Origin: Pseudovibrio exalbescens
GTDB lineage: Bacteria; Pseudomonadota; Alphaproteobacteria; Rhizobiales; Stappiaceae
DNA: 64,000 nt
Direction: 5' to 3'
Assembly (NCBI RefSeq): GCF_028737195.1
Contig: NZ_JAQZAJ010000002.1
Location: forward strand, 558,001-622,000
Part shown: one piece after another, positions 1 through 64,000 of the stretch
Position numbering within the stretch: position 1 is the first letter of the stretch
Layout: every line of letters starts with the position of its first letter
Program-made: the position numbers and the translations under genes
Notes under the pieces: model-generated
The model's input: the letters and a program-made list of their open reading frames with translations, nothing else
Database searches by the model: none
What the model was told of the DNA's origin: nothing

Positions 1-2
1 AG

Positions 3-1103
3 GAGGCGCATTCCGCCCCTTATACCAATGCCTTGATCAAGGAGTTGGAGCGCGACGCCTCGTCCCTTGCATCCACGTCGGGCCCCATCAATGCCGTCTA
101 TTTTGGAGGCGGAACGCCAACTGCATTGCACGCAAAGGATTTGCAGCGCCTCATCCGTCGCATAACGGACCTTTTCCCGCTCGCAGCGGACTGTGAGATC
201 ACTGTTGAAGGCCGGATCTACCACTTTGATGATGACAAGATCGAGACCTGTCTGGATGCCGGGGCCAATCGCTTTTCAACGGGCGTCCAGTCCTTCAACA
301 CGCAAGTCCGCAGGCGGCAGGGACGGAAAGCAACCGGCGAGGAGGCCATTCGCTTCTTCGAAGGCCTGCGGGACCGAAACCGCGCTGCCATAATTTGTGA
401 CCTCATCCTCGGCTTGCCTGACCAGTCAGCAGACGTGTGGCTGCATGACCTTCAAACTGTAACGGACTTGGGGCTGGATGGCGTGGATCTTTACACCTTG
501 GCCGTGTTTCCGGGCTCGCCGCTGTCCTTGGCCATCAAAAAGGGCAGGATCAGCCCATCTGCGCCCCTCCCGGAGCAGGGTCTCATGTACCAAACCGGGC
601 TAGAGTATCTGGCCGCGCGTGGCTGGCGGCAATTGTCTTCAAGCCATTGGGCGCGCGGCACCAGAGAGCGGAACCTCTACAACAGTTTGTTGAAATCCGG
701 TGCTCAGTGCCTGGCTTTTGGCGCAGGTGCCGGGGGTGGCTTGAACAATTTCAGCTACACCAACCATGCGGACTTGGCGGCCTACTATGAGCAAGTGAAC
801 CGGGGTGTGAAGCCCTTGGCATCCCTGTCAAAAAACGATGCGCTTGCAACGCCGCTCAACCATTTGGCTGCGGGCGTGGAGTCTATGCGCATCGATCTGG
901 CTGCGCTGGAAAGCAACGAACACCTTGATCAAGGCTTCCTTCAATTCATGACACCGCTTCTGGACAACTGGCGCGCGGCGCAGCTGGTTGAGGGAGAGGC
1001 CGTACTTACGCTCACCACCGCTGGCCGTTTTTGGCACCAGACCCTCTTGACCAATCTGAAGGCAGCCCTGCGGCTCTGGTGCGCCAGCCATCAGCCAACT
1101 TGA
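3..1103 (+). CDS. hutW: HutW-like radical SAM heme-degradation enzyme, 5'-truncated by window edge
   Basis: The reading frame is open from base 3, so the gene begins upstream and its N-terminus, where the radical-SAM CX3CX2C motif should lie, is not visible. The visible 366 residues are HemN-like: a YFGGGTPT glycine-rich SAM-binding motif comes early, followed by the GVQSFN and DLILGLP signatures. The next gene is hutX, and HutW/ChuW enzymes are normally paired with HutX. They open the heme ring anaerobically with SAM to release iron. The nearby presence of hutX is the main reason for preferring HutW over a HemW or HemN paralogue. The first ATG/TTG inside the window is not the real start. Confidence 0.8.
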   Translation, partial: EAHSAPYTNALIKELERDASSLASTSGPINAVYFGGGTPTALHAKDLQRLIRRITDLFPLAADCEITVEGRIYHFDDDKIETCLDAGANRFSTGVQSFNTQVRRRQGRKATGEEAIRFFEGLRDRNRAAIICDLILGLPDQSADVWLHDLQTVTDLGLDGVDLYTLAVFPGSPLSLAIKKGRISPSAPLPEQGLMYQTGLEYLAARGWRQLSSSHWARGTRERNLYNSLLKSGAQCLAFGAGAGGGLNNFSYTNHADLAAYYEQVNRGVKPLASLSKNDALATPLNHLAAGVESMRIDLAALESNEHLDQGFLQFMTPLLDNWRAAQLVEGEAVLTLTTAGRFWHQTLLTNLKAALRLWCASHQPT

Positions 1104-1133
1104 GCCACATTTCCCAACACAAGGATAGACAAC

Positions 1134-1631
1134 ATGACAACAGTTTTGGACCAACTGAAAAAGCAGCTGGCTGAGAACCCCGCAGGGATCTTGGAGAACA
1201 TTGCAAAAGAGCATCAAGTGTCTGTGGCAGATACCATCAGGTGCCTGCCGGAGGACATGTGGCGCGAGCTGGACGGGTCTCATTTCGAGCAGATCATCAA
1301 GGAAATCCCGGAGTGGGGGGCTGTGACCACAATAGCCAACACGGGCGACATGATCTTCGAGGTCTCGGGGGTGTTTCCACGAGGCACCTTTGCACGGGGC
1401 TACTACAATCTGAAGAAAACCGAGGGCGGGTTCTCCGGCCATATCAAGGAAGATGCCTGCCATGCGATCCTGTTTTTGAAGCGTCCATTCTTCTCCAAGC
1501 TATCAGCCTCCATCAATTTCATCAATGCCGACGGGGATTGCTATCTGAAAATCTTCCTCGGCCGTGATGAGGAGGGGAAATTGCGCGCAGACCAGTTGGA
1601 GAAGTTCCACGCGCTATCGGATTGGGCATGA
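1134..1631 (+). CDS. hutX: Heme utilization cytosolic carrier protein HutX
   Basis: This 165-residue soluble protein has the HutX/HuvX family pattern: a short helical N-terminus with HTH-like character (residues 1-45), then a beta-rich core containing GVFPRGTFARGYYNL and GFSGHIKEDACHAILFLKR-type strands. HutX carries heme in the cytosol and hands it to the degrading enzyme. It starts 30 bases after hutW, with an AAGGA-type ribosome site before the ATG, so the two form an operon. No Fur or Irr box is visible because the operon promoter lies outside the window. Confidence 0.88.
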   Translation: MTTVLDQLKKQLAENPAGILENIAKEHQVSVADTIRCLPEDMWRELDGSHFEQIIKEIPEWGAVTTIANTGDMIFEVSGVFPRGTFARGYYNLKKTEGGFSGHIKEDACHAILFLKRPFFSKLSASINFINADGDCYLKIFLGRDEEGKLRADQLEKFHALSDWA

Positions 1632-1789
1632 GCAGGGGGGCGGGCACTGAGCTTTCCACACGCTGGCCAAAACAAACGGGGAGATCTGAAGAGATTTGAG
1701 CCGCCAAACAAGCGAATGGTGGTCACAACTTGAATCCTCCCGCCGTTATCGCCATATTCCAAAAGAACAGAGACAGTGCTGCTGTCCTG

Positions 1790-1850
1790 CACATCCGGAT
1801 GCCAAGAGTGGGTCCGGACCAAGGTCGCTTTAGAAAGGACTTTGACGATG
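1790..1850 (+). promoter_or_regulatory. ROSE-like RNA thermometer in the hsp20 leader
   Basis: Bases 1825-1829 read UCGCU, which fits the U(U/C)GCU anti-Shine-Dalgarno consensus of ROSE elements. They can pair across a four-base loop with AAGGAC at 1835-1840, which includes the ribosome site of hsp20. The helix would be GUC/GAC plus CUU/AAG, with the conserved G opposite a G in the middle, as in known ROSE hairpins. Upstream GC-rich stretches (about 1806-1822) could form a further stem. ROSE elements repress small heat shock genes in alphaproteobacteria until temperature rises. This call rests on a motif read by eye; no folding was computed. Confidence 0.6.
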
Positions 1851-2276
1851 ACGCGTATGTCGGCGTTTTCGAGCCCGTTTCTTTTGGGCTTCGACGATAT
1901 TGAGCGAGTGCTTGATCGGGTTAGCAAAGGTGGCAACGACGGCTACCCGCCCTACAATATTGAACGTCTTTCAGTTTCAGACGAAAAAAGTGATGTCATC
2001 CGCATCACAATTGCGGTTGCCGGTTTCACGCGCGACCAGTTGGAAGTCTCCGTGGAAGAAAGCCAATTGGTGATCCGCGGTCGGCAGCAGGAAGACAAGA
2101 CCAAACAATATCTGCATCGCGGCATTGCCGCTCGTCAGTTTCAGCGCACATTTGTGCTTGCGGAAGGCATCGAAATTCTTGGAGCAGAGCTTCGGGATGG
2201 CTTGCTTTCCATCGATCTGGCTCGCCCAGAACCCGAGCGCATTGTCCGCAGGATCGAAATTTCAGCTGGCGATTGA
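1848..2276 (+). CDS. Small heat shock protein, Hsp20/alpha-crystallin family (IbpA-like)
   Basis: This ATP-independent holdase binds unfolding proteins during heat stress. The alpha-crystallin domain covers roughly residues 35-130, with a typical strand pattern (VIRITIAVAGF, LVIRGRQQE) and the C-terminal G-x-L motif in DGLLSIDL. I chose the ATG at 1848, giving 142 residues, because it has an AAGGA ribosome site about nine bases upstream; a second in-frame ATG follows at 1857. The ribosome site sits inside a ROSE-like hairpin, which implies heat-induced translation. The DUF1150 gene follows closely, a standard alphaproteobacterial pairing. Confidence 0.9.
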   Translation: MTRMSAFSSPFLLGFDDIERVLDRVSKGGNDGYPPYNIERLSVSDEKSDVIRITIAVAGFTRDQLEVSVEESQLVIRGRQQEDKTKQYLHRGIAARQFQRTFVLAEGIEILGAELRDGLLSIDLARPEPERIVRRIEISAGD

Positions 2277-2332
2277 GATCGCAAGCCAGACGCTTTTTGT
2301 ACCCATCGAGACGACAGACAAAGGAGAAGGCG

Positions 2333-2596
2333 ATGATTACCGATCCCTTCGCGAATGACGCTGCCATGGCCAAAGATGTTCTGGCAGAACTGGGCACCGG
2401 CAAAGTGGCTTACGTGAAAAAAGTAACCGAAGCAGATCTGCACCGCATGTTCCCGGGTGCCGAGATTGAAGGCATGGACGGTCCGGTCTGGGCGCTGTTG
2501 TCGGCAAATGGCTCGCCAATTCTTCTGGCCGACAGCCGTGACGCAGCCATTGCGAATGCAATGGAGCAGGACCTGAAGACTGTCAGCCTTCACTAA
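2333..2596 (+). CDS. DUF1150 family protein
   Basis: This 87-residue protein belongs to DUF1150, recognised by the segments GKVAYVKKV, PVWALLSANGSPI and LADSRDAAIANA. Family function is unknown. The gene is typically placed immediately after an hsp20 gene in alphaproteobacteria, as here, which suggests co-expression under heat stress. The ATG at 2333 is preceded by AAGGAGAAGG at ideal spacing, so the longer upstream extension is unlikely. A strong bidirectional terminator follows. Confidence 0.85.
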   Translation: MITDPFANDAAMAKDVLAELGTGKVAYVKKVTEADLHRMFPGAEIEGMDGPVWALLSANGSPILLADSRDAAIANAMEQDLKTVSLH

Positions 2597-2647
2597 AGCG
2601 GTTATGGCGCCCGCGGTTGGGCCCGTCCTATCAGTTTTGGGAAAAGA

Positions 2648-2684
2648 AAAGCCCCGATAACGTTGGTTATCGGGGCTTTGTTTT
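2648..2684. terminator. Bidirectional intrinsic terminator between DUF1150 and ptsN
   Basis: A perfect 14-bp stem (2648-2661 with 2666-2679) encloses a GTTG loop. A-rich sequence lies on the left and TTT-G-TTTT on the right, so it can terminate both the rightward hsp20 unit and the leftward ptsN transcript. Confidence 0.9.
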
Positions 2685-3150
2685 ATGCGGAGCTCGTAGA
2701 GCCGATCGGTTGCGTCAGTATTGAATACAGCGCCGCCGCGTCCTTCGTGGCCCTCAGCTTGGCGGCCGTTTCCTGATCGCGCAAAATGCGCGCCACACGT
2801 GCCAATGCCTTCAGGTGATCTGCACCGGCACCTTCTGGGGCCAGCAGAGCAAAGATCAGATCAACAGGCTGGTCATCCAAGCTGTCAAATTCAATTGGTT
2901 TGTCCAGACGTGCAAAAAAGCCATAGAGCCTGTCAAGTTGTGGCAACTTGCCATGCGGAATGGCCACGCCGTTGCCAACGCCGGTTGAGCCTAGGCGCTC
3001 GCGTTGCAAAAGCGTGTCAAAGATATCCCGTTCTGGGAGCCCGCAAACTGGAGCGGCTTTAGCGGCTATCTCCTGCAGGGCGTGCTTCTTGCTGTTGGCC
3101 TTGAGGCTTGCAACAACTGCCTCTGGACTGAGTAGTTCTATCAGCTCCAT
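2683..3150 (-). CDS. ptsN: PTS IIA-like nitrogen regulatory protein PtsN (EIIA-Ntr)
   Basis: This is a 155-residue EIIA of the mannitol/fructose type. The phosphorylated histidine lies in GVGNGVAIPHGK. EIIA-Ntr is the terminal acceptor of the regulatory PtsP-NPr-PtsN chain and links nitrogen, potassium and carbon control rather than transporting sugar. I chose the ATG at 3150. The upstream TTG extension would begin inside the hairpin that follows hpf, which argues against it. The rpoN-hpf-ptsN order is conserved in proteobacteria and supports the name. This protein is distinct from the IIA domain fused to PtsA near 42 kb. Confidence 0.93.
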   Translation of the reverse strand: MELIELLSPEAVVASLKANSKKHALQEIAAKAAPVCGLPERDIFDTLLQRERLGSTGVGNGVAIPHGKLPQLDRLYGFFARLDKPIEFDSLDDQPVDLIFALLAPEGAGADHLKALARVARILRDQETAAKLRATKDAAALYSILTQPIGSTSSA

Positions 3151-3175
3151 CTCACGATCCGTGAACCTGAAAAGC

Positions 3176-3203
3176 TGCAAAGCCGGAATTTCCGGCTTTG
3201 CAA
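3176..3203 (-). terminator. Hairpin terminator/attenuator between hpf and ptsN
   Basis: On the reverse strand a near-perfect inverted repeat (GCAAAGCCGGAA and its complement, 3-nt loop) is followed by CAGCTTTT. It lies just after the hpf stop and before the ptsN ATG, so it probably reduces or ends read-through from hpf into ptsN. Confidence 0.65.
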
Positions 3204-3217
3204 ATAGCGTCTATGTT

Positions 3218-3805
3218 TTATCCCGCTTCCGCTGTGGACACCAATCCTGGATCAATCCAGCCGATGTTGCCGTCAGCGCGGCGGAATACAACATTAACAC
3301 CGCCATTGCCGGCGTTGCGGAACATAACCACTGGTGCTTCAGTCAGGTCGAGTTCCATCACTGCCATACCAACCGTCATGGTCTTTACCTTTGCGGAGGT
3401 CTCGGCGACTACAATTGGATTGTAATCCTCTGGAACCTCTTCTTCGCTTTCTGGGTCCGCCAGAACATACGAAGTTGCGTCAAAGATGCCCTTGTCGGCA
3501 TGGGCGCCGTTTTTATGCGCTTTCAGCTTTCTGTTGTAGCGCCGCAGACGTTTTTCAATCCGTTCTGCCGCTATGTCAAAACTCTGTCGAGCATCCTGGC
3601 TTTCGCCCGAGACTTGCAGCACCACCCCTGTACTCAGGCTCAATGTGCACTCGGACCGGAAACCGGAACCCTCTCGCGAAATTGTCACATGACCTGAATA
3701 TGCGCCCGGGTAATACTTCTCCAGCGCCTCTGCAATCCGGTTTTCGACGTGGGTGCGCGTTGCGTCACCAATGTCCACGTTTCTTCCCGAAATACGCAAT
3801 GTCAT
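3218..3805 (-). CDS. hpf: Ribosome hibernation promoting factor, long form
   Basis: At 195 residues this is the long-form HPF. An N-terminal S30AE domain (about residues 1-100, MTLRISGRNVDIGDATR, basic KRLRRYNRKLKAH) binds the 30S decoding site. A C-terminal dimerisation domain (about 130-190, VVMFRNAGNGGVNVVFRRADGN-type core) brings two ribosomes together as 100S dimers. Long HPF is usual in alphaproteobacteria, in contrast to the short HPF/RMF system of enterics. It is encoded just downstream of rpoN, with a 218-bp gap that could hold its own promoter. Confidence 0.93.
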   Translation of the reverse strand: MTLRISGRNVDIGDATRTHVENRIAEALEKYYPGAYSGHVTISREGSGFRSECTLSLSTGVVLQVSGESQDARQSFDIAAERIEKRLRRYNRKLKAHKNGAHADKGIFDATSYVLADPESEEEVPEDYNPIVVAETSAKVKTMTVGMAVMELDLTEAPVVMFRNAGNGGVNVVFRRADGNIGWIDPGLVSTAEAG

Positions 3806-4023
3806 GGGAACCTCATTTGTTAGGAACGACTCAAAGCGGCGAAAAGCAAATCCAATAACGGAAAACCTTCCGACACTTACACAATGGACCAGCTAAAAAC
3901 AAAGTGCCACCTTTTTCGAGCCATTCGGCTAACGGTGGCCTTCTAATCTGGGGGATAGGAAAAGTCAACCAAGCCCGCTAGTGGGCATTTTGTGCAAGCA
4001 AAGATTGCTTTGCCGCCAAAAAA

Positions 4024-5562
4024 CTAACTTTTCGCCTTCTTTTCCCGCCTGCGTTGCACAGAACTTGGGATTTTCATTGCCTCGCGATATTTTGCCACTG
4101 TGCGCCGCGCAATATCCACACCGTCCTCTTTAAGCAGCTTCACCAGCGTATCGTCGGAGAGGATGGCCTTTGGATCTTCGTTATCAATCAATTGCTTGAT
4201 CTTGTAACGCACCGCTTCTCCAGAGAGCGCGTCGCCCCCTTCCGTGGCGTTGATGGAGGAGGAGAAAAAGTACTTCAGCTCGAAAATACCGCGTGGTGTG
4301 GCGATGTACTTGTTTGAGGTCACACGGCTCACCGTGGACTCGTGCATGGAGATGGCGTCCGCGATCGTTTTAAGGTTCATGGGGCGCAGGTGCTGCACGC
4401 CATAGGTAAGGAACCCGTCCTGCTGGCGCACGATCTCAGAGGCCACCTTCAGGATCGTCTTGGCGCGTTGGTCCAGGCTCTTCACCAGCCAGTTCGCCGT
4501 CTGAATGCAGTCCGTGAAATACGCCAGATCACCGTCACTTTTGGCGGATGTACTGATTTCCGAATAATAGCTCTGGTTCACCAGCACCCGAGGCAAGGTT
4601 TCGGAGTTCAGCTCAACAACCCAGCCGCCGTCATTCCCAGGGCGCACAATGGCATCTGGTACCACAGGCTGCACGGCTTCGCTGCCAAACGAAGACCCCG
4701 GCTTCGGGTTCAGAGCTTTGATCTCGTAGATCATCTCCGTCAGGTCTTCGTCGTCAACCTCGCAAAGGCGCTTCAGGCTAGCCATGTCATACTTGGCAAG
4801 AAGGTCGATGTTCTCGACAAGCTTTTCCATCGCCGGGTCAAAGCGGTCTTTCTCGCGCAGCTGAATTGCAAGGCATTCGTTCAGGGAGCGCGCAAAAACG
4901 CCGCTCGGCTCCAGCGCTTGCAGCGCCTTGATGATGCGGTCCAGATGCTCCGGTTCGATACCCAAACGTTCGGCCGTTTCCGCCTCATCGATGTAAAGGT
5001 AACCACTGTCGTCCAGGCTATCGATCAGGTCCTTGGCGATCAGCTGATCGGCCGCAGAAGTGACCACAAGTGACATCTGTTCAACCAGAAAATCCTTGAG
5101 AGACACGTCAGCAGCCACAAACGCTTCCAGATTGTAGTCGCCAGAAGAAATTGCGCCGTTGGAAGGCGGTTGCCACTGTTCGCCCTTTTGCACCGAGGGG
5201 TCCACGGTCTGCGGGGTGCCATTGTCATCGGGGAAGACGTTCTGCAAGTCCGCATCCATGCGGCTTGCGATTTCGCCGGGGTTGGTCTCCAGCTGGCTTT
5301 CCATCCAGTCGCCAGCGCCTTCGTCATCAGAGGGCGTTGAGGCGGCCTCGCCTGCGTCAAGGGAAGGGGCTTCGTTGCCCTCGCCCGAAGAAGGATACTC
5401 CTCCTCAGCTCGCTCTAAAAAGGGGTTGCTCTCCAGCTCATTTTCAACATAGGAAACAAGGTCCAGACTGGAGAGTTGCAGCAATTTGATAGCCTGCATC
5501 AGCTGGGGTGTCATCACCAGCTGCTGGCTTTGCCTTATCTCTAGCTTGGGTGTCAGGGCCAT
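4024..5562 (-). CDS. rpoN: RNA polymerase sigma-54 factor
   Basis: This 512-residue protein is full length for sigma-54. Region I is Gln/Leu-rich (RQSQQLVMTPQLMQAIKLLQ), followed by an acidic linker of variable length (about residues 65-140). The core-binding region comes next, and the RpoN box (ARRTVAKYRE) near the C-terminus reads the -24 promoter element. I start at the internal ATG (5562), matching the conserved MALTPKLEIRQSQQL start; the extra 13 upstream residues are basic and not typical. Neighbours lptB upstream and hpf-ptsN downstream are the usual arrangement. Confidence 0.95.
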   Translation of the reverse strand: MALTPKLEIRQSQQLVMTPQLMQAIKLLQLSSLDLVSYVENELESNPFLERAEEEYPSSGEGNEAPSLDAGEAASTPSDDEGAGDWMESQLETNPGEIASRMDADLQNVFPDDNGTPQTVDPSVQKGEQWQPPSNGAISSGDYNLEAFVAADVSLKDFLVEQMSLVVTSAADQLIAKDLIDSLDDSGYLYIDEAETAERLGIEPEHLDRIIKALQALEPSGVFARSLNECLAIQLREKDRFDPAMEKLVENIDLLAKYDMASLKRLCEVDDEDLTEMIYEIKALNPKPGSSFGSEAVQPVVPDAIVRPGNDGGWVVELNSETLPRVLVNQSYYSEISTSAKSDGDLAYFTDCIQTANWLVKSLDQRAKTILKVASEIVRQQDGFLTYGVQHLRPMNLKTIADAISMHESTVSRVTSNKYIATPRGIFELKYFFSSSINATEGGDALSGEAVRYKIKQLIDNEDPKAILSDDTLVKLLKEDGVDIARRTVAKYREAMKIPSSVQRRREKKAKS

Positions 5563-5635
5563 GCTAAGTCGCGTCCTCTTGTTTCGCCGGCTATTTGGCA
5601 CGAAACATGCTTAGCAATCTAGTCCATCTTTACGG

Positions 5636-6433
5636 CTAAAGCGTAAATTGTTCACCAAGATATAAACGGCGTACGTCAGGATCCGCTACAATTGTGTGAG
5701 GTTTGCCTTCGGTCAACACTTCACCAGCGGCGATGATGTAGGCCCGGTCAATCAGGCCCAGTGTTTCGCGCACGTTATGGTCGGTGATCAGAACGCCGAT
5801 GCCGCGCTGGGTCAAATGGCGCACAAGCTGCTGAATGTCGCCAACCGCAATTGGGTCAATGCCTGCAAACGGCTCATCAAGCAGCATGAAAGAGGGGCGA
5901 CTGGCCAGAGCACGGGCAATTTCCACGCGGCGTCGTTCACCGCCGGAAAGCGCAATACTTGGGGATTTGCGCAAATGGGTCACGCCAAATTCTGCCAGCA
6001 GTGAGTCCAGTTCTTCCTCGCGCTTCTTGCGCTTTGGCTCCACCACTTCCAGCACCGCGCGAATGTTCTCTTCAACGCTCAGTCCGCGGAAAATGGAGGC
6101 TTCCTGAGGCAGGTAGCCAATGCCAAGGCGGGCGCGCTGGTACATGGGCAGCTTGGTGATGTCAAAGCCGTCCAGAGAGATCGTGCCGTGATCCGGGCGG
6201 ATCAAGCCGGTGATCATGTAAAAGCAGGTGGTCTTGCCGGCACCGTTTGGCCCCAGCAGGCCAACGGCTTCGCCACGGCGCACGTTCAGGCTCACGTGCT
6301 TCACCACCTGACGGCGGCGATAGCTCTTGCCAATGCCCTCTACCTCCAGCTTGGTGTTTTCTACCTCGCTGTTTAAAGGGACTGCGCTGAATGTCTGAGC
6401 CGGTTCGGCCCCTTGGTGGGAATGGGGTCTCAA
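5636..6433 (-). CDS. lptB: LPS export ABC transporter ATP-binding protein LptB
   Basis: This cytoplasmic ATPase powers LptFG extraction of lipopolysaccharide. Visible motifs are Walker A (GPNGAGKTT), the signature [12 protein letters not shown], Walker B ([10 protein letters not shown]) and the H-loop (ITDHNVRE). It is 265 residues from a TTG start; no ATG exists between that codon and the conserved [10 protein letters not shown] start of the fold, so the first 20-25 residues ([11 protein letters not shown] region) are uncertain. It lies 24 bp downstream of lptA and directly upstream of rpoN, the standard order in this class. Confidence 0.93.
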
Positions 6434-6457
6434 GTCGTTCTGCCCTTGGCCGTCCTG

Positions 6458-7009
6458 CTAGTTGTTGTTTTGAAGGCTGTTAGGCTGCAACAACATCTTC
6501 ACGCGACCTGTGTTCTGTGAAACTAGGTCCACTTTACCGGTCTCAAGGTTAACGGTCAGCTTACTGCCAACAACAACGTTGGGCCCTTGGCTCAGAACCA
6601 CGCGCTCACCGGTCATCACCATCACGTTTTTCTCCATGTCGAAGTTGGCATCGTCGCCGGTTGCCGTCTGGTCCTTCGAGGAGATGAACACGCCGCCTGC
6701 TGCTTCAAGGCGTGAAATGGATTGCTGCAAGCCGCTTTCGCCCGAGGAGGCAAGCGAGCCGCCATAAAAAACTTTCAGGCGCTCGGTTTTCAGCGTGGCA
6801 TCGCCTTGAGACACAACAACACTGCCGCTGAAGACGGCACTTTTCTGGTTGTCCTGCACCTCAAGGTTTTCCGCTTCAATCTGAATGGGCTCGTCGCTGT
6901 TCGCGCCAAAGCCTGCGAAAGCATCGTCAAAGGTTTGTGCGCCCACGCCAGTTGCTGCCAGCACTGGCAAGGCCATCAAGATCCAAAGGGTCCGCAACCA
7001 TGCTGTCAT
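6458..7009 (-). CDS. lptA: LPS transport periplasmic protein LptA
   Basis: This 183-residue precursor has a signal peptide (hydrophobic residues 5-22, likely cleavage after GVGAQ) and an OstA-like beta-jellyroll repeat (EAENLEVQDNQKSAVFSG, ATLKTERLKVFY). LptA forms the periplasmic bridge that carries LPS from LptC to LptD at the outer membrane. Its ATG overlaps the lptC stop by four bases, so translation is probably coupled. The short Asn-rich tail (SLQNNN) is unremarkable. Confidence 0.9.
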   Translation of the reverse strand: MTAWLRTLWILMALPVLAATGVGAQTFDDAFAGFGANSDEPIQIEAENLEVQDNQKSAVFSGSVVVSQGDATLKTERLKVFYGGSLASSGESGLQQSISRLEAAGGVFISSKDQTATGDDANFDMEKNVMVMTGERVVLSQGPNVVVGSKLTVNLETGKVDLVSQNTGRVKMLLQPNSLQNNN

Positions 7010-7674
7010 TGACTGTTCTCCAGTGATGACGGGTTAATCCGCAAGGAAACACCGTCGCTAAACCGCATGACGCCACCGTTTTGATCGTAGTCCATGGAGC
7101 CTGCGTGAATGTAACCGCCTTCGGCCTGCACCGTTACCGAGCTGTTTGTGACAATCATTCCGGTCGTCATGTCGATGTCCAGATAGTCAAACTCGCCCGT
7201 GTATCCACCACTATAGGTAACGGTGATACCTTCTCTCAGCTTTAATGTCTCAACATCGGCATTGTAAGTGCCTTTTGTTGCTACAACCTCAGCATTTTCG
7301 TCTTTTCCAAGAACAATTTTGGCGCGGAGAGTTTCCAGGTCGATAATCTTCGGATTGGAGATGCGCTGGATCGCCTTGTCAGCCGATACGGAGTAGGAGC
7401 GCTCGCCATCACTACCCGTCAGATGCGGGTTGGACATCACAAGCCCGTCTACTGTGAGGCTGATGTCACCAAGGCCCATGCCTGCAAGAATGTTGCGCAG
7501 AATGACGGCACCAATGATGCCAGCAGCAATCAAGGTGCCGAGCGCTGGCAGCGTGAAGCGCAGAAACTTTACCAGTCGGGTGTGCCGCTTGGCAGCCCGT
7601 CTGGCAGCTTCCTGTTTCTTCTTCGCTTCATCGGACCAAACAAAGCCCCGAGGCGCCTGTGGAGCTGGTTGCAC
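7006..7674 (-). CDS. lptC: LPS export periplasmic protein LptC
   Basis: This 222-residue bitopic protein has a cytosolic basic N-terminus (EAARRAAKRHTRLVKF), one transmembrane helix (about residues 43-66) and a periplasmic LptC/YrbK beta-jellyroll. It receives LPS from the LptB2FG complex and passes it to LptA. The start is GTG with a good AAGGA site seven bases upstream. It heads the lptC-lptA-lptB run; a 190-bp gap separates it from rnd. Confidence 0.87.
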   Translation of the reverse strand: MQPAPQAPRGFVWSDEAKKKQEAARRAAKRHTRLVKFLRFTLPALGTLIAAGIIGAVILRNILAGMGLGDISLTVDGLVMSNPHLTGSDGERSYSVSADKAIQRISNPKIIDLETLRAKIVLGKDENAEVVATKGTYNADVETLKLREGITVTYSGGYTGEFDYLDIDMTTGMIVTNSSVTVQAEGGYIHAGSMDYDQNGGVMRFSDGVSLRINPSSLENSQ

Positions 7675-7865
7675 TGCACCGTCCTTGGTTGTTCTTGTTG
7701 TCTTTTAGTTCAATACGCCGACCATTTGAACGGCGTTCACATGGGCCGTCGCCCTGTCACTGAGCAGGGGCTTTCACCCTGCACAAACTAATGAGGAAGC
7801 AGCCCAAGTTCAATAAACAAGGTGGCGCCGCGCATTTTCACCTCCCAAAGCCGGTCATTGGCTTC

Positions 7866-8486
7866 TTAAGAGTGGGCAAAAATATCCGTTTCAGGCCATC
7901 CCGCCAGATCGAGTTTTGCCCGTGTCGGCAGAAACTTGAAGCACTCCAGCGCAATTTCGCGGCGCTCTTCGCGGTCCAGCATGAACTCAAGGCGCTCTTT
8001 AAGCTGGTGCAGGTGCAAAACGTCAGAGGCTGCGTAGGCCAGTTGCGCATCTGTCAGCTTTTCAGCAGCCCAGTCAGAGCTTTGCTGCTGCTTGGAAATG
8101 TCCACGCCGATAAGCTCTTTGGACAGGTCTTTCAGTCCATGACGATCTGTGTAGGTCCGTGTGAGCTTGGATGCGATCTTGGTGCACCAAACTGGAGACA
8201 CCTCAATGCCCAGATAAGCATAGAGCACAGCCACATCGAAGCGCGCAAAGTGGAAGATTTTCGGTTTGCTTGCATCGGTGAACAGCTGCTTCAGCAACGG
8301 GGCATCGGTCTGACCACGGTCAATCTGTACCACATCTGCCGACCCATCACCCGGAGAGAGCTGTACAACGCAGAGGCGATCACGGTGCGGGTTCAAGCCC
8401 AGCGTTTCCGTGTCAACAGCAACGGCCTCCGCGCTCTCATAGTGCTCAAGTGAAGGAAGGTCATTCCGGTGGAATCTGATTGTCAT
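7866..8486 (-). CDS. rnd: Ribonuclease D-like 3'-5' exonuclease (single-domain)
   Basis: The 206-residue protein contains only the DEDDy exonuclease domain. Acidic motifs are VAVDTETLGL (Exo I), FHFARFDVAVL (Exo II) and YAASDVLHLHQL (Exo III, Tyr and Asp). Canonical E. coli RNase D adds two HRDC domains, which are absent here. Short RNase D proteins of this size are usual in Rhizobiales and trim tRNA or other RNA 3' ends. The gene lies upstream of lptC on the same strand. Confidence 0.88.
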   Translation of the reverse strand: MTIRFHRNDLPSLEHYESAEAVAVDTETLGLNPHRDRLCVVQLSPGDGSADVVQIDRGQTDAPLLKQLFTDASKPKIFHFARFDVAVLYAYLGIEVSPVWCTKIASKLTRTYTDRHGLKDLSKELIGVDISKQQQSSDWAAEKLTDAQLAYAASDVLHLHQLKERLEFMLDREERREIALECFKFLPTRAKLDLAGWPETDIFAHS

Positions 8487-8806
8487 GGCCGCATCTCAAT
8501 TCGTCTGGCTTGATAGAGCGCGCAGGCGCTCATGGCATAAAGGCCTAGATGCCACCACCTGCCTGACCATGCAAAGCTTTTTTTGCACACGCCGTGGCGC
8601 CCTCTCGCAGCGTGGCAAGAGCCAGGCTGTTAACCCTTGTGGCCAGCAAAGTGATCCAGAACCAAATAAACGCGCTAAACTAAGATAAGCACCGAAGGCG
8701 ATCTGGTCGAAATCTGATTGGAAAAAGCGTTTAAGGCAAGCGCCTGATGCAACCGGATAGTTGCTCTAACTCTCTGAATTATTTTTGATTTTTTGGAGAG
8801 AAAAGA
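8487..8806. other. Non-coding stretch between rnd and tRNA-Leu
   Basis: No convincing coding frame is seen in this 320-bp stretch. It includes an AT-rich tract (8780-8800) just after the tRNA 3' end that is flanked by a CTCT/AGAG imperfect inverted repeat. The rnd promoter should lie here, but I could not identify clear -35/-10 boxes. Confidence 0.5.
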
Positions 8807-8893
8807 TGGTGCCCAGGAGAGGACTCGAACCTCCACGCCCTTGCGAGCACTAGCACCTGAAGCTAGCGCGTCTACCAATTCCGCCACCTGGGC
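8807..8893 (-). tRNA. tRNA-Leu(CAG)
   Basis: The reverse strand folds as a class II tRNA. The acceptor stem is GCCCAGG/CCTGGGC, the D-arm contains GGTAGACGC, and the anticodon stem is CTAGC/GCTAG around the loop TTCAGGT (anticodon CAG). A long variable arm and a GGTTCGAGTCC T-arm follow, and the CCA is encoded in the DNA at 8807-8809. Confidence 0.96.
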
Positions 8894-9099
8894 ACTTCCA
8901 CGTTGCGCTCTCGTTTCCGACAGCGCCGTGTCTGTGGAGGCGGTGTTTAAGGGTCATTAGGCGGGTTGTCAATCAGGCTTTTGTGAAGAAATTATTTTCA
9001 TCCACAGACAGCCTTCACAGATGCCAGACGAGGGACTATTGAGGTCCATGGGAATACTGATCGTCTCAGATACGCATGTCCGTGCGGGGTAGGAAAAAG

Positions 9100-10080
9100 A
9101 TGGCTACGGCACTCAACGGAAAACTTGTTACGGTATTCGGAGGCTCCGGCTTTCTTGGGCGGCACATCATTCGCGCACTTGCGTTGCGCGGATACCGCGT
9201 GCGCGCCGCAGTTCGTCGGCCCGAAAACGCTGAACACCTGCAACCCCTTGGCGTTGTTGGTCAAATCATGTCGGTTCAGGCAAACATTCGCAATCGTGAA
9301 TCAGTCGAAAACGCCATGCGTGGTTCAGATGCCGTGATCAATCTGGTCGGCATTTTGCACGAAAGCGGAAAGCAGACATTCGAGGCCATTCAAGCCTCAG
9401 GCGCAAAGAACATTGCCGATGCCTGTGCTGCGTTGGACATGAATCGCGTGATCCATGTGTCTGCAATTGGCGCAGATGCAAACAGCAAATCTGCCTATGC
9501 CCGGTCGAAAGCTGCTGGGGAAAATGCGTTCCGCGCCGCGGTGCCGGATACGATTATTTTCCGTCCCTCTGTGGTTTTTGGTCCGGAAGACGACTTTTTC
9601 AATCGCTTTGGGGCCATGTCCCGCATCGCACCAGCTCTGCCTCTCGTGGGCGGCGGCAAAACGAAATTCCAGCCCGTGTTTGTGGGCGATGTTGCTGAGG
9701 CGATTGCAAAGGCTGTTGAGGGTGAGGTTGCGCGAGGAACCACCTATGAACTTGGTGGACCGGAAGTGGCCAGCTTCCGCGAATGTTTGGAGCTGATGCT
9801 CAAGATCATTCGCCGTCGCCGCATGTTGGCGAGCTTGTCTTTCGGTCTGGCGCGCTTCAAGGCCCGTGTCCTACAGATTTTGCCAAACCCGCCGCTCACG
9901 GTGGATCAGGTCGAGTTGTTGCGCACGGACAATGTGGTCAGCGCACAAGCAATCGCTGAGGGCCGCACTTTGGAAGGGTTGGGCATCAATGCGCACAGCA
10001 TGGAAGCCATCCTCCCAAGCTACATGGAACAGTACATGCCACACGGCCAGTACGACGCGCGTCGGCCAGTGCAGAACTGA
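9100..10080 (+). CDS. Complex I NDUFA9-like NAD(P)-binding epimerase/reductase
   Basis: This 326-residue atypical SDR has an N-terminal Rossmann motif (VFGGSGFLGRHI), NLVGIL, and a YARSKAAGE segment with the YxxxK catalytic pair. It resembles the NDUFA9 subunit family, whose mitochondrial member is an accessory subunit of complex I. Bacterial members are associated with NADH dehydrogenase or quinone metabolism, but their reaction is uncertain. The ATG at 9100 has an AGGA site, so I reject the eight-residue extension. It is monocistronic and ends in a strong terminator. Confidence 0.85.
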   Translation: MATALNGKLVTVFGGSGFLGRHIIRALALRGYRVRAAVRRPENAEHLQPLGVVGQIMSVQANIRNRESVENAMRGSDAVINLVGILHESGKQTFEAIQASGAKNIADACAALDMNRVIHVSAIGADANSKSAYARSKAAGENAFRAAVPDTIIFRPSVVFGPEDDFFNRFGAMSRIAPALPLVGGGKTKFQPVFVGDVAEAIAKAVEGEVARGTTYELGGPEVASFRECLELMLKIIRRRRMLASLSFGLARFKARVLQILPNPPLTVDQVELLRTDNVVSAQAIAEGRTLEGLGINAHSMEAILPSYMEQYMPHGQYDARRPVQN

Positions 10081-10101
10081 TCCTTAAAAACCAACGCATA
10101 A

Positions 10102-10131
10102 AAAAGGCGGGTCCGTTTGGCCCGCCTTTTT
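10102..10131. terminator. Bidirectional terminator between NDUFA9-like gene and uppP
   Basis: A 10-bp stem AAAAGGCGGG/CCCGCCTTTT (10102-10111 with 10121-10130) is extended by CC/GG in the loop, with A-tract and T-tract flanks. It suits convergent transcription. Confidence 0.88.
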
Positions 10132-10149
10132 GCGTTCTACCGATTCTGC

Positions 10150-10962
10150 TCAAAAAGCGTTTTGCAGGATGAGGCCGAACAGGCCCAGTCCTCCAACGCC
10201 GATACGCCACCAGCCGAACGGCGCAAACCCGTGTTTGCTCACGAAGTCAAGGAAGGTGCGCACCACAAAGTAACCGGCGATGAATGAGGCTACAAAGCCA
10301 ATGCCGATGATGGTTGCATTGTCCACGGTGATCAGATCACGGTTCTTGAAGAGATCGTAGGCAAACGCGCCGGTCATGGTTGGCATGGCAAGGAAGAAGG
10401 AGAACTCCGCAGCCGAGCGCTTGTCGGTTCCCATCAAGAGCGAACCAACAATGGTCGCGCCGCTGCGTGAAACGCCGGGTATCATCGCCACGCACTGACA
10501 CAGGCCTATCTTCAGGCAAAGCCCTAACGGATACTCGGTAATCTCACGGTACTTCACCTCAAGAGGCATCTTGTCCACCAAAAGCATGATGATGCCGCCG
10601 AAGATGAGCGTGACGCAGACAAGCACAGGTGTTTCGAACAGCACTTGTTTGATGAACCCATGGGCGAGGACGCCAATAAACACGGCGGGCAAAAAGGCAA
10701 TGACAATCCCGGTGACAAAGTGCCTGGAACGCGGATCTGTTGGGATCGTGGACGCAAGTTGCCACAATCTTTTGAAATAAACCGACAGAATAGCAAGGAT
10801 GGCGCCGAGCTGGATCAGCACTTCGAACATCCGCCCTTCGCTTTCAAACCCGATAAAGTGCCCCACTAGAAGCAGGTGACCCGTAGAGGAGACGGGCAAA
10901 AATTCTGTGAGTCCCTCGATGATCCCAAGGATCAGCGCACCGATGATGGTCTCAGTTGTCAT
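10150..10962 (-). CDS. uppP: Undecaprenyl-diphosphatase UppP (BacA)
   Basis: This polytopic membrane protein recycles undecaprenyl pyrophosphate to the monophosphate carrier used for peptidoglycan, and high expression confers bacitracin resistance. The family motifs are clear: [20 protein letters not shown] near the N-terminus (Glu-rich active-site segment) and [10 protein letters not shown] near residue 165. At 270 residues it has about seven to eight hydrophobic helices and normal length. Its start at 10962 is isolated from the upstream gene by a 150-bp divergent spacer. Confidence 0.94.
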
Positions 10963-11113
10963 TGATAGATTCTTCTCCAGATAAACACTTCTCGGCAGGC
11001 ACGGAGTTGTCCCCCGCTAATTTTCGGGATCGATGGCTAAGATAAACACATAAGGAAGAAAATTCGGTTAAAGCAGATTTAACTGGTTAACGGTTTGCCC
11101 CGAAAAGAAACCC

Positions 11114-11806
11114 ATGCTGAAGCTATACCACCATCCATTTTGCCCCCACTCCCGCGCCGTTCGTCTTGCGCTGGGCGAGTACGGGGTCCAGTTTGAGTGC
11201 ACCACGGAATACCCTTGGGTTCGACGTCAAGAGTTTTTGATGTTGAATCCGGCGGGAACGATCCCGGTGCTACATGAAAATGATGGCGGTCCTGTGTGTG
11301 GCACGACGGTTATCCTCGAATATCTGGATGAGACGCGCGGCTATTCAAAACCGGACCGCCGCCTGCTTCCAGACCATCCGGTCAAGCGCGCGGAAGTGCG
11401 CCGTCTGGTCGATTGGTTTTTGAACAAATTTCACGTCGAGGTGCTGGGCTATCTGGTCCATGAGCGCATCTACAAGCAGGAAATGGCCCCGAAATACGGC
11501 GGTGGCCAGCCGGATTCTGCCATTCTTCGTGTTGCCCGCACCAACATGGGGCACCATCTGCAATACATCGGCTACCTTGCTGCCACGCGAAAATGGCTGG
11601 CTGGCGATGAGCTGAGTTTTGCTGATTTGGCGGCAGCCGCTATGCTGTCCACGGCAGATTATCTTGGCGAGGTGCCATGGGCACGGGACGAGAACACAAA
11701 AAGCTGGTACGCGCGGGTGAAATCCCGGCCAAGCTTCCGTCCGCTCTTGAGCGACAAGATGCTCGGCATGCCGCCATCGGCGACCTACGCAGATCTGGAC
11801 TTCTGA
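11114..11806 (+). CDS. Glutathione S-transferase family protein
   Basis: The N-terminal thioredoxin-like domain begins LKLYHHPFCPHSRAVRLAL. A cysteine (FCPHS) lies where many GSTs have the catalytic Ser or Cys, and the cis-proline segment is AGTIPVL. A helical C-terminal domain follows to residue 230. Substrate is unknown. The gene lies 19 bp upstream of queG on the same strand, a pairing seen in other alphaproteobacteria; co-transcription is likely, but a functional link is not established. Confidence 0.86.
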   Translation: MLKLYHHPFCPHSRAVRLALGEYGVQFECTTEYPWVRRQEFLMLNPAGTIPVLHENDGGPVCGTTVILEYLDETRGYSKPDRRLLPDHPVKRAEVRRLVDWFLNKFHVEVLGYLVHERIYKQEMAPKYGGGQPDSAILRVARTNMGHHLQYIGYLAATRKWLAGDELSFADLAAAAMLSTADYLGEVPWARDENTKSWYARVKSRPSFRPLLSDKMLGMPPSATYADLDF

Positions 11807-11825
11807 CCCATCAACGGATACGACC

Positions 11826-12962
11826 ATGCTGACAGACCGGCAATTGAATCGGGTAAAAGCCGATCTCATCAGCCGTGCCAAAGCGCTGGGCTTTTCCGAA
11901 GTGCGCATCACCCGGCCGGATTCCATTCCGCTGGCACCGGAGCGGCTGCGCAGCTTCATTGAGGCTGGGTATCACGCATCCATGGACTGGATGCCTGAAA
12001 CAGAAGAACGACGGGCAGATCCGCGCGCGTTGTGGCCTGAGGTGAACAGCGTCATCATGCTCGCCATGAACTACGGCCCGGAGGAGAACCCCCTTTATCT
12101 CCTCGAGAAGCCGGAGAAGGCGGCCATCTCCGTTTACGCGCGCAACCGCGACTATCACGACATCATCAAGGGCAAGCTCAAGGAGCTGGCTAGTTTGGTG
12201 GTGTCCCGTGGAGGCGGCGATGTGAAGGTGTTCGTGGACACGGCTCCTGTCATGGAAAAACCGCTGGCGCATGCTGCCGGCCTTGGCTGGCAGGGCAAGC
12301 ACACCAATCTGGTGTCGCGCGAGCTTGGCTCCTGGTTCTTCCTCGGCTCAATCTTCTCCACCTTGGAGCTTCCCGCCGACGAGGCGGAGGTCGATCATTG
12401 CGGCCGCTGTAGGCGCTGTTTGGATGCCTGTCCGACCAATGCCTTCCCAAGCCCTTACAAGATCGACGCCAACCGCTGCATTTCCTATCTCACCATCGAA
12501 CATCATGGACCCATTCCCCATGAGTTTCGAAAGCCAATGGCCAACCGCATATACGGCTGTGATGACTGTCTTGGCGTGTGTCCTTGGAACAAGTTTGCAC
12601 AGGAAGCCTCAGAGGCAAAGCTGCAAGCCCGAGAGGATCTGAAGGAACCGGAGATCAGAGATCTCCTCCAGTTGGACGATCCCACCTTCCGCAAGTTCTT
12701 TAGTGGCTCACCAATCAAGCGCATCGGCCGGGACCGCTTTATCCGCAACACGCTGATCGCTGCGGGCAACTCTGGCCAACCCGATTTGCTGGAACTCGTT
12801 GTGGGGCTGCTGGAAGATCCGGCACCGGTTGTGCGCGGCGCAGCGGTTTGGGCGCTGGGCCAGCTGGCCCAAAGCGCCGAGGTTGCGGCTCTCAAGGAGC
12901 GACATGTCCCTCAAGAGCCGGATGAAACAGTGCTTGAAGAGTGGGCGCAGCTCACACTGTAA
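11826..12962 (+). CDS. queG: Epoxyqueuosine reductase QueG
   Basis: QueG reduces epoxyqueuosine to queuosine in tRNA, the last step of Q biosynthesis, using cobalamin and two [4Fe-4S] clusters. The cluster cysteines are visible in CGRCRRCLDACPT (about residues 194-206) and CDDCLGVCPWN (about 242-252). A HEAT-like helical C-terminus (VVRGAAVWALGQLA) completes the normal 378-residue architecture. Its 3' end overlaps the convergent rppH gene by 11 bp. Confidence 0.95.
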   Translation: MLTDRQLNRVKADLISRAKALGFSEVRITRPDSIPLAPERLRSFIEAGYHASMDWMPETEERRADPRALWPEVNSVIMLAMNYGPEENPLYLLEKPEKAAISVYARNRDYHDIIKGKLKELASLVVSRGGGDVKVFVDTAPVMEKPLAHAAGLGWQGKHTNLVSRELGSWFFLGSIFSTLELPADEAEVDHCGRCRRCLDACPTNAFPSPYKIDANRCISYLTIEHHGPIPHEFRKPMANRIYGCDDCLGVCPWNKFAQEASEAKLQAREDLKEPEIRDLLQLDDPTFRKFFSGSPIKRIGRDRFIRNTLIAAGNSGQPDLLELVVGLLEDPAPVVRGAAVWALGQLAQSAEVAALKERHVPQEPDETVLEEWAQLTL

Positions 12963-13452
12963 GGTGCTTGAATGCACCAACCACCTGCGCATAGACCTCG
13001 CGCTTGAAAGGCACGATCAGGCCCGGCAGGTTCTCGGCACGCTCCCAGCGCCACTCACAAAACTCCTGTCCATGGCCTTCCGGTGGGGTCAGAATGTTGA
13101 TTTCGCTATCCACCCCTTCAAAGCGCATGGCGAACCACTTCTGGGTCTGGCCGCGATACTTTCCGCGCCGGGTACTTTGAAGCACTTCCTCTGGAAAGTC
13201 GTAGGCATACCATTCTGGTGCCTCAGCCAGCAGGGAGACGTTGGAAACCGAGGTTTCCTCATAAAGTTCCCGTTTTGCGGCCTCAAGCGGGTCCTCGCCC
13301 TTGTCCAGACCGCCCTGCGGCATCTGCCAGGCGGTTTCGTCGGGCACTGGGTTCTTGTCACCAAAGCGTTTGCCAACCCACACAAGGCCCGCATGATTGA
13401 TCAGCATGATGCCCACGCAGGGGCGGTAGGGAAGAAGGTCGTGTTGTGTCAT
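12952..13452 (-). CDS. rppH: RNA pyrophosphohydrolase RppH (Nudix)
   Basis: This 166-residue Nudix hydrolase removes pyrophosphate from the 5' end of mRNA and so starts decay. The Nudix box GGLDKGEDPLEAAKRELYEET matches Gx5Ex7REUxEE closely, and the WQMPQGGL lead-in is typical of RppH. I use the ATG at 13452 (MTQHDLLPYRPCVGI), which fits the family start; the upstream extension is basic and atypical. It lies 40 bp downstream of the deacetylase gene, the usual order in Rhizobiales. Confidence 0.93.
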   Translation of the reverse strand: MTQHDLLPYRPCVGIMLINHAGLVWVGKRFGDKNPVPDETAWQMPQGGLDKGEDPLEAAKRELYEETSVSNVSLLAEAPEWYAYDFPEEVLQSTRRGKYRGQTQKWFAMRFEGVDSEINILTPPEGHGQEFCEWRWERAENLPGLIVPFKREVYAQVVGAFKHLTV

Positions 13453-13492
13453 TGAATGTCTCTGAGAAGGCTTGCGCGCGGCAAGCCTCCAC

Positions 13493-14641
13493 TTACTGGG
13501 CGTGTTCAGCAGCAATCGCAGCGCTGATGGGGATCAGTGTCAAGCCGCGGTCTTCAAGGGAGCGGGTCCACCGCTCCAGCTCCCGCAATGTCACTGGGTA
13601 GGTTGTTGCTGAGGCGATCGCCAGCCCGTTGGAGCGGGCAAGGGACTCGACCTGCAACAGGCGGCTTTCGATGGAGGACTTATCCAAGTCCTCATCAATG
13701 ACCACATCCACCTGCACAAACGGGGTGTCCGTTTGTGTCGCCACATCTTTGGAGGCGCTGCGTGCGGAGCCTGCGGCGTCCACGAACATCAGCCCGCGAT
13801 CATTGACTTCGCTCATGAACAAGGACAGGGCTGCGTTGTCGGAAAGGAAACGTTGGCCCATGAAATTGACAAGGCCAATGTAATTTGTGGTTCGCGCCAT
13901 CAGCCAGCTCAGCTTGTCCGCGTTTTGCGCGCTTGCAGCTTTGGTCAGCAAGCTGTGTGGTCCTGCATCGTTGTCCGGATAGTCAAACGGTTCCATGGGA
14001 ATTTGCAGCAGCACTTCATTGTCATTGCGCCGCGCCTTGCTCATCCAGTTGTCCAGATCCGTGCCATAAGGCGAAATCGCCAGAGCCACTTCGTTGGGCA
14101 GGTTGTCCAAAGCCATGGCGGACATGGTCTCGTTCAAGCCAATGCCATTAAGCACCAGCGCAATGCGTGCCTGTGCAGTGGCAACGTTCGGCGCAGGCTC
14201 TGCATAAGCATCAAGAGGCCGCAACCCGTTCTCGGAAACTTTCGGGATGGCACCATAGGGACCGTTTTCAAGAAGGCTCTGCAAGGGAACATGGGCTTGC
14301 ATTGGTGCCCCGGCCAACTTTTGCGCCAGTTCGTGGCGCGGGCCTGTGACCCCCTCAAGGGGGGGAGCCACATCGGGCTCGTCTTCTGGTCCCAGCACAT
14401 TGTCCAGCGCTTGGGGCAGCTCCACAACCGTGAAGTCGTGCTGGGTCACCCCTTTCAAATCCGTTGACAGCTTGACGGAGGCTGTGGGCTCTCCACCAAA
14501 CGGATCATCCACCACGCCAATCCAGATAAATGCAGTGGTCGCCAGAAGGATCATCAGCGAAATGCCGAACAAGCCAAATGGCAGATGGTAAAACCGTCGT
14601 TGTTTCAGCCCGAGGGGGGCCGTTAGATCATCTCCGGGCAT
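13493..14641 (-). CDS. Divergent polysaccharide deacetylase family protein (DUF610/YibQ-like)
   Basis: The 382-residue protein has a single N-terminal membrane anchor (about residues 23-43) and a Pro/Glu-rich linker. The periplasmic domain belongs to the divergent polysaccharide deacetylase family (ARIALVLNGIGLNETMSAMAL, VALAISPYGTDL, EVLLQIPMEP, FMGQRFLSD). Canonical NodB metal residues are largely lost in this family, and its enzymatic activity is unproven. Position downstream of envC and ctpA suggests a role in cell wall remodelling or division. Confidence 0.85.
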   Translation of the reverse strand: MPGDDLTAPLGLKQRRFYHLPFGLFGISLMILLATTAFIWIGVVDDPFGGEPTASVKLSTDLKGVTQHDFTVVELPQALDNVLGPEDEPDVAPPLEGVTGPRHELAQKLAGAPMQAHVPLQSLLENGPYGAIPKVSENGLRPLDAYAEPAPNVATAQARIALVLNGIGLNETMSAMALDNLPNEVALAISPYGTDLDNWMSKARRNDNEVLLQIPMEPFDYPDNDAGPHSLLTKAASAQNADKLSWLMARTTNYIGLVNFMGQRFLSDNAALSLFMSEVNDRGLMFVDAAGSARSASKDVATQTDTPFVQVDVVIDEDLDKSSIESRLLQVESLARSNGLAIASATTYPVTLRELERWTRSLEDRGLTLIPISAAIAAEHAQ

Positions 14642-14722
14642 ACCAGTCCCAATGCAATTTAAAACGTCAGCTCAGGTGAGAAAGAAACCGCAGCGGTTTA
14701 TCCGCTGCGGTTATCGCATGTG

Positions 14723-16051
14723 TTACTTCGAGGCCTGATCGCCACCCTTTGGTGGGAAGGCATCATTGGCGGCGTTACCGCGCAAGAGGTCAAGGGCCAG
14801 GTTCAGCTGGGTGTCCTTGGTCTTGTCCTGCGGCACATAGGCCTGACTTCCGGAATCCTCGTCACCTTCTTCAGCAGAAAGGTGACCGCGAAGCCCTGCC
14901 TCGCCCTTGGTTTCAACACGGCCCTTCAGTTCTTCTGGCAGCTCTTGGAGCATCACGATGTCTGGGCGGATGCCCTTCGCCTGAATAGAGGTGCCGGAAG
15001 GGGTGTAATACCGTGCCGTTGTCAGACGGATCGCACCATTTGCCCCAAGCGGAATGATGGTCTGCACAGAGCCTTTACCGAAGGAGCGAGTACCCAGAAC
15101 CGTTGCGCGGCGATGATCCTGCAGCGCACCGGCGACAATCTCTGATGCGGAGGCCGAGCCACCGTTCACGAGCACGATCACGGGCATGCCGTCCAACAGA
15201 TCGCCGGGACGCGCGTTGTAGCGCTGGATCTCATCCGCATGGCGACCACGGGTAGAAACGATCTCGCCGCGGTTCAGGAACGCGTCGGAAACCGAAATTG
15301 CTTGGTCCAGAAGACCGCCCGGGTTGTTGCGCAGGTCAATGACAAAGCCCTTCAGCTTATCTTCGCCAATGCTTTCGGTCAGTTCTTCAACAGCGCGCTC
15401 CAAACCGTCGTAGGTCTGTTCGTTGAACTGCGTGATGCGCACATACCCAACGTCATCCTCTTCGTTCCAGCGCACGGAGCGAATGCGGATCACGTCCCGC
15501 TTGATGACGAGTTCCAGCGGCTCATCGAAGTTATCGCGACGAATGGTAATGGTGATGTCGGTGTCGACAGGCCCACGCATTTTCTCAACGGCTTCGTTAA
15601 GGGTCAGGCCGAAGACCTGCTCGCCATCAAGGTGGGTAATCAGATCGCCTGCCAGCACACCCGCCTTGAAAGCAGGCGTGTCGTCGATTGGCGCAACGAC
15701 CTTGACCAGCCCATCTTCCATGGTCACTTCAATACCCAGCCCGCCAAACTCACCGCGGGTTTGCACCTGCATGTCGCGGAAGTTTTTTGGAGAAAGATAA
15801 CTGGAGTGCGGATCCAGATCTGTCAGCATGCCGTTGATGGCAGCTTCAATCAGGTCGGAATCGACTGGCTCTTCTACGTAATCCGAGCGTACCCGCTCAA
15901 ACACATCACCAAACAGGTTCAGCTGATTGTACGTGTCTGGGGAAGCAGCATGCGCAGGCTCGGTGAACCTGAATGGCGCCTCCTTGTAGGTCACTACCGC
16001 AGCGGCCCCCATGACCACACCTACCAGTAATAGCGAAGCTTTCCGTATCAT
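14723..16051 (-). CDS. ctpA: S41 family C-terminal processing peptidase (CtpA/Prc-like)
   Basis: This 442-residue periplasmic serine protease has an N-terminal signal/anchor (residues 5-25) and a PDZ domain (about 95-175, GLGIEVTMEDGLVKVV). The S41 core has the nucleophilic Ser in GGSASASEIVAGAL and the general-base Lys in GTRSFGKGSVQ. Such proteases trim C-termini of envelope proteins and hydrolase regulators. Its start overlaps the upstream envC-like stop by four bases, indicating translational coupling and a shared role in peptidoglycan turnover. Confidence 0.92.
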   Translation of the reverse strand: MIRKASLLLVGVVMGAAAVVTYKEAPFRFTEPAHAASPDTYNQLNLFGDVFERVRSDYVEEPVDSDLIEAAINGMLTDLDPHSSYLSPKNFRDMQVQTRGEFGGLGIEVTMEDGLVKVVAPIDDTPAFKAGVLAGDLITHLDGEQVFGLTLNEAVEKMRGPVDTDITITIRRDNFDEPLELVIKRDVIRIRSVRWNEEDDVGYVRITQFNEQTYDGLERAVEELTESIGEDKLKGFVIDLRNNPGGLLDQAISVSDAFLNRGEIVSTRGRHADEIQRYNARPGDLLDGMPVIVLVNGGSASASEIVAGALQDHRRATVLGTRSFGKGSVQTIIPLGANGAIRLTTARYYTPSGTSIQAKGIRPDIVMLQELPEELKGRVETKGEAGLRGHLSAEEGDEDSGSQAYVPQDKTKDTQLNLALDLLRGNAANDAFPPKGGDQASK

Positions 16052-17400
16052 CCGCGAACCTTTTCGTTGTCGGCGTTAGACCACCATGGTTTGGGGTCAA
16101 TGGCAGTACCGTCTTTTCTAAATTCTACATATAGCACTGGCTGCTCAGATCCAAAATTTAGATTTGCAACACTGGCTACTCGGGTGTCGCCCATTCTTGC
16201 CACTGGTTCACCAGCAAGAACGAACTGTCCCAATTCCACGTTAATTTGATCCATACCCGCCAGCAAAATGTGGTGACCATTTCCGGCGTTGAGGATAATC
16301 AGCTGACCATAAGACCTGAAATCCCCTGCGTACGCTACCCAGCCATCCGCCGGGGCGGTGATCTGGGCGTTCGCACGGGTTACATAGGACTGGCCGTTTG
16401 TCTTGTTTCCGAACCCGTCAGCTACACCATAATCCTGCAGCAATGTGCCAGAAACCGGGCGAGGCAAAAATCCTTTTGCATCAGCAAACGGAATTTGAGG
16501 GCTTAAACGACCGGGGTCGGAAAAAGGATCGGCATAACCGCGCCGCCCTTCCGCGTGCTGGCGGTCGGACCGCCGTGCCGCTTCGGCCGCGTTGCGTGCG
16601 CTGCTCACTTCGTTTTCGAGGTTCGCCAGCAGTTGCTTCAGCGAGGTTGCCTTGGCGGCCAGTTCCTCGGCACGTTTGCGCTCAGCATCCAGCATTTGCG
16701 CGCTTTGGGTGCGTTGTTGCTGCTTTTCCGCCAAGAGCAGTTCCACCTTGTGCTGCTCTTCTGCCAGCTTGGTCGCGCCCGCGCGGATCCGGTCGTATTC
16801 TTCCTGAATGCTGGAACGCAGCCGTGTCAGCTCGGCCAGGTCGCTTGCCAGCGCCTCGGCTTCAATGCGCACATCCGGCATCACCGCGTTGAGAAGAATG
16901 GCGCTGCGCACAGCGGCCAAGGCGTCTCGGGGGCGCACGGCCATCGCCGGAGGAGGGCGGTGCCCAATCCGCTGCAGAGCGGCCAGCACTTCCGCAAGGG
17001 TGCCGCGGCGCTCGTTGAGCGAGGCACGCACGGCGTCTTCATTCACTTGGTGCCGCGCCAACCGGCGTTCAGTTGCATTCAATTGAGATTCTAGGGTTTT
17101 CATCCGTTCGCCTGTACGGATCAACTCCTCGTTCAGGCTCTTGCGGTCCCGGTCAAGCGCCCGCATGGTGCGGTTGATCTGCTCAAGGCGTTCTTCGGAG
17201 ATGGAGATGTCACGGGTCACATCGCGCAGTTCCCGCTCCCGATCGTGGCGTTTTTGCTGCGCCTTTTCCTCTGCGGTCAAGGGGGCGGCGTCTGCTGTAT
17301 CTTGCGCACGGGAACTCACACCGGTGCCGAACAGAAGACCTGCTGCAACAACCAGTGCCAAACCTGCTGAAAAAAGGTGCGACGGGCTCGCCCTGCGCAT
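16048..17400 (-). CDS. envC: EnvC-like murein hydrolase activator (coiled coil plus degenerate LytM domain)
   Basis: This is a 450-residue exported protein: a signal peptide (residues 8-33), a long coiled coil (about 40-275, heptads rich in E, R, L, Q) and a C-terminal M23/LytM-type domain (about 320-440). The expected metal-binding HxH is replaced by a GNGHHILLAG segment with no matching upstream HxxxD that I can see. The domain is therefore probably non-catalytic and activates amidases, as EnvC does at the septum. It is directly upstream of ctpA with a 4-bp overlap. Confidence 0.88.
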   Translation of the reverse strand: MRRASPSHLFSAGLALVVAAGLLFGTGVSSRAQDTADAAPLTAEEKAQQKRHDRERELRDVTRDISISEERLEQINRTMRALDRDRKSLNEELIRTGERMKTLESQLNATERRLARHQVNEDAVRASLNERRGTLAEVLAALQRIGHRPPPAMAVRPRDALAAVRSAILLNAVMPDVRIEAEALASDLAELTRLRSSIQEEYDRIRAGATKLAEEQHKVELLLAEKQQQRTQSAQMLDAERKRAEELAAKATSLKQLLANLENEVSSARNAAEAARRSDRQHAEGRRGYADPFSDPGRLSPQIPFADAKGFLPRPVSGTLLQDYGVADGFGNKTNGQSYVTRANAQITAPADGWVAYAGDFRSYGQLIILNAGNGHHILLAGMDQINVELGQFVLAGEPVARMGDTRVASVANLNFGSEQPVLYVEFRKDGTAIDPKPWWSNADNEKVRG

Positions 17401-17592
17401 GCGATTAACGGTTCCTTTGCAACGCCATATCCTTAAACGGAATGTCGATGAACTTTGAATGACCAGCGTTAATTAAGTGTCAATTACAGCACACTGTTAA
17501 CTATAAAGCTGGCACGCATCCAAGCAGAACCGGCGGGGCTCGGCAAGCCCGGCTCTTCTTAAAGTTTCGTAAGATCTGCGTGAGCGTCAGGC

Positions 17593-18075
17593 TCAGACCC
17601 GGTGATACGGGTGCCCGCTCATGATGGTGATGGCCCGGTAAATCTGTTCGGCACATAATATGCGCACGATTTGGTGCGGCCATGTCATGGTGCCCAGAGC
17701 CAGCTTCAGGTCGGCTCGGCTCAGCAGCTCTGGTCCATGACCATCTGCGCCGCCGATCACAAGCACCACATCAGAAACGCCGCTGTCGGTCCAGCCACGC
17801 ACCTTGTCGGAAAACGCTTCACTCGTCAGCGCTTTGCCGTGTTCGTCCAGAGCAATAATCACCGCGCCGCTCGGGATTGCCTTGAGCAATGCACCGGCCT
17901 CCTCCGCTTTGCGGTCTGCTGTGCGGCCTGCTTTGCTTTCCGGCAGCTCAATCACATTGACTGCCGTTATGCCAAGAGACTTTCCAGCCTTGCGCGCCCG
18001 GTCAAGATACCGGTCACAAAGCTCTTTTTCTGCGCCAGCTTTCATTTTGCCGACGCAGGCCACACTAAATTTCAT
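17593..18075 (-). CDS. rlmH: 23S rRNA pseudouridine-1915 N3-methyltransferase RlmH
   Basis: This 160-residue SPOUT (trefoil-knot) methyltransferase modifies pseudouridine 1915 in helix 69 of 23S rRNA on assembled 70S ribosomes. Conserved segments are VACVGKMKAG at the start, IALDEHGKALTSEAF, the SAM-binding knot around VLVIGGADGHG, and the C-terminal ALGTMTWPHQ...EQIYRA. The tail here ends in GHPYHRV, matching the conserved HPYH. It lies between rsfS and envC as usual. Confidence 0.95.
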   Translation of the reverse strand: MKFSVACVGKMKAGAEKELCDRYLDRARKAGKSLGITAVNVIELPESKAGRTADRKAEEAGALLKAIPSGAVIIALDEHGKALTSEAFSDKVRGWTDSGVSDVVLVIGGADGHGPELLSRADLKLALGTMTWPHQIVRILCAEQIYRAITIMSGHPYHRV

Positions 18076-18176
18076 AGGTACGCTCTGAACTTGAAGCCAA
18101 ACAGTCTTGCGCTGCCTCTTCTGGCGAATGAGGCAGCCACCATGGACCGTTTTATAGACCTAAAAAACGCGGTCTA

Positions 18177-18584
18177 TTAGCCGATGTACTGGGTCGGCTC
18201 TGTTGTCTCAGTGGACCACATTTTCTCGACATTGTAGAAGCCACGGACTTCCGGACGGAAAATGTGAATGATCGCATCACCGATATCGACCAGAACCCAG
18301 TCGCAGTGAGGCAACCCTTCAACACGGGCATTGCCGTAACCAGCTTCCTTCAGATCGCGGAGCAGGTGATCGGTGACCGCGCCCACATGACGATGTGAAC
18401 GACCAGAGGCCACGACCATAAAGTCCGCGACAGAGGTTTTACCCGCTAGGTCTAGGGAAACGATCTCCTCAGCCTTTGAATCGTCGAGGCTTTTGAGGAT
18501 GCATTGAAGCAGTGCGTCTTCAATAGAAGAGTCCTGCGGCAGAAGAGGAGCGTTGGTATCCGTCCCTTCATGTGTTGCTGTCAT
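18177..18584 (-). CDS. rsfS: Ribosomal silencing factor RsfS
   Basis: RsfS binds L14 (uL14) on the 50S subunit and blocks subunit joining when nutrients are low. From the ATG at 18584 the protein has 135 residues, close to family length, with the conserved ADFMVVASGRSHRHVGAV and WVLVDIGDAIIHIFRPEVR segments. The longer reading frame adds 39 Arg/Trp-rich residues and is not supported. It lies between nadD and rlmH, the standard order. Confidence 0.94.
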   Translation of the reverse strand: MTATHEGTDTNAPLLPQDSSIEDALLQCILKSLDDSKAEEIVSLDLAGKTSVADFMVVASGRSHRHVGAVTDHLLRDLKEAGYGNARVEGLPHCDWVLVDIGDAIIHIFRPEVRGFYNVEKMWSTETTEPTQYIG

Positions 18585-18743
18585 GGTCAGCTGTGTAGCC
18601 TTTCGCCATGGTTGGTATGTTACGCGGCCATGCCGCGGGGAAAGTCCAGAAAACCATCGGCCACCAAGCCTTCCCAAGAGGAAGGATAGCGTCACCGACA
18701 TGGCATTTTCAAGACACTATTATCTGAAGCTTTTGGATGGGCT

Positions 18744-19400
18744 TCATTTGTTATTTCGGCCCGCCCTTATATTCGTTGAGGACGAGGCGTCAAGTGGTCC
18801 CGTCAGAAATGTCCATGCAGGTGCTTTTATGTCGCTAAGCAGCGGTGCCTTGTGTTCCGGCAGGCGCGCCTGCGCATAGGTCACGCTCATCGGCGCAGAC
18901 AAGGGGGATAAAGTTGCGCCCGGACGGTTCACAATGGCAATCGGGACACGGTTCACGATGCCGCGCCAGTCCTGCCAGCGATGGAACCCGGCGAGATTGT
19001 CCGCGCCCATCACCCAGACGAATTTTACGAGCGGCTGTTTGGCTTGCAGCGCCGCGAGGGTCTTGGCGGTATAGGGCGTGCCCAACATCACCTCGTGGGC
19101 GGTTACCCGCATCTTTGGGTGCTGAGCAAGGTCTTTCACCGCCTCAACGCGGGCTTCTAACGGCGCCAGCTCATTGTGTTGTTTCAAAGGGTTGCCGGGC
19201 GTGACCAGCCACCAGATCTGGTCCAGGCCGAGGCGCTTCAGCGCAGTTTCAGCCACCAGAAGGTGCCCGCTGTGCGGCGGGTTGAAGGAGCCGCCAAAAA
19301 GCCCGATCTTGTTGCCCGGGGCCGCGTAGGGCAGCCGCAGCCAATCGGCGAAGCTTGTTTCTTCACGCGTGATGAAGCTGGTCTCGGGGTTCGTGTTCAT
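18744..19400 (-). CDS. nadD: Nicotinate-nucleotide adenylyltransferase NadD
   Basis: NadD adenylates nicotinate mononucleotide to deamido-NAD in NAD synthesis. The nucleotidyltransferase motif [15 protein letters not shown] is clear near residue 34, and the C-terminal SSTNIRAG motif matches the ISSTxIR signature. At 218 residues it has a 30-residue N-terminal extension ([20 protein letters not shown]), common in Rhizobiales. Its ATG overlaps the proA stop by four bases. Confidence 0.94.
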
Positions 19401-20674
19401 GGACGCGTTTGACCGTTCCCGCGCACCACGTATTTGAAGCTGGTGAGCTGTTCAACGCCAACCGGACCGCGCGCGTGCATACGTCCGGTGGCAATGCCAA
19501 TTTCTGCGCCCATGCCGAACTCGCCGCCATCCGCAAACTGGGTGGAGGCGTTGTGCAGCACGATTGCTGAATCCACCTCATTCTGGAACCGACGTGCGGC
19601 CGCAGCATCCTCGGTGATGATGCAGTCGGTATGGCTGGAGCTGTAAGTCGCGATGTGCTCGATGGCGTCATCCAGACCGCTTACCAGCTTCACAGAGAGA
19701 ATGGGTGCCAGATATTCGGTAGACCAGTCTTCTTCGCTCACAGGTTGTACACCCGAGCACAGCATGGCCACTTCTTCGTCACCACGGATCTCACAGCCCT
19801 TCGCTTGAAGGGCATCGACGATCGGACGCAGGTGGGTGGTGGCGACGGCCTCGTCCACCAGCAGTGTTTCCAAGGCACCGCAGATACCAGTGCGTCGCAT
19901 CTTCGAATTAACGACGATATCGACGGTTTTATTCAAATCAGCGCGTTCATCAACGTAAATGTGCACCAGCCCCTCAAGGTGCGCAAACACCGGCACTCGC
20001 GCGTCCTGTTGTACCCGTGCCACGAGACTTTTACCCCCGCGCGGAACGATCACATCCACGTTGCCATCAAGGCCCTTCAGCATCTCGCCAACGGCATCAC
20101 GATCGGTCACCGGCACCAGCTGGATTGCGTGTTTTGGCAAGCCAGCGGTTTCAAGTCCGGTTTGCAGGGCCTTGTGGAGTGCAAGATTGGACTGGATGGT
20201 GTCTGAACCACCGCGCAGGATCACCGCGTTCCCTGCCTTCAGGCAGAGCGCGCCGGCATCGGCAGTCACATTCGGGCGGCTCTCGTAGATTACGCCAATC
20301 ACGCCCAGTGGCGTGCGCACGCGAGAGATTTCAAGGCCGTTCGGGCGCTCCCAAGTGGCGATCACACTGCCAACGGGATCGTCCAGTTTCGCCACATCTT
20401 CCAGCGCCTTGGCAATGCCCTCAATGCGCTCTTCACTCAAGGTGCCCCGATCGATGTAGGCTTCACTTTGGCCGTTTTCGGTCATTTTTTGAATGTCGAG
20501 CGCGTTCGCAGCCAAGATATCGGCGGTCGCAGCGCGTACCGCGCCAGCCATGGCAATGAGAGCAGCATCCTTTTTCGCTCCCGGAACCATGGAAAGCGTA
20601 CGGGCTGCGGCGCGCGCATTGCGGCCCATTTCATCCATCAGTTCAGGGATTTTGATATCAGCCTCAGTGACCAT
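19397..20674 (-). CDS. proA: Gamma-glutamyl phosphate reductase ProA
   Basis: ProA reduces gamma-glutamyl phosphate to glutamate semialdehyde, the second step of proline synthesis. It is an aldehyde-dehydrogenase-fold enzyme with the catalytic Cys in [12 protein letters not shown] and NAD(P)-binding segments [14 protein letters not shown] and [12 protein letters not shown] choose the ATG at 20674, preceded by GAGG, which gives 425 residues; the longer frame would reach back toward proB without family support. It follows proB by 46 bp. Confidence 0.95.
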
Positions 20675-20720
20675 GGGTACCTCAAAAACTTGCAGGGGCC
20701 CGTGCCCTGCCATCTCAATA

Positions 20721-21845
20721 CTAAGTTCGTTCAGACGCTTCCAGCACAAGGTCGTCATGATGGATCATTTCAGAGCGGCCTGCATAGCCAAGGATGTTTT
20801 CGATCTCTTGGCTGTTGCGGCCAATGATAAGGCTCGCCTCGGCATAATCATAGGCCACAAGGCCCCGGCCCACGGCGCGGCCCTCGGCGTCCACCAGGCG
20901 CACGGCATCGCCCCGTTGAAAGCGGCCGTCCACGCGCTTTACTCCCGCTGGCAGCAAACTTTTTCCCCGTTTCACGGCGGTCAGTGCGCCTTCATCCAGC
21001 TGCACAACACCCATCAGCTCTAAATGACCTCCGATCCATGCTTTGCGCGAGGATTGGGGAGTTGAAGCTGCTGGAAACCAGGTCGCGCGCTCTCCGTTGC
21101 AGATCGCGCTCAGTGGGTTCATCTTTTTGCCGGATGAAATGACCATGGTTGTCCCCGCGCCAACAGCGATCTTGGCAGCGTCAATCTTGGTCTTCATTCC
21201 CCCTGAAGAGAACGCAGAACCAGCTGCACCAGCCATCGCTTCAATGGCCGGGGTAATTGAAACCACTTCAGGCAGGAACACAGCATCAGGGTCTTTTTGC
21301 GGGGCAGCAGTGTAGAGACCATCCACGTCTGAAAGCAGCACAAGACAGTCGGCACTTGCCATCGTTGCCACACGGGCGCCAAGACGGTCATTGTCGCCAT
21401 AGCGGATTTCGCTCGTGGCCACGGTGTCGTTCTCGTTGATGATTGGCACCGCACCCATTTTGATCAGGGTTCCGATGGTTTCGCGCGCGTTGAGATAGCG
21501 GCGGCGCTCCTCCGTATCCCGAAGGGTCAGGAGAATCTGGCCTGCGGTCAGGCCTCGGTCCTTCAAGATTTCGGAATATGCTTGGGCAAGCGCAATTTGG
21601 CCAACAGATGCAGCAGCCTGAGCCTGTTCCAGCTTTAGAGCCCCAGCTGGAAGTCCAAGCACACGACGACCCAGCGCAATGGAGCCCGAAGACACGACCA
21701 GAAGCTCTTTGCCCAAATCGGCCAGTGTCTTCATGTCGTCAGCCAACGATTCAAGCCATTTGCGCTTCAGGCCGTTTTCATCAACCAGAAGCGCCGAGCC
21801 GATCTTGATGGTTATGCGATTGAACTCGCTCAGCTTTCGAGACAT
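20721..21845 (-). CDS. proB: Glutamate 5-kinase ProB
   Basis: ProB phosphorylates glutamate to start proline synthesis and is feedback-inhibited by proline. The N-terminal amino acid kinase domain shows [46 protein letters not shown] and [15 protein letters not shown]-terminal PUA domain (about residues 280-360) completes the usual 374-residue form. The obgE stop immediately abuts its start with no spacer, so obgE, proB and proA are likely one transcript. Confidence 0.95.
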
Positions 21846-22892
<1,047 letters not shown>

Positions 22893-23048
22893 CTATCTCT
22901 TTAAGACCGTGTGCAGACGTCTTTGTAGTACCTCTTAAAAGCCGGTGGCACTAGCACAATGCTTGAGAAAAAAGGGCCAAAGAACGATACTATTCATATT
23001 GGGGTTGAAACCCGAATGCCGAAGACCGTGTTTAAACGGTTTGATGGC

Positions 23049-23594
23049 CTAAATGTCAAGCTTTTCCGCCAAATATCTCTTGCGCGTCAATGCGAAAGTG
23101 ACGCTTGGAATTTGCTCGTCGGGCCTCGCCTTGCTCGTTCTTGTTGCCTCACCTGTGCGCAGGAAACCGAGTTTGCCAAGCACATTCTGCGACGCCTGGT
23201 TTTCGCGGAAGGCATATGAATTCAGTTCATGCAGCTCGGGGTAATGCGCAAAGCAAAACTTGAGGACTGCACGTCCGGCTTCGCTGGCATATCCCCGTCC
23301 CCAAAAGGGTTGCCCCAACCAGTAACCAAAGCTGTTATCCCCCCTCAAGCCACTCAGGCCAATGGCTCCAATCAGTCCTGTTCCATCGTCGATGGCCCAA
23401 TTGATCGTGTCGTCCATATCCGAGCTTGCGGTGAAGGCGACCCAGTCTTCTGCATCCGCAATTGAATAGGGATGTGGAACAGGGTTCAGCATGCTGGAAA
23501 CTTTGAAATTATCTAAGTAGTTGACAAGATTAGGGATATCTTCCTTGGTGAACGCGCGCAAAGTCACGCGCTCACCTTTCAAAACTGGGAACAT
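23049..23594 (-). CDS. GNAT acetyltransferase, RimJ/RimL type (paralogue 1)
   Basis: This 181-residue RimJ/RimL-like N-acetyltransferase carries the acetyl-CoA site in GYWLGQPFWGRGYASEAGRAVL and a C-terminal NVLGKLGFLRTGEA segment. Substrate is unknown; relatives acetylate ribosomal protein N-termini or small amines. It begins eight bases after the stop of the next paralogue, so the two are co-transcribed. One or more GNAT genes between rpmA and obgE is a recurring feature in alphaproteobacteria. Confidence 0.88.
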   Translation of the reverse strand: MFPVLKGERVTLRAFTKEDIPNLVNYLDNFKVSSMLNPVPHPYSIADAEDWVAFTASSDMDDTINWAIDDGTGLIGAIGLSGLRGDNSFGYWLGQPFWGRGYASEAGRAVLKFCFAHYPELHELNSYAFRENQASQNVLGKLGFLRTGEATRTSKARPDEQIPSVTFALTRKRYLAEKLDI

Positions 23595-23602
23595 GTGACT
23601 GC

Positions 23603-24145
23603 CTATGCGGGTTCCAATTGCTTCTTCTTGGCCATAAAGGCGGCCTTGGTGAGGTAATAGCGGTACTCTGGCATTTCTTCGCCACCTCGCGCTGCGCAGG
23701 ATTGAAAACCGCGCCCGCCATAGACGAAGCCTTGCTTGGTCAACGTGCCAATGGACCCCTTATTGAAGGTGTAAGCACCTGCATTAAAGGAATAAACTCC
23801 AAGATCTTCAAAGGCATGCGTGAGTACTGCATGAACGGCCTCACTCATGAACCCCTTGCCCCAGAAAGGCTGAGCGAGCCAGTAACCGATGGTAGGGCGA
23901 TCTCCCAGATTACGAATTATAACGCAGCCAATGGCCTCACCGTCTCTCTCAAGGCACCAGGCAAAGCTGTCCTCTGGCTTCTTCAGGGAAAGCCACAGCT
24001 GCGCATCCTCAAGGGTGTAGGGATGAGGAACTCTTGCCAAATTTCCGGAAACCTCGAAGTTTTTTAGATACTTGGCAAAAGCCGGAGCATCATCCATGCT
24101 AGGTGCACGAAGACGGAGCCTCTGTGTGACAAGCTCTTTGGTCAT
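23603..24145 (-). CDS. GNAT acetyltransferase, RimJ/RimL type (paralogue 2)
   Basis: This is a 180-residue paralogue of its neighbour. Both share the block L-x-NFEVS-x-L-x-VPHPY-x-DA-x-W near residues 25-50 and the acetyl-CoA segment GYWLAQPFWGKGFMSEAVHAVL. The ATG at 24145 has AGGA nine bases upstream; the much longer upstream frame (49 to 52 more residues) is not supported. Tandem duplication is the simplest origin. Substrate is unknown. Confidence 0.86.
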   Translation of the reverse strand: MTKELVTQRLRLRAPSMDDAPAFAKYLKNFEVSGNLARVPHPYTLEDAQLWLSLKKPEDSFAWCLERDGEAIGCVIIRNLGDRPTIGYWLAQPFWGKGFMSEAVHAVLTHAFEDLGVYSFNAGAYTFNKGSIGTLTKQGFVYGGRGFQSCAARGGEEMPEYRYYLTKAAFMAKKKQLEPA

Positions 24146-24451
24146 GTGTCTCATCCTGTTCAGATCAAATGATAAAAGTAAAATCGCGATAGTCGGTAGC
24201 GATGGTCTTTCGCCAAAAGTGGATTGGTTTGAGTAAGGGGAATGCCTTGGCAGGAGGCCGCATGTCGTTCTCGACTGGCCCAGAGGTGGCAAGGTAGACA
24301 AGAAGTGGAGAGGCAGAAGGAGAGCAGCAAGCCGGTGTCACGAAACAGGGAGCCGGTCTGCCCCTGCGCCAAAGGGTGGTTGTCAATTTCCTCAGCGCAG
24401 CGGCAGGACCCGGATCTCTATTGGTGGCACGGACAGAACGCCGCCTTCTAA
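24146..24451. other. 306-bp spacer between two GNAT genes
   Basis: No family-like protein is seen here. Open frames on both strands have low-quality composition and no ribosome sites. The stretch probably holds the promoter of the two-gene GNAT unit to its left; I could not assign promoter boxes. Confidence 0.4.
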
Positions 24452-25063
24452 TCAGGCGGCTTGGCCCCAGGCCTTGAGCGCCTTCCATGTGCTGCGTGTC
24501 AGCGAAAAACGGTCCACGTTCACAAGACCGCTGTTGCCGGACATGCGCATCTTGGACTGCTCCCGGAATTGGAAGCCGCTCTTTTCCAGCACCCGGCGAG
24601 AGCCCGGATTGTTCACACGGCACGCGGCGGTCAGCTCATTCACACCGCCATTGGAGAACGCAAAATCCACCACCGCGTGGGCGGCCTCTGTCGCGTAGCC
24701 TTGACCCCAGAACGGTTCACCGATCCAGTAACCCAGATGCAAGGTGCCGCCGTCTTCCGCCAGCGGGCCATAACCGATGGCACCGATCAGCCGGCCTGTA
24801 TTCTTCATGCGTATGGCAAAGAGGGCCTGTCCCATGCGTGTCGCTTCGCTGCGCTTCACCAATGCCTTGGCATCGTCCAGGGTGAACGGGTGCGGCATGC
24901 TGGACAGCATTTCGGCAATTCGGCGGTTGTTCGCCAGGAACATGATGTCAGCCAGATCGTCTTTGCGCGCGGCGTTGATGGCCAGACGCGCTGTGTCCTG
25001 CGGCCCGAATGCGGCCGCGCTGTAACTGCTTTCCTCTAAGCTTTCCTCGTATTCGACAACCAT
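24452..25063 (-). CDS. GNAT acetyltransferase, RimJ/RimL type (paralogue 3)
   Basis: This is a third GNAT protein of 203 residues, more divergent than the other two. It has a longer acidic N-terminus (EYEESLEESSY) and the acetyl-CoA motif GYWIGEPFWGQGYATEAAHAVV, followed by NNPGSRRVLEKSGFQF. The ATG at 25063 is preceded by GGAGAAAAGAA, a good ribosome site. A terminator at 25104-25137 separates it from rpmA, so it needs its own promoter or depends on read-through. Confidence 0.87.
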   Translation of the reverse strand: MVVEYEESLEESSYSAAAFGPQDTARLAINAARKDDLADIMFLANNRRIAEMLSSMPHPFTLDDAKALVKRSEATRMGQALFAIRMKNTGRLIGAIGYGPLAEDGGTLHLGYWIGEPFWGQGYATEAAHAVVDFAFSNGGVNELTAACRVNNPGSRRVLEKSGFQFREQSKMRMSGNSGLVNVDRFSLTRSTWKALKAWGQAA

Positions 25064-25103
25064 TTCTTTTCTCCGGCACGAACCCTGACTACAGGGCAAA
25101 ATA

Positions 25104-25137
25104 AAAAAGGGAAGATGGTGTCCCATCTTCCCTTTTT
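25104..25137 (-). terminator. Terminator after rplU-rpmA
   Basis: A stem of GGGAAGATGG/CCATCTTCCC (25109-25118 with 25123-25132) around a TGTC loop is extended by A5/T5 on its outer ends. It sits downstream of rpmA on the reverse strand. Confidence 0.88.
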
Positions 25138-25218
25138 CTGATCTTTTTCAGATCGGAGGCCGGATTTCCATCCCGCCGGGTCGATGAGACGCCGACGGTT
25201 TGGAAACTCACGTCGGCT

Positions 25219-25488
25219 TTACTCTGCGGCTAGCGCCACTGGCATCACATTAATAAATGTTCGGCCATTACGCTTTGTTTCGAATGCTACTTTGCCTTCG
25301 ACAGTCGCAAAAATAGTGTGGTCTTTGCCCATGTCTACACCTGCGCCTGGGTGCCACGTTGTGCCACGCTGACGAGCAATGATGTTGCCAGGGATTACGG
25401 TTTCACCACCGAACTTCTTGATGCCAAGACGACGACCAGCTGAGTCGCGACCGTTGCGGGATGAACCGCCAGCTTTTTTATGAGCCAT
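25219..25488 (-). CDS. rpmA: 50S ribosomal protein L27 (bL27)
   Basis: This 89-residue basic protein has the classic start [20 protein letters not shown] and the [10 protein letters not shown] segment. L27 reaches into the peptidyl transferase centre and helps place tRNA. There is no N-terminal cleavage extension of the Firmicutes type. It lies 46 bp downstream of rplU, the conserved pair. Confidence 0.97.
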
Positions 25489-25534
25489 AACGAAGTACTC
25501 CTCGTTTAATCTCTTAGGACAGGTTCACTGGCAA

Positions 25535-26110
25535 TTACTTGCCTGCGAGTTCCTTAGCCTGTTCAACCCAGTTATCGCGTTCGAAACGACCCTTAAGGCC
25601 TGCTTCTTCTTCAACGCGGGCGATGTCTTCAGCTGTGAATGCTGCGATCTGAGCGTAAGTGGTTACGCCAGCAGCGTTCAGCTTCTTTTCAATTGCAGGG
25701 CCAAGGCCGCTCAGCTTCTTCAGGTCATCAGCGCCTTCAACTGCAGGAGCAGCTTCAGCAGCCTTAGGAGCAGCAGCCTTCTTTGCAGGCTTTGCACCAC
25801 CGGTCAGGATATCAGTGATCTTCACGGTCGTGAAGGACTGACGGTGACCGTTGCGACGACGAGAGTTCTGACGACGACGCTTCTTGAAGATGATGATCTT
25901 GCGATCACGGCCCTGTTCTACAACTTCACCTACAACAGAAGCACCTTCAACAGTTGGCGCACCGATAGTGGTATCAGTTTCGTTGCCAACAATGAGAACT
26001 TCGTCAAAAGTGACGGTCTCGCCTGCTTCTGCAGAAACTTTTTCGATCTTCAAAAGATCGTCAGTAGCGACACGGTACTGTTTACCACCGGTCTTAATGA
26101 CTGCGAACAT
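25535..26110 (-). CDS. rplU: 50S ribosomal protein L21 (bL21) with C-terminal extension
   Basis: Residues 1-103 are canonical L21 ([39 protein letters not shown]). A further roughly 88 residues follow: an Ala/Pro/Lys linker ([18 protein letters not shown]) and a helix-hairpin-helix-like domain ([26 protein letters not shown]). Extended L21 is common in alphaproteobacteria; the added domain resembles those that bind nucleic acid non-specifically. The ATG at 26110 fits the family start, so the 26-residue upstream extension is rejected. Confidence 0.95.
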
Positions 26111-26773
26111 GTCTAGCACGTCCTTCTTTTTAAAATTTAGCGCGCCCTGTGGCGCCGCACGAATGCGGACTTTGGCGACTGATTCCACTTTTTCAGCTCA
26201 GGGAACCATCCAGTTCGTGAGGAGATCGACCGCAAACTCCAGCAAATCTGCTGAAAGGCGGTGGCGACGTCTGGCCTCGGACAGCGCGGAATAGTGGGCA
26301 AGCCCACCTATTTAGAGCAGGCGCAATATACGGATGCGAGGCTGAAAGTCAACGCGAAATAACAGGGTTTTCTTGAGTTTTTGAAGGGATTTGGCGAAAA
26401 AACCAGAAAAAGTGACCCACGCACAAAAAGGGGGAGTAAACGCCTCGCCCGGCCACACGACAAATGAGCCGTCAAAAAGATGCGCCCTTGTTAAGAGCAC
26501 GGCAAGATGCCGAAACCCTGATGGGCGGGAATATGAGCTGGGGAAGGGGCCGCCATCAACCCGAGCAGCTGCCCTTGATAACCCAATGGCAGCGCTTGGC
26601 GAATAAGGCGTGAGTTTAGAGCGGTTTAAAGCTTTGCCGCCATGGAATGCCTGCCAGATGGAAAGCCCGCTCACCAGCCTGTGGTTTACCTGCGACAAGA
26701 CGGTCCCGAGGCCTTGTCGAAGCAAAAGCGCTTCTATATGGTCCCGCCATTCTGAAGGCCCGTACCTTCGCGC
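26111..26773. other. Non-coding region upstream of rplU
   Basis: Between the rplU start and tRNA-Ser (about 660 bp) I see no supported gene. A 180-codon reverse frame runs through the tRNA itself and is therefore not coding. The rplU promoter should lie in the first 200 bp; the AT-rich stretch near 26325-26400 is the best candidate area, but no clear boxes were recognised. Confidence 0.5.
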
Positions 26774-26863
26774 GGAGAGTTGCCGGAGTGGTCGAACGGG
26801 GCGGTCTCGAAAACCGTTGAGCGCGCAAGCGTTCCGAGGGTTCGAATCCCTCACTCTCCGCCA
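26774..26863 (+). tRNA. tRNA-Ser(CGA)
   Basis: Class II tRNA fold: the acceptor is GGAGAGT/ACTCTCC and the anticodon loop is CTCGAAA between CGGT/ACCG (anticodon CGA). The variable arm is GAGCGCGCAAGCGTTC, the T-arm contains GGTTCGAATCC, and the 3' CCA is encoded (26861-26863). Confidence 0.96.
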
Positions 26864-27236
26864 TTATCCAGCCGATTGTTGTACGGAATGGCCTTTCTGC
26901 CTCCAATAATCGTAGGCCATCTGGTGTGGCGCGGGGAGCAACCAATCAAAGCTCTATAGAATGTTATAGCGTGCCTTTGTCAAAAATTGATTGTACTGAC
27001 CGAGTGTTGGAAGCAACGCTTTGACGAGCAGGATGAAGATGCCTTGGTGCGTTGGGCCATAGAAATGCTTTTCATAACTGCCCGTATGAGCGGTTCACCC
27101 TGCAGGGCAGACAGGCCACATTGTCCTGAAGGTTTGTGGACGTCATCCAGCATGACTCGGCGGTTTTAGGCGGCATTTGGCCTCTCGCCCGAGGAGTGGT
27201 GCGAGTTGCGGGCGTCAGCAGCAGTGCGCCTTTCAC
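26864..27236. other. Non-coding stretch between tRNA-Ser and ackA
   Basis: About 370 bp with no convincing coding frame, no conserved RNA that I recognise and no strong terminator. Small frames here lack ribosome sites. Confidence 0.45.
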
Positions 27237-28385
27237 TCAAAGCAGGTTGATGATGGCGCGTGCAATTACGAGTTGCTCGTTGGTGTTGACCACAAGAACC
27301 TTAGTGCGGCTCGTGCTGATGATTTCGCGGTTGGCCTCGTTGGCTGCCGGGTCGATGGCAATGCCGAAGAACGCCATTCCCTCGCAAACACGCTCGCGAA
27401 TTTGCCATGCGTTCTCGCCAATGCCGCCGGTGAAAACGAGCGCATCGAGCCCGCCATTGGCTGCCGTCAGAGAGCCGATTTCCCGGCGGATGCGCGAAAC
27501 GTAATAGGACAGCGCGTTGGCTGCATCCGGGCTGTCAGAGGCAAGCAGCTCTCGCATGTCGTTTGAAATGCCGGACATGCCTTTGAGCCCCGCTTCCTTG
27601 ATCAAGAGCATGTGGACTTCATCGGCCGTCATGCCTTGCGCCATCAGATGAAAAACGACGCCGGGATCGAGCTGGCCACAGCGCGTTCCCATGGGCAGGC
27701 CGTCCATGGAGGAGAACCCGAGTGTGGAGGCAATGGGGGCGCGGCCCTTCACGCAGCACATGGAGCAGCCGTTGCCAAGGTGCGCGATTATGATGCGCGC
27801 GTCTTTCAGGTCTGGGTGGTGCCCTTCCACATAGCCGCTCACATAGTCGTAGCTCAGACCATGAAAGCCATAGCGCCGGATGCCTTCCTCATAAAAACGT
27901 TTGGGCAGGGCGTAGGTGTCGTTTTCAAATGGGTGTCCGCGGTGAAAGCCCGTATCAAAGCAGCCCACTTGAATGGCATCGGGAAACGCTGTCATGGCCG
28001 CACGCACGCCGGTGAGGTTCGGCGGCTGGTGCAGAGGAGCAAGGTGAGACAGCTCGTCCAGCTCTTCCAGCAGGGTTTCATCAAGCCGAATGGGCTCCGC
28101 ATACTTCGTGCCGCCATGCACGATCCGGTGCCCGACGCCGGTAATATGCGTTTCGCCCAGAACCGGCCTCAGGGCATCCAGCACGGCGCGCAGGCCCGCA
28201 ACATGGTCTGCCTCGCCAATCTCGGTGGAGGTCTTTTCATTCTGGGTCTCTAAAATGAGCTTTGCTGCGGGGCCGAGCGCATCAACCTGCCCGCTGGCGA
28301 TTTCATCAAGCCCGCCGCTGCCTGGCACATACACGGCAAACTTGATGGAGCTGGAACCTGAGTTCAACGTCAATACTGCGGGCAT
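27237..28385 (-). CDS. ackA: Acetate kinase AckA
   Basis: AckA interconverts acetyl phosphate plus ADP and acetate plus ATP. Signatures are present: LTLNSGSSSIKFAVY at the N-terminus, VGHRIVHGGTKY, FDTGFHRGHP, YGFHGLSYDYVSGYV, IAHLGNGCSM and VFTGGIGENAWQIRERV. At 382 residues it is slightly shorter than the usual 400. The ATG at 28385 has a GGAG site. No phosphotransacetylase or phosphoketolase gene is adjacent, so the acetyl-phosphate source is elsewhere in the genome. Confidence 0.94.
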   Translation of the reverse strand: MPAVLTLNSGSSSIKFAVYVPGSGGLDEIASGQVDALGPAAKLILETQNEKTSTEIGEADHVAGLRAVLDALRPVLGETHITGVGHRIVHGGTKYAEPIRLDETLLEELDELSHLAPLHQPPNLTGVRAAMTAFPDAIQVGCFDTGFHRGHPFENDTYALPKRFYEEGIRRYGFHGLSYDYVSGYVEGHHPDLKDARIIIAHLGNGCSMCCVKGRAPIASTLGFSSMDGLPMGTRCGQLDPGVVFHLMAQGMTADEVHMLLIKEAGLKGMSGISNDMRELLASDSPDAANALSYYVSRIRREIGSLTAANGGLDALVFTGGIGENAWQIRERVCEGMAFFGIAIDPAANEANREIISTSRTKVLVVNTNEQLVIARAIINLL

Positions 28386-28524
28386 GCTCAACTCCAGCTA
28401 TCGCCGCCTTCGATGGGGTATGGTGCGGCGCGGTAGGTTTGTGTGCGACTGCGCAAAATACTATGCTGCAGATGCTAACACGAGCTGAGAAGAATGCCGA
28501 AGATAGCCGTTAGGTGTAGTTCCC

Positions 28525-28565
28525 CCAAAAAACAGCCTGTGCCAAGCGATCGGCAATCAGGCTGT
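28525..28565 (-). terminator. Terminator after the GDPD-HAD unit
   Basis: On the reverse strand, ACAGCCTG and CAGGCTGT arms with an inner TGCC/GGCA pair form a long hairpin followed by TTTTTT at 28531-28525. It lies just downstream of the HAD gene stop. Confidence 0.85.
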
Positions 28566-28582
28566 CTGTCTCTGGCGGGGCA

Positions 28583-29476
28583 TCAGATGGAGTGGGTCAT
28601 CCAGTCCGGCCAGATGCCGCTTTTTTTCATGAGGGCGTGGATGTCCAGCCCAGCATAAAGGCCATGACCGGTTACCAGAACGGCCTTCCAGCCCTTGGCC
28701 TTCGCGCCAAGAACATCGGTATGCAGGGTGTCGCCCATCATCGCAATGCGGCTGCGCTCCACTGTCGGAAAACGGCTTTCCACGGCCTCAAACACATTGG
28801 CAAACGGCTTGCCGTAGTAACGTGTTGGAATGTCGAAAGCATCTTGAAGGGCATGGCCAAAGAAGCCGGGCTCCAGACTGAGGCCCGTTTCGCGGGGTGC
28901 CACCAGATCGGGGTTGGCCACCACCAGCGGGCGGGTGGATTTGCGCAGGCTTTCATGCAGCCTCTGTTGGTCTTCTGTTCCCCAGTTGTCTGCACTCAAA
29001 AACAAGAAGCCATCCACCCGGTCATAGTCCGAGCACTCGGATTTAAGGTGGATGTTTGGCAGGGAAAGCTCGCTGCTGGCAAACCCGTCGGGTGCGATCA
29101 CGCCCCAAAGGCCGATGTCTTCTGCTTGTTCAAGATGGCTCTCGCAAACCAACCTGCTGGAGATGATCTCGTCCTTTGAAAAGTCAAAGCCGAGGCGCTC
29201 GAATTTCTGAACGGCTCCTTGCAGCGGATGGCTGGCGGCATTGGTGAGAACGATGACGTGCTTGCCAGCCCGGCGCAATTGATCGATGCGTTCCCGCGCC
29301 CCGGAAATCGCCGTGTTGCCCACGTTCAGCACGCCAAAAGCGTCAAACACAAACAGATCAATTTGATCCATCAACTCATGGAGGCCATTAATGGGCGTGG
29401 CGCTTCCAGATCCAGTGGCGTTCGGCAGGCGGCTGCGGATTTCTTCATAACGTTCGAACGCGGTTTCCGGCTTCAT
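28583..29476 (-). CDS. HAD superfamily hydrolase, class IIA (NagD-like phosphatase)
   Basis: The 297-residue protein has HAD motif I in FVFDAFGVL (first Asp nucleophile, second position Ala-Phe rather than DxD), motif II in VIVLTNAAS and motif IV in MMGDTLHTDVLGAKAKGW. The class IIA cap includes VIAPDGF and VVANPDLVAPRETG. The DAF variation in motif I, with the usual second Asp missing, is notable and could affect catalysis. The ATG at 29476 lies four bases after the GDPD stop, so the two are coupled. A role in handling glycerol phosphate or related phosphomonoesters is inferred from the neighbour. Confidence 0.8.
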   Translation of the reverse strand: MKPETAFERYEEIRSRLPNATGSGSATPINGLHELMDQIDLFVFDAFGVLNVGNTAISGARERIDQLRRAGKHVIVLTNAASHPLQGAVQKFERLGFDFSKDEIISSRLVCESHLEQAEDIGLWGVIAPDGFASSELSLPNIHLKSECSDYDRVDGFLFLSADNWGTEDQQRLHESLRKSTRPLVVANPDLVAPRETGLSLEPGFFGHALQDAFDIPTRYYGKPFANVFEAVESRFPTVERSRIAMMGDTLHTDVLGAKAKGWKAVLVTGHGLYAGLDIHALMKKSGIWPDWMTHSI

Positions 29477-29480
29477 ATGA

Positions 29481-30389
29481 CTAACTTTCAAGGTTTTTCA
29501 GGCGTTCGCGAAGGGCCAAAGCTGTGGCCGGATCGTCGGTAATCATGCCGTCAACGCCGCTTTGCAGGTCTCGGGAGATATCCTCCGGCGTTGTCGCTGT
29601 CCAGGTGATCACTTCGAGCCCAAGCGCTTGAGCCGCCAGCCGCGCCTCGGTCGTCAGGTTGGCGTGATACGGGCTCCAAACAGCCGCGCCAACAGCTTTA
29701 AGTTGCTGCAAAAGGTTGGTGGTTCGTCCGTCAAAGCCAATGGGGGGCAGCCATGGTGACCCCTCATAAAGCGTTCCGGCGTCGCCGTTCTTCGGCAGGG
29801 CCGTCAGGTAGGAACAACGGATTTCTGGGTGCGCCTTGTGAGCAGCATCCAACAGCCCCCAATGGAAGGAATGCATGAAGCTTTGCTTCTCAAGGCCCTT
29901 GGCCTTGATTGCCCTACCAACCAAATCGGCAAACTCGGCCGGATTGGTGATGGCGTCGTCTTCTGGCCGGTGTTTGAGTTCCACCAGAAGCTCAACAGGT
30001 TTGCCGCTGTCACGCACCAGTGCCAAAAACTCATCTAGTGTTGGAACGGGAACGCCAGAGAGCTGTTTTTGGTTCGGGAACTTGGCGGCATACTTCGTGT
30101 CGGGGCGGATCGCCCCCATGTCGAACTGGCGCAGCTCCGCAAGCGTGAGGTCGCGCACCAATGGGCCTTCCTCGCTCAGCCACTTGCCGTTGGCATCGCG
30201 CGTCGTATCCGGCAACAAGGTGTGATTGTGCGTAACAACCGGCACATTGTCTTTGGTCAAGAGCACGTCTAGCTCGATGCCATCAACGCCAAGCTCCAAG
30301 GAATAGGCGAACCCTTCCAGTGTGTTTTCAGGCAAAAGGCACGGCGCGCCACGGTGGGCATAAATCTTTGTCTGGTCGACGTTGGTCAT
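29481..30389 (-). CDS. Glycerophosphodiester phosphodiesterase (UgpQ/GlpQ-like)
   Basis: GDPDs hydrolyse glycerophosphodiesters to glycerol-3-phosphate plus alcohol. The catalytic start YAHRGAPCLLPENTLEGF holds the His-Arg and Glu-Asn motif; metal ligands follow in GIELDVLLTKD and the second catalytic His in PVVTHNHTL. At 302 residues without a clear signal peptide it is probably cytosolic. The ATG at 30389 is chosen; the 30-residue upstream extension is Pro/Ala/Arg-rich and unlikely. It is co-transcribed with the HAD phosphatase downstream. Confidence 0.88.
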   Translation of the reverse strand: MTNVDQTKIYAHRGAPCLLPENTLEGFAYSLELGVDGIELDVLLTKDNVPVVTHNHTLLPDTTRDANGKWLSEEGPLVRDLTLAELRQFDMGAIRPDTKYAAKFPNQKQLSGVPVPTLDEFLALVRDSGKPVELLVELKHRPEDDAITNPAEFADLVGRAIKAKGLEKQSFMHSFHWGLLDAAHKAHPEIRCSYLTALPKNGDAGTLYEGSPWLPPIGFDGRTTNLLQQLKAVGAAVWSPYHANLTTEARLAAQALGLEVITWTATTPEDISRDLQSGVDGMITDDPATALALRERLKNLES

Positions 30390-30643
30390 GTGCGGCTCAA
30401 AGGTCAGGCTGCAAGGCTGCGCAGCAGGGGCCAAACGGGGTATTTGTGCAGTGCTACGCCTATCTGCAATAGGTGACACTCATATGAACAATGAAGATTA
30501 TCAAATGAACATTATTGATTGAGGCAGTGCTGACTTGGTGCTGGCGAATTGGCCCTGGGCAAGCGCATTGCCCGGTTCCATTGTTGATGCGGCGGGACTT
30601 GGTTGCACCGAGGAAAAGCCCTCACCAGCAGGGAAGAGGCAAC

Positions 30644-31237
30644 TCACCGCATCAGACCGCGCAGCAGCACCTCAAGGGAGCTTATAAAACGGTTGGCATC
30701 GCCCCCTTGTGTGATTTCCAGCGCCGCCCGATCAAATCCGGCGGACAGCACCACGGAAAGCTCATCAAGCGGAAGATCTGTCTTGTTCGCCATTGCAGCT
30801 GCAGCGGCCAGGCCTTCCTTCAGGCTTTCACCGCCCGCTTTGCGATCAATCTCGCTCATGCCATCGGCGCCAAGCACAGCAGGACCGTCCACCAGCATCA
30901 AACGGGCCCGGCCGGGTACCTGCATCGCAGTAAAATAGCCACGCGCCCCGGAAATCAGCCCGTCGATAGGGTCCGTTGCCTCGAGGGCGGTGGCGTTGAT
31001 CTCGTGGGCAATCGCTTCGGCCTCATGGGTAACAACGGCCCGGAAGAGATCCGCCTTGTCCGTATAGTGATGATAAAGCGCGCCGCGGGTGACCTCTGCC
31101 GCCTTTACGATCTCCGGGGTGCCTGTCTCTGCATATCCCTTTTCGACAAACAGAGAGCGGGCCGCATCCAGCAGCTTGCGAGTGGTGTCTTGCGAGCGCG
31201 CCTTGTTACTGCGACGCAGCGTAACTTTCTCTTGCAT
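30644..31237 (-). CDS. TetR family transcriptional regulator
   Basis: This 197-residue repressor has the N-terminal TetR helix-turn-helix (RKLLDAARSLFVEKGYAETGTPEIVKAAEVTRGALYHHY pattern, residues 20-58) and an all-helical ligand domain. The ATG is separated by no base from a perfect 17-bp palindrome, leaving no room for a ribosome site; the message may be leaderless and autorepressed. It is divergent from the VOC gene, which is the likely target. Confidence 0.9.
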   Translation of the reverse strand: MQEKVTLRRSNKARSQDTTRKLLDAARSLFVEKGYAETGTPEIVKAAEVTRGALYHHYTDKADLFRAVVTHEAEAIAHEINATALEATDPIDGLISGARGYFTAMQVPGRARLMLVDGPAVLGADGMSEIDRKAGGESLKEGLAAAAAMANKTDLPLDELSVVLSAGFDRAALEITQGGDANRFISSLEVLLRGLMR

Positions 31238-31254
31238 ACATACAGCCTGTATGT
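31238..31254. promoter_or_regulatory. TetR-type operator 1 (perfect palindrome)
   Basis: ACATACAG-C-CTGTATGT is a perfect 17-bp inverted repeat directly before the tetR ATG. A second copy lies 29 bp away centre to centre. Confidence 0.85.
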
Positions 31255-31266
31255 TAATTCAAAAAT

Positions 31267-31283
31267 ACATACACACTGTATGT
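31267..31283. promoter_or_regulatory. TetR-type operator 2 (near-perfect palindrome)
   Basis: ACATACAC-A-CTGTATGT repeats operator 1 with a single arm mismatch. It lies 23 bp before the VOC gene start, so one dimer pair could silence both divergent promoters. Confidence 0.85.
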
Positions 31284-31305
31284 CGTTTGTCGAAGGAGGG
31301 CAATC

Positions 31306-31731
31306 ATGCGATGCACCCAATACTATCCGGTCATCATGACCGACCAGGTTTCAGAGACGGCGCAGTTCTATTGCGCTCATTTTGGCTTTGAAAGAAAGTT
31401 TGAGGCTGATTGGTATGTTCACCTGCAATCAAAAGAGGATGACAAGGTGAATTTGGCAATCCTCGACGGCAGCCACGAAACCATTCCAGAAAAGGGGCCG
31501 GGCAAAGCCTCTGGCTTGCTGCTAAATTTTGAAGTGGAGGATGTTGATGCCGTGCATGATCGGCTGCAGGCCGCAGGCCTCCCGATTCTCCGCAGCCTGC
31601 GCGATGAGGCATTCGGTCAGCGCCATTTCATCACCCAAGATCCCAATGGTGTTCTGTTAGATGTGATCAAGCCGATCCCACCGAGTGACGCGTTTCTTTC
31701 ACAATACGCCGAAGATGCGGTGCCGCGCTGA
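31306..31731 (+). CDS. VOC (glyoxalase/bleomycin-resistance) family protein
   Basis: This 141-residue protein has a paired beta-alpha-beta-beta-beta VOC fold ([24 protein letters not shown], then [21 protein letters not shown] and [17 protein letters not shown]). The terminal Asp-Pro-Asn-Gly-Val motif is typical. Metal ligands are not obvious at the first strand, so it may be a binding/resistance protein rather than an enzyme. The ATG has a GGAGGG site. Divergence from tetR with shared operators suggests induction by a small toxic ligand. Confidence 0.85.
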
Positions 31732-31747
31732 CTTCATGTCATCAGAG

Positions 31748-31778
31748 TCAGGTCGATGTTGGACGGGCATCGACCTGA
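31748..31778 (+). terminator. Hairpin terminator after the VOC gene
   Basis: TCAGGTCGATG (31748-31758) pairs perfectly with CATCGACCTGA (31768-31778) over a nine-base loop. The following T-run is weak (TTAACTT). Confidence 0.6.
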
Positions 31779-31879
31779 TTAACTTCTGGTGCAATCAGAA
31801 GATACGCATTCAGCCCGCTTTCATCTGAGGCTGCGTCTCTGGTAGAACATCTCTAAGATATTAGAGTGAGTGGGGACCA

Positions 31880-32770
31880 ATGGTGCGAACAGAGCTATCC
31901 TCTGGTGATGCCAACCTGACTGAGCGCTTTGAGGGCTATGCGCAAGAGCCGCACAGCATCAGACGCGTTTTTTATGCGGGCAATCTTCCTGCCCCGCCCC
32001 CGCTTGCCTATCAGGTTCACTTTCCGCGGCTTGAAATGGTGTTGGACGGGCAGTTGCTCATGGAGGTGGGCAACACGACCGGCGACGACACCCAACATTT
32101 GATGACGCGCGGAAGCGCGCTGTACATTCCCGCGGAGAGTTGGAACAAGCCAATCCTCACGCAGCCCGTGGAAACGTTGAGTATCTTGATCGGAAAACAA
32201 AGTTTCGGTCTCAGCATCTTGAAGTGGAATGGTGAGAGTTTTGATGCGGCACTGAAGCACAACATCATGCGCCGAGGGCCAAGAACCGGCACGTTTGTTG
32301 TGCAAGCGCTTGAAGAACTGAGCTGGCATGTTGAGGATCAGCAGACCGCACGGTTGCTGGTGGCTTCGTTGCTGAGCCACATTAGTGAGCTCACACACAA
32401 GGCGCCTGAAATCCCGTCAAAGAGCAAGGCTCTGTTTGAAGCGGTTCGCGGCTATCTTGAGCAGCACTACCATGAGCAGCTCACACGGGAGTCTGTGGCT
32501 AAACACTTCTACATTTCATCGAACTACCTGTCCCAGCTGTTCGCCAAGGAGGGCAAGGTCAAGTTCAATGAGTATCTGAACCACATTCGCTTGGAGCGGG
32601 CCAAATACTTGCTCAAAGAATACGACATGAAGGTGAAGGAGGTGGCCCACCGCTGCGGGTTCGCGGACAGCAATTATTTCTGCCGGATCTTTCGGGCTCA
32701 AACCGCACGCTCACCTTCAGAATACAGAACGCAGTACCGCAGCCGGATGAAGGCAGAAGCTACAGGCTGA
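31880..32770 (+). CDS. AraC family regulator, probable controller of the frw/pflD-like locus
   Basis: This 296-residue regulator has an N-terminal cupin-like ligand domain (residues 1-180, with ALYIPAESWNKP) and a C-terminal double HTH (about 195-292). The AraC signature runs through LTRESVAKHFYISSNYLSQLF and VAHRCGFADSNYFCRIFR. It converges with the IIB gene (frwD-like), overlapping 11 bp tail to tail. E. coli has the AraC-type YijO in the matching place beside frwD. The two-half-site direct repeats upstream of ptsA and frwC (20-bp period) are what an AraC protein would bind. Confidence 0.9.
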   Translation: MVRTELSSGDANLTERFEGYAQEPHSIRRVFYAGNLPAPPPLAYQVHFPRLEMVLDGQLLMEVGNTTGDDTQHLMTRGSALYIPAESWNKPILTQPVETLSILIGKQSFGLSILKWNGESFDAALKHNIMRRGPRTGTFVVQALEELSWHVEDQQTARLLVASLLSHISELTHKAPEIPSKSKALFEAVRGYLEQHYHEQLTRESVAKHFYISSNYLSQLFAKEGKVKFNEYLNHIRLERAKYLLKEYDMKVKEVAHRCGFADSNYFCRIFRAQTARSPSEYRTQYRSRMKAEATG

Positions 32771-33095
32771 TTTTGGTGCCGGGAGGCGCGATCCGCAGCT
32801 TCTCCAGCGCATCAAGCACATGACTTGGGTCTTTCAAAAAAGCACTGATTGTTGAGCGCAGCACACGCGCGTTTTCGAAGCGCTCGTAGCCTTCGATGTT
32901 GATATCGGCGACAATCACAACGGCCTCAGCGTCTGCAATCACGCCCGCTGTCAGCGTGTTTTCTGAGCCAAGCGCACCCTGGGTCTCAACGGTGATCGAG
33001 TGACCGGCTTTTTTAGCTTTTTTTTCAAGGAGTTCAGCAGCCATGTAAGTATGAGCTACGCCACTCAAACAAGCTGTAACACCGACAATTCTCAT
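32760..33095 (-). CDS. frwD: PTS fructose-type EIIB protein (FrwD-like)
   Basis: This 111-residue fructose-family IIB has the phosphorylated cysteine at residue 9 in GVTACLSGVAHTYMAAE and the conserved VETQGALGSENTLT segment. It is the second IIB of the locus and the last gene of the reverse-strand operon, 89 bp after the aldolase gene. I use ATG 33095 because the longer frame starts with an unconserved hydrophobic stretch. E. coli FrwD occupies the same terminal position. Having two IIBs for one IIC could mean alternative coupling or a regulatory role. Confidence 0.85.
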   Translation of the reverse strand: MRIVGVTACLSGVAHTYMAAELLEKKAKKAGHSITVETQGALGSENTLTAGVIADAEAVVIVADINIEGYERFENARVLRSTISAFLKDPSHVLDALEKLRIAPPGTKISL

Positions 33096-33184
33096 AGTTG
33101 CGCCCACACACCACAGAAACCCTAGAGATATCATCTCGTAGGGCCTCTGTAATATGCGCTAAATCAAACCGGCGCAACTCTGAT

Positions 33185-33862
33185 TTAGATGACGTCAAGT
33201 ACTGTTGTGCCTTCCCCGTAAACGCCCTCCCAATCACTTACAAAGCCAGCAACGCCGGAATCTGTAAGGGGGTGAACCAGAAGCTGATCAAAAACGTCCG
33301 GAGCGATCGTGACGGACTGCGCGCCAGCCTTGGCAATTTCGTGCACTTGCTGAACATTTTTAAACGATGCAGCCAGCACCTTGGCGTCCAGCTTATAAAC
33401 ATCGATCAGATGTGCGATCTCTGCGGCCACTTGGGTCCCATCCGCACAAATGTTGTCGAGGCGATTTACGTAAGGTGCCAGGAACTCAGCACCTGCGACA
33501 GCCGCCATCAACGCCTGCTGAGGGGTCAAAATTGCGGTTGCGGTGATGCGAATGCCCCGTTCCTTCAACGCCTTCATGGCTTTGATACCCTGCGGTGTTA
33601 CCGGGACCTTGATGATAATGTCCGCGTCGAGTTCACGCATGGCTTGCGCTTCCTCAATCATGACTTCAGCGGTCTTGCCCATCACTTGTGCGTGCAGCAT
33701 GCGGTCGGGGCCGATGGCCGCCCGAATATCGCGGATGATATCAGAAAATGGACGGTTGGCCTTCGCGATGATTGAAGGGTTTGTGGTCACACCAGCAAGC
33801 GGGTAGAGGTCAACGGCCTTCTTGATCGCTTCGATGTCTGCAGTGTCGAGCATGTAAATCAT
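33185..33862 (-). CDS. fsa: Fructose-6-phosphate aldolase (FSA), transaldolase-like class I aldolase
   Basis: This 225-residue member of the FsaA/FsaB/TalC family has the Schiff-base lysine at residue 85 in DIIIKVPVTPQG, the same number as in E. coli FsaA. Other segments are YMLDTADIEAI, GVTTNPSIIAK, TATAILTPQQA and APYVNRLDN. FSA cleaves fructose-6-phosphate poorly but 1-deoxyfructose-6-phosphate well, giving glyceraldehyde-3-phosphate and hydroxyacetone. Its place in a GRE/PTS operon supports that physiological reaction here. A CTAAATCA/TGATTTAG inverted repeat spans its stop codon (33159-33188). Confidence 0.92.
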   Translation of the reverse strand: MIYMLDTADIEAIKKAVDLYPLAGVTTNPSIIAKANRPFSDIIRDIRAAIGPDRMLHAQVMGKTAEVMIEEAQAMRELDADIIIKVPVTPQGIKAMKALKERGIRITATAILTPQQALMAAVAGAEFLAPYVNRLDNICADGTQVAAEIAHLIDVYKLDAKVLAASFKNVQQVHEIAKAGAQSVTIAPDVFDQLLVHPLTDSGVAGFVSDWEGVYGEGTTVLDVI

Positions 33863-33881
33863 GGGAGCCTCATTTAGTCTC

Positions 33882-34736
33882 TTAGTAGCCGAATTCTCTC
33901 AGGCATTTTGTCAAGGCAGCCTTGCTTTCAGTGAAGCGGATGCCATGGGCTGCAAGTTTGGATGTGTCCAGGCGCACATCGCGGGTCTTTGGTGCGGGCG
34001 CTGCTTCAAGCAGCTCTGCAAGGCGTTTTTCCTGCCCTAGCTCGCGCAGGATATGCTCCGCAATCTCATGGCGGCTGGCGGGGTTGTGAGCCCCGGTATG
34101 GTAGGTGCCATAAGGGATCTCGAAGATTTTCGGGAACTGGTCGATCAGTTCATGCGCATAGGTCAGGCCGCGGAATTCGTTGGGACGCTCCGCCATCTTG
34201 GTGCCGTTGATCAGGGCCTGCATTGCATTCCATAGAACATTCGGGTTGATGCTGGTCTGGCGCTCAGGGAGACCAAACAGCCAAGTGAAACGCAGGATCA
34301 ACATTTCATCGAGGATTTCCCTGAGCTTGCCTTCGGCCTCCAGCTTGTTTTGGCCGTAAACAGTGTCCGGCACTGGCTCGTGCTCTTCTGTATAAGGGCC
34401 AGCTTCTTCGTTGCCGTTGAACACCTGCTCAGTGCTGATGAAAACCAGCTTCGCGCCGACCGCCTTACACGCCTTGGCAACGTTCATGGCACCTTCAACG
34501 TTCACCTTCCATGCGATCTCAGGATGTTTGTTGCAAAAGTCGGTCACGGCAATTGCAGCGGCATGGATTACGTAGTCAGGCTTCACGGAGCTGAACATGG
34601 CGTCCACCATGTCTGCGTTTGTGATGTCCAGCTGCTCAACATCGGTCGCGGTGATATCGAACTGCTCCTGATACTTCTTGATGAAACGGGTTCCAAAAAA
34701 GCCGTTTGCGCCTGTAATCAAGATTTTCTTTTTCAT
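33882..34736 (-). CDS. SDR/RmlD-like NAD(P)-dependent reductase inside the glycyl-radical operon
   Basis: This 284-residue extended SDR is closest in pattern to dTDP-4-dehydrorhamnose reductase (RmlD): ILITGANGFFGTRFIKK Rossmann motif, HAAAIAVTDFC, STEQVFNG, and a catalytic Tyr127-x3-Lys131 in VYGQNKLEAEGKL. No sugar-nucleotide genes surround it. It lies two bases after the activase stop and 19 bp before the aldolase, so it is tightly embedded in the operon. E. coli has GldA in this pathway, reducing hydroxyacetone; this protein might do the same job or process the anhydrosugar. Its substrate is unknown. The ATG at 34736 has a GGTGGG site; a GTG two codons earlier is possible. Confidence 0.8.
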   Translation of the reverse strand: MKKKILITGANGFFGTRFIKKYQEQFDITATDVEQLDITNADMVDAMFSSVKPDYVIHAAAIAVTDFCNKHPEIAWKVNVEGAMNVAKACKAVGAKLVFISTEQVFNGNEEAGPYTEEHEPVPDTVYGQNKLEAEGKLREILDEMLILRFTWLFGLPERQTSINPNVLWNAMQALINGTKMAERPNEFRGLTYAHELIDQFPKIFEIPYGTYHTGAHNPASRHEIAEHILRELGQEKRLAELLEAAPAPKTRDVRLDTSKLAAHGIRFTESKAALTKCLREFGY

Positions 34737-34738
34737 GG

Positions 34739-35638
34739 TCACCCACCAACGTTTACTTTGTAGCCACGCGCTTCAACCAGCGCCTTTATGGCCTCTACTT
34801 CATTGTCTGTCGGAACCGGCACATCCTTGAGCTCGTATTCCATCTCAAAGGTCTCGTACTTGTTGGCTCCGAACTGGTGGAACGGCAGCAGGTGGACCTC
34901 TTTCAAATCAAATTCACTCAGGTAATCGAGAATGGCCTGAATGTTTGCAGCATGCATCGTGTATCCCGGAATAAGCGGAATGCGGGGCACGACATGGGTT
35001 CCCTGCGCAATCAGGCCGCGGAAGTTATCGAGAGAGCGCTGGAGATTGATGCCAGTCGTCTTCTTTGCCGTTTCCGGGTCCATGATCTTTAAGTCATAAA
35101 GAACCTCATCGCAGTACTTGCCCATCTCCATCAACAGGGCTGTATTCCCATGGCCCGTCGTTTCAATTGCCGTGTTGTAGCCAAGGCGCTTCAAGCGCTT
35201 GAGAAGCTCTATGGCAAAGCGGGCCTGTGTCAGAACTTCGCCGCCAGACAGGGTGACGCCGCCGCCAGACGAGCGGTAGAACACGTCATCCTTTTCAATT
35301 TCCTTCAGCAGCTCGTCCATCGTCATGTCGGTGCCCACCAGCTCCAAAGCGCCGCTGGGGCATTCAGCAACATCCCAGGAACACACTTCGCAATGAATGC
35401 ACTTGGTCTCCCGACGTATGACTTGCGGCTTGGACGATCTGGATTCCGGGTTGGAGCACCAGGGGCAGCTCAGCGGGCACCCCTTGAGGAAAACAACCGT
35501 GCGAATGCCTTCGCCATCATTCAGCGAATAACGCTGGATGTTAAACACCCGTCCCGTGGAAGGGGCAGCACCATCGCCGCCGCCCTCCAGACAGTCATTT
35601 GGCTTAGAGCTCATGGGCCGTTCTGCGAATGATGTCAT
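34739..35638 (-). CDS. pflC: Glycyl-radical enzyme activase (PflC-like radical SAM protein)
   Basis: This enzyme installs the glycyl radical on its GRE partner by SAM cleavage. The radical-SAM cluster is CPLSCPWC in LKGCPLSCPWCSNPES, and the FYRSSGGGVTLSGGEVL motif follows. Between them lies a ferredoxin-like insert with only one set of cysteines (CIHCEVCSWDVAEC), where PflC/YjjW-type activases usually carry two. From ATG 35638, which has an AAGGA site, it has 299 residues; ATG 35614 (291 residues) is an alternative. Both overlap the GRE 3' end, so translation is coupled. Confidence 0.9.
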   Translation of the reverse strand: MTSFAERPMSSKPNDCLEGGGDGAAPSTGRVFNIQRYSLNDGEGIRTVVFLKGCPLSCPWCSNPESRSSKPQVIRRETKCIHCEVCSWDVAECPSGALELVGTDMTMDELLKEIEKDDVFYRSSGGGVTLSGGEVLTQARFAIELLKRLKRLGYNTAIETTGHGNTALLMEMGKYCDEVLYDLKIMDPETAKKTTGINLQRSLDNFRGLIAQGTHVVPRIPLIPGYTMHAANIQAILDYLSEFDLKEVHLLPFHQFGANKYETFEMEYELKDVPVPTDNEVEAIKALVEARGYKVNVGG

Positions 35639-37904
35639 CTTGGATTTCCTTGGAGAGCTCGACGAAGAAGGCGCTGTAGCCTGCCACGCGCACCACAAGG
35701 CCTGCAAAGTCCTCCGGGCGCTGCTGCGCTTCCCTGAGAGTGTCCGCATTGAGTACGTTGAACTGGATATGCTGCAGCTTCAGCTTCATGAACGCTCGCA
35801 GGAAGTCGGCAAGCTTGTTCAGGCCCTGCTCGCCTTCCAGTGTGGAGGGCGTGAACTTCACGTTCAGCAAGCTGCCGTTCGACAGAAGGTAGTTGTCAAG
35901 CTTGCTGACGGACTTCAGAACCGCTGTTGGGCCTTTTTGGTCCTTGCCCACCATTGGCGACAAGCCGCCGTCGGCCAGCTGATCACCGCTGTGGCGCCCG
36001 TCTGGCGTTGCGCCAACCACGGCGCCCAGCGGTACGTGGGCTGACACGGTGTACGAGCCGGGGGTGAAAATACCGCCGCGCGGGTTCGCATATTGCTCCA
36101 CTTCCTTGCAGTAGAAGCGCAGGATGTCCGATCCGTATGTGTCGACACCGTCAATGTCGTTTCCGTACTTGTCGTAGCGGTTCATCAGGCGGGCGCGGAT
36201 CTGCTCGCCCTTTTCTCCCTCGAAATTGCTTTCCAGAACTTCGATGAACTCCTTGAAGGTGGCACGCTTTTCGTCGAACACGAATGCCTTCAGCGATGCA
36301 AGTGAGTCTGAAAGGTTGGCAATGCCGATGCCCTGAACACCCGAGAAGTTGTAGCGTGCACCGCCGTAGGTGATGTCCTTGCCGTTGTCGATGCAGTCGC
36401 TGATGAAGGAGGACAGCAATGGCACGGGGGCCCAGTCCCGGTGCCCGATGTCACAGATGTTTGAGCCTTCCGCCATCAGCTTCACATAGTGGCGAATGTC
36501 CTGGCGAATTTCGCTCAGCAGCTGCTCGAAAGTAACCTCGGTGTTGTCCTTGTTGCGATCCAGCACAAGTTCCATCACCTTCAGCAGATTGAACATGGCA
36601 ATGTCGTGCAGACCGTAGGTCTTGCCGGGGATTGAAAGCTCCACGCAGCCGACGACAGAGTAGTCCCGTGCATCTTCCAGCGAGACGCCTCGGTTCAAAA
36701 AGGCAGGAACGACCACTTCGTCATTGAAGATTTGCGGAATGCCCGTACCCATGCGCACGGTCTCTGCGGTCTTGCGCAGGAACTCGCGATCGATCAACTC
36801 GTTCACCCGAACGCCAAGGTTTGGCTGGGGCAGGCGAATGCTCTGATAGGCGTCGAGGCAAAGCGTGGACAGCTCGTTCACCGCGCTTCGACCATTGGCG
36901 GTCAAACCGCCGAGTAGAATGGTATAACCCGTCGGGAACCCGGCGAAGAATTTCGCACTGCCTGTTGAGCGCAGCAGCACAACATCGTTGGTCTTTACCC
37001 AGAGGCTTTCAAGATACTCCTTCAATGCCTCGGGGCTCTCACCTTTTGCAACAGATGCGCGGTAGAAGGGCAGCATGTATTGGTCAAAGCGGCCCAGAGA
37101 CAGAGAGCTTGCGTTGGATTCGTATTGCAAGATCACATTCATGTACCAGAACAGCTGAATGGCTTCGAAAAAGTCCTCAGGCTTTTCTGTTGCGATCTTC
37201 GCGGAGAGCGCCGCGATTTGTAACAGCTCCTTCGCGCGCCCGTCGTCGCCGCAGGTCTTTGCCATTTCGCGCGCCAGCGTTTCATAACGACGAATGTGAC
37301 GGATAGAGGCTTCGAGCAGGATCACGACTGCCGAAAAGAAGGCATTGTCAGGGTTCTTGACGCTGTGGTCTTTCAACTCGTCTAGCAACGCCCCCAAGCC
37401 ATTGCCCAAAAGACGTTCAAAGTCGATGATGATGTGCCCTTGCCCTTTGTCGGTTTGGTTCACGCTGAAGATCTTCTGCGCAGTCGCAGCCTTGATCTCT
37501 TCAGGAAACTGGCTGTTGATGAAGTCCTTCATGGAGCGCTTGGTCCAATAGGGCAGCAGCTCTTCACGGTAGATCTTCTTGTCTTCCTCGCTGATGTGGA
37601 ACTGGTCTTGGGGGCGGGTATCAAAGATATCCAGTTCCTTGTCGAGCCAGTAAGGATCCATCTCGGGGGACATGATACCCGCGCGCGGCTTCACGGTGCG
37701 ATTGCCCGCGATCAGCTCGTCACTGCGGATGGAGATTGCTACATTGTCGAGAATATGTGCGGTCGCGAGAGCCCGGCGCACGAGCGTGTGTTGGCCTTCA
37801 GTCTGTTTGTGGCTTTCTGTGTAGAGCAGGGCGCGTTCAAGAGAAATCTCGCGCTTGTCTTTGAAGAGGTCTGCCTTTAGGCGTTCAATTCTTGGAGTGC
37901 TCAT
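35604..37904 (-). CDS. pflD: PflD-like glycyl radical enzyme, probable 1,5-anhydrohexitol-6-phosphate lyase
   Basis: This 766-residue GRE has the thiyl-radical cysteine at about residue 420 in VVGCVEL and the glycyl-radical site at about Gly742 in VVRVAGYSAFF. The single Cys followed by Val-Glu marks the dehydratase/lyase group, since true pyruvate formate-lyases have Cys-Cys. Length is near-identical to E. coli PflD (765). E. coli PflD and YbiW, as I recall, cleave the C-O bond of 1,5-anhydromannitol- and 1,5-anhydroglucitol-6-phosphate. Adjacent activase, FSA and fructose-type PTS match that pathway. ATG 37904 has a GGAG site. The enzyme requires anaerobic conditions. Confidence 0.92.
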   Translation of the reverse strand: MSTPRIERLKADLFKDKREISLERALLYTESHKQTEGQHTLVRRALATAHILDNVAISIRSDELIAGNRTVKPRAGIMSPEMDPYWLDKELDIFDTRPQDQFHISEEDKKIYREELLPYWTKRSMKDFINSQFPEEIKAATAQKIFSVNQTDKGQGHIIIDFERLLGNGLGALLDELKDHSVKNPDNAFFSAVVILLEASIRHIRRYETLAREMAKTCGDDGRAKELLQIAALSAKIATEKPEDFFEAIQLFWYMNVILQYESNASSLSLGRFDQYMLPFYRASVAKGESPEALKEYLESLWVKTNDVVLLRSTGSAKFFAGFPTGYTILLGGLTANGRSAVNELSTLCLDAYQSIRLPQPNLGVRVNELIDREFLRKTAETVRMGTGIPQIFNDEVVVPAFLNRGVSLEDARDYSVVGCVELSIPGKTYGLHDIAMFNLLKVMELVLDRNKDNTEVTFEQLLSEIRQDIRHYVKLMAEGSNICDIGHRDWAPVPLLSSFISDCIDNGKDITYGGARYNFSGVQGIGIANLSDSLASLKAFVFDEKRATFKEFIEVLESNFEGEKGEQIRARLMNRYDKYGNDIDGVDTYGSDILRFYCKEVEQYANPRGGIFTPGSYTVSAHVPLGAVVGATPDGRHSGDQLADGGLSPMVGKDQKGPTAVLKSVSKLDNYLLSNGSLLNVKFTPSTLEGEQGLNKLADFLRAFMKLKLQHIQFNVLNADTLREAQQRPEDFAGLVVRVAGYSAFFVELSKEIQDDIIRRTAHEL

Positions 37905-37961
37905 CAAAAGCTCCGTGGTGGCTTCGCGTTCGGGAAATTTTTTGAGTATTTTTCGGGGGAA

Positions 37962-37983
37962 GCAGGGAGCCTTAGCTCCCTGC
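37962..37983. other. Hairpin between IIB and the glycyl radical enzyme gene
   Basis: GCAGGGAGC/GCTCCCTGC (9-bp perfect stem, four-base loop) lies between the frwB-like stop and the GRE start. The reverse-strand sequence after it is CTTCCCCCGAAAAA, not a T-run, so it is more likely an mRNA-processing or stability element than a full terminator. Confidence 0.55.
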
Positions 37984-37997
37984 GGGCCGTCTTGGGA

Positions 37998-38318
37998 TCA
38001 GGCAGCCTGGTTGATGTGGGCTTCAATCTTGTCCATCACCGCAGCAGCGCGTTTTACTGCATCGCTTACACCGATGCGGACAATCAGCTTACCTTCAAAG
38101 CGCTCTTGACCTTTGATGTCGATGTCCTTGGTGAGGATGACAACATCTGCTGCTGATACGTCTTCAGCGGTCAGCTCGTTTTCGGTGCCAATGGAGCCCT
38201 GGGTTTCAACTTTACACCCCCAGCCCTTTGCCTTTGCAGCTTGTTCGATTGCTTCAGCGGCCATGTAGGTGTGGGCTACGCCAGATGGGCATGCAGTTAC
38301 TGCTACAACGTTGGTCAT
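37998..38318 (-). CDS. frwB: PTS fructose-type EIIB protein (FrwB-like)
   Basis: This 106-residue IIB has the phospho-cysteine at residue 10 in VTACPSGVAHTYMAAE, followed by VETQGSIGTENELT. It transfers phosphate from the IIA domain (likely that of PtsA) to the sugar entering through the IIC gene 52 bp upstream. It resembles the second IIB (32760-33095) strongly, so the two are paralogues. Order IIC-IIB-GRE-activase matches frwC-frwB-pflD-pflC of E. coli. Confidence 0.9.
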   Translation of the reverse strand: MTNVVAVTACPSGVAHTYMAAEAIEQAAKAKGWGCKVETQGSIGTENELTAEDVSAADVVILTKDIDIKGQERFEGKLIVRIGVSDAVKRAAAVMDKIEAHINQAA

Positions 38319-38370
38319 GATTTTCGCCTTTTGTTTTTAAATGTCGTGTTTGGGTCTGTGCGCTGTTAAA

Positions 38371-39444
38371 TCAGCCGAAGGAGATGTCGAGTTCGCTATC
38401 GTCCTCGGCTTCCTTTTTCGACGGTGCTTCCTTGCGCATTGCCTTGAGGGTGTTCACCATCAGGGCGGTGACGACAGCGCCAACAGCCAGGGCAACAATG
38501 AAGCCGAAGCGACCATCAACAACAGGGAGCACGATGAGGCCGCCCCAGGCTGCGAAACACTCAACGCCCAGCAGAGCTGCGGTTACAGCACCGCATGCAG
38601 TACCAATCATGATGGATGGCAGAACGCGGAGTGGGTCCGCTGCGGCGAAAGGAATTGCGCCTTCGGTGATGCCCACGGTGCCCATCAGGAAGGAGGCGCG
38701 GCCAGCTTCCTGCTCAGTAGGTTCATAAAGCTTCTTGTTGATGAACGTGGCAAGGCCCATGCCAATAGAAGGAACGGCCACAGACACAGCGCTGATACCA
38801 GCAACGTTGTAGATGCCTTCACCCACGCACATGATCACGAAGGCATAGGCCACCTTGTTGACCGGTCCGCCCATGTCGAAAGCGATCATCAGGCCCATCA
38901 CGATTGCAAGAACCACGATGCTGGAATCCTGCATGCCGCGGAGGAATTCGGTCAAGGATGCCGTGGCCATGCCGATGGGCTCACCGATACCCCACACCAT
39001 GACACCAGCCGTGATGAAAGTGCCCACGATTGGGATGACGAAGATCGGCATGATGGAGCGCGCAAACGCTGGCACTTTGATCTTCTTGAGATAGTGCACA
39101 ATGATACCAGCGAGCAGACCGGCGAAGATCGCGCCGAAGAAGCCGGTGTTGTACATGTTCGCGCCAATGAAGGCAGCGATTGCGGCCGGAGCAAGGGCCG
39201 AGCGGTCGGCAATTGAATAGCCGATGTAAGCCGCCAAGATTGGCACCATCAGCTGAAAGCCGGCAACACCAATAAAGAACAGGTCATGAAGCCATGTCCC
39301 TTCAGCAGGAACAGCACCTTCACCGTACAGCATGACAGATGCTGCAAGCAAAATGCCGCCTGCTACCACGAATGGAATCATGTATGACACACCTGTCATC
39401 AGGTGCTGCCTTGTATTTTTCAGGATCAAGATAAGATCATTCAT
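38371..39444 (-). CDS. frwC: PTS fructose-type EIIC permease (FrwC-like)
   Basis: This 357-residue integral membrane permease of the PTS Fru family has roughly nine to ten hydrophobic helices (HLMTGVSYMIPFVVAGGILL; FIGVAGFQLMVPILAAYIGYSIADR). It shows the conserved MGTVGITEGAIPFA segment with the Glu-Gly-Ala-Ile-Pro-Phe substrate-site motif. No IIA or IIB is fused, unlike FruA. ATG 39444 has GGGGAGGA just upstream. It is first in the reverse-strand operon, and the divergent spacer before it holds a 34-bp operator copy. Substrate is inferred as a 1,5-anhydrohexitol. Confidence 0.9.
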   Translation of the reverse strand: MNDLILILKNTRQHLMTGVSYMIPFVVAGGILLAASVMLYGEGAVPAEGTWLHDLFFIGVAGFQLMVPILAAYIGYSIADRSALAPAAIAAFIGANMYNTGFFGAIFAGLLAGIIVHYLKKIKVPAFARSIMPIFVIPIVGTFITAGVMVWGIGEPIGMATASLTEFLRGMQDSSIVVLAIVMGLMIAFDMGGPVNKVAYAFVIMCVGEGIYNVAGISAVSVAVPSIGMGLATFINKKLYEPTEQEAGRASFLMGTVGITEGAIPFAAADPLRVLPSIMIGTACGAVTAALLGVECFAAWGGLIVLPVVDGRFGFIVALAVGAVVTALMVNTLKAMRKEAPSKKEAEDDSELDISFG

Positions 39445-39561
39445 CTGATAATCCTCCCCAGAGAATAAGAACGAATAACGATCGGATGCTTCCAATGGGC
39501 CCGACCTCGATGAGGCCTTTGGAAATCGTCGTCAGTATGAGAAATTTTGTGCTATCCAAGT

Positions 39562-39595
39562 AGAGGACAAAAATACTATTTACTGGATAAATGTT
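39562..39595 (-). promoter_or_regulatory. 34-bp tandem operator copy A, upstream of the IIC-GRE operon
   Basis: On the reverse strand it reads AAC-A-TTTATCCAGTAAA, then TTTTTGTCC. Compared with copy B at 39783-39816, 26 of 34 positions are identical, with the two TTT(A/G)TCC half-sites at the same 20-bp spacing. It lies 118-151 bp before the IIC start. Direct half-sites one to two helical turns apart are typical of AraC-family binding. Confidence 0.78.
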
Positions 39596-39782
39596 AGATA
39601 TATGCCGCGGAGAAATATACGAAAAAGACCTTATGTGAAAATGTATATATTACATTTGTCGTTTTAAGTATCTGATAAATAACTATAAATAATATGGATA
39701 TTGTTGATGTGCGATTTTGCCCTCGGGAACATATCTGATATATGTAGTATTTCTGATGAAGGTGAATGAGGTGTGGTATTCT

Positions 39783-39816
39783 AACGTTTGTCCAGTAAAA
39801 CGAAGTTTTGTCCAAT
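39783..39816 (+). promoter_or_regulatory. 34-bp tandem operator copy B, upstream of ptsA
   Basis: It reads AACGTTTGTCCAGTAAA followed by GTTTTGTCC, with TTTGTCCA at 39787-39794 and 39807-39814 (20-bp period). It is an inverted copy of the element before the IIC operon and ends 79 bp before the ptsA ATG. The likely binder is the AraC protein encoded at 31880. Confidence 0.8.
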
Positions 39817-39895
39817 GGAGCTGCGCGCTGTTCCTCGCTACAGTTCGTTCAACAGCTTGACCCAGAGCTACCCTATTGATTCTGAGGGACACAAA

Positions 39896-42403
39896 ATGAA
39901 AACCTTCACCTTTACTTGCGAGTTGCCAAATGGCGTTCATGCCCGCCCGGCAAACCACGTAGAGACGCTGTGCAACAACTTCACCTCTGAAATAAAGTGG
40001 ACCAACGAACGCACCGGTATCACTGGCAACGCCAAGAGTGTCCTCTCCTTGATTGGTACCGACACCCTTTACAAAGACAGCTGCACCATCTCCATCGAGG
40101 GCGCTGACGAGGGCGAGGCCTATGAAAAGGTCAAGCAATTCATTGATACCGAGTTCGAGCATTGCGACGCGCCTCTGGAGACCGGCGGCGAAGACGCGGG
40201 CGAGTTCCTGCCGTTGCCGCGCAACTTTTCCAACTTGCAGGCAGAACATGTTCGGGGGCGCGCTGTAAGTGGCGGTTTCGGACAAGGCCTGCTGGTTCGC
40301 GTAGGTGCGGTCAACTTCGACAGCCTGACCGATTTGCCCGCAGCCAAGTCAGCCAAGGAGGAGGAAGCCCAGCTTCAAGTTGGTTTTGAAACGCTCGCGC
40401 GCACCTTCAAAGTTCAGTTGGCAAGTGCGGCGGCAACCGAGGCCGATGTGGTCAAGGCCCACCTGGCTATTGTACGGGATGTGGAGTTCAAGGCCACTCT
40501 TGACGGAAATCTGGCGGATGGCGCAAGCGCAGCTGAGGCAGTCATTGCAACGGCAAAGCACTACAGCGCGCAGCTTCAAAACTCCGCCAGCGCTTACATG
40601 CGCGAGCGTGAGTTGGATATTCGCGATGTATGCTTCCAGTTGCTTCAGGCAATCTATGGCGAAGAAAAGTTCTCCAATCAGCTGACGCTCAAAGGGCCAA
40701 CGGTTTGTGTGGCGGACGATCTGACCCCAAGCCAATTCCTTGAGCTGGACAAAAGCCTGCTGAAGGGGCTGATCCTGACCCGCGGCGGCAGCACGTCACA
40801 CACCGTCATTTTGGCGCGCTCTTTTGCGATCCCAACTCTGGTTGGCGTCGATGAAGCCAAGCTCGGCGACAAACTCGGCGCGCAGGTTCTTGTCGATGGT
40901 GATCTCGGCCTGGTCGTAACCGACATCACTGAGCCGGTAGCGCGCTATTACGAGCAGGAGCAGCGTGTTCAAGACGCCGTAAAAGACCGTCAGGCCGCGT
41001 TCAGAGATCAGAAGGGTATGACGGCAGATGGCAAGCCGGTGGAATTGGCGGCAAACATCGCCCACTCCATCGAAGCCTTCCCGGCTTTCAAAAACGGCGC
41101 GGAAGCCATCGGTCTGTTCCGAACCGAGATGCTGTATATGGACCGCACGTCCGCCCCGGATGAAGATGAGCTCTACAACATCTACTGTCAGGCTATTGAA
41201 GCGGCAGAAGGCAAGTCCATCATCATTCGAACCATCGACATCGGTGGCGATAAGCCTGTCGACTATCTGAAGATCCCTGCGGAAAACAACCCGTTCCTCG
41301 GTTACCGTGCCGTTCGTATCTACGAAGAGTTCAGCGACTTGTTTAAGGAACAGCTGCGCTCGATCCTCCGCGCTTCTGCTCATGGTTCCTTGAAGATCAT
41401 GATCCCGATGATCTCTTCCTTGGAAGAAATCCTTTGGGTCAAGGACGTTCTGGCAGAAATTCGTCAGGATCTTCGCAAAGAACACATTCCGTTCGACGAG
41501 AAAATTCCGTTGGGCATCATGGTCGAAGTCCCATCCGTGGCCTTCATCATCGATCAGTGCTGCGAAGAAGTGGATTTTTTCAGCATCGGTAGCAACGACC
41601 TCACTCAGTACCTGATGGCCGTTGACCGGGATAATGCAAAGGTGACCAAGCACTACAACAGCTTGAACCCTGCGTTCTTGCGTACCCTTGATCACATCGT
41701 CAGTTCCGTCCACCGCCACGGCAAGTGGGTTGGCCTCTGCGGTGAACTTGGTGCGAAAGGCTCTGTTCTGCCTCTGCTCATCGGCATGGGTCTTGATGAA
41801 ATCAGCATGAGTGCTCCCAGCATTCCGGCAACCAAAGAGCGTGTCTCCAAGCTCGACAGTCGCGAATGTCGCATCCTGCTCAACAAGGCCATGGAATGCC
41901 GGACCTCCCTGGAGGTGGAACATCTTCTTGCCCAGTTCCGCATGGAACAGTCTGATGCGCCTCTCGTCTCCCAAGAGTGCATCACGCTGGATGTCGACCT
42001 GCGCTCCAAGGAAGAGGTTATCAAGACGCTATCTGATAACCTCTTCCTCGCTGGACGCTGCCGATACCGCGACAAGCTGGCAGATGATTTGTGGGCGCGC
42101 GAAGATGTGTTCTCAACTGGCCTTGGCTTCGGTTTCGCGATCCCGCATACCAAGTCTGAACATATCGAACAGTCAGCGATCAGCGTTTCCCGTCTGGCAC
42201 AGCCAATCCAGTGGGGTGATGAGGAAGCTCAGTTCATCATCATGTTGACGCTGAACAAGCATGCCGCCGGTGACCAGCACATGAAGATCTTCTCAAAGCT
42301 GGCCCGCCGGATCATGCAGGAAGAGTTCCGCAAAAAGCTCATGAACGCGGGATCTGTCGCCGACGTGGAAGCAACCTTGAAGAAAGAATTGGAACTTTCC
42401 TGA
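39896..42403 (+). CDS. ptsA: Fused PTS protein HPr-EI-IIA (PtsA/FrwA-like)
   Basis: This is a complete soluble phosphorelay in one 835-residue chain, near the 833 of E. coli PtsA. HPr covers residues 1-90 with His15 in NGVHARPANH. EI covers about 115-670 with the phospho-histidine in TRGGSTSHTVILARSF and the PEP-domain segments AIGLFRTEMLYMDR and FFSIGSNDLTQYLMAVDR. A C-terminal fructose-type IIA (about 695-833) has the His in GFAIPHTKSEHI. The ATG at 39896 has a GAGGG site and places HPr correctly. It lets the sugar be phosphorylated without the general PTS. It is divergent from IIC and followed by a strong terminator. Confidence 0.95.
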   Translation: MKTFTFTCELPNGVHARPANHVETLCNNFTSEIKWTNERTGITGNAKSVLSLIGTDTLYKDSCTISIEGADEGEAYEKVKQFIDTEFEHCDAPLETGGEDAGEFLPLPRNFSNLQAEHVRGRAVSGGFGQGLLVRVGAVNFDSLTDLPAAKSAKEEEAQLQVGFETLARTFKVQLASAAATEADVVKAHLAIVRDVEFKATLDGNLADGASAAEAVIATAKHYSAQLQNSASAYMRERELDIRDVCFQLLQAIYGEEKFSNQLTLKGPTVCVADDLTPSQFLELDKSLLKGLILTRGGSTSHTVILARSFAIPTLVGVDEAKLGDKLGAQVLVDGDLGLVVTDITEPVARYYEQEQRVQDAVKDRQAAFRDQKGMTADGKPVELAANIAHSIEAFPAFKNGAEAIGLFRTEMLYMDRTSAPDEDELYNIYCQAIEAAEGKSIIIRTIDIGGDKPVDYLKIPAENNPFLGYRAVRIYEEFSDLFKEQLRSILRASAHGSLKIMIPMISSLEEILWVKDVLAEIRQDLRKEHIPFDEKIPLGIMVEVPSVAFIIDQCCEEVDFFSIGSNDLTQYLMAVDRDNAKVTKHYNSLNPAFLRTLDHIVSSVHRHGKWVGLCGELGAKGSVLPLLIGMGLDEISMSAPSIPATKERVSKLDSRECRILLNKAMECRTSLEVEHLLAQFRMEQSDAPLVSQECITLDVDLRSKEEVIKTLSDNLFLAGRCRYRDKLADDLWAREDVFSTGLGFGFAIPHTKSEHIEQSAISVSRLAQPIQWGDEEAQFIIMLTLNKHAAGDQHMKIFSKLARRIMQEEFRKKLMNAGSVADVEATLKKELELS

Positions 42404-42456
42404 CCGCGACACTCTGATGGTGACCCTGCACCTCCCACAGGGCACCATTCCTCCCT

Positions 42457-42497
42457 GGCAGCCCGGCTCCTCCGCGCCGGGTTGCCGCTTTTCTTTT
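42457..42497 (+). terminator. Terminator after ptsA
   Basis: GGCAGCCCGGC (42457-42467) pairs with GCCGGGTTGCC (42476-42486) with one G-T pair, followed by GCTTTTCTTTTT. A second weaker ATGGTG/CACCAT hairpin lies just before it (42417-42447). Confidence 0.87.
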
Positions 42498-42517
42498 TGG
42501 GAGCAGCAGGGAACGCT

Positions 42518-43549
42518 ATGACCGCGATAAAGACAGCACTAGTGGGCTTTGGTATTTCCGGGCAGTCATTTCAGGCACCGATTATCGAGGCTCTGAAAGA
42601 GTTTGAACTGACAAGCGTCGTCTCCAGCAACCCGGCAAAGGTAAAGGGCCAGTTGCCGGATGCGGCTGTCTACGCTTCCCTTGAGGAGCTGCTTGAAAAG
42701 GGTGATGAGGAGCTGGTGGTTATCGCAACCCCGAATGAACTCCATGGCCCGTTTGCAGAAAAGGCCTTGCGCGCAGGCAAGCATGTGGTGGTGGAAAAGC
42801 CGTTCACCATTGAAAGTGCCGAGGGCGAACGCATTGCGGCTCTGGCGCAGGAGTTTGGCCAGAAGCTTAGCATCTATCACAGCCGCCGTTTTGATGGAGA
42901 CTACCTCACCATCAAGAGGTTGATGAATGAGGGCCAGCTGGGCACCGTTCATACCTTGTTTTCAAGCTACAACCGGTTTCGCCCAGAGGTGAAGGTACGT
43001 TGGCGCGAGCAGGACATACCAGGCGCTGGAATTCTTTATGATCTTGGATCTCATTTGATCGATCAGGCTGTATCCCTCTTTGGCGTGCCGCAAGCGGTTA
43101 CGGCCAAGCTGCGCCAGCAGCGTCCGGGTGCTCAGGCCGTTGATCACTTTCACATCTGCCTTGCTTATGAGGGCTGTGATGTAATCGTCCACGGCAATAA
43201 CCTCAGCACCGCCGAGGGCCCGCGCTTTCAGGTGTTTGGCACCAAAGGGGCCTTCATCAAATACGGCATGGACACGCAAGAAGACTTGTTGCGGGAGCTT
43301 AAAGGTCCGGGGTCGGACGGGTGGGGCGAAGACCCGCAAGCTCGGTGGGGAGAGTTCACTGATTCTGAAGGCAAAACAGTATCCGTGCCAACGGAGCGTG
43401 GCGGCTATGAACAGTTCTATCTGGAAATGGCTGCGGCAATTCGCAGCGATGCCCCGGTGCCTGTGGAGCCAAGACAAGCCATAGCCACCATCAAGATCAT
43501 CGAGGCTGCCTACGAAAGCAGCGCCGCAAACAGAACCGTATTTCTGTAG
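42518..43549 (+). CDS. Gfo/Idh/MocA family oxidoreductase (YdgJ/IolU-like)
   Basis: This 343-residue NAD(P)-dependent sugar/polyol dehydrogenase has an N-terminal Rossmann fold (TALVGFGISGQSF), the catalytic KHVVVEKPFTIES segment with Glu-Lys-Pro, and GILYDLGSHLIDQA in the C-terminal domain (Asp and His of the active site). Relatives include scyllo-inositol dehydrogenases, and the wider family contains 1,5-anhydrofructose reductase, which makes 1,5-anhydromannitol. A strong terminator lies between it and ptsA, so a link to the anhydrohexitol locus is only suggestive. It is 16 bp upstream of the UPF0303 gene. Confidence 0.87.
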   Translation: MTAIKTALVGFGISGQSFQAPIIEALKEFELTSVVSSNPAKVKGQLPDAAVYASLEELLEKGDEELVVIATPNELHGPFAEKALRAGKHVVVEKPFTIESAEGERIAALAQEFGQKLSIYHSRRFDGDYLTIKRLMNEGQLGTVHTLFSSYNRFRPEVKVRWREQDIPGAGILYDLGSHLIDQAVSLFGVPQAVTAKLRQQRPGAQAVDHFHICLAYEGCDVIVHGNNLSTAEGPRFQVFGTKGAFIKYGMDTQEDLLRELKGPGSDGWGEDPQARWGEFTDSEGKTVSVPTERGGYEQFYLEMAAAIRSDAPVPVEPRQAIATIKIIEAAYESSAANRTVFL

Positions 43550-43565
43550 TCTATCGAGGCGCGAC

Positions 43566-44048
43566 ATGTCAGAACTTCTGCACACCCTGCTTGAACAGGA
43601 AAGCCGACTTCAGTTCACCTGGTTTTCTCATGATCGGGCTTGGGATCTGGGCTGTGCCCTTAAAGCCGCTGCGGAAGAACGCGGGGCGAGTGTGGCAATC
43701 GATATCACGATGAACGGCTTGACCCTGTTCTCATTTGTCATGTCTGGTGCGCGTGGTGACAATCTTGAATGGGTGCGGCGCAAGAAGCACTCAGTGGACC
43801 GTTATCATCACAGCACCTGGTACCTTGGCAACTATTATAAGGCCAAGGGAAAGAGCATGTACGACGACTCTGGCGTCGATCCAAAAGATTTTGCATCCCA
43901 TGGTGGCAGTTTCCCTTTGATCATTCGTGATGTAGGGGTAGTTGGATCAATCACGGTTTCCGGTCTACCACAGGAACAAGATCACCAACTCATTGTAGAC
44001 GTGCTCTTTGAGTTCCTTGATGAGGATGAAAAGGCTCTGACCGACTAA
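43566..44048 (+). CDS. UPF0303/heme-degrading-domain (HbpS/GlcG-like) protein
   Basis: This 160-residue protein belongs to the Haem_degrading (DUF336) superfamily, UPF0303 branch. Segments are LTLFSFVMSGARGDNLEWVRRK, HHSTWYLGNYYKAKGKS, and FPLIIRDVGVVGSITVSGLPQEQDHQLIVDVL. Despite the family name, heme binding has been shown only for some members, and this branch is uncharacterised. Close spacing to the Gfo/Idh gene suggests co-transcription, a pairing seen in sugar-catabolic clusters. Confidence 0.83.
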   Translation: MSELLHTLLEQESRLQFTWFSHDRAWDLGCALKAAAEERGASVAIDITMNGLTLFSFVMSGARGDNLEWVRRKKHSVDRYHHSTWYLGNYYKAKGKSMYDDSGVDPKDFASHGGSFPLIIRDVGVVGSITVSGLPQEQDHQLIVDVLFEFLDEDEKALTD

Positions 44049-44066
44049 GAGGGCCTTTCATAGCCA

Positions 44067-44102
44067 GCGCTCCCTCGTTCGTTCGCCTGTACGAGGGGGC
44101 GC
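44067..44102. terminator. Hairpin between convergent UPF0303 and GNAT genes
   Basis: GCGCTCCCTCG (44067-44077) pairs with CGAGGGGGCGC (44092-44102) with one G-T pair. No strong T-run is present on either side, so termination is plausible rather than certain. Confidence 0.45.
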
Positions 44103-44114
44103 AAAGCTCTCCAT

Positions 44115-44813
44115 TTACCTAGCAAGTCGCAAAGGATTGATCTGGCGGCCATCGGCGTCAAAGTTCTCCTCCCGAAGCCATATCTCCAATCCGGCTTTTA
44201 TGTGCGGCCATTCTCCATCCAGTATAGAGAACCAGGCCGTGTCGCGATTGCATCCCTTCACCACCCTGTCTTGCCGGAAAATGCCCTCGAATGTGAAGCC
44301 AAGGCGTTCTGCAGCGGCGCGAGACTTCTCGTTGAGGGCGTGGCACTTCCATTCATATCGCCGGTACTTCAGATCTTCAAAAACGTGCCGCATCATCAGG
44401 TACATGGCTTCCGTCGCCAGTGCCGTTCGCTGGAGTTGGCTGGAAAAGTGCAGGTTCCCAACCTCAATGGAGCCGTGGGCTGGATCTATGCGCAGATAAC
44501 TTGCAACGCCCACGGCTGCCCCGCTACGGCGATCAAGGATGGCATAAAACAGCGCGTTTTGATCCCGGGTTGCTGCTGCGAGCCAGCGATCAAACGCCTC
44601 CCGTCCGTCAAAGGGGCCGATGGCAAGGTACGTCCAGTTGGCCTCGCTGCCTTTTGCGCAAAGCGCGGCCAAAAGATCGTCACCGTGCAGGGCGGGGTCC
44701 AAGCGGTTAAGGGTGACACGGGGCCCTTCAAGTGTACTGGCCTCTGGCTTTTGGGTGCCTTTCCAGTCAGGCAAGTGCGCGCCAATGGGTTGGCCATGTT
44801 CGTTCAGCTGCAT
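44115..44813 (-). CDS. GNAT acetyltransferase, RimJ/RimL-like
   Basis: This 232-residue protein has a GNAT core at residues 30-190: VGVASYLRIDPAHGSIEVGNLHFSSQLQRTALATEAMYLMMRHVFE, followed by ALNEKSRAAAERLGFTFEGIFRQD. The longer N-terminus (GAHLPDWKGTQKPEA) is typical of the YjgM/ydaF-like branch. Substrate is unknown. It stands alone, convergent with UPF0303 and upstream of the defective LysR gene. Confidence 0.86.
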   Translation of the reverse strand: MQLNEHGQPIGAHLPDWKGTQKPEASTLEGPRVTLNRLDPALHGDDLLAALCAKGSEANWTYLAIGPFDGREAFDRWLAAATRDQNALFYAILDRRSGAAVGVASYLRIDPAHGSIEVGNLHFSSQLQRTALATEAMYLMMRHVFEDLKYRRYEWKCHALNEKSRAAAERLGFTFEGIFRQDRVVKGCNRDTAWFSILDGEWPHIKAGLEIWLREENFDADGRQINPLRLAR

Positions 44814-44914
44814 TCTGCTATCCTGCTGAGTAAGGTTGATGCTGGCAGCCTAGCGAAAATGTGGATCTCTAAAATATCCAATTCAACATAAATTATAGTA
44901 CCAGTTGGCCTGTC

Positions 44915-45804
44915 TCAGAGGTGAGCCTTGAGGAAATCCAGAACAGCCCGCGTCTTGGCGGGCAGGTAGGCGCGGCTAGGATAGAGTGCGTAGGCCGCTG
45001 TATCGAACTCCGTCGCCGTTACTTCATGGTCTTCAAAAAGACGCACCAGACTTCCGGATTTCAAATCGCCGTCGACCAACCAGTCAGCGAGCAGAGCTGG
45101 CCCCAACCCATGTCGCGCTGCTTCACGTACGGCCAGAGGGCTTGAAATGAGCAGCTTCCATCGACGGAAATTTCCCTCAAATTGCCATCCTTACCTCTAA
45201 AGCGCCAAACATGCGGTACGCGTGGCAACGCATATCTCAAGCAATTGGCCTCCTTGAGATCCTCTGGGGTCGCAAGGGGAGGGCTGGTTTTCAGGAAATC
45301 TGGAGAAACACAAATATAATAACGGGTTGTACGCAGTCTGGTGCTGATCAGCTCCCCCTCTGGGGCAGGCGTAAGACGGATTGCAAGGTCAATTCCGTTC
45401 TCTACCAAGTCCAGATTGCTGTCGGATAATTGCAGTTCAACGATCAGGTTGGGCAGTTGCGCCTGCAGCTTGTGTAGCAACGGCACAATACATTCGCTCC
45501 CAAACGCAATGCTCGCTGTAAGACGCAATGTTCCCGTCGGATTTTGTCGGAATGCCGCCGCCTCCTCGTGGGCCAGCTCCATTTCATCCAGCAAGGGCCC
45601 GATGCGTTCCAGGTAGCGCGCCCCTTCTTCCGTGAGTGTCAGGCGACGGGTGGAACGTTGAAACAAGCGCAAAGCAAGCTGTTCCTCGATACCCGCCACA
45701 CTGCGAGAGATGGAGGAGGGGTCTACATTCTTCAGTCGAGCAACGCGCGCAAAACTGCCATGTGTTGCGACAAGCGCAGCGATCTTCAAAGCATCAAGGT
45801 CCAT
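44915..45804 (-). pseudogene. LysR family regulator interrupted by a frameshift
   Basis: The N-terminal 220 residues, read from ATG 45804, are a normal LysR: HTH (ALVATHGSFARVARLKNVDPSSISRSVAGIEEQL pattern) and the start of the substrate domain up to EISVDG. The frame then moves to nonsense ending at 45061. The expected continuation (LLISSPLAVREAARHGLGPALLADW..., ending FLKAHL) lies in another frame down to 44915. The break is close to 45155 and fits loss of one base. Restoring it gives about 295 residues, normal length. It is divergent from an SDR gene. It may be a true mutation or a sequencing error. Confidence 0.82.
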
Positions 45805-45955
45805 TCGTGCAAACTACGCAGGAATGTAATGCATGACTAGAGGTTTTTAGCAGTCTGCGCATGAAATAAAACCTCGAAAGCGACGCACGGTTTGTCTAAG
45901 TACTACAACTAGGCCGTGTTGGCATTGTCTCGCAGGATGAACAACGGAGTGTGAA

Positions 45956-46729
45956 ATGAGTGCAGTTGAAGGCAAGCGCGTTATCATTACTGGCGCCAGC
46001 CGGGGAATTGGTGAAGCAGCGGCCCGCCTTTTGGCGGAGCAGGGCGCAAAGGTCGTGCTGGCCGCGCGCGGTGGTGAAGCGATCAAGAAAATTGCGGAAG
46101 AGATCGTGGCAGCTGGGGGCGAAGCCTCAGCATTTCCATGCGATGTCAGCTCCTACACCGCCGTTGCTGCGCTCGTTAAGCATACGGTAGACACCTTCGG
46201 CGGTGTCGATGTTCTGGTGAACAATGCGGGCGTCATTGAGCCGATTGCACCTCTCATTGAAAGTGATCCGGAAGAGTGGGCAAAGGTTGTCGATATCAAC
46301 ATCAAGGGTGTTTACTACGGCATGCGCGCAGCGGCCCCAGAAATGCTGAAAGTCGGCGGAGGCACAATCATCAATATCAGCTCAGGGGCAGCCTATGCGC
46401 CACTAGATGGCTGGAGCCAATACTGCACAACCAAGGCAGGCGCGCTCATGCTGACCCGCTCTGGTCACAAGGAATTGGGCGACAAGGGCATCCGCGTCGT
46501 GGGTCTGTCGCCGGGAACTGTTGCAACGGAAATGCAGGTGGCCATCAAGTCCTCCGGCATCAATCCGGTGAGCAAGCTCGACTTCTCGGTCCACATTCCA
46601 GCGGAGTGGGTGGCCAAGACAATTGCCTTCCTCATGGGGCCGGGCGGTGATGAGTATCTCGGCAGCGACTTTTCGTTGAAGACCAATGAAGGCCGCATGG
46701 CTGTTGGCTTTCCCGGGCTTGATGGATAA
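45956..46729 (+). CDS. SDR family NAD(P)-dependent oxidoreductase
   Basis: This classical short-chain dehydrogenase of 257 residues has the cofactor motif TGASRGIGEAAARLL, NNAG at about residue 88, and the catalytic Ser-Tyr-Lys in ISSGAAYAPLDGWSQYCTTKAG. The Ala-Arg-Gly after strand two suggests NADP preference, though this is weak. Substrate is unknown. It is divergent from the frameshifted LysR, which would be its normal regulator, and is followed by a strong terminator. Confidence 0.88.
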   Translation: MSAVEGKRVIITGASRGIGEAAARLLAEQGAKVVLAARGGEAIKKIAEEIVAAGGEASAFPCDVSSYTAVAALVKHTVDTFGGVDVLVNNAGVIEPIAPLIESDPEEWAKVVDINIKGVYYGMRAAAPEMLKVGGGTIINISSGAAYAPLDGWSQYCTTKAGALMLTRSGHKELGDKGIRVVGLSPGTVATEMQVAIKSSGINPVSKLDFSVHIPAEWVAKTIAFLMGPGGDEYLGSDFSLKTNEGRMAVGFPGLDG

Positions 46730-46750
46730 TACCTAGTGATGTATGGATTA

Positions 46751-46788
46751 GGTGAAGAGCGTCAACCATTTGGCGCTCTTCACCTTTT
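46751..46788 (+). terminator. Terminator after the SDR gene
   Basis: GGTGAAGAGCG (46751-46761) pairs perfectly with CGCTCTTCACC (46774-46784), followed by TTTT. Confidence 0.88.
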
Positions 46789-46941
46789 AATCACACTGGT
46801 TTTACTGTACCCATTGAAGCACTCTAAAATAGTCTGGGCACCCATAGGGGTTTTGCCATGAAACGGGGTGCAAAGAGGATCGGTGCAGGTGTTCGCGTGT
46901 CGCCAGTTTGAACGACAGAGCTCAGGGCTCGGGAGGTGCGT

Positions 46942-47997
46942 GTGACGCAGCTACGGCTCACCGACCTTTCCAAGGAATTTTCCGACCAAGTTGCCGTTCG
47001 CGCCGTGAACCTCTCCATTGAAGCGGCAGAGTTCATTGTGCTCCTCGGCCCCTCTGGTTGTGGCAAGACCACCACCTTGCGCATGATCAGCGGCCTCGAA
47101 ACGCCGAGCGCAGGTGCCATCCTGTTTGATGGGGAAGACATGACCAGCGTCCCGGTGCAGCACCGCCACGTGGGGCTGGTGTCGCAGCGCTTCAACTTGT
47201 TCCCGCACATGCGTGTTTACGACAATGTTGCCTTTGGCTTGTCGGTGCGCGGTATCCCCGCCTCAAAGATCAAGGCTCAAGTTCACGACATGCTGGAGGC
47301 CGTGCAGCTTTCAGAGTATGCGGACCGTTTTCCCTCCCAACTTTCGGGCGGACAAATGCAGCGTGTGGCCATTGCGCGTACTTTGGTCACTTGTCCCAAG
47401 GTGCTCCTTTTGGATGAGCCCTTTGCCAGCTTGGACACGTCCTTGCGCACCGAGATGCGCAGCTTTTTAAAGCAGCTGCAGCGCGACATGGGCATGACCA
47501 CGGTGCTGGTGACCCATGATCAAGTGGAGGCCATGGATTTGGCAGACCGGATCGCCGTGATGTTTGACGGCGAGCTGGCCCAGCTCGGCACGCCGCAACA
47601 GGTTTACCATCACCCGAAATCGGAGCGCGTCGCGCGCTTCATGGGGCATTCGAATATCTTTGAATGCACTGTTCTCGCGGAAGAAAAGATTGAAACGCCA
47701 TTCGGCCCTCTGGACGCCAGCACAAATGGGGCTGCAGCCGGGCGGAGCAGAGCCATGGTGCGCTATGAAGCCATTGAACTGGTGGAGCCTTCAGACCACT
47801 CTTCGGCGCAATGCCAGATCAACAGGCTGTCCGGCACCGTAGAGGCCGTCGAATTCTTGGGGGCTGTGACACGCTGCGCCGTACAAGTTGGCGCTCACCG
47901 TCTTGTCATGGACCAGCCCTCCACCAGTGTTCTGGAAGTGGGGCAACCCGTCAATTTGCAAATTCATCGGGATCACATTGGAGTTTTGTCTAGGTAA
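46942..47997 (+). CDS. ABC transporter ATP-binding protein (MalK/PotA-like)
   Basis: This 351-residue importer ATPase has Walker A GPSGCGKTT, signature LSGGQMQRVAIAR, Walker B VLLLDEPFAS and H-loop LVTHDQVEAMDLA. A C-terminal TOBE-like domain (about residues 260-350, AMVRYEAIELV, VEFLGAVTRCAV) follows. I start at the GTG 46942, which has GGGAGG five bases upstream; the GTG two codons earlier would sit directly on the ribosome site. The following binding protein and two permeases form an ABC importer resembling E. coli YnjBCD, whose substrate is unclear. Confidence 0.92.
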   Translation: MTQLRLTDLSKEFSDQVAVRAVNLSIEAAEFIVLLGPSGCGKTTTLRMISGLETPSAGAILFDGEDMTSVPVQHRHVGLVSQRFNLFPHMRVYDNVAFGLSVRGIPASKIKAQVHDMLEAVQLSEYADRFPSQLSGGQMQRVAIARTLVTCPKVLLLDEPFASLDTSLRTEMRSFLKQLQRDMGMTTVLVTHDQVEAMDLADRIAVMFDGELAQLGTPQQVYHHPKSERVARFMGHSNIFECTVLAEEKIETPFGPLDASTNGAAAGRSRAMVRYEAIELVEPSDHSSAQCQINRLSGTVEAVEFLGAVTRCAVQVGAHRLVMDQPSTSVLEVGQPVNLQIHRDHIGVLSR

Positions 47998-48040
47998 GGG
48001 TGCTTGGGACACCTTCAGACAACAATCATGGGGAGTATCA

Positions 48041-49393
48041 ATGAAGAACTTGAAGAAAATCGGATGGAGCGCCGTGCTTCTGACCGCGCTGCTGGGCACC
48101 ACGACCGCGCACGCAATGGATGACGCCGAGTTCCGGTCTCAGTTTCTCTCCGGCTCGATGGACTGGAGCGAGGTGACCAAGCGGGCGCAGGACGAAGGCA
48201 CCGTAAACTTCTACTATTGGGGTGGCAGCGATATCATCAATCTCTGGATTGATCAGGTAGCCAAGCCCGCACTGGCCGAAGAAGGCGTCACCCTCAACCC
48301 GGTGCGCATCACCGCCACCAAGGATACTGTTGACGTGATCCTTGCTCAGCTTGCTTCTGGCAAAGGCGAGGGAGAGGGCTCCGTGGACATGCTCTGGGTC
48401 AACGGCGAGAATTTCTTCACGCTCAAGCAACAAGGTGCGCTTTGGGGCAGCTTTGCAGACAAGCTTCCAAACTCCGTGAACTTCGAATGGGACAACGCTG
48501 ACCCGCGCGCGCAGCTCAACCTCAGCGATTTTGGCACGGCCACTGACCGCATGGAGATGCCATGGTCCGGCGAGCAGTATGTCTGTGCGGTCGACCGCGC
48601 TCATGTATCTCAAGAGGAAACCCCAGCCACCTTCGAAGATCTGAAGGCGTATCTGGAACAGAACCCGGGCAAGTTCGCCTACGTGAAGCCGCCGCATTAT
48701 CTGGGCAACACATTTGTGCAGTCCGTGCTTTATGCGCACAATCCGGAAGGCACGGGTGCCGAGCCGTTCCAGCTCTCGCTTGAGGAGCTTGGTGCAGACA
48801 AGCTTGCAGCGCTGATCGAGCCGGGCTTCGCATACCTGAAGGAAATCGAACCACTCCTGTTGGGTGGGCCGCAGGGCAACCCACGCTATCCAGAGGGCCC
48901 CTCCGAGCTGGACAATCTGTTTCTGAACTCTGAGGTGCACTTCAACTGCAAGTTCGGCCTTTATGGTGTCTATGCGGGTTTGATTACCGGCACATACCCG
49001 GAAACAGCGGAGGAAATGATTTTCCCAGCGGGCAACATGATCAAGAACAAGAGCTATCTTGCCATTCCGCTTAACAGTCCGAACTCGGCTGCGGCCTTGG
49101 TTGCAATCAACTACTTCTCTTCCGTTGCCTCTCAAGCTGCCATGATGAAACAGGCAGGCATGCCGGCTGGGCTGGATACCTGGAAGCTTGCAGAAGCGGA
49201 TCAAGCCATCATCAATGAAGCCGCGCCGCCGCACTACGGTGTGACGCAGGCAGAGTTTGACGCCAACATCGCGCCAGACACCAACGCCAGCCTCGTGGAC
49301 GTCATTGAAGGCACATGGCTTGAGGTGATCGAGCGCGGTTCGGACAAGCCAATCAAGGATGTGGTGGCCGAAGTGGTCGCCAATCTGAAGTAA
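48041..49393 (+). CDS. ABC transporter substrate-binding protein (YnjB-like)
   Basis: This 450-residue periplasmic binding protein has a signal peptide (residues 1-24, KKIGWSAVLLTALLGTTTAHA, cleavage near HAMDD). The type II binding fold contains GTVNFYYWGGSDIINLW, DMLWVNGENFFTLKQQG, MPWSGEQYVCAVDR and FGLYGVYAGLITGTYPETAEEM. It resembles YnjB, an extracellular solute-binding protein of the iron/thiamine/polyamine group. The ligand is not predictable. It sits 43 bp after the ATPase gene. Confidence 0.88.
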   Translation: MKNLKKIGWSAVLLTALLGTTTAHAMDDAEFRSQFLSGSMDWSEVTKRAQDEGTVNFYYWGGSDIINLWIDQVAKPALAEEGVTLNPVRITATKDTVDVILAQLASGKGEGEGSVDMLWVNGENFFTLKQQGALWGSFADKLPNSVNFEWDNADPRAQLNLSDFGTATDRMEMPWSGEQYVCAVDRAHVSQEETPATFEDLKAYLEQNPGKFAYVKPPHYLGNTFVQSVLYAHNPEGTGAEPFQLSLEELGADKLAALIEPGFAYLKEIEPLLLGGPQGNPRYPEGPSELDNLFLNSEVHFNCKFGLYGVYAGLITGTYPETAEEMIFPAGNMIKNKSYLAIPLNSPNSAAALVAINYFSSVASQAAMMKQAGMPAGLDTWKLAEADQAIINEAAPPHYGVTQAEFDANIAPDTNASLVDVIEGTWLEVIERGSDKPIKDVVAEVVANLK

Positions 49394-49439
49394 ACAAGAG
49401 GAGAGGGCGAGCATTGGCCTCGCCCCTTCATTCCCTGAG

Positions 49440-50345
49440 ATGATCCAGCACGACCGCCCCAGTTCACACCGCCAACCTTTAAGCCTTCGGGAAAAGCTCC
49501 AGCTTGCCCCGTTGCTTCTGGTCATGCTGGGTTTGTTTGGCGGTGCGCTTGTGCTTGGTCTGCTTCAAAGCTTCGGTTTTGCGCCTTGGTTCGGCATCAA
49601 CGAGTTTCCCAACCCCGATTACTTCGTGGCACTATGGTCTTCGCCGGATTTCTGGCTTTCCCTTGGGCTCACGCTCTACTACGGCGTCGTTTCAACGCTG
49701 TTGGGGCTGATCATCTCTGTGCCGCTGGCGTTGGCGTTTGAGCGTCGCTTTTGCGGCTCAAAGGTGCTTTTGGCCGTCTCGCGTTTGCCGCTTATGGTTC
49801 CGTACAGTGTTGGGATCGCTCTTGCGTTGATCATGCTGGGGAACGGCGGCATCATTTCCCGTCTTGCGGCCAGCTTGGGCCTTATTTCAGATCCCGGCGC
49901 GTTCCCGGCCATCCTGCACAGTCATTGGGGCTGGGGCATCATTGCCGTTTATGTCTGGAAGCAGGTGCCGTTCATGACCATGGCCATTCTGGCTGTCCTT
50001 TTAGGGCTCGGTCAGGGCACACGGGAAGCAGCCATGGTCCTTGGGGCCCGCACGCATCAGGTATTCTGGCGAGTAACGCTCCCTCAGCTCATGCCCGGCA
50101 TCGTCTCCGCCTCTCTCATCTGTTTTGCCTTCAATGTCGGCGCGTTCGAGGCCCCGTTCATCCTTGGGGGTGGCTATCCGGAAACACTTCCCGTGTTGGC
50201 ATGGCGTTACTTCAACGACGCCAACTACGTCTATCAGCTTCAGGGCATGGCGGTAATTGTCTCGCTCACGCTGGTTTCCGGGGTCATCTTGGCAGGTTAC
50301 CTGTTTGCCTATCGCCGCTTTGAACGCAAACGGGGGCGCCTTTGA
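49440..50345 (+). CDS. ABC transporter permease 1 (YnjC/PotB-like)
   Basis: This 301-residue inner membrane permease has six predicted helices and the EAA loop in TREAAMVLGARTHQVFWRVTLPQLMPG, which docks with the ATPase. In E. coli YnjC the two permease halves are fused; here they are separate genes, as is usual for PotB/PotC systems. Its stop codon overlaps the next permease start by one base (TGATG), indicating tight coupling. Confidence 0.9.
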   Translation: MIQHDRPSSHRQPLSLREKLQLAPLLLVMLGLFGGALVLGLLQSFGFAPWFGINEFPNPDYFVALWSSPDFWLSLGLTLYYGVVSTLLGLIISVPLALAFERRFCGSKVLLAVSRLPLMVPYSVGIALALIMLGNGGIISRLAASLGLISDPGAFPAILHSHWGWGIIAVYVWKQVPFMTMAILAVLLGLGQGTREAAMVLGARTHQVFWRVTLPQLMPGIVSASLICFAFNVGAFEAPFILGGGYPETLPVLAWRYFNDANYVYQLQGMAVIVSLTLVSGVILAGYLFAYRRFERKRGRL

Positions 50346-51193
50346 TGGCCAGCGCAAGCCTTCGCTCTCTCACGTTCGGGCAGAAGCTGCTCATTCTCGC
50401 CGTGCTTGCCTTTACCATTGGCCCGTTCGCACCGCTCATCATCCAGAGCCTTGCGTTCCGCTGGGCATGGCCGGACCTGCTGCCCTCCGTCTGGTGGCTC
50501 GAACAACGGCAGATTTCGCCGTTCCCCTTGGCGTGGGATTATGTGCTGTCGCCCACCTCAAAGGTGCTTGAAGCAACAGTAAACACCATCGGCATCGGTG
50601 TTGCCGTATCGTTGCTCTGCCTGCTCATTTGCCTGCCCGCGGCGCGGGTTCTGGCAAGAGCAAACTTCCGCGGCAAGAAGCGTCTGGAGTTTTTTCTGTC
50701 ACTTCCGTTGCTGGTGCCGGAAGCCGCCATCGGCATTGCGCTTTTGATGATCTTTACGGGGTTGGGCCTATCAGGCACGTATGTGGGGGTCATCATCGTC
50801 CACCTCATTCCCACCGTGCCTTACATGGTGCGCATGCTCACCGCCGTGTATCAGGGGCTGGATCAAGGCTTTGAGGACAATGCCCGCGTCCTCGGCGCCA
50901 ACGATTGGCAAGTGCTCACCCGTGTCACCTTGCCCATGCTTATGCCTGGGGTGCTTGCCGGGGCGCTCTTTACTTTCCTTGTGTCAACGAATCTGTTTTT
51001 GCTCACATTCTTCATCGGGCAGGGCAGCATCGTCACTCTGCCAACCCTTTTGTTCTCGCAGATATCTGGCGGGGCCATGGGCGCAACGGCGGCAGGCATC
51101 GCGCTGGTGGCGTCCTTGCCGGGGCTCATCCTGCTCGTGCTCTCGGACCGGTTGATCCGAGAAGAAGCTTTTGCCCTTGGAATTGGCGAATAG
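50345..51193 (+). CDS. ABC transporter permease 2 (PotC-like)
   Basis: This 282-residue permease has six hydrophobic helices and the EAA-type loop GFEDNARVLGANDWQVLTRVTLPMLMPGVL. ATG 50345 overlaps the preceding stop; a TTG one codon earlier is possible. Together with the ATPase, binding protein and the first permease it completes a four-gene importer operon. It converges on the gate-domain gene with only 10 bp between. Confidence 0.9.
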   Translation: MASASLRSLTFGQKLLILAVLAFTIGPFAPLIIQSLAFRWAWPDLLPSVWWLEQRQISPFPLAWDYVLSPTSKVLEATVNTIGIGVAVSLLCLLICLPAARVLARANFRGKKRLEFFLSLPLLVPEAAIGIALLMIFTGLGLSGTYVGVIIVHLIPTVPYMVRMLTAVYQGLDQGFEDNARVLGANDWQVLTRVTLPMLMPGVLAGALFTFLVSTNLFLLTFFIGQGSIVTLPTLLFSQISGGAMGATAAGIALVASLPGLILLVLSDRLIREEAFALGIGE

Positions 51194-51203
51194 AGGCTGC
51201 GCT

Positions 51204-52175
51204 TCAGGCCCGTGCTGGGCGGTAGAAGAAGCGCTCGAACAGCTGCTCAGGCAGCAACAGCATCAAGCGGCTGATGAGGATCATCGCAATCACGGTAAAC
51301 ACAAACCGGCCGATCAAGACACCGGAATAGTGGCCGCCAAACGCCATCATCACCAACGGATCCTCAATCAGGCCGTGGCACAGCCCCATGAAGCTGACGG
51401 AAAGCACAACGTCCCGAGAGCTTAAATTGCCAGCTTGCGCTTCCCGAATGATCAGGCCGCCACCGTAAGAAAGGCCGAGCAATACACCAATCATGGTGAC
51501 GTTGGTCGCCTTTGGGCTGATGCCCATCAAGCTCAAAAGCGGTGCAAACAAGCGGGTCAATAGGCCGGTGATGCCTGTTACTTCCAGTAGCTTCAGGAAG
51601 ATGATCAACGCCAGAATGATCCAGAACAGGGAGAACAGCAAAGAAGCGCTGGACCATGCCCACTGCAACCACGTCTCGTCTGCCTGCGGCACCACTGGCA
51701 ACCAGCTCAGGTCCAGGGGCTGTTGCAGCCAGTCGCCCCAAGCGTAGATAAGGTTCAGCACCACGCCGTAGGCCATGCCCACCACCAGTCTCAGGCCGGA
51801 AGAAAAGATAAAGCTTACGCCTGCTTTGCGCGAGATGCCTTGTTCAAGGGGAAGTGCGTGAGCAATCAGCACCATGGACAACAGCACTGTCACCTGCGCA
51901 ACGGTCAGCTCCATTCCGGGCAGCAGGCCCACCATGGCTGCCAGCGCACCATAGTTGTTCACCAGAAGGCCCGTGGCGAACACAAGACCCGTTTCTGCTG
52001 GCAGACCGGCTATGCCCATCACGGGGCTGAGAAAGCTTGCCAGATGCTCAACAGCGCCAAACTCGATCGCAATGCGTACAAGGATCATGATTGGCACCAT
52101 TACCTTCACCATATCGATGAACAGGCGAATGGCATCCTTGCCGAGCTTGAAGGCGGTGAAAATGAAATCGTTCAT
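51204..52175 (-). CDS. Nucleoside-recognition (gate) domain membrane protein
   Basis: This 323-residue polytopic protein has two Gate/nucleoside-recognition domains (FIDMVKVMVPIMILVRIAIEFGAVEHLASFLSP-type helix near residue 20; LFWIILALIIFLKLLEVTGITGLL near 190). Such proteins resemble YjiH and the spore maturation SpmA/SpmB pair, and are thought to be transporters of unknown substrate. It stands downstream of the ornithine cyclodeaminase terminators, so it is probably transcribed separately. Confidence 0.8.
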   Translation of the reverse strand: MNDFIFTAFKLGKDAIRLFIDMVKVMVPIMILVRIAIEFGAVEHLASFLSPVMGIAGLPAETGLVFATGLLVNNYGALAAMVGLLPGMELTVAQVTVLLSMVLIAHALPLEQGISRKAGVSFIFSSGLRLVVGMAYGVVLNLIYAWGDWLQQPLDLSWLPVVPQADETWLQWAWSSASLLFSLFWIILALIIFLKLLEVTGITGLLTRLFAPLLSLMGISPKATNVTMIGVLLGLSYGGGLIIREAQAGNLSSRDVVLSVSFMGLCHGLIEDPLVMMAFGGHYSGVLIGRFVFTVIAMILISRLMLLLPEQLFERFFYRPARA

Positions 52176-52236
52176 GGGTAAGCATCCGGCTGGAGATGAC
52201 CTAAGGAAGGATGCCTAGCTGTAAAGAAGGGCAAAG

Positions 52237-52267
52237 AAAATCGCAAGCCGCCGGCGCTTGCGATTTT
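52237..52267 (-). terminator. Terminator between ornithine cyclodeaminase and the gate protein
   Basis: AAAATCGCAAGC (52237-52248) pairs perfectly with GCTTGCGATTTT (52256-52267) over a seven-base loop. Reverse-strand flank is TTTTCTTT. Confidence 0.85.
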
Positions 52268-52299
52268 TACTGGCAAGCCGTGAGCTCACCTTAAGAACG

Positions 52300-52329
52300 G
52301 AGGCGCTTCGGAAGGGAACGAAGCGCCTC
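52300..52329 (-). terminator. Hairpin immediately after ornithine cyclodeaminase
   Basis: GAGGCGCTTCG and CGAAGCGCCTC form an 11-bp perfect stem with an eight-base loop, starting 15 bp after the stop. The T-run is weak (CGTTCTT), so it may act with the second hairpin downstream. Confidence 0.6.
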
Positions 52330-52343
52330 GTTGAGTGTTGAGA

Positions 52344-53393
52344 TCAACCGCCGTTTTCAACGGCCAGTTTTGGGCCTACGGGTTTCGTCAGTAGGCCAAA
52401 CAAGTCACGGGGATCGGCAGGGTCGGCCACCATGTCCAGTGTGTCGAACAGGCCGGTCGCGATCGCCCGATCATGCAGGTAGCGCAGTGCGGAGAAGTCT
52501 TCGGTTGCAAAGCCTACGGAATCGAACAGGGTGATTTGACGCTCATCGTCGCGGCCTTGTGCCTCGCCACGAATGACCTGCCAAAGTTCGTTGACAGGGT
52601 AGTCCTCGTCAAGCTGCTGAATTTCACCCTCAATGCGGGTCTGTGGTGGGTATTCAACGAAGATCTTGGACTTCAGCAGAACGTCTTTGTGCAGTTCCGT
52701 CTTGCCCGGGCAGTCCCCGCCGATGGCGTTAATGTGCAGGCCGCTGCCAACCATGTTGTCGGTCAAGATGGTTGCGTTCTGTTTGTCTGCGGTCACAGTG
52801 GTGATGATGTCCACCCCTGTCACAGCTTCTTCTGGACTGCTGCAGGCAGTAAGGGTGAAACCCCGTCCATTCAGGTTGCGGATCAGCTTTTCGGTGGCTT
52901 TCGGGTCAACGTCATAAAGGCGCAGTTCGGTGATGCCGAGCAGCTCCTTGAATGCAATCGCCTGAAACTCGGACTGCGCGCCGTTGCCGATCATCGCCAT
53001 GCTCTTGGAGCCCGGACGCGCCAGATGTTTTGCAGCCACCGCGGAAGTTGCCGCCGTCCGCAGGGCTGTCAGCACGGTCATCTCGGAAAGCATCACCGGA
53101 TAGCCCGTATCGACATCGGCGAGCAAGCCGAAAGCGGTAACGGTCTGTAGGCCTTCCTTGGTGTTCTTGGGATGGCCGTTCACATACTTGAAGGTGTAAA
53201 GCTCACCATCGCTTGTTGGCATCAGTTCGATCACGCCGACCTTGGAGTGGCTAGCAACACGCGGGATCTTGTCGAACAGTTCCCAGCGCTTGAAGTCTTC
53301 TTCAACATAATCGGCCAGCCCGTGCAGGAAGTCTTCAATTCCCTGACCGCGCACAATCTCCAGAATGTTGTCGACGCTTACGAATTTCACCAT
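52344..53393 (-). CDS. ocd: Ornithine cyclodeaminase
   Basis: Ornithine cyclodeaminase converts ornithine directly to proline and ammonia with NAD as catalytic cofactor. The 349-residue protein shows the mu-crystallin/OCD fold: LMPTSDGELYTFKYVNGHP, LLADVDTGYPVMLSEMTVLTALRTAATSAVA, GNGAQSEFQ and GGDCPGKTELH. ATG 53393 with an AAGGG site is chosen. It lies 19 bp after the arginase gene. Arginine thus goes to ornithine, urea and then proline, as in Agrobacterium and Brucella. Confidence 0.92.
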   Translation of the reverse strand: MVKFVSVDNILEIVRGQGIEDFLHGLADYVEEDFKRWELFDKIPRVASHSKVGVIELMPTSDGELYTFKYVNGHPKNTKEGLQTVTAFGLLADVDTGYPVMLSEMTVLTALRTAATSAVAAKHLARPGSKSMAMIGNGAQSEFQAIAFKELLGITELRLYDVDPKATEKLIRNLNGRGFTLTACSSPEEAVTGVDIITTVTADKQNATILTDNMVGSGLHINAIGGDCPGKTELHKDVLLKSKIFVEYPPQTRIEGEIQQLDEDYPVNELWQVIRGEAQGRDDERQITLFDSVGFATEDFSALRYLHDRAIATGLFDTLDMVADPADPRDLFGLLTKPVGPKLAVENGG

Positions 53394-53412
53394 GTGCGGT
53401 TGTCCCTTCTTA

Positions 53413-54351
53413 TTAGAAATTTTCTGCGGCGCGCGTTTGCCGGTCAAGAATGCTCTTGCCGAACAAGCTGCTCACCAGATCAACCATCAAGCGGGCCGTG
53501 GTGCCGCTATGGTCGAGAAACGGGTTGAGCTCTACAAGGTCCAGTGATGAGACCAGTTTGTAATCATGCAGCAGTTCCATGATCAGGTGCGCCTCGCGGA
53601 AGGTCGCTCCCCCGGGCACAGTGGTGCCCACTGCCGGTGCAATCGCCGGATCGAGGAAGTCCACGTCCAGGCTCAGATGCAGTTTGCCGTTGCTGGCTTT
53701 CACGCGGTCAAGGAACGTGCGGAGCGGCTTGATGACGCCATTCTCGTCAATGCTGCGCATGTCATGGGCCAGAACGCCAACCTCTCGCAGGGTATCGCGC
53801 TCGGCGCGGTCAACAGAGCGCAGGCCCATCATGCACACGTTCTGAGGCTTCACCGGGTTTGCCAGTTTCGGCAGATAGGGCGTGAAATCCTTGCTTCCCG
53901 TGTAGTAGGCCGCTGGCGTGCCGTGCAGGTTGCCGCTCTCGGTGCTGTCCAGACTGTGAAAATCCGGGTGAGCATCCAGCCAGAGCACGAACTGCTCCTG
54001 CCCCTGTTCAGCCGTGTGCTGCGCCACACCTGACACCGTACCGGCGGCCATGGAGTGGTCCCCACCCAAGAAAATCGGGAGGGCCCCTTCACTCATGGCG
54101 TTGTACGCTGCTTCGTAAAGCACTTGGGTCCAGGCGCGATATTCTGCTAGATGGTGCACTTTCGGGTTCGTGTGCGAGAGTGGTTCCTGAACGGAAACAC
54201 GGAGGTTTCCAAGGTCCTCAACATCAAAACCCAGCGCCTGCAAATGGTTGGGCAGCTGCGCGGTCCGAAAGGCATCGGGGCCCATGAGGCAGCCGCCCAA
54301 ATGGGTGCCGGTCTGAATGGGGGCGCCTATCAAAAGGATCTTCTCAGACAT
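53413..54351 (-). CDS. rocF: Arginase
   Basis: This manganese ureohydrolase splits arginine to ornithine and urea. Metal-site motifs are GGDHSMAAGT (first His), LWLDAHPDFHSLDS (Asp-x-His-x-Asp) and SLDVDFLDPAIAPAVG (Asp-x-Asp). The 312-residue length is normal. It heads the arginase-ocd operon and is divergent from the Lrp-type regulator, with dyad operators in the 122-bp spacer. Agmatinase or guanidinobutyrase are alternatives, but the neighbouring ocd favours arginase. Confidence 0.93.
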   Translation of the reverse strand: MSEKILLIGAPIQTGTHLGGCLMGPDAFRTAQLPNHLQALGFDVEDLGNLRVSVQEPLSHTNPKVHHLAEYRAWTQVLYEAAYNAMSEGALPIFLGGDHSMAAGTVSGVAQHTAEQGQEQFVLWLDAHPDFHSLDSTESGNLHGTPAAYYTGSKDFTPYLPKLANPVKPQNVCMMGLRSVDRAERDTLREVGVLAHDMRSIDENGVIKPLRTFLDRVKASNGKLHLSLDVDFLDPAIAPAVGTTVPGGATFREAHLIMELLHDYKLVSSLDLVELNPFLDHSGTTARLMVDLVSSLFGKSILDRQTRAAENF

Positions 54352-54414
54352 TCAGGGTCCTCTGGATATTTTATCGTTGCGCCAATTATGCGCCTTCCAA
54401 CGGCGGTAAAAAGA

Positions 54415-54449
54415 GATCATAATGATCACAGTGATGGCAAATATTGCCA
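54415..54449. promoter_or_regulatory. Dyad operators for the Lrp-type regulator
   Basis: Two inverted repeats lie in the divergent spacer: GATCAT-A-ATGATC (54415-54427, perfect) and TGGCAA-ATA-TTGCCA (54435-54449, perfect arms). They are 21 bp apart centre to centre, about two helical turns, which suits an Lrp-family octamer or dimer pair. Confidence 0.65.
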
Positions 54450-54473
54450 AATTGATAAGGCTTTTTACGCATT

Positions 54474-54950
54474 ATGGATGAGATAGATCGCCACTTGATA
54501 GCGTTACTACGTAGAAATGGGCGGGCAAGCGTGTCCGATCTGGCTATGGAGTTAAAGCTTGCGCGTGCAACCGTTCGCAGCCGCATGGAAAAGCTGCAAG
54601 AATCGGGCGAGATCCTTGGCTTTACTGTCGTTTTGAAGAATGACGTTTACGATCAGCCAGTTCGTGGCATCATGGCGGTGCAGATCGAAGGCAAGGGCAT
54701 GGACAAGATCGTCGCCCGTCTCAACACAATGCCGGAAATCTCCGCCGTTCACACCACCAACGGCAATTGGGATCTCATTTTGGAGATCAACACCAAGACA
54801 TTGACCATTTTGGACGATGTGTTGAAGCGCATTCGCTCGATTGATGGTGTGGCGTCCAGTGAGACCAACTTGCTGCTGACCACGCGGCGCAGTTCGTTGA
54901 AAGCGTCATCGCTTAAGTCTGACGGCTTTCATCTTACGGGTGGAGAGTAG
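54474..54950 (+). CDS. Lrp/AsnC family regulator of arginine catabolism
   Basis: This 158-residue regulator has an N-terminal HTH (IDRHLIALLRRNGRASVSDLAMELKLARATVRSRMEKL pattern) and a C-terminal RAM/AsnC ligand domain (AVHTTNGNWDLILEINTKTLTILDDVLKRI). Its place beside arginase-ocd parallels ArcR-type regulators that turn on the genes in response to arginine or ornithine. The start ATG follows an AT-rich promoter-like stretch; no strong ribosome site is visible. Confidence 0.87.
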   Translation: MDEIDRHLIALLRRNGRASVSDLAMELKLARATVRSRMEKLQESGEILGFTVVLKNDVYDQPVRGIMAVQIEGKGMDKIVARLNTMPEISAVHTTNGNWDLILEINTKTLTILDDVLKRIRSIDGVASSETNLLLTTRRSSLKASSLKSDGFHLTGGE

Positions 54951-54960
54951 GAAGCAAGAG

Positions 54961-55020
54961 ACTGGGCGCGTTCTGCGGTGCGGTCCGAACGACCTTGCGG
55001 CCTCTAGAACGCAGCCCAGT
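54961..55020. other. Long inverted repeat between lrp and the GYF-domain gene
   Basis: ACTGGGCGCGTTCT (54961-54974) pairs with AGAACGCAGCCCAGT (55006-55020) with one bulged base over a 31-base loop. The right arm includes the last codons of the GYF gene. It may terminate the convergent transcripts, though T-runs are absent. Confidence 0.5.
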
Positions 55021-55687
55021 AGATCAGGAATGGTGTCGGGTACACCGCGAACGACAGCAGCGGCAAAATGAAGTGCTGATTTTTCGCGATGTTCTTGCGC
55101 AGCAGGAAGTAGGCGGGTGGGATCAGCAGAAACAAGACAATGCCAACCTTCACACTCTCTTCGTAGCTCGCTTTCAGGGCCTTGCTGTCAATGCGATGGA
55201 AACACGCGCAGACAACAGGGTAGGCCATAAGGAAATAGGCTGGCAGCAGGTAAACCCGGAAGTCCTCAGCCGCTGCCGGGATGATGCCGCCAAGCATCAA
55301 GGCACCCAGAGCGGAAATGACCGGGGCAAACACCATGATCCAGGCGAGCGAAGGCGCGACGTGCCGCGGGGGGCGGTTCGCCTCTTTCTCTGCTTTAGCC
55401 TCTTCATCTGCTTCGTGCAGCATATCGATGAGGCGATCTACCTCATAAACGCGGCGCCAGACGGGGCCGAGTTCACGTGACCAAACCTTCGTTGAACGGC
55501 TGAGCTTTCCGGAGGTCAAGAGCTCCAGAAATTCCGGCTCCTCAAGAGGGCCGACATTTTCACCGTTTACCTTATAGAACCAACGAACAGGCCTGCCCTC
55601 GCTGGGCAAATCGTTCTCGCTCACAGGGGGCGTCCTTGCGTTCAAGGTCACCGTCCTCCTTCTCATCAGTAAGTCATGGCGATCCAT
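55004..55687 (-). CDS. GYF-domain membrane protein of unknown function
   Basis: The 227-residue protein has an N-terminal cytosolic GYF_2-like domain (about residues 34-75: WFYKVNGENVGPLEEPEFLELLTSGKLSRSTKVW), which in other proteins binds proline-rich partners. A charged helix follows (IDMLHEADEEAKAEKEANRPP), then four hydrophobic helices. Function is not known. It is flanked by convergent lrp and a spacer before maiA, and probably stands alone. Confidence 0.75.
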   Translation of the reverse strand: MDRHDLLMRRRTVTLNARTPPVSENDLPSEGRPVRWFYKVNGENVGPLEEPEFLELLTSGKLSRSTKVWSRELGPVWRRVYEVDRLIDMLHEADEEAKAEKEANRPPRHVAPSLAWIMVFAPVISALGALMLGGIIPAAAEDFRVYLLPAYFLMAYPVVCACFHRIDSKALKASYEESVKVGIVLFLLIPPAYFLLRKNIAKNQHFILPLLSFAVYPTPFLIYWAAF

Positions 55688-55852
55688 TGTCGCCCGGTTC
55701 TATATTCCTACTGACGATGCACCATTTGGGAGCTTTTGCCCCATACTCTTATTATGGATCAGCACTTATATTGTGCCGCAACAGGCCACTATTTACAACT
55801 AGTTCCCAAATGATCAAGGGGGACCATCGCGCCCATGGTGCATTTCCTCAAG

Positions 55853-56488
55853 TTAACTACTTTTAGGATAGGCGGCTGCGAAGGCAGGATGGTGTTCAAG
55901 GGCTGAAACAATGGTGTTGATCCGGGGAAGATCACTGCGGTCCGCGCCCCAACGGTCGGCGTTGTAAACTTGAGGCATCAAACAAATGTCGGCTAATGAA
56001 ACAGTCTCTCCGTAACACGTAGCGCCTGTGGTGCCCAGCTGCTCCAGCAGGCCTTCGAATGCGACCAGGCCACCGCGGATTTTCTCTTTCATCCACTGAG
56101 CTTTTATTGTTTCATTACCGCCACTTACGTGCACAATGCTCTGTACGACGCCTAAGTTGCATATGGGATGGATGTCCATTGCGATGGCATAGGAGAGTTG
56201 GCGCACGCGGGCGCGTCCCAGTGCATCCTCCGGCATCAGCTTTGGTTCGGGATACTGCTCCTCCAGGTACTCGATAATGGCAAGCGACTGGGTGAAGCGC
56301 TGCCCGTCGAGCACAAGAGTAGGCACCAGTCCCTGCGGGTTGAGTGCTTTATAGGCATCACTATTTTGTTCTTTGTTCAGAAGGTTAACTTCCTCGGTTT
56401 CAAACCGCAGGCCTTTTAGGTTGAGCGCGATTCGTACCCGGTAGCTGGCCGACGAACGCCAGTAGTCGTAAAGCTTGATCTCAGACAT
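55853..56488 (-). CDS. maiA: Maleylacetoacetate isomerase (zeta-class GST)
   Basis: This 211-residue zeta GST has the hallmark SSASYRVRIALNLKG (SSCxWRVRIAL-like; the active-site Ser-Ser pair is kept, the Cys is Ala), followed by ALNPQGLVPTLVL and SLAIIEYLEE. MaiA isomerises maleylacetoacetate to fumarylacetoacetate with glutathione. It is 24 bp downstream of marR and divergent from the fumarylacetoacetase operon, so the last two steps of the pathway lie on opposite strands. The Ser-Ser-Ala in place of Ser-Ser-Cys is worth noting. Confidence 0.9.
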   Translation of the reverse strand: MSEIKLYDYWRSSASYRVRIALNLKGLRFETEEVNLLNKEQNSDAYKALNPQGLVPTLVLDGQRFTQSLAIIEYLEEQYPEPKLMPEDALGRARVRQLSYAIAMDIHPICNLGVVQSIVHVSGGNETIKAQWMKEKIRGGLVAFEGLLEQLGTTGATCYGETVSLADICLMPQVYNADRWGADRSDLPRINTIVSALEHHPAFAAAYPKSS

Positions 56489-56512
56489 TGTTCCCTCCCC
56501 AAATGCCATGCC

Positions 56513-56974
56513 TCAGACGCTCGGTTCTGTCAGCGCCATGGTCGCATCCGCTCGTTTGCGAACCCGGTCCATCAATCCTTCCAGAAGGGTGAGTTCCTCC
56601 TCCGTCAGATCAGCAATCAGCTCCTGCTCAACTTCCCGCACAAGCGGCACCAGATCTTGAAAAATGCGGTTGCCTTCTTCCGTCAGTCGAAGCACAGAGC
56701 GTCGGCGGTCATCCCCATCGATATCGCGTTTCAACAAACCCTTTTTGCGCAGCGATTGCACGGCGCGGGACACGTTCACCTTGTCCATGCTGGATTTCTC
56801 GACAATCTCGGTTGCCGAAAGCGCCCGGTTGCTGCCCAAAATGGCCATTGTGCGCCACTCTGAAACCGCAAGCCCATGCCGCTCGGTGTAAACGCGGGTG
56901 ACGGCTGCGCTCACCGCGGCAGCAAACACGCGCACGCGGTACGGAAAGAAATCGCGAAGGTCAAAATCGTGCAT
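56513..56974 (-). CDS. MarR family regulator of the aromatic catabolic cluster
   Basis: This 153-residue winged-helix regulator shows LAVSEWRTMAILGSNRALSATEIVEKSSMDKVNVSRAVQSLRKKGLLKRDIDGDDRRRS, the classical MarR HTH and wing. I use ATG 56974; the 22-residue extension is not family-like. It is co-transcribed with maiA. Two copies of a GTWACA-AR-TGAAAC dyad, one near each divergent promoter, are probable binding sites. MarR regulators of degradative operons usually respond to the pathway substrate or its CoA thioester. Confidence 0.9.
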   Translation of the reverse strand: MHDFDLRDFFPYRVRVFAAAVSAAVTRVYTERHGLAVSEWRTMAILGSNRALSATEIVEKSSMDKVNVSRAVQSLRKKGLLKRDIDGDDRRRSVLRLTEEGNRIFQDLVPLVREVEQELIADLTEEELTLLEGLMDRVRKRADATMALTEPSV

Positions 56975-57065
56975 AGGGGTCAGTTGCCTAGCTGTTGTGC
57001 CGGTCGCTTGGCGCGGCGTTTCTCTTGTTCCAAACGGCACTGCGCCGCATCTGATACTTATAATA

Positions 57066-57079
57066 GTAACAAGTGAAAC
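57066..57079 (-). promoter_or_regulatory. MarR-type dyad operator near the marR-maiA promoter
   Basis: GTAACA-AG-TGAAAC is a quasi-palindrome within ATAGTAACAAGTGAAAC (57063-57079). The same 17-mer with two changes occurs inverted at 57219-57235. It lies about 90 bp before the marR start. Confidence 0.72.
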
Positions 57080-57218
57080 TAAATGTCAATTTGGTCGATT
57101 CTTATACGTTTCGCTGATGCGCCCGAGGCGTTCGGCAATATTATTTGCCAAAATCAGCCGCTTCTGCGGAATGTAGACCAATATCTAATATCTCACTGAC
57201 GGGTTGGTAATTGACAAA

Positions 57219-57232
57219 GTTTCATTTGTAAC
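57219..57232 (+). promoter_or_regulatory. MarR-type dyad operator near the fumarylacetoacetase promoter
   Basis: GTTTCA-TT-TGTAAC is a near-palindrome and the inverted counterpart of the dyad at 57066-57079 (15 of 17 bases shared over the extended site). It lies 72 bp before the first gene of the rightward operon. Confidence 0.75.
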
Positions 57233-57304
57233 TATCCTGATGAGCAGATTTACGTTCAGGGCCAGTTCGTAGGTGCCCTTTAAAAACCAAGAGCGAGTTT
57301 CTTC

Positions 57305-58576
57305 ATGAAAAGCTGGGTTGAAAGCGCCAACCAGAGTGACTGCCACTTTCCTCTCCAAAACCTGCCCTACGGCGTTTTCTCAACGGGCGGCTCTGCGCCA
57401 CGTTGCGGCGTTGCGATCGGTGAGTTTGTTTTGGATCTGGCGCTGTTGGAAGAGGCTGGGCTGATCTCAGCAGGTGGGGCGCAGCACGTGTTTGACCAGC
57501 CTGCTTTGAACCTGTTCATGGGTTTGGGCAAGACATCCTGGGATCAGGTACGTGAACGCCTCATTGCGCTGCTGAAGGAAGACGGCGACAGCGCGCTCAA
57601 GGACGATGAGGGCCTCAAGACGAAGGCGCTTGTTTCCATGGCAGATGCACAAATGCACATGCCGTTCACCGTAGGCGAGTACACCGACTTTTATGCCGGT
57701 CGCCAGCATGCGTTCAACGTGGGCACCATGTTCCGTGGTCCGGAAAACGCGCTGCCACCGAACTGGCTCCACATTCCGATCGGCTACAATGGCCGCGCAT
57801 CCACCGTCATCGTAAGCGGCACAGACATTACCCGCCCGCTCGGCCAGAAAAAGGCGCCAACAGACGAGGTGCCGCGCTTTGGGGCCTGTGAACGTCTCGA
57901 CATTGAGCTTGAGATGGGCGCGGTCGTTGGCATGCCCAGTGAGATGGGGCGTCCTATCTCCGTGCAGGAAGCCGATGATATGATCTTCGGTTATGTGCTG
58001 CTCAATGACTGGTCGGCGCGCGACATTCAGGCTTGGGAATATCAGCCGCTCGGGCCGTTTCAGGCCAAGGCGTTCGCCACCTCCATCAGTCCTTGGGTGG
58101 TCACCAAGGCCGCACTTGAGCCGTTCCGCACATCCACGCCGACACGTGAAAAAGAGCTGCTGCCTTACCTGCGTGAACCGGGCCCCATGCTCTACGATAT
58201 CGAGCTGGAGGTCCTCATGCAGCCGAAAGGTGCTGAAAAGGCGACCCGCATCGCCAAGACCAATTACAACAACATGTACTACTCCTCCGCCCAGCAGCTG
58301 GCGCACCATGCCATCAGCGGCTGCAAGATGAACACGGGTGATCTGCTCGGTTCCGGCACCATCTCCGGACCTGAGAAGACCCAATACGGTTCACTCCTTG
58401 AGCTCACATGGGGCGGCAAAGAGCCTCTTGAGCTGGAAACCGGCGAATCCCGCCGCTTCATCGAGGATGGCGACACACTCACTCTAACAGGTTGGGCGCA
58501 AGGCGACGGTTACCGCATTGGCTTTGGCGAATGCGTGGGAACCATCAAGCCAGCACCTGATTACGACCCTCGCTAA
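57305..58576 (+). CDS. fahA: Fumarylacetoacetase
   Basis: This is a full-length 423-residue FAH (fumarylacetoacetate to fumarate plus acetoacetate), with the N-terminal SH3-like domain (LPYGVFSTGGSAPRCGVAIG) and the catalytic domain. Typical motifs are FTVGEYTDFYAGRQHAFNVGTMFRG (metal Asp and catalytic His), LDIELEMGAVVG, FGYVLLNDWSARDIQAWEYQPLGPF and SGTISGPEKTQYGSLLELTWGG. It is a true FAH, longer than the FAA-hydrolase domain proteins of other pathways. First gene of the rightward operon. Confidence 0.94.
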   Translation: MKSWVESANQSDCHFPLQNLPYGVFSTGGSAPRCGVAIGEFVLDLALLEEAGLISAGGAQHVFDQPALNLFMGLGKTSWDQVRERLIALLKEDGDSALKDDEGLKTKALVSMADAQMHMPFTVGEYTDFYAGRQHAFNVGTMFRGPENALPPNWLHIPIGYNGRASTVIVSGTDITRPLGQKKAPTDEVPRFGACERLDIELEMGAVVGMPSEMGRPISVQEADDMIFGYVLLNDWSARDIQAWEYQPLGPFQAKAFATSISPWVVTKAALEPFRTSTPTREKELLPYLREPGPMLYDIELEVLMQPKGAEKATRIAKTNYNNMYYSSAQQLAHHAISGCKMNTGDLLGSGTISGPEKTQYGSLLELTWGGKEPLELETGESRRFIEDGDTLTLTGWAQGDGYRIGFGECVGTIKPAPDYDPR

Positions 58577-58593
58577 AGGGGGAGGGAGACCAA

Positions 58594-59544
58594 ATGACAA
58601 AAGCATTTGCATCAACGGGCGACATGGAACAAAAGACCATCTCCTTCACGGAGATCGGTCGCGACCTTTACGCCTTCACTGCGGAAGGTGACCCGAACAC
58701 CGGCGTCATCATCGGCGACGACAGCGTTATGGTCATGGACGCGCAGGCCACCCCCGTCATGGCCCAGCTGGTAATCGACAAGATCCGCGAAGTCACCGAC
58801 AAGCCGATCAAGTACGTCACGCTCAGCCATTACCATGCTGTTCGCGTGCTCGGCGCGTCCGCCTACAACGCTTCAGAAATCATTGCCTCAGAAAAGTGTC
58901 AGGCCATGATCTATGAGCGCGGTCAGGAAGACTGGGATTCGGAATACGGTCGTTTCCCACGCCTGTTCGACGCTGCCGACAGCATTCCGGGCCTCACCTG
59001 GCCCACCATGACCTTCAAGGATCGCATGACCATCAACATGGGCAGCCGCCGTGTGGAACTCATGCATCTGGGTCGTGCGCACACCGCTGGCGACATTGTG
59101 GCGTGGGTGCCGGACGAAGGCGTCATGTTTACCGGGGATATCGTTGAGTACCACTCCGCGTGCTACTGCGGCGATGGCCACTTCAAGGACTGGGGCAACA
59201 CGCTGGACGCCATCAAGTCCTTCAACCCGGACGCCATCGCGCCCGGTCGCGGTGATGCGCTGGTTGGTGAGAAGATGGTGAACGCAGCCATCGAGAACAC
59301 ACGTGACTTTGTTGAGAGCACTTACCGCCCGATCGAGCGCATTGCGGCCCGTGGGGGCACCTTGAAGGAAGCATGGGACGCCTGCCGCGCCGAATGCGAT
59401 CCCAAGTTCAAGGACTACGCAATCTACGAGCATTGCCTGCCGTTCAATGTGGCCCGTGCTTTCGATGAAGCGCGCGGCATCGACACACCGCGCATCTGGA
59501 CCGCAGAACGGGACCGCGAGATGTGGGCACAGCTTCAGGGCTAA
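58594..59544 (+). CDS. MBL-fold metallohydrolase-like protein with altered metal site
   Basis: The 316-residue protein has the metallo-beta-lactamase fold: VSVMVMDAQAT-type strand pair, then LSHYHAVRVLGAS (residues 78-89), LGRAHTAGDIVAWVPDEGVMFTGDIVEY and GRGDALVG. The canonical HxHxDH is changed to H79-Y-H81-A-V-R, lacking the Asp-His that binds the second metal, and the final ligand His is not evident. A mono-metal or non-hydrolytic role is possible. GGGAGGG lies before its ATG; it follows FAH by 17 bp and is clearly co-transcribed. Confidence 0.82.
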   Translation: MTKAFASTGDMEQKTISFTEIGRDLYAFTAEGDPNTGVIIGDDSVMVMDAQATPVMAQLVIDKIREVTDKPIKYVTLSHYHAVRVLGASAYNASEIIASEKCQAMIYERGQEDWDSEYGRFPRLFDAADSIPGLTWPTMTFKDRMTINMGSRRVELMHLGRAHTAGDIVAWVPDEGVMFTGDIVEYHSACYCGDGHFKDWGNTLDAIKSFNPDAIAPGRGDALVGEKMVNAAIENTRDFVESTYRPIERIAARGGTLKEAWDACRAECDPKFKDYAIYEHCLPFNVARAFDEARGIDTPRIWTAERDREMWAQLQG

Positions 59545-59574
59545 CGCGATGAGCGCTGTTGGGAGGCAGCAATC

Positions 59575-61176
59575 ATGACCAAGATTTTTGAAGTGCCACT
59601 TTACCCTTATGTCCGCTCTGCGGATCAGGATGCAGCTGCTCCTGTACGCCATAAGGTCGTTGTTGTCGGCGCAGGGCCAATTGGTCTTGCCGCCGCCATT
59701 GATCTGGCCATGCAGGACGTGCCTGTTGTGGTGGTGGATGACAACGACAAGGTCAGTTGGGGGTCCCGCGCCGTTTGCTATGCCAAGCGCCCGCTGGAGA
59801 TTCTGGACCGCATGCAGTGCGGTGACAAGTTCGTGGACAAGGGCGTGCAGTGGAACATCGGCAAGGTGTTTTTTGATGAGCGTCAGGTCTACCAGTTCGA
59901 TTTGCTGCCAGAGGATGGCCACAAGCGGCCAGCCTTCATCAACCTTCAGCAATACTATCTGGAAGAGTATCTGGTTGAGCGCGTGCAGGCGCTCAAGGCC
60001 GAAGGCAAGCCCATTGAAATTCGCGGCAACAACAAGGTCACGCAAGTAGAGCAGAAAGACGGCTATGCGCTGGTGACCCTGGAAACACCTGAGGGTGCTT
60101 ATACGGTTGAAGCTGATTGGGTCATCGCTTGTGATGGCGCAAGTTCGCCAGTGCGTCAGATGCTGGATCTGGACTTCCGTGGCCGCGTCTTTGAGGACAA
60201 CTTTCTCATCGCCGATGTGGTCATGAATGCGGACTTCCCGACAGAACGCTGGTTCTGGTTTGACCCGCCCTTCAACAAGGGGCAGTCCGCTCTGCTTCAC
60301 AAACAGCCCGACAACGTTTGGCGCATCGATCTCCAGCTTGGCTGGGACATCGACAAGGAAGAAGAGCAGAAGCCGGAAAACGTCATTCCGCGCCTCAAGG
60401 CCATGCTCGGCGATGAGGTGGAGTTCGAGCTGGAGTGGGTGTCCATCTACACCTTCCAGTGCCGCCGCATGGAACAGTTTCGCCACGGCTCAGTCATCTT
60501 CGCGGGCGACAGCGCCCATCAGGTTTCCCCGTTCGGGGCACGCGGGGCCAACAGCGGCCTGCAAGACACTGACAATCTGTGCTGGAAGCTGAAGCTGGTC
60601 ATTGATGGCAAGGCACCGGAAAGCCTGCTCGACAGCTACGATCAGGAGCGTACCTTCGCAGCGGATGAGAACATTCTGAACTCCTCGCGTTCAACGGACT
60701 TCATCACACCCAAGTCCGATATGAGCCGCGTGTTCCGCGATGCGGTGCTGGACCTTTCCGAGCACGCAGCCTTTGCCCGTCCGCTGGTCAACTCAGGCCG
60801 CTTGTCCCTGCCAAGCATCTACGATGGCTCCTCATTGAACGGCCCGGATCATCCGGACATGCCCGAGCGGTCCCGTCCGGGCGCGCCGGCAAGCGATGCA
60901 CCGGTAGAAAATGATTGGCTCATGGACCAGCTCGGCAACGGCTTCCAACTGCTGGCTGTCAATACCGATGTGCCGGAAGTGGCCGAGTTTGGCGGCCTCC
61001 AGATAACGCGGTTGGCCTACAACGCAGAGCCCGGTTCTGCACTTGCGAACCGCTATCTGGGTGAGGCGCCAACGGCGGTCTATCTTATGCGCCCGGACCA
61101 GCACGTAGCAGCACGTTGGGAGACCTACAATGCGGCGGAAGTCGAACAGGCGCTGCTGCGCGCCATTGGTCACTGA
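59575..61176 (+). CDS. FAD-dependent aromatic monooxygenase (MhpA/PheA-like, group A)
   Basis: This 533-residue flavoprotein has all three group A signatures: the GxGxxG dinucleotide fold (VVVGAGPIGLAAAIDLA, near residue 30), the DG motif (VIACDGASSPVRQML) and the GD motif (FAGDSAHQVSPFGARGANSGLQDTDNLCWKL). A C-terminal thioredoxin-like domain as in MhpA and phenol hydroxylase follows. It would hydroxylate an aromatic acid using NAD(P)H and O2. The exact substrate is unknown. It is followed 14 bp later by a DUF2783 gene, a pairing seen in related clusters. Confidence 0.88.
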   Translation: MTKIFEVPLYPYVRSADQDAAAPVRHKVVVVGAGPIGLAAAIDLAMQDVPVVVVDDNDKVSWGSRAVCYAKRPLEILDRMQCGDKFVDKGVQWNIGKVFFDERQVYQFDLLPEDGHKRPAFINLQQYYLEEYLVERVQALKAEGKPIEIRGNNKVTQVEQKDGYALVTLETPEGAYTVEADWVIACDGASSPVRQMLDLDFRGRVFEDNFLIADVVMNADFPTERWFWFDPPFNKGQSALLHKQPDNVWRIDLQLGWDIDKEEEQKPENVIPRLKAMLGDEVEFELEWVSIYTFQCRRMEQFRHGSVIFAGDSAHQVSPFGARGANSGLQDTDNLCWKLKLVIDGKAPESLLDSYDQERTFAADENILNSSRSTDFITPKSDMSRVFRDAVLDLSEHAAFARPLVNSGRLSLPSIYDGSSLNGPDHPDMPERSRPGAPASDAPVENDWLMDQLGNGFQLLAVNTDVPEVAEFGGLQITRLAYNAEPGSALANRYLGEAPTAVYLMRPDQHVAARWETYNAAEVEQALLRAIGH

Positions 61177-61190
61177 GGGAGAGATTTGTG

Positions 61191-61382
61191 ATGGCTACGC
61201 TAAATACAAAGGCGAACATCAAGGATCCCGACGGCTTCTACGAGGAGCTGCTGGCCTTGCATGCCGAGAAGTCCATGGAGGAAAGCCAGGCCCTTAACGC
61301 CAAGCTGATCCTGATACTCGCCAACCACATTGGCGACCGCGACGTCCTGCGCGAAGCTTTCAAGCTTGCCAGTGATGCCTGA
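61191..61382 (+). CDS. DUF2783 family small protein
   Basis: This 63-residue alpha-helical protein (DFYEELLALHAEKSMEESQALNAKLILILANHIGD pattern) matches DUF2783, a short family of unknown function found next to aromatic flavoprotein monooxygenases. ATG 61191 has a GGGAGAG site seven bases upstream. It may be a small helper or regulatory subunit of the monooxygenase, an inference from context only. Confidence 0.8.
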   Translation: MATLNTKANIKDPDGFYEELLALHAEKSMEESQALNAKLILILANHIGDRDVLREAFKLASDA

Positions 61383-61437
61383 TCAACCATCGGACCACCG
61401 CGTTCCGACAGGGTGACGAGACAAGGGAGACGAACCT

Positions 61438-61980
61438 ATGAAAATCGAGCACATCCACCACGTTGCGTACCGCTGTAAGGACGCGAAGGAAACCGTGGAG
61501 TGGTACACCAAAAACCTCAACATGGATTTCATGCTGGCCATTGCGGAGGACAAGGTCCCTTCCACACATGAGCCGGACCCTTACATGCACATCTTCCTCG
61601 ATGCAGGGCAGGGCAACGTGCTGGCGTTCTTCGAGCTGCCAACCAAGCCGGAAATGGGCCGCGATCCCAACACCCCGATTTGGGTGCAGCACATCGCCTT
61701 CAAAGTGAAAGACCGCGACACCCTGCTTCAGTTCAAGGAAAACCTTGAGAACAACGGCATCGAAGTTCTCGGCGTCACGGACCACTCCATCTTCCACAGC
61801 ATCTATTTCTTCGATCCCAATGGTCACCGCATTGAGCTGGCCTGTCCGGATCCAAAAGAAGAAGAAATGCTCGCCAAGCTGGATGCAGTGAAGTGGGACA
61901 TGCTGGAAGAGTGGAGCCAGACCAAGCGTGCGCCAAAGCATGCAGACTGGATGCATAAAAAAGAACTGAGCGGCGACTAA
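61438..61980 (+). CDS. VOC family protein, possible ring-cleaving or isomerising metalloenzyme
   Basis: This 180-residue VOC protein has two beta-alpha-beta-beta-beta modules in residues 1-137. Potential metal ligands are H8 (EHIHHVAYR), E66 (LAFFELP), H85 (WVQHIAFKV) and E133 (GHRIELACP). H-H-E is the type I extradiol dioxygenase triad, and H-E-H-E is the glyoxalase I set, so both are possible. A helical tail to residue 180 is extra. Fifth gene of the operon; no homogentisate dioxygenase of the cupin family is present in the window. Confidence 0.84.
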   Translation: MKIEHIHHVAYRCKDAKETVEWYTKNLNMDFMLAIAEDKVPSTHEPDPYMHIFLDAGQGNVLAFFELPTKPEMGRDPNTPIWVQHIAFKVKDRDTLLQFKENLENNGIEVLGVTDHSIFHSIYFFDPNGHRIELACPDPKEEEMLAKLDAVKWDMLEEWSQTKRAPKHADWMHKKELSGD

Positions 61981-62084
61981 AGCCCGTTCACGCAAGGGCG
62001 GTGCCGGGAACGCCGTCCTTCACCTGCCCGCAAAGGGCACTTCAGTTTGGCCGCTTGCGCCGCTGTTCAATGGGAGGAGAAAAC

Positions 62085-63116
62085 ATGTTCTTCAAGAAAA
62101 CCGCCGCCGCATTTGCGCTCGCTGGCATGCTGGCACCATTTGCCCTGTCCAGCTCCGCTTCCGCAGAAACCCGTCTGGTGCTGTCTTCCTGGCTGCCACC
62201 AAAGCACCCAATCGTGGTCAATGCCATCAAGCCTTGGGCCAAGCAGGTGAAAGAAGTAACTGATGGCCGCGTGAGCGTTCGCGTTCTGGCCAAGCCAGCA
62301 GGCGCGCCCCCAGCCCACTACGACATGGCAGTCGATGGCATCGCCGACATCACCTATGGCCTGCACTCCTTCACCAAGGACAATCGCTTTGAGCGTTCGC
62401 GCATAGGCCAGTTCTCCTTCATTGGGGATGATGCTGTGTCCGGTTCCAAGGCGTTCTGGACAGTCTACGCGGGCGATCTTGAAGCTCAGAAAGAGCATGA
62501 AGGCACCAAGCTGCTTGGCCTGTTCGTTCATGGCCCCGGCGTTCTGCACAACAACGTGCGCAAGATCGAGCAGCCATCTGATCTGGAAGGTCTGAAGATC
62601 CGCGTCCCTGGTGGCTACATCGCAGACCTCATGGGCGACATGGGCTCCAACAGCATCTTCATGTCTTCCGGCGAAGTCTATGAGAAGCTGTCTCGCGGCA
62701 TCATCGACGGCGTCACCTTCACCTATGAAGCGCTCACCGCGTTCAAGCTTCTGGATCACGTGAAATACTCCATGAAGGTGCCCGGCGGAATCTACAACAC
62801 CACTTGGTTCCTCGTCATGAACGACGACAAGTGGGCCGAGCTGTCGCCGGAAGATCAGGCTGCCATTGAAGCCATTTCCGGGGAAGCCTTTGCTGAAATG
62901 GTCGGGCAGGCATGGAACGATGCTGACGCCAAGGCCATCGAAGAGATCAATGCAGCAGGCATTGAAATCTACGACGCTCCTGAGGGCATGGTCACTGCTA
63001 TCCGTGAAAAGGCCGCCGGTTATGAGGCCGCTTGGGCGGAAGCCGTTTCCGAAGACGGTTATGATGGCGCTGCCGCCCTCACGAAGATGCGTGAGATGAC
63101 CGGAGTGGCTCAGTGA
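62085..63116 (+). CDS. dctP: TRAP transporter substrate-binding protein DctP
   Basis: This 343-residue periplasmic receptor has a signal peptide (residues 1-27, cleavage after ASA), then the DctP fold: RLVLSSWLPPKHPIVVNAIKPWAKQV, YDMAVDGIADITYGLHSF, LEGLKIRVPGGYIADLMGDMG and SRGIIDGVTFTYEALTAFKLLDHVKY. The Arg in KIRVPGG is the conserved carboxylate-binding residue, so the ligand is an organic acid. GGGAGGAG lies before ATG 62085. With DctQ and DctM it brings in the probable aromatic acid substrate. Confidence 0.92.
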   Translation: MFFKKTAAAFALAGMLAPFALSSSASAETRLVLSSWLPPKHPIVVNAIKPWAKQVKEVTDGRVSVRVLAKPAGAPPAHYDMAVDGIADITYGLHSFTKDNRFERSRIGQFSFIGDDAVSGSKAFWTVYAGDLEAQKEHEGTKLLGLFVHGPGVLHNNVRKIEQPSDLEGLKIRVPGGYIADLMGDMGSNSIFMSSGEVYEKLSRGIIDGVTFTYEALTAFKLLDHVKYSMKVPGGIYNTTWFLVMNDDKWAELSPEDQAAIEAISGEAFAEMVGQAWNDADAKAIEEINAAGIEIYDAPEGMVTAIREKAAGYEAAWAEAVSEDGYDGAAALTKMREMTGVAQ

Positions 63117-63625
63117 CCCGCGCCACAGCAAACGGTCGGAGCGCGCTTTCTGCGCGCTCTGTCTCCCAACTGCTCCTCAATCTGTTGGGGCTTTGCTGTG
63201 TTCTCCTGCTCATCTGCTTGACGTCGCTCACCCTCGTGGATGTAGTTGGTCGCTATTGGTTCAATGCCCCGCTGCGCGGTGCATTTGAAATCACCCAGCT
63301 TCTGCTCTGTGCGCTGGTTTTCGCTGCGCTGCCGCTCACAACACAGGCCAAGGAGCATGTGGAGGTGGATTTGATCTACGGCATGGTGCCGCCTGTCATG
63401 CAGGGTGTCATGCGTTTCACATCCGCTGCCGTGTCGACCATTGTGTTGGGCGTTCTCGCTTGGCGTCTGGCCCATCACGCCGAGCAATTGGCAGAGGACG
63501 GCACAATCACCAACGCCCTCAATATTCCTTTTGCGCCGCTGGCCTGGTTTGCCGCTGTCTGCGCGCTGCTGAGCGGCCTTTATGCCCTGCAACACCTCCT
63601 TACTGCGCTGCGCAGAGGGTACTGA
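63113..63625 (+). CDS. dctQ: TRAP transporter small permease DctQ
   Basis: This 170-residue four-helix membrane subunit shows the DctQ pattern: LTLVDVVGRYWFNAPLRGAFEITQLLLCALVFAALPLTTQAKEHVEVDLIY. It starts with GTG overlapping the dctP stop by four bases. It holds the large subunit in the membrane for sodium-driven uptake. The N-terminal 15 residues are polar (TRATANGRSALSARS) and cytosolic. Confidence 0.9.
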   Translation: MTRATANGRSALSARSVSQLLLNLLGLCCVLLLICLTSLTLVDVVGRYWFNAPLRGAFEITQLLLCALVFAALPLTTQAKEHVEVDLIYGMVPPVMQGVMRFTSAAVSTIVLGVLAWRLAHHAEQLAEDGTITNALNIPFAPLAWFAAVCALLSGLYALQHLLTALRRGY

Positions 63626-63628
63626 TCC

Positions 63629-64000
63629 ATGTTTGAATCTCTCATCGGCTTTGCCGCCCTCCTGACCCTGATCTTTCTTCGGGTGCCCATAGCCTTTGCC
63701 ATGATCGCCGTAGGCGCCTTCGGGTTTGCCAGCATGCGCGGATGGGATGCCACGTGGGCCATGATCAGCTCCATCGGGTTTGAAACCGGCTTGTCCTACT
63801 CGCTCTCGGTGGTGCCCCTGTTCATCCTCATGGGCAATCTGCTCACCATTTCCGGTGTCAGTCATGGTCTTTATGCAGCGGCAAACCACCTGCTCGGCGG
63901 TGCCCGTGGCGGTCTGGCCATGGCTTCGGTCGTGGCATGTGGCGGCTTCAGCGCGGTCTGCGGGTCTTCGCTGGCAACAGCGGCCACCATGTCCAAGGTC
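63629..64000 (+). CDS. dctM: TRAP transporter large permease DctM, 3'-truncated by window edge
   Basis: The frame from ATG 63629, three bases after dctQ, stays open to the window end (124 codons). It reads MFESLIGFAALLTLIFLRVPIAFAM, then LSYSLSVVPLFILMGNLLTISG and CGGFSAVCGSSLATAATMSKV, the start of a DctM/SiaM transporter subunit with the conserved cytoplasmic GG-FSA-CGSS-ATA-M loop. The remainder lies outside the window. Confidence 0.9.
   Translation, partial: MFESLIGFAALLTLIFLRVPIAFAMIAVGAFGFASMRGWDATWAMISSIGFETGLSYSLSVVPLFILMGNLLTISGVSHGLYAAANHLLGGARGGLAMASVVACGGFSAVCGSSLATAATMSKV

Follow-up and report, generated by a model that had tools for sequence, protein, structure and literature searches.

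By its sequence, the gene cluster described here is a marine form, of the Vibrionaceae type, of the PflD anhydroglycolysis locus, present in a Pseudovibrio relative. The cluster lies in the analyzed window, a 64,000-nucleotide stretch of DNA, and we consider it probable that it supports an anaerobic PflD branch and has a transferred, Vibrionaceae-type origin. The identity, order and orthology of the genes, their nesting among vibrios and their co-occurrence were read from the sequences, and the PflD, FSA and PTS steps are predicted by orthology to E. coli.

For comparison of gene content, we used 14 marine PflD loci and 67 other PflD loci. In the window, a PTS with a PtsA fusion, an FSA-type aldolase and an AraC regulator are all located beside a glycyl radical enzyme (GRE) and its activase. 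The complete set of features is as follows.

31880..32770, plus strand: regulator of the AraC family in the YijO position, its gene converging on that of the distal IIB
32760..33095, minus strand: distal fructose-type PTS IIB (FrwD position), start chosen by eye
33185..33862, minus strand: FSA-type aldolase of the marine type, Lys85 present (PRK12656, 226.5 bits, cut-off 214)
33882..34742, minus strand: RmlD-like extended SDR (159.9 bits, below the curated RmlD cut-off of 224.05)
34739..35614, minus strand: glycyl radical enzyme activase, PflC type (PRK10076, 419 bits, cut-off 326)
35604..37907, minus strand: PflD-type GRE, 767 aa (matches PRK09983 and 8yjo)
37998..38318, minus strand: proximal fructose-type PTS IIB (FrwB position; PRK10474, 181.3 bits, cut-off 135)
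38371..39444, minus strand: PTS IIC (FrwC position) with a start selected by eye (PRK10478, 574.9 bits, cut-off 426)
39896..42403, plus strand: PtsA, fused HPr-EI-IIA (HPr, EI and EIIA_2 domains), likely ATG at 39896
42518..43549, plus strand: Gfo/Idh/MocA oxidoreductase resembling YvaA; present in 7 of the 14 marine loci and in none of the 67 others
43566..44048, plus strand: HbpS-like protein, its gene immediately following that of the Gfo/Idh oxidoreductase; present in 13 of the 14 marine loci and in none of the 67 others

The minus-strand genes follow the order IIC, IIB, GRE, activase, SDR, FSA and IIB; PtsA lies on the plus strand and is transcribed away from IIC. The likely start of the activase, selected by eye, overlaps the 3' end of the GRE gene. 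We take PRK09983, PRK10076, PRK10474 and PRK10478 to be the models for PflD, PflC, FrwB and FrwC, respectively. Against PRK10427, the equivalog model that fits it best, the distal IIB reaches 124.9 bits, short of the cut-off of 153; it scores above the cut-off of the IIB domain model TIGR00829 (95.2 bits, cut-off 76.85), and the AraC regulator is 47-91% identical to the products of convergent AraC genes in relatives. The sole marine locus without an HbpS-like gene is a 6.7-kb contig. FNR-like boxes in the window gave no signal (29 counted, 24.5 expected).

The E. coli ptsA-fsa-gldA / frwCB-pflDC-frwD / yijO locus contains the same PTS, PtsA fusion, PflD, activase, two IIBs and AraC regulator, in the same order and orientation. 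In E. coli, fsa and gldA lie behind ptsA and there is no SDR, whereas the window locus has additional SDR and HbpS-like genes, an FSA of another type located behind the SDR (34-43% identical to FSAs of non-marine loci), and no gldA. Unlike the E. coli locus, relatives of the window locus are also linked to a PhyH-family oxygenase and, in some cases, to ManA. A preliminary description of this DNA had named the core genes and their arrangement, with divergent PtsA and IIC and convergent AraC and IIB, and all of them were recovered at the coordinates listed above; the match to E. coli that it claimed holds for the layout but not for the gene set. Its gene list omitted the SDR, and its span ended before the Gfo/Idh and HbpS-like genes.

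Judged from its residues, the GRE is a PflD orthologue. It exceeds the curated threshold of PRK09983 (1478.6 bits, cut-off 1109), is 75% identical to E. coli PflD, and has the PflD structure 8yjo as its best PDB match (1293 bits, compared with 468 bits for YbiW, which sets YbiW itself apart). The motifs GCVE (starting at residue 420) and RVAGYSA (starting at residue 740), which carry the catalytic Cys and Glu and the radical Gly of GREs, are present, as is Lys85 of the FSA, all as previously noted. Of 212 diagnostic positions, chosen because they distinguish PflD from a single YbiW, 200 carry the PflD residue. In the tree, the GRE groups with PflD, and the two distant GREs in the data set branch outside; the tree was built without YbiW, which was compared at the diagnostic positions instead. 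The proposed comparison with PflD and YbiW thus placed the enzyme with PflD and with no other GRE class. The 1,5-anhydrohexitol route suggested in the preliminary description is retained in its core, and the putative substrate is narrowed, the more specific reading being 1,5-anhydromannitol-6-P rather than any 1,5-anhydrohexitol phosphate. According to a review, PflD acts on anhydromannitol-6-P, and the YbiW route from 1,5-anhydroglucitol-6-P uses the same GRE superfamily and leads to the same product, 1-deoxyfructose-6-P (PMC12441222).

That the GRE has come to act on a different substrate, such as 1,5-anhydroglucitol-6-P or some other sugar phosphate, appears improbable. The 75% identity to E. 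coli PflD and the 12 of 212 diagnostic positions at which it departs from enteric PflD would be compatible with such a change, but the remaining pathway parts are retained and the PhyH-ManA pairing described below points to the manno form. Moreover, a separate YbiW orthologue adjoins PflD in Photobacterium lipolyticum, which indicates that the anhydroglucitol-6-P task has its own enzyme there. Possession of a PflD locus need not imply brisk use of the substrate, since anhydromannitol is a poor fermentation substrate for the gut microbiota of humans and rats (PMC13259140).

The GRE nests in a Vibrionaceae clade (17 marine rows, SH-aLRT 100 by a quick method), and the locus was found in just 2 of 16 genomes of the same genus. 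Together, these observations suggest that the locus was gained by horizontal transfer, apparently from vibrios. Among 385 sampled genomes of the class, a GRE orthologue was detected in the window genome only, and two others contain relatives with 31-33% identity; the locus is thus not typical of Alphaproteobacteria, contrary to the label "alphaproteobacterial" under which it was previously presented. The G+C content of the locus (0.543, versus 0.562 and 0.569 in the flanks) is not decisive for transfer. The PflD route, known from E. coli and gut bacteria (PMC12441222), is now seen in a marine alphaproteobacterium.

In the proposed pathway, the PTS would import and phosphorylate either a 1,5-anhydrohexitol or the corresponding 2-keto compound. 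Under anaerobic conditions, PflD in its activated state would open 1,5-anhydromannitol-6-P to 1-deoxyfructose-6-P, and FSA would split the latter into glyceraldehyde-3-P and hydroxyacetone. With oxygen, PhyH could hydroxylate C1 of 1,5-anhydromannitol-6-P, yielding mannose-6-P for ManA. Before this branch point, the SDR may reduce 1,5-anhydrofructose-6-P to 1,5-anhydromannitol-6-P. We give slightly less than an even chance to the existence of two outlets chosen by oxygen, an anaerobic one through PflD and FSA and an aerobic one through PhyH to mannose-6-P; that these two outlets and the SDR feed from 1,5-anhydrofructose-6-P all operate together is doubtful.

The SDR gene is located between the activase and FSA genes, and it was found in all 14 marine PflD loci, in none of the 67 others, and in each of the 15 PflD-positive genomes among 148 Vibrio genomes. 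Altogether, 24 SDR loci were identified in 329 Vibrionaceae genomes, 23 of them with adjoining GRE, activase and FSA pieces and one without; 23 of the 24 orthologues lie between activase and FSA, and the remaining one between two IIBs. The GRE-less Vibrio locus keeps PtsA, IIC, IIB, SDR, IIB, AraC, PhyH and ManA, and lacks GRE, activase and FSA. The SDR shares its sequence family and the YxxxK motif with RmlD, the dTDP-4-dehydrorhamnose reductase (T104 and Y129xxxK133 are present), but it differs by its sub-cut-off score, by STEQVF in place of STDYVF, and by its tie to a catabolic PTS locus; no rhamnose-synthesis context was seen for the orthologues in the 24 Vibrionaceae loci. Extended SDRs of the RmlD type usually act on sugars. 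The structure model (mean pLDDT 62.8) was too weak for a fold search, and relatives in Enterococcus and Persicobacter (37-41% identity) have no clear pathway context.

Since the GRE-less Vibrio locus retains the SDR together with the PTS and AraC genes, we place the SDR upstream of both outlets, a placement drawn from this single locus, and tentatively propose the reduction of 1,5-anhydrofructose-6-P to 1,5-anhydromannitol-6-P as its most likely reaction. Our first idea had been a plain E. coli-like pathway with the SDR as a straight substitute for GldA, reducing hydroxyacetone to 1,2-propanediol behind FSA; in the primary E. coli paper, GldA reportedly handles hydroxyacetone. The SDR gene immediately precedes fsa, no GldA was found in the window and none was detectable in the window genome (best match 20.8 bits), and 11 of the 14 marine loci lack GldA within the compared stretch. 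This reading was demoted, and is now regarded as unlikely, because the SDR is intact in the locus without GRE, activase and FSA, where its usual place is between the two missing blocks, and because SDR and GldA co-occur in 3 of the 14 marine loci and on a Vibrio plasmid; the usual activity of such SDRs on sugars also speaks against it.

The PhyH gene resides elsewhere in the window genome, unlinked to the locus; within the window, neither PhyH nor ManA gave a match at 1e-10. This oxygenase, perhaps serving an aerobic route, was absent from the earlier interpretation. Its product matches PF05721 (88.8 bits, cut-off 22) and contains the HxD...H motif (H128, D130 and H206, invariant in 5 aligned rows), which provides the metal ligands of Fe/2-oxoglutarate oxygenases. 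It is 78% identical to a Vibrio plasmid copy and falls outside the Vibrio copies in the PhyH tree, suggesting separate acquisition. PhyH matches at 1e-12 occur in 31 of the 385 class genomes; apart from the window genome's own copy, none exceeds 45% identity over the aligned segments or 142.8 bits. A relative in Bradyrhizobium (36% identity) has no clear pathway context.

From genomic context, we judge the chances evenly balanced that PhyH hydroxylates C1 of 1,5-anhydromannitol-6-P with oxygen to give mannose-6-P. Among Vibrio genomes, PhyH is present in 11 of 15 with PflD and 1 of 133 without it (Fisher p 1.2e-12, uncorrected for kinship). Its unlinked location and separate descent in the window genome, its absence from 15 of 29 PflD-positive genomes tested, and the disregard of kinship in the Fisher test would fit a PhyH unrelated to the pathway and associated with it through shared habitat or kinship. 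We nevertheless consider this unlikely, given that PhyH is linked directly to PflD in vibrio, Klebsiella, Kluyvera, Raoultella and Yersinia loci, that GRE, activase, PhyH and AraC are clustered in Kluyvera, that PhyH and ManA are kept in the GRE-less locus, and that FSA is nearby in none of the 12 PhyH loci among the 67 non-marine ones. PhyH also occurs in 7 of 14 marine loci with FSA alongside, so that the mutual exclusion of FSA and PhyH is limited to the 67 non-marine loci. Adjacency of ManA to PhyH would agree with the putative C1 hydroxylation, but only 3 of the 9 marine loci with PhyH that were examined show it (L009, L084, L133). Also counting against the aerobic branch, ManA is present without PhyH in V. 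harveyi, and the P. exalbescens genome G006 has the locus and no PhyH. The Rahnella and Serratia PhyH copies, located beyond the compared PflD flanks, adjoin AraC genes whose products are 47-48% identical to the AraC of the locus.

The aerobic 1,5-anhydrofructose route of Sinorhizobium morelense follows the same scheme, from anhydrofructose through anhydromannitol to mannose, that is predicted here for the phosphates. That route uses a dedicated reductase and, as described in PMC12441222, an unidentified P450-like hydroxylase; for the aerobic rhizobial route, the same review has anhydromannitol converted to mannose through hydroxylation at C1 by an enzyme yet to be identified. The window organism would instead employ an RmlD-like SDR and a PhyH oxygenase, putatively on PTS products. 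If this is true, PhyH would be the phosphate-level counterpart of the hydroxylase in the aerobic anhydromannitol route, and the SDR of the marine forms would let products of algal alpha-glucan lyase enter via 1,5-anhydrofructose-6-P, which lends some support to the anhydrofructose source suggested earlier. The SDR and PhyH proposals were not found in print in a literature search made mostly without subscription papers. An oxygen-using enzyme for the related 1,5-anhydroglucitol, described as a damage product in PMC12965863, would be medically useful according to PMC12441222; the proposed PhyH is a candidate for the manno form only, not for 1,5-anhydroglucitol. The candidate oxygenase would lift the anaerobic limit, and the candidate SDR would open the route to anhydrofructose.

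The Gfo/Idh protein was also considered as an anhydrofructose reductase. We did not adopt this assignment, since its gene is present in 7 of the 14 marine loci and, among solved structures, the protein is closest to YvaA (323 bits), well ahead of the anhydrofructose reductase 2glx, presumably from Sinorhizobium morelense (48.9 bits).

The locus (31880..44048) contains all the genes named in the preliminary description, in the order claimed there, as judged by gene calls and model matches. Its main block comprises the following genes:

39444 down to 32760, minus strand: IIC, IIB, the PflD-type glycyl radical enzyme (GRE), its activase, an RmlD-like reductase (SDR), FSA and a second IIB, in that order

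PtsA is divergent from IIC, and AraC is convergent with the distal IIB. With 1478.6 bits, the GRE clears the cut-off (1109) of the equivalog model PRK09983, and the activase passes PRK10076. The gene order is that of the E. coli locus; however, the latter has fsa-gldA behind ptsA and lacks the SDR that is present in the window. The primary paper is said to assign roles in the E. coli PflD route to FsaB and GldA. The HbpS-like and Gfo/Idh genes behind PtsA also seem to be members of the locus. The locus is a variant of the already known PflD type, and its comparison with relatives yields two concrete new enzyme hypotheses, one for the SDR and one for PhyH, an Fe/2-oxoglutarate oxygenase-family gene outside the window. 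Acetate kinase-like and HAD-type genes (27237-28391 and 28583-29491, named by eye) lie 2-5 kb off the locus.

Aligned with solved structures, the window GRE is far closer to PflD (8yjo, 1293 bits) than to YbiW (8id7 and 8yjn, 468 bits). We defined 212 diagnostic positions as those invariant in 68 non-marine PflD rows and different in a single YbiW orthologue (from Photobacterium lipolyticum); the window GRE has the PflD residue at 200 of them and another residue at 12. According to the review PMC12441222, PflD converts 1,5-anhydromannitol-6-P to 1-deoxyfructose-6-P. The core of the earlier proposal, an anhydrohexitol route, stands, with a narrower substrate and an origin of the locus other than proposed. 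In P. lipolyticum, the YbiW orthologue, which scores 1344 bits against the YbiW structure, its activase and a second FSA lie directly behind the PflD locus (L053:17459-21614), so that two anhydrohexitol GREs adjoin each other. In one Vibrio genome (G483:C40:341990-343837), the PflD match ends at residue 617 of 767.

The host may well be able to live without oxygen, since its genome encodes an apparent ordinary pyruvate formate-lyase and its activase (named by eye), and since glucose fermentation by two strains of Pseudovibrio yields mainly formate, lactate, acetate and ethanol, according to PMC3806328. GldA was not detectable in this genome (best match 20.8 bits), and hydroxyacetone may thus be excreted or have a different reductase.

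In a tree of 87 GRE rows, built by a quick method without bootstrap, the window and G006 (a second genome of the genus, called P. exalbescens) fall inside a 17-row clade with SH-aLRT 100, the remaining 15 rows of which are Vibrionaceae where named and otherwise genomes reached via those. Only these two of the 16 genus genomes have a PflD orthologue, and among 385 sampled genomes of the class only the window's own genome and two relatives of 31-33% pass at 1e-100. The nesting among Vibrionaceae and the scarcity in the genus point to horizontal transfer of the locus, apparently from vibrios. The window genome and G006 carry it at a common place: the G006 flanks match 21562-26868 and 45940-59096 of the window, and 26.9-31.9 kb is left unaligned. 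The locus is also present on one Vibrio plasmid.

We compared the best 80 genome loci of 182 reported relatives, together with the window, and at blast thresholds they form two kinds, 14 marine (Vibrionaceae-type, including the window) and 67 others (non-marine). The SDR is present in all 14 marine loci, and the marine FSA and HbpS-like gene in 13, the exception being a 6.7-kb contig. Within the locus stretches examined, none of the 67 others has the SDR, HbpS-like or Gfo/Idh gene, and FSA and GldA occur in 50 and 32 of them, respectively. Among 148 Vibrio genomes, 17 have the SDR with at least 69% identity (matches of 31-39% were counted as RmlD), namely all 15 PflD-positive genomes (threshold 1e-250) plus G463 and G491. 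In G463 the GRE is split into two frames (L134:8081-10493) and the rest of the locus is complete. The G491 locus retains PfkB, HbpS-like, PtsA, IIC, IIB, SDR, IIB, AraC, PhyH and the mannose-6-P enzyme gene ManA, and lacks GRE, activase and FSA. It is the sole exception among the 24 SDR-bearing genomes of 329 Vibrionaceae; in the other 23, G463 included, GRE, activase and FSA pieces adjoin the SDR. That the SDR is intact in G491 between two missing blocks argues, from one locus, for a role that does not concern the FSA product. By the curated cut-off the protein is not RmlD, and it carries STEQVF in place of the STDYVF of RmlD. Our best guess, a tentative one, is reduction of 1,5-anhydrofructose-6-P, which would suit the SDR's position before both branches and its restriction to marine loci. 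An anhydrofructose-forming lyase occurs in red algae, according to the review PMC12441222. On an Enterococcus raffinosus plasmid (L149:3504-8864), a 37% SDR relative lies directly behind a DeoC-like aldolase gene and adjoins genes for a mannose-type PTS and a ManA-like protein (named by eye), with a GRE (40%) about 6 kb off.

On the Vibrio plasmid, PhyH and ManA lie behind AraC. PhyH is present in 7 of the 14 marine loci, there beside FSA, and in 12 of the 67 others, none of the 12 with FSA or GldA nearby; ManA adjoins it in three of nine marine PhyH loci read (L009, L084, L133). PhyH is flanked by the distal IIB and AraC in Klebsiella oxytoca, and a small Kluyvera cluster (L015:9848-14984) consists of GRE (PflD), activase, PhyH and AraC, with no adjoining PTS genes. 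In Rahnella and Serratia, PhyH lies outside the PflD flanks examined and adjoins an AraC 47-48% identical to that of the locus; in Vibrio G524, a distance of about 0.8 Mb separates PhyH from PflD. Of 29 PflD-positive genomes searched from the 80, 14 have PhyH (68-79% identity) and 15 do not. Across the 148 Vibrio genomes, it occurs in 11 of 15 PflD-positive versus 1 of 133 PflD-negative genomes, the one being G491 (Fisher p 1.2e-12, kinship ignored). The HxD...H residues are present. PhyH would hydroxylate C1 of anhydromannitol-6-P to give mannose-6-P, a product that fits the presence of ManA beside it. In V. harveyi, GldA, a HAD-family protein and ManA lie behind AraC (L010:16455-19518), in a genome with no PhyH match.

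The window's own genome has one PhyH copy:

C1:988739-989512: PhyH, 78% identical to the Vibrio plasmid copy

The sole other match among the genus genomes is 27% identical (G008). No locus gene adjoins the own copy, and in the PhyH tree, where some long rows make its placement unsure, it stands beside enteric copies instead of among Vibrio ones, which points to a probable acquisition separate from that of the locus. On both sides of this lone PhyH (L108:885-2430 and 10368-10913) are open frames with recurring peptide motifs, possibly intergenic repeats.
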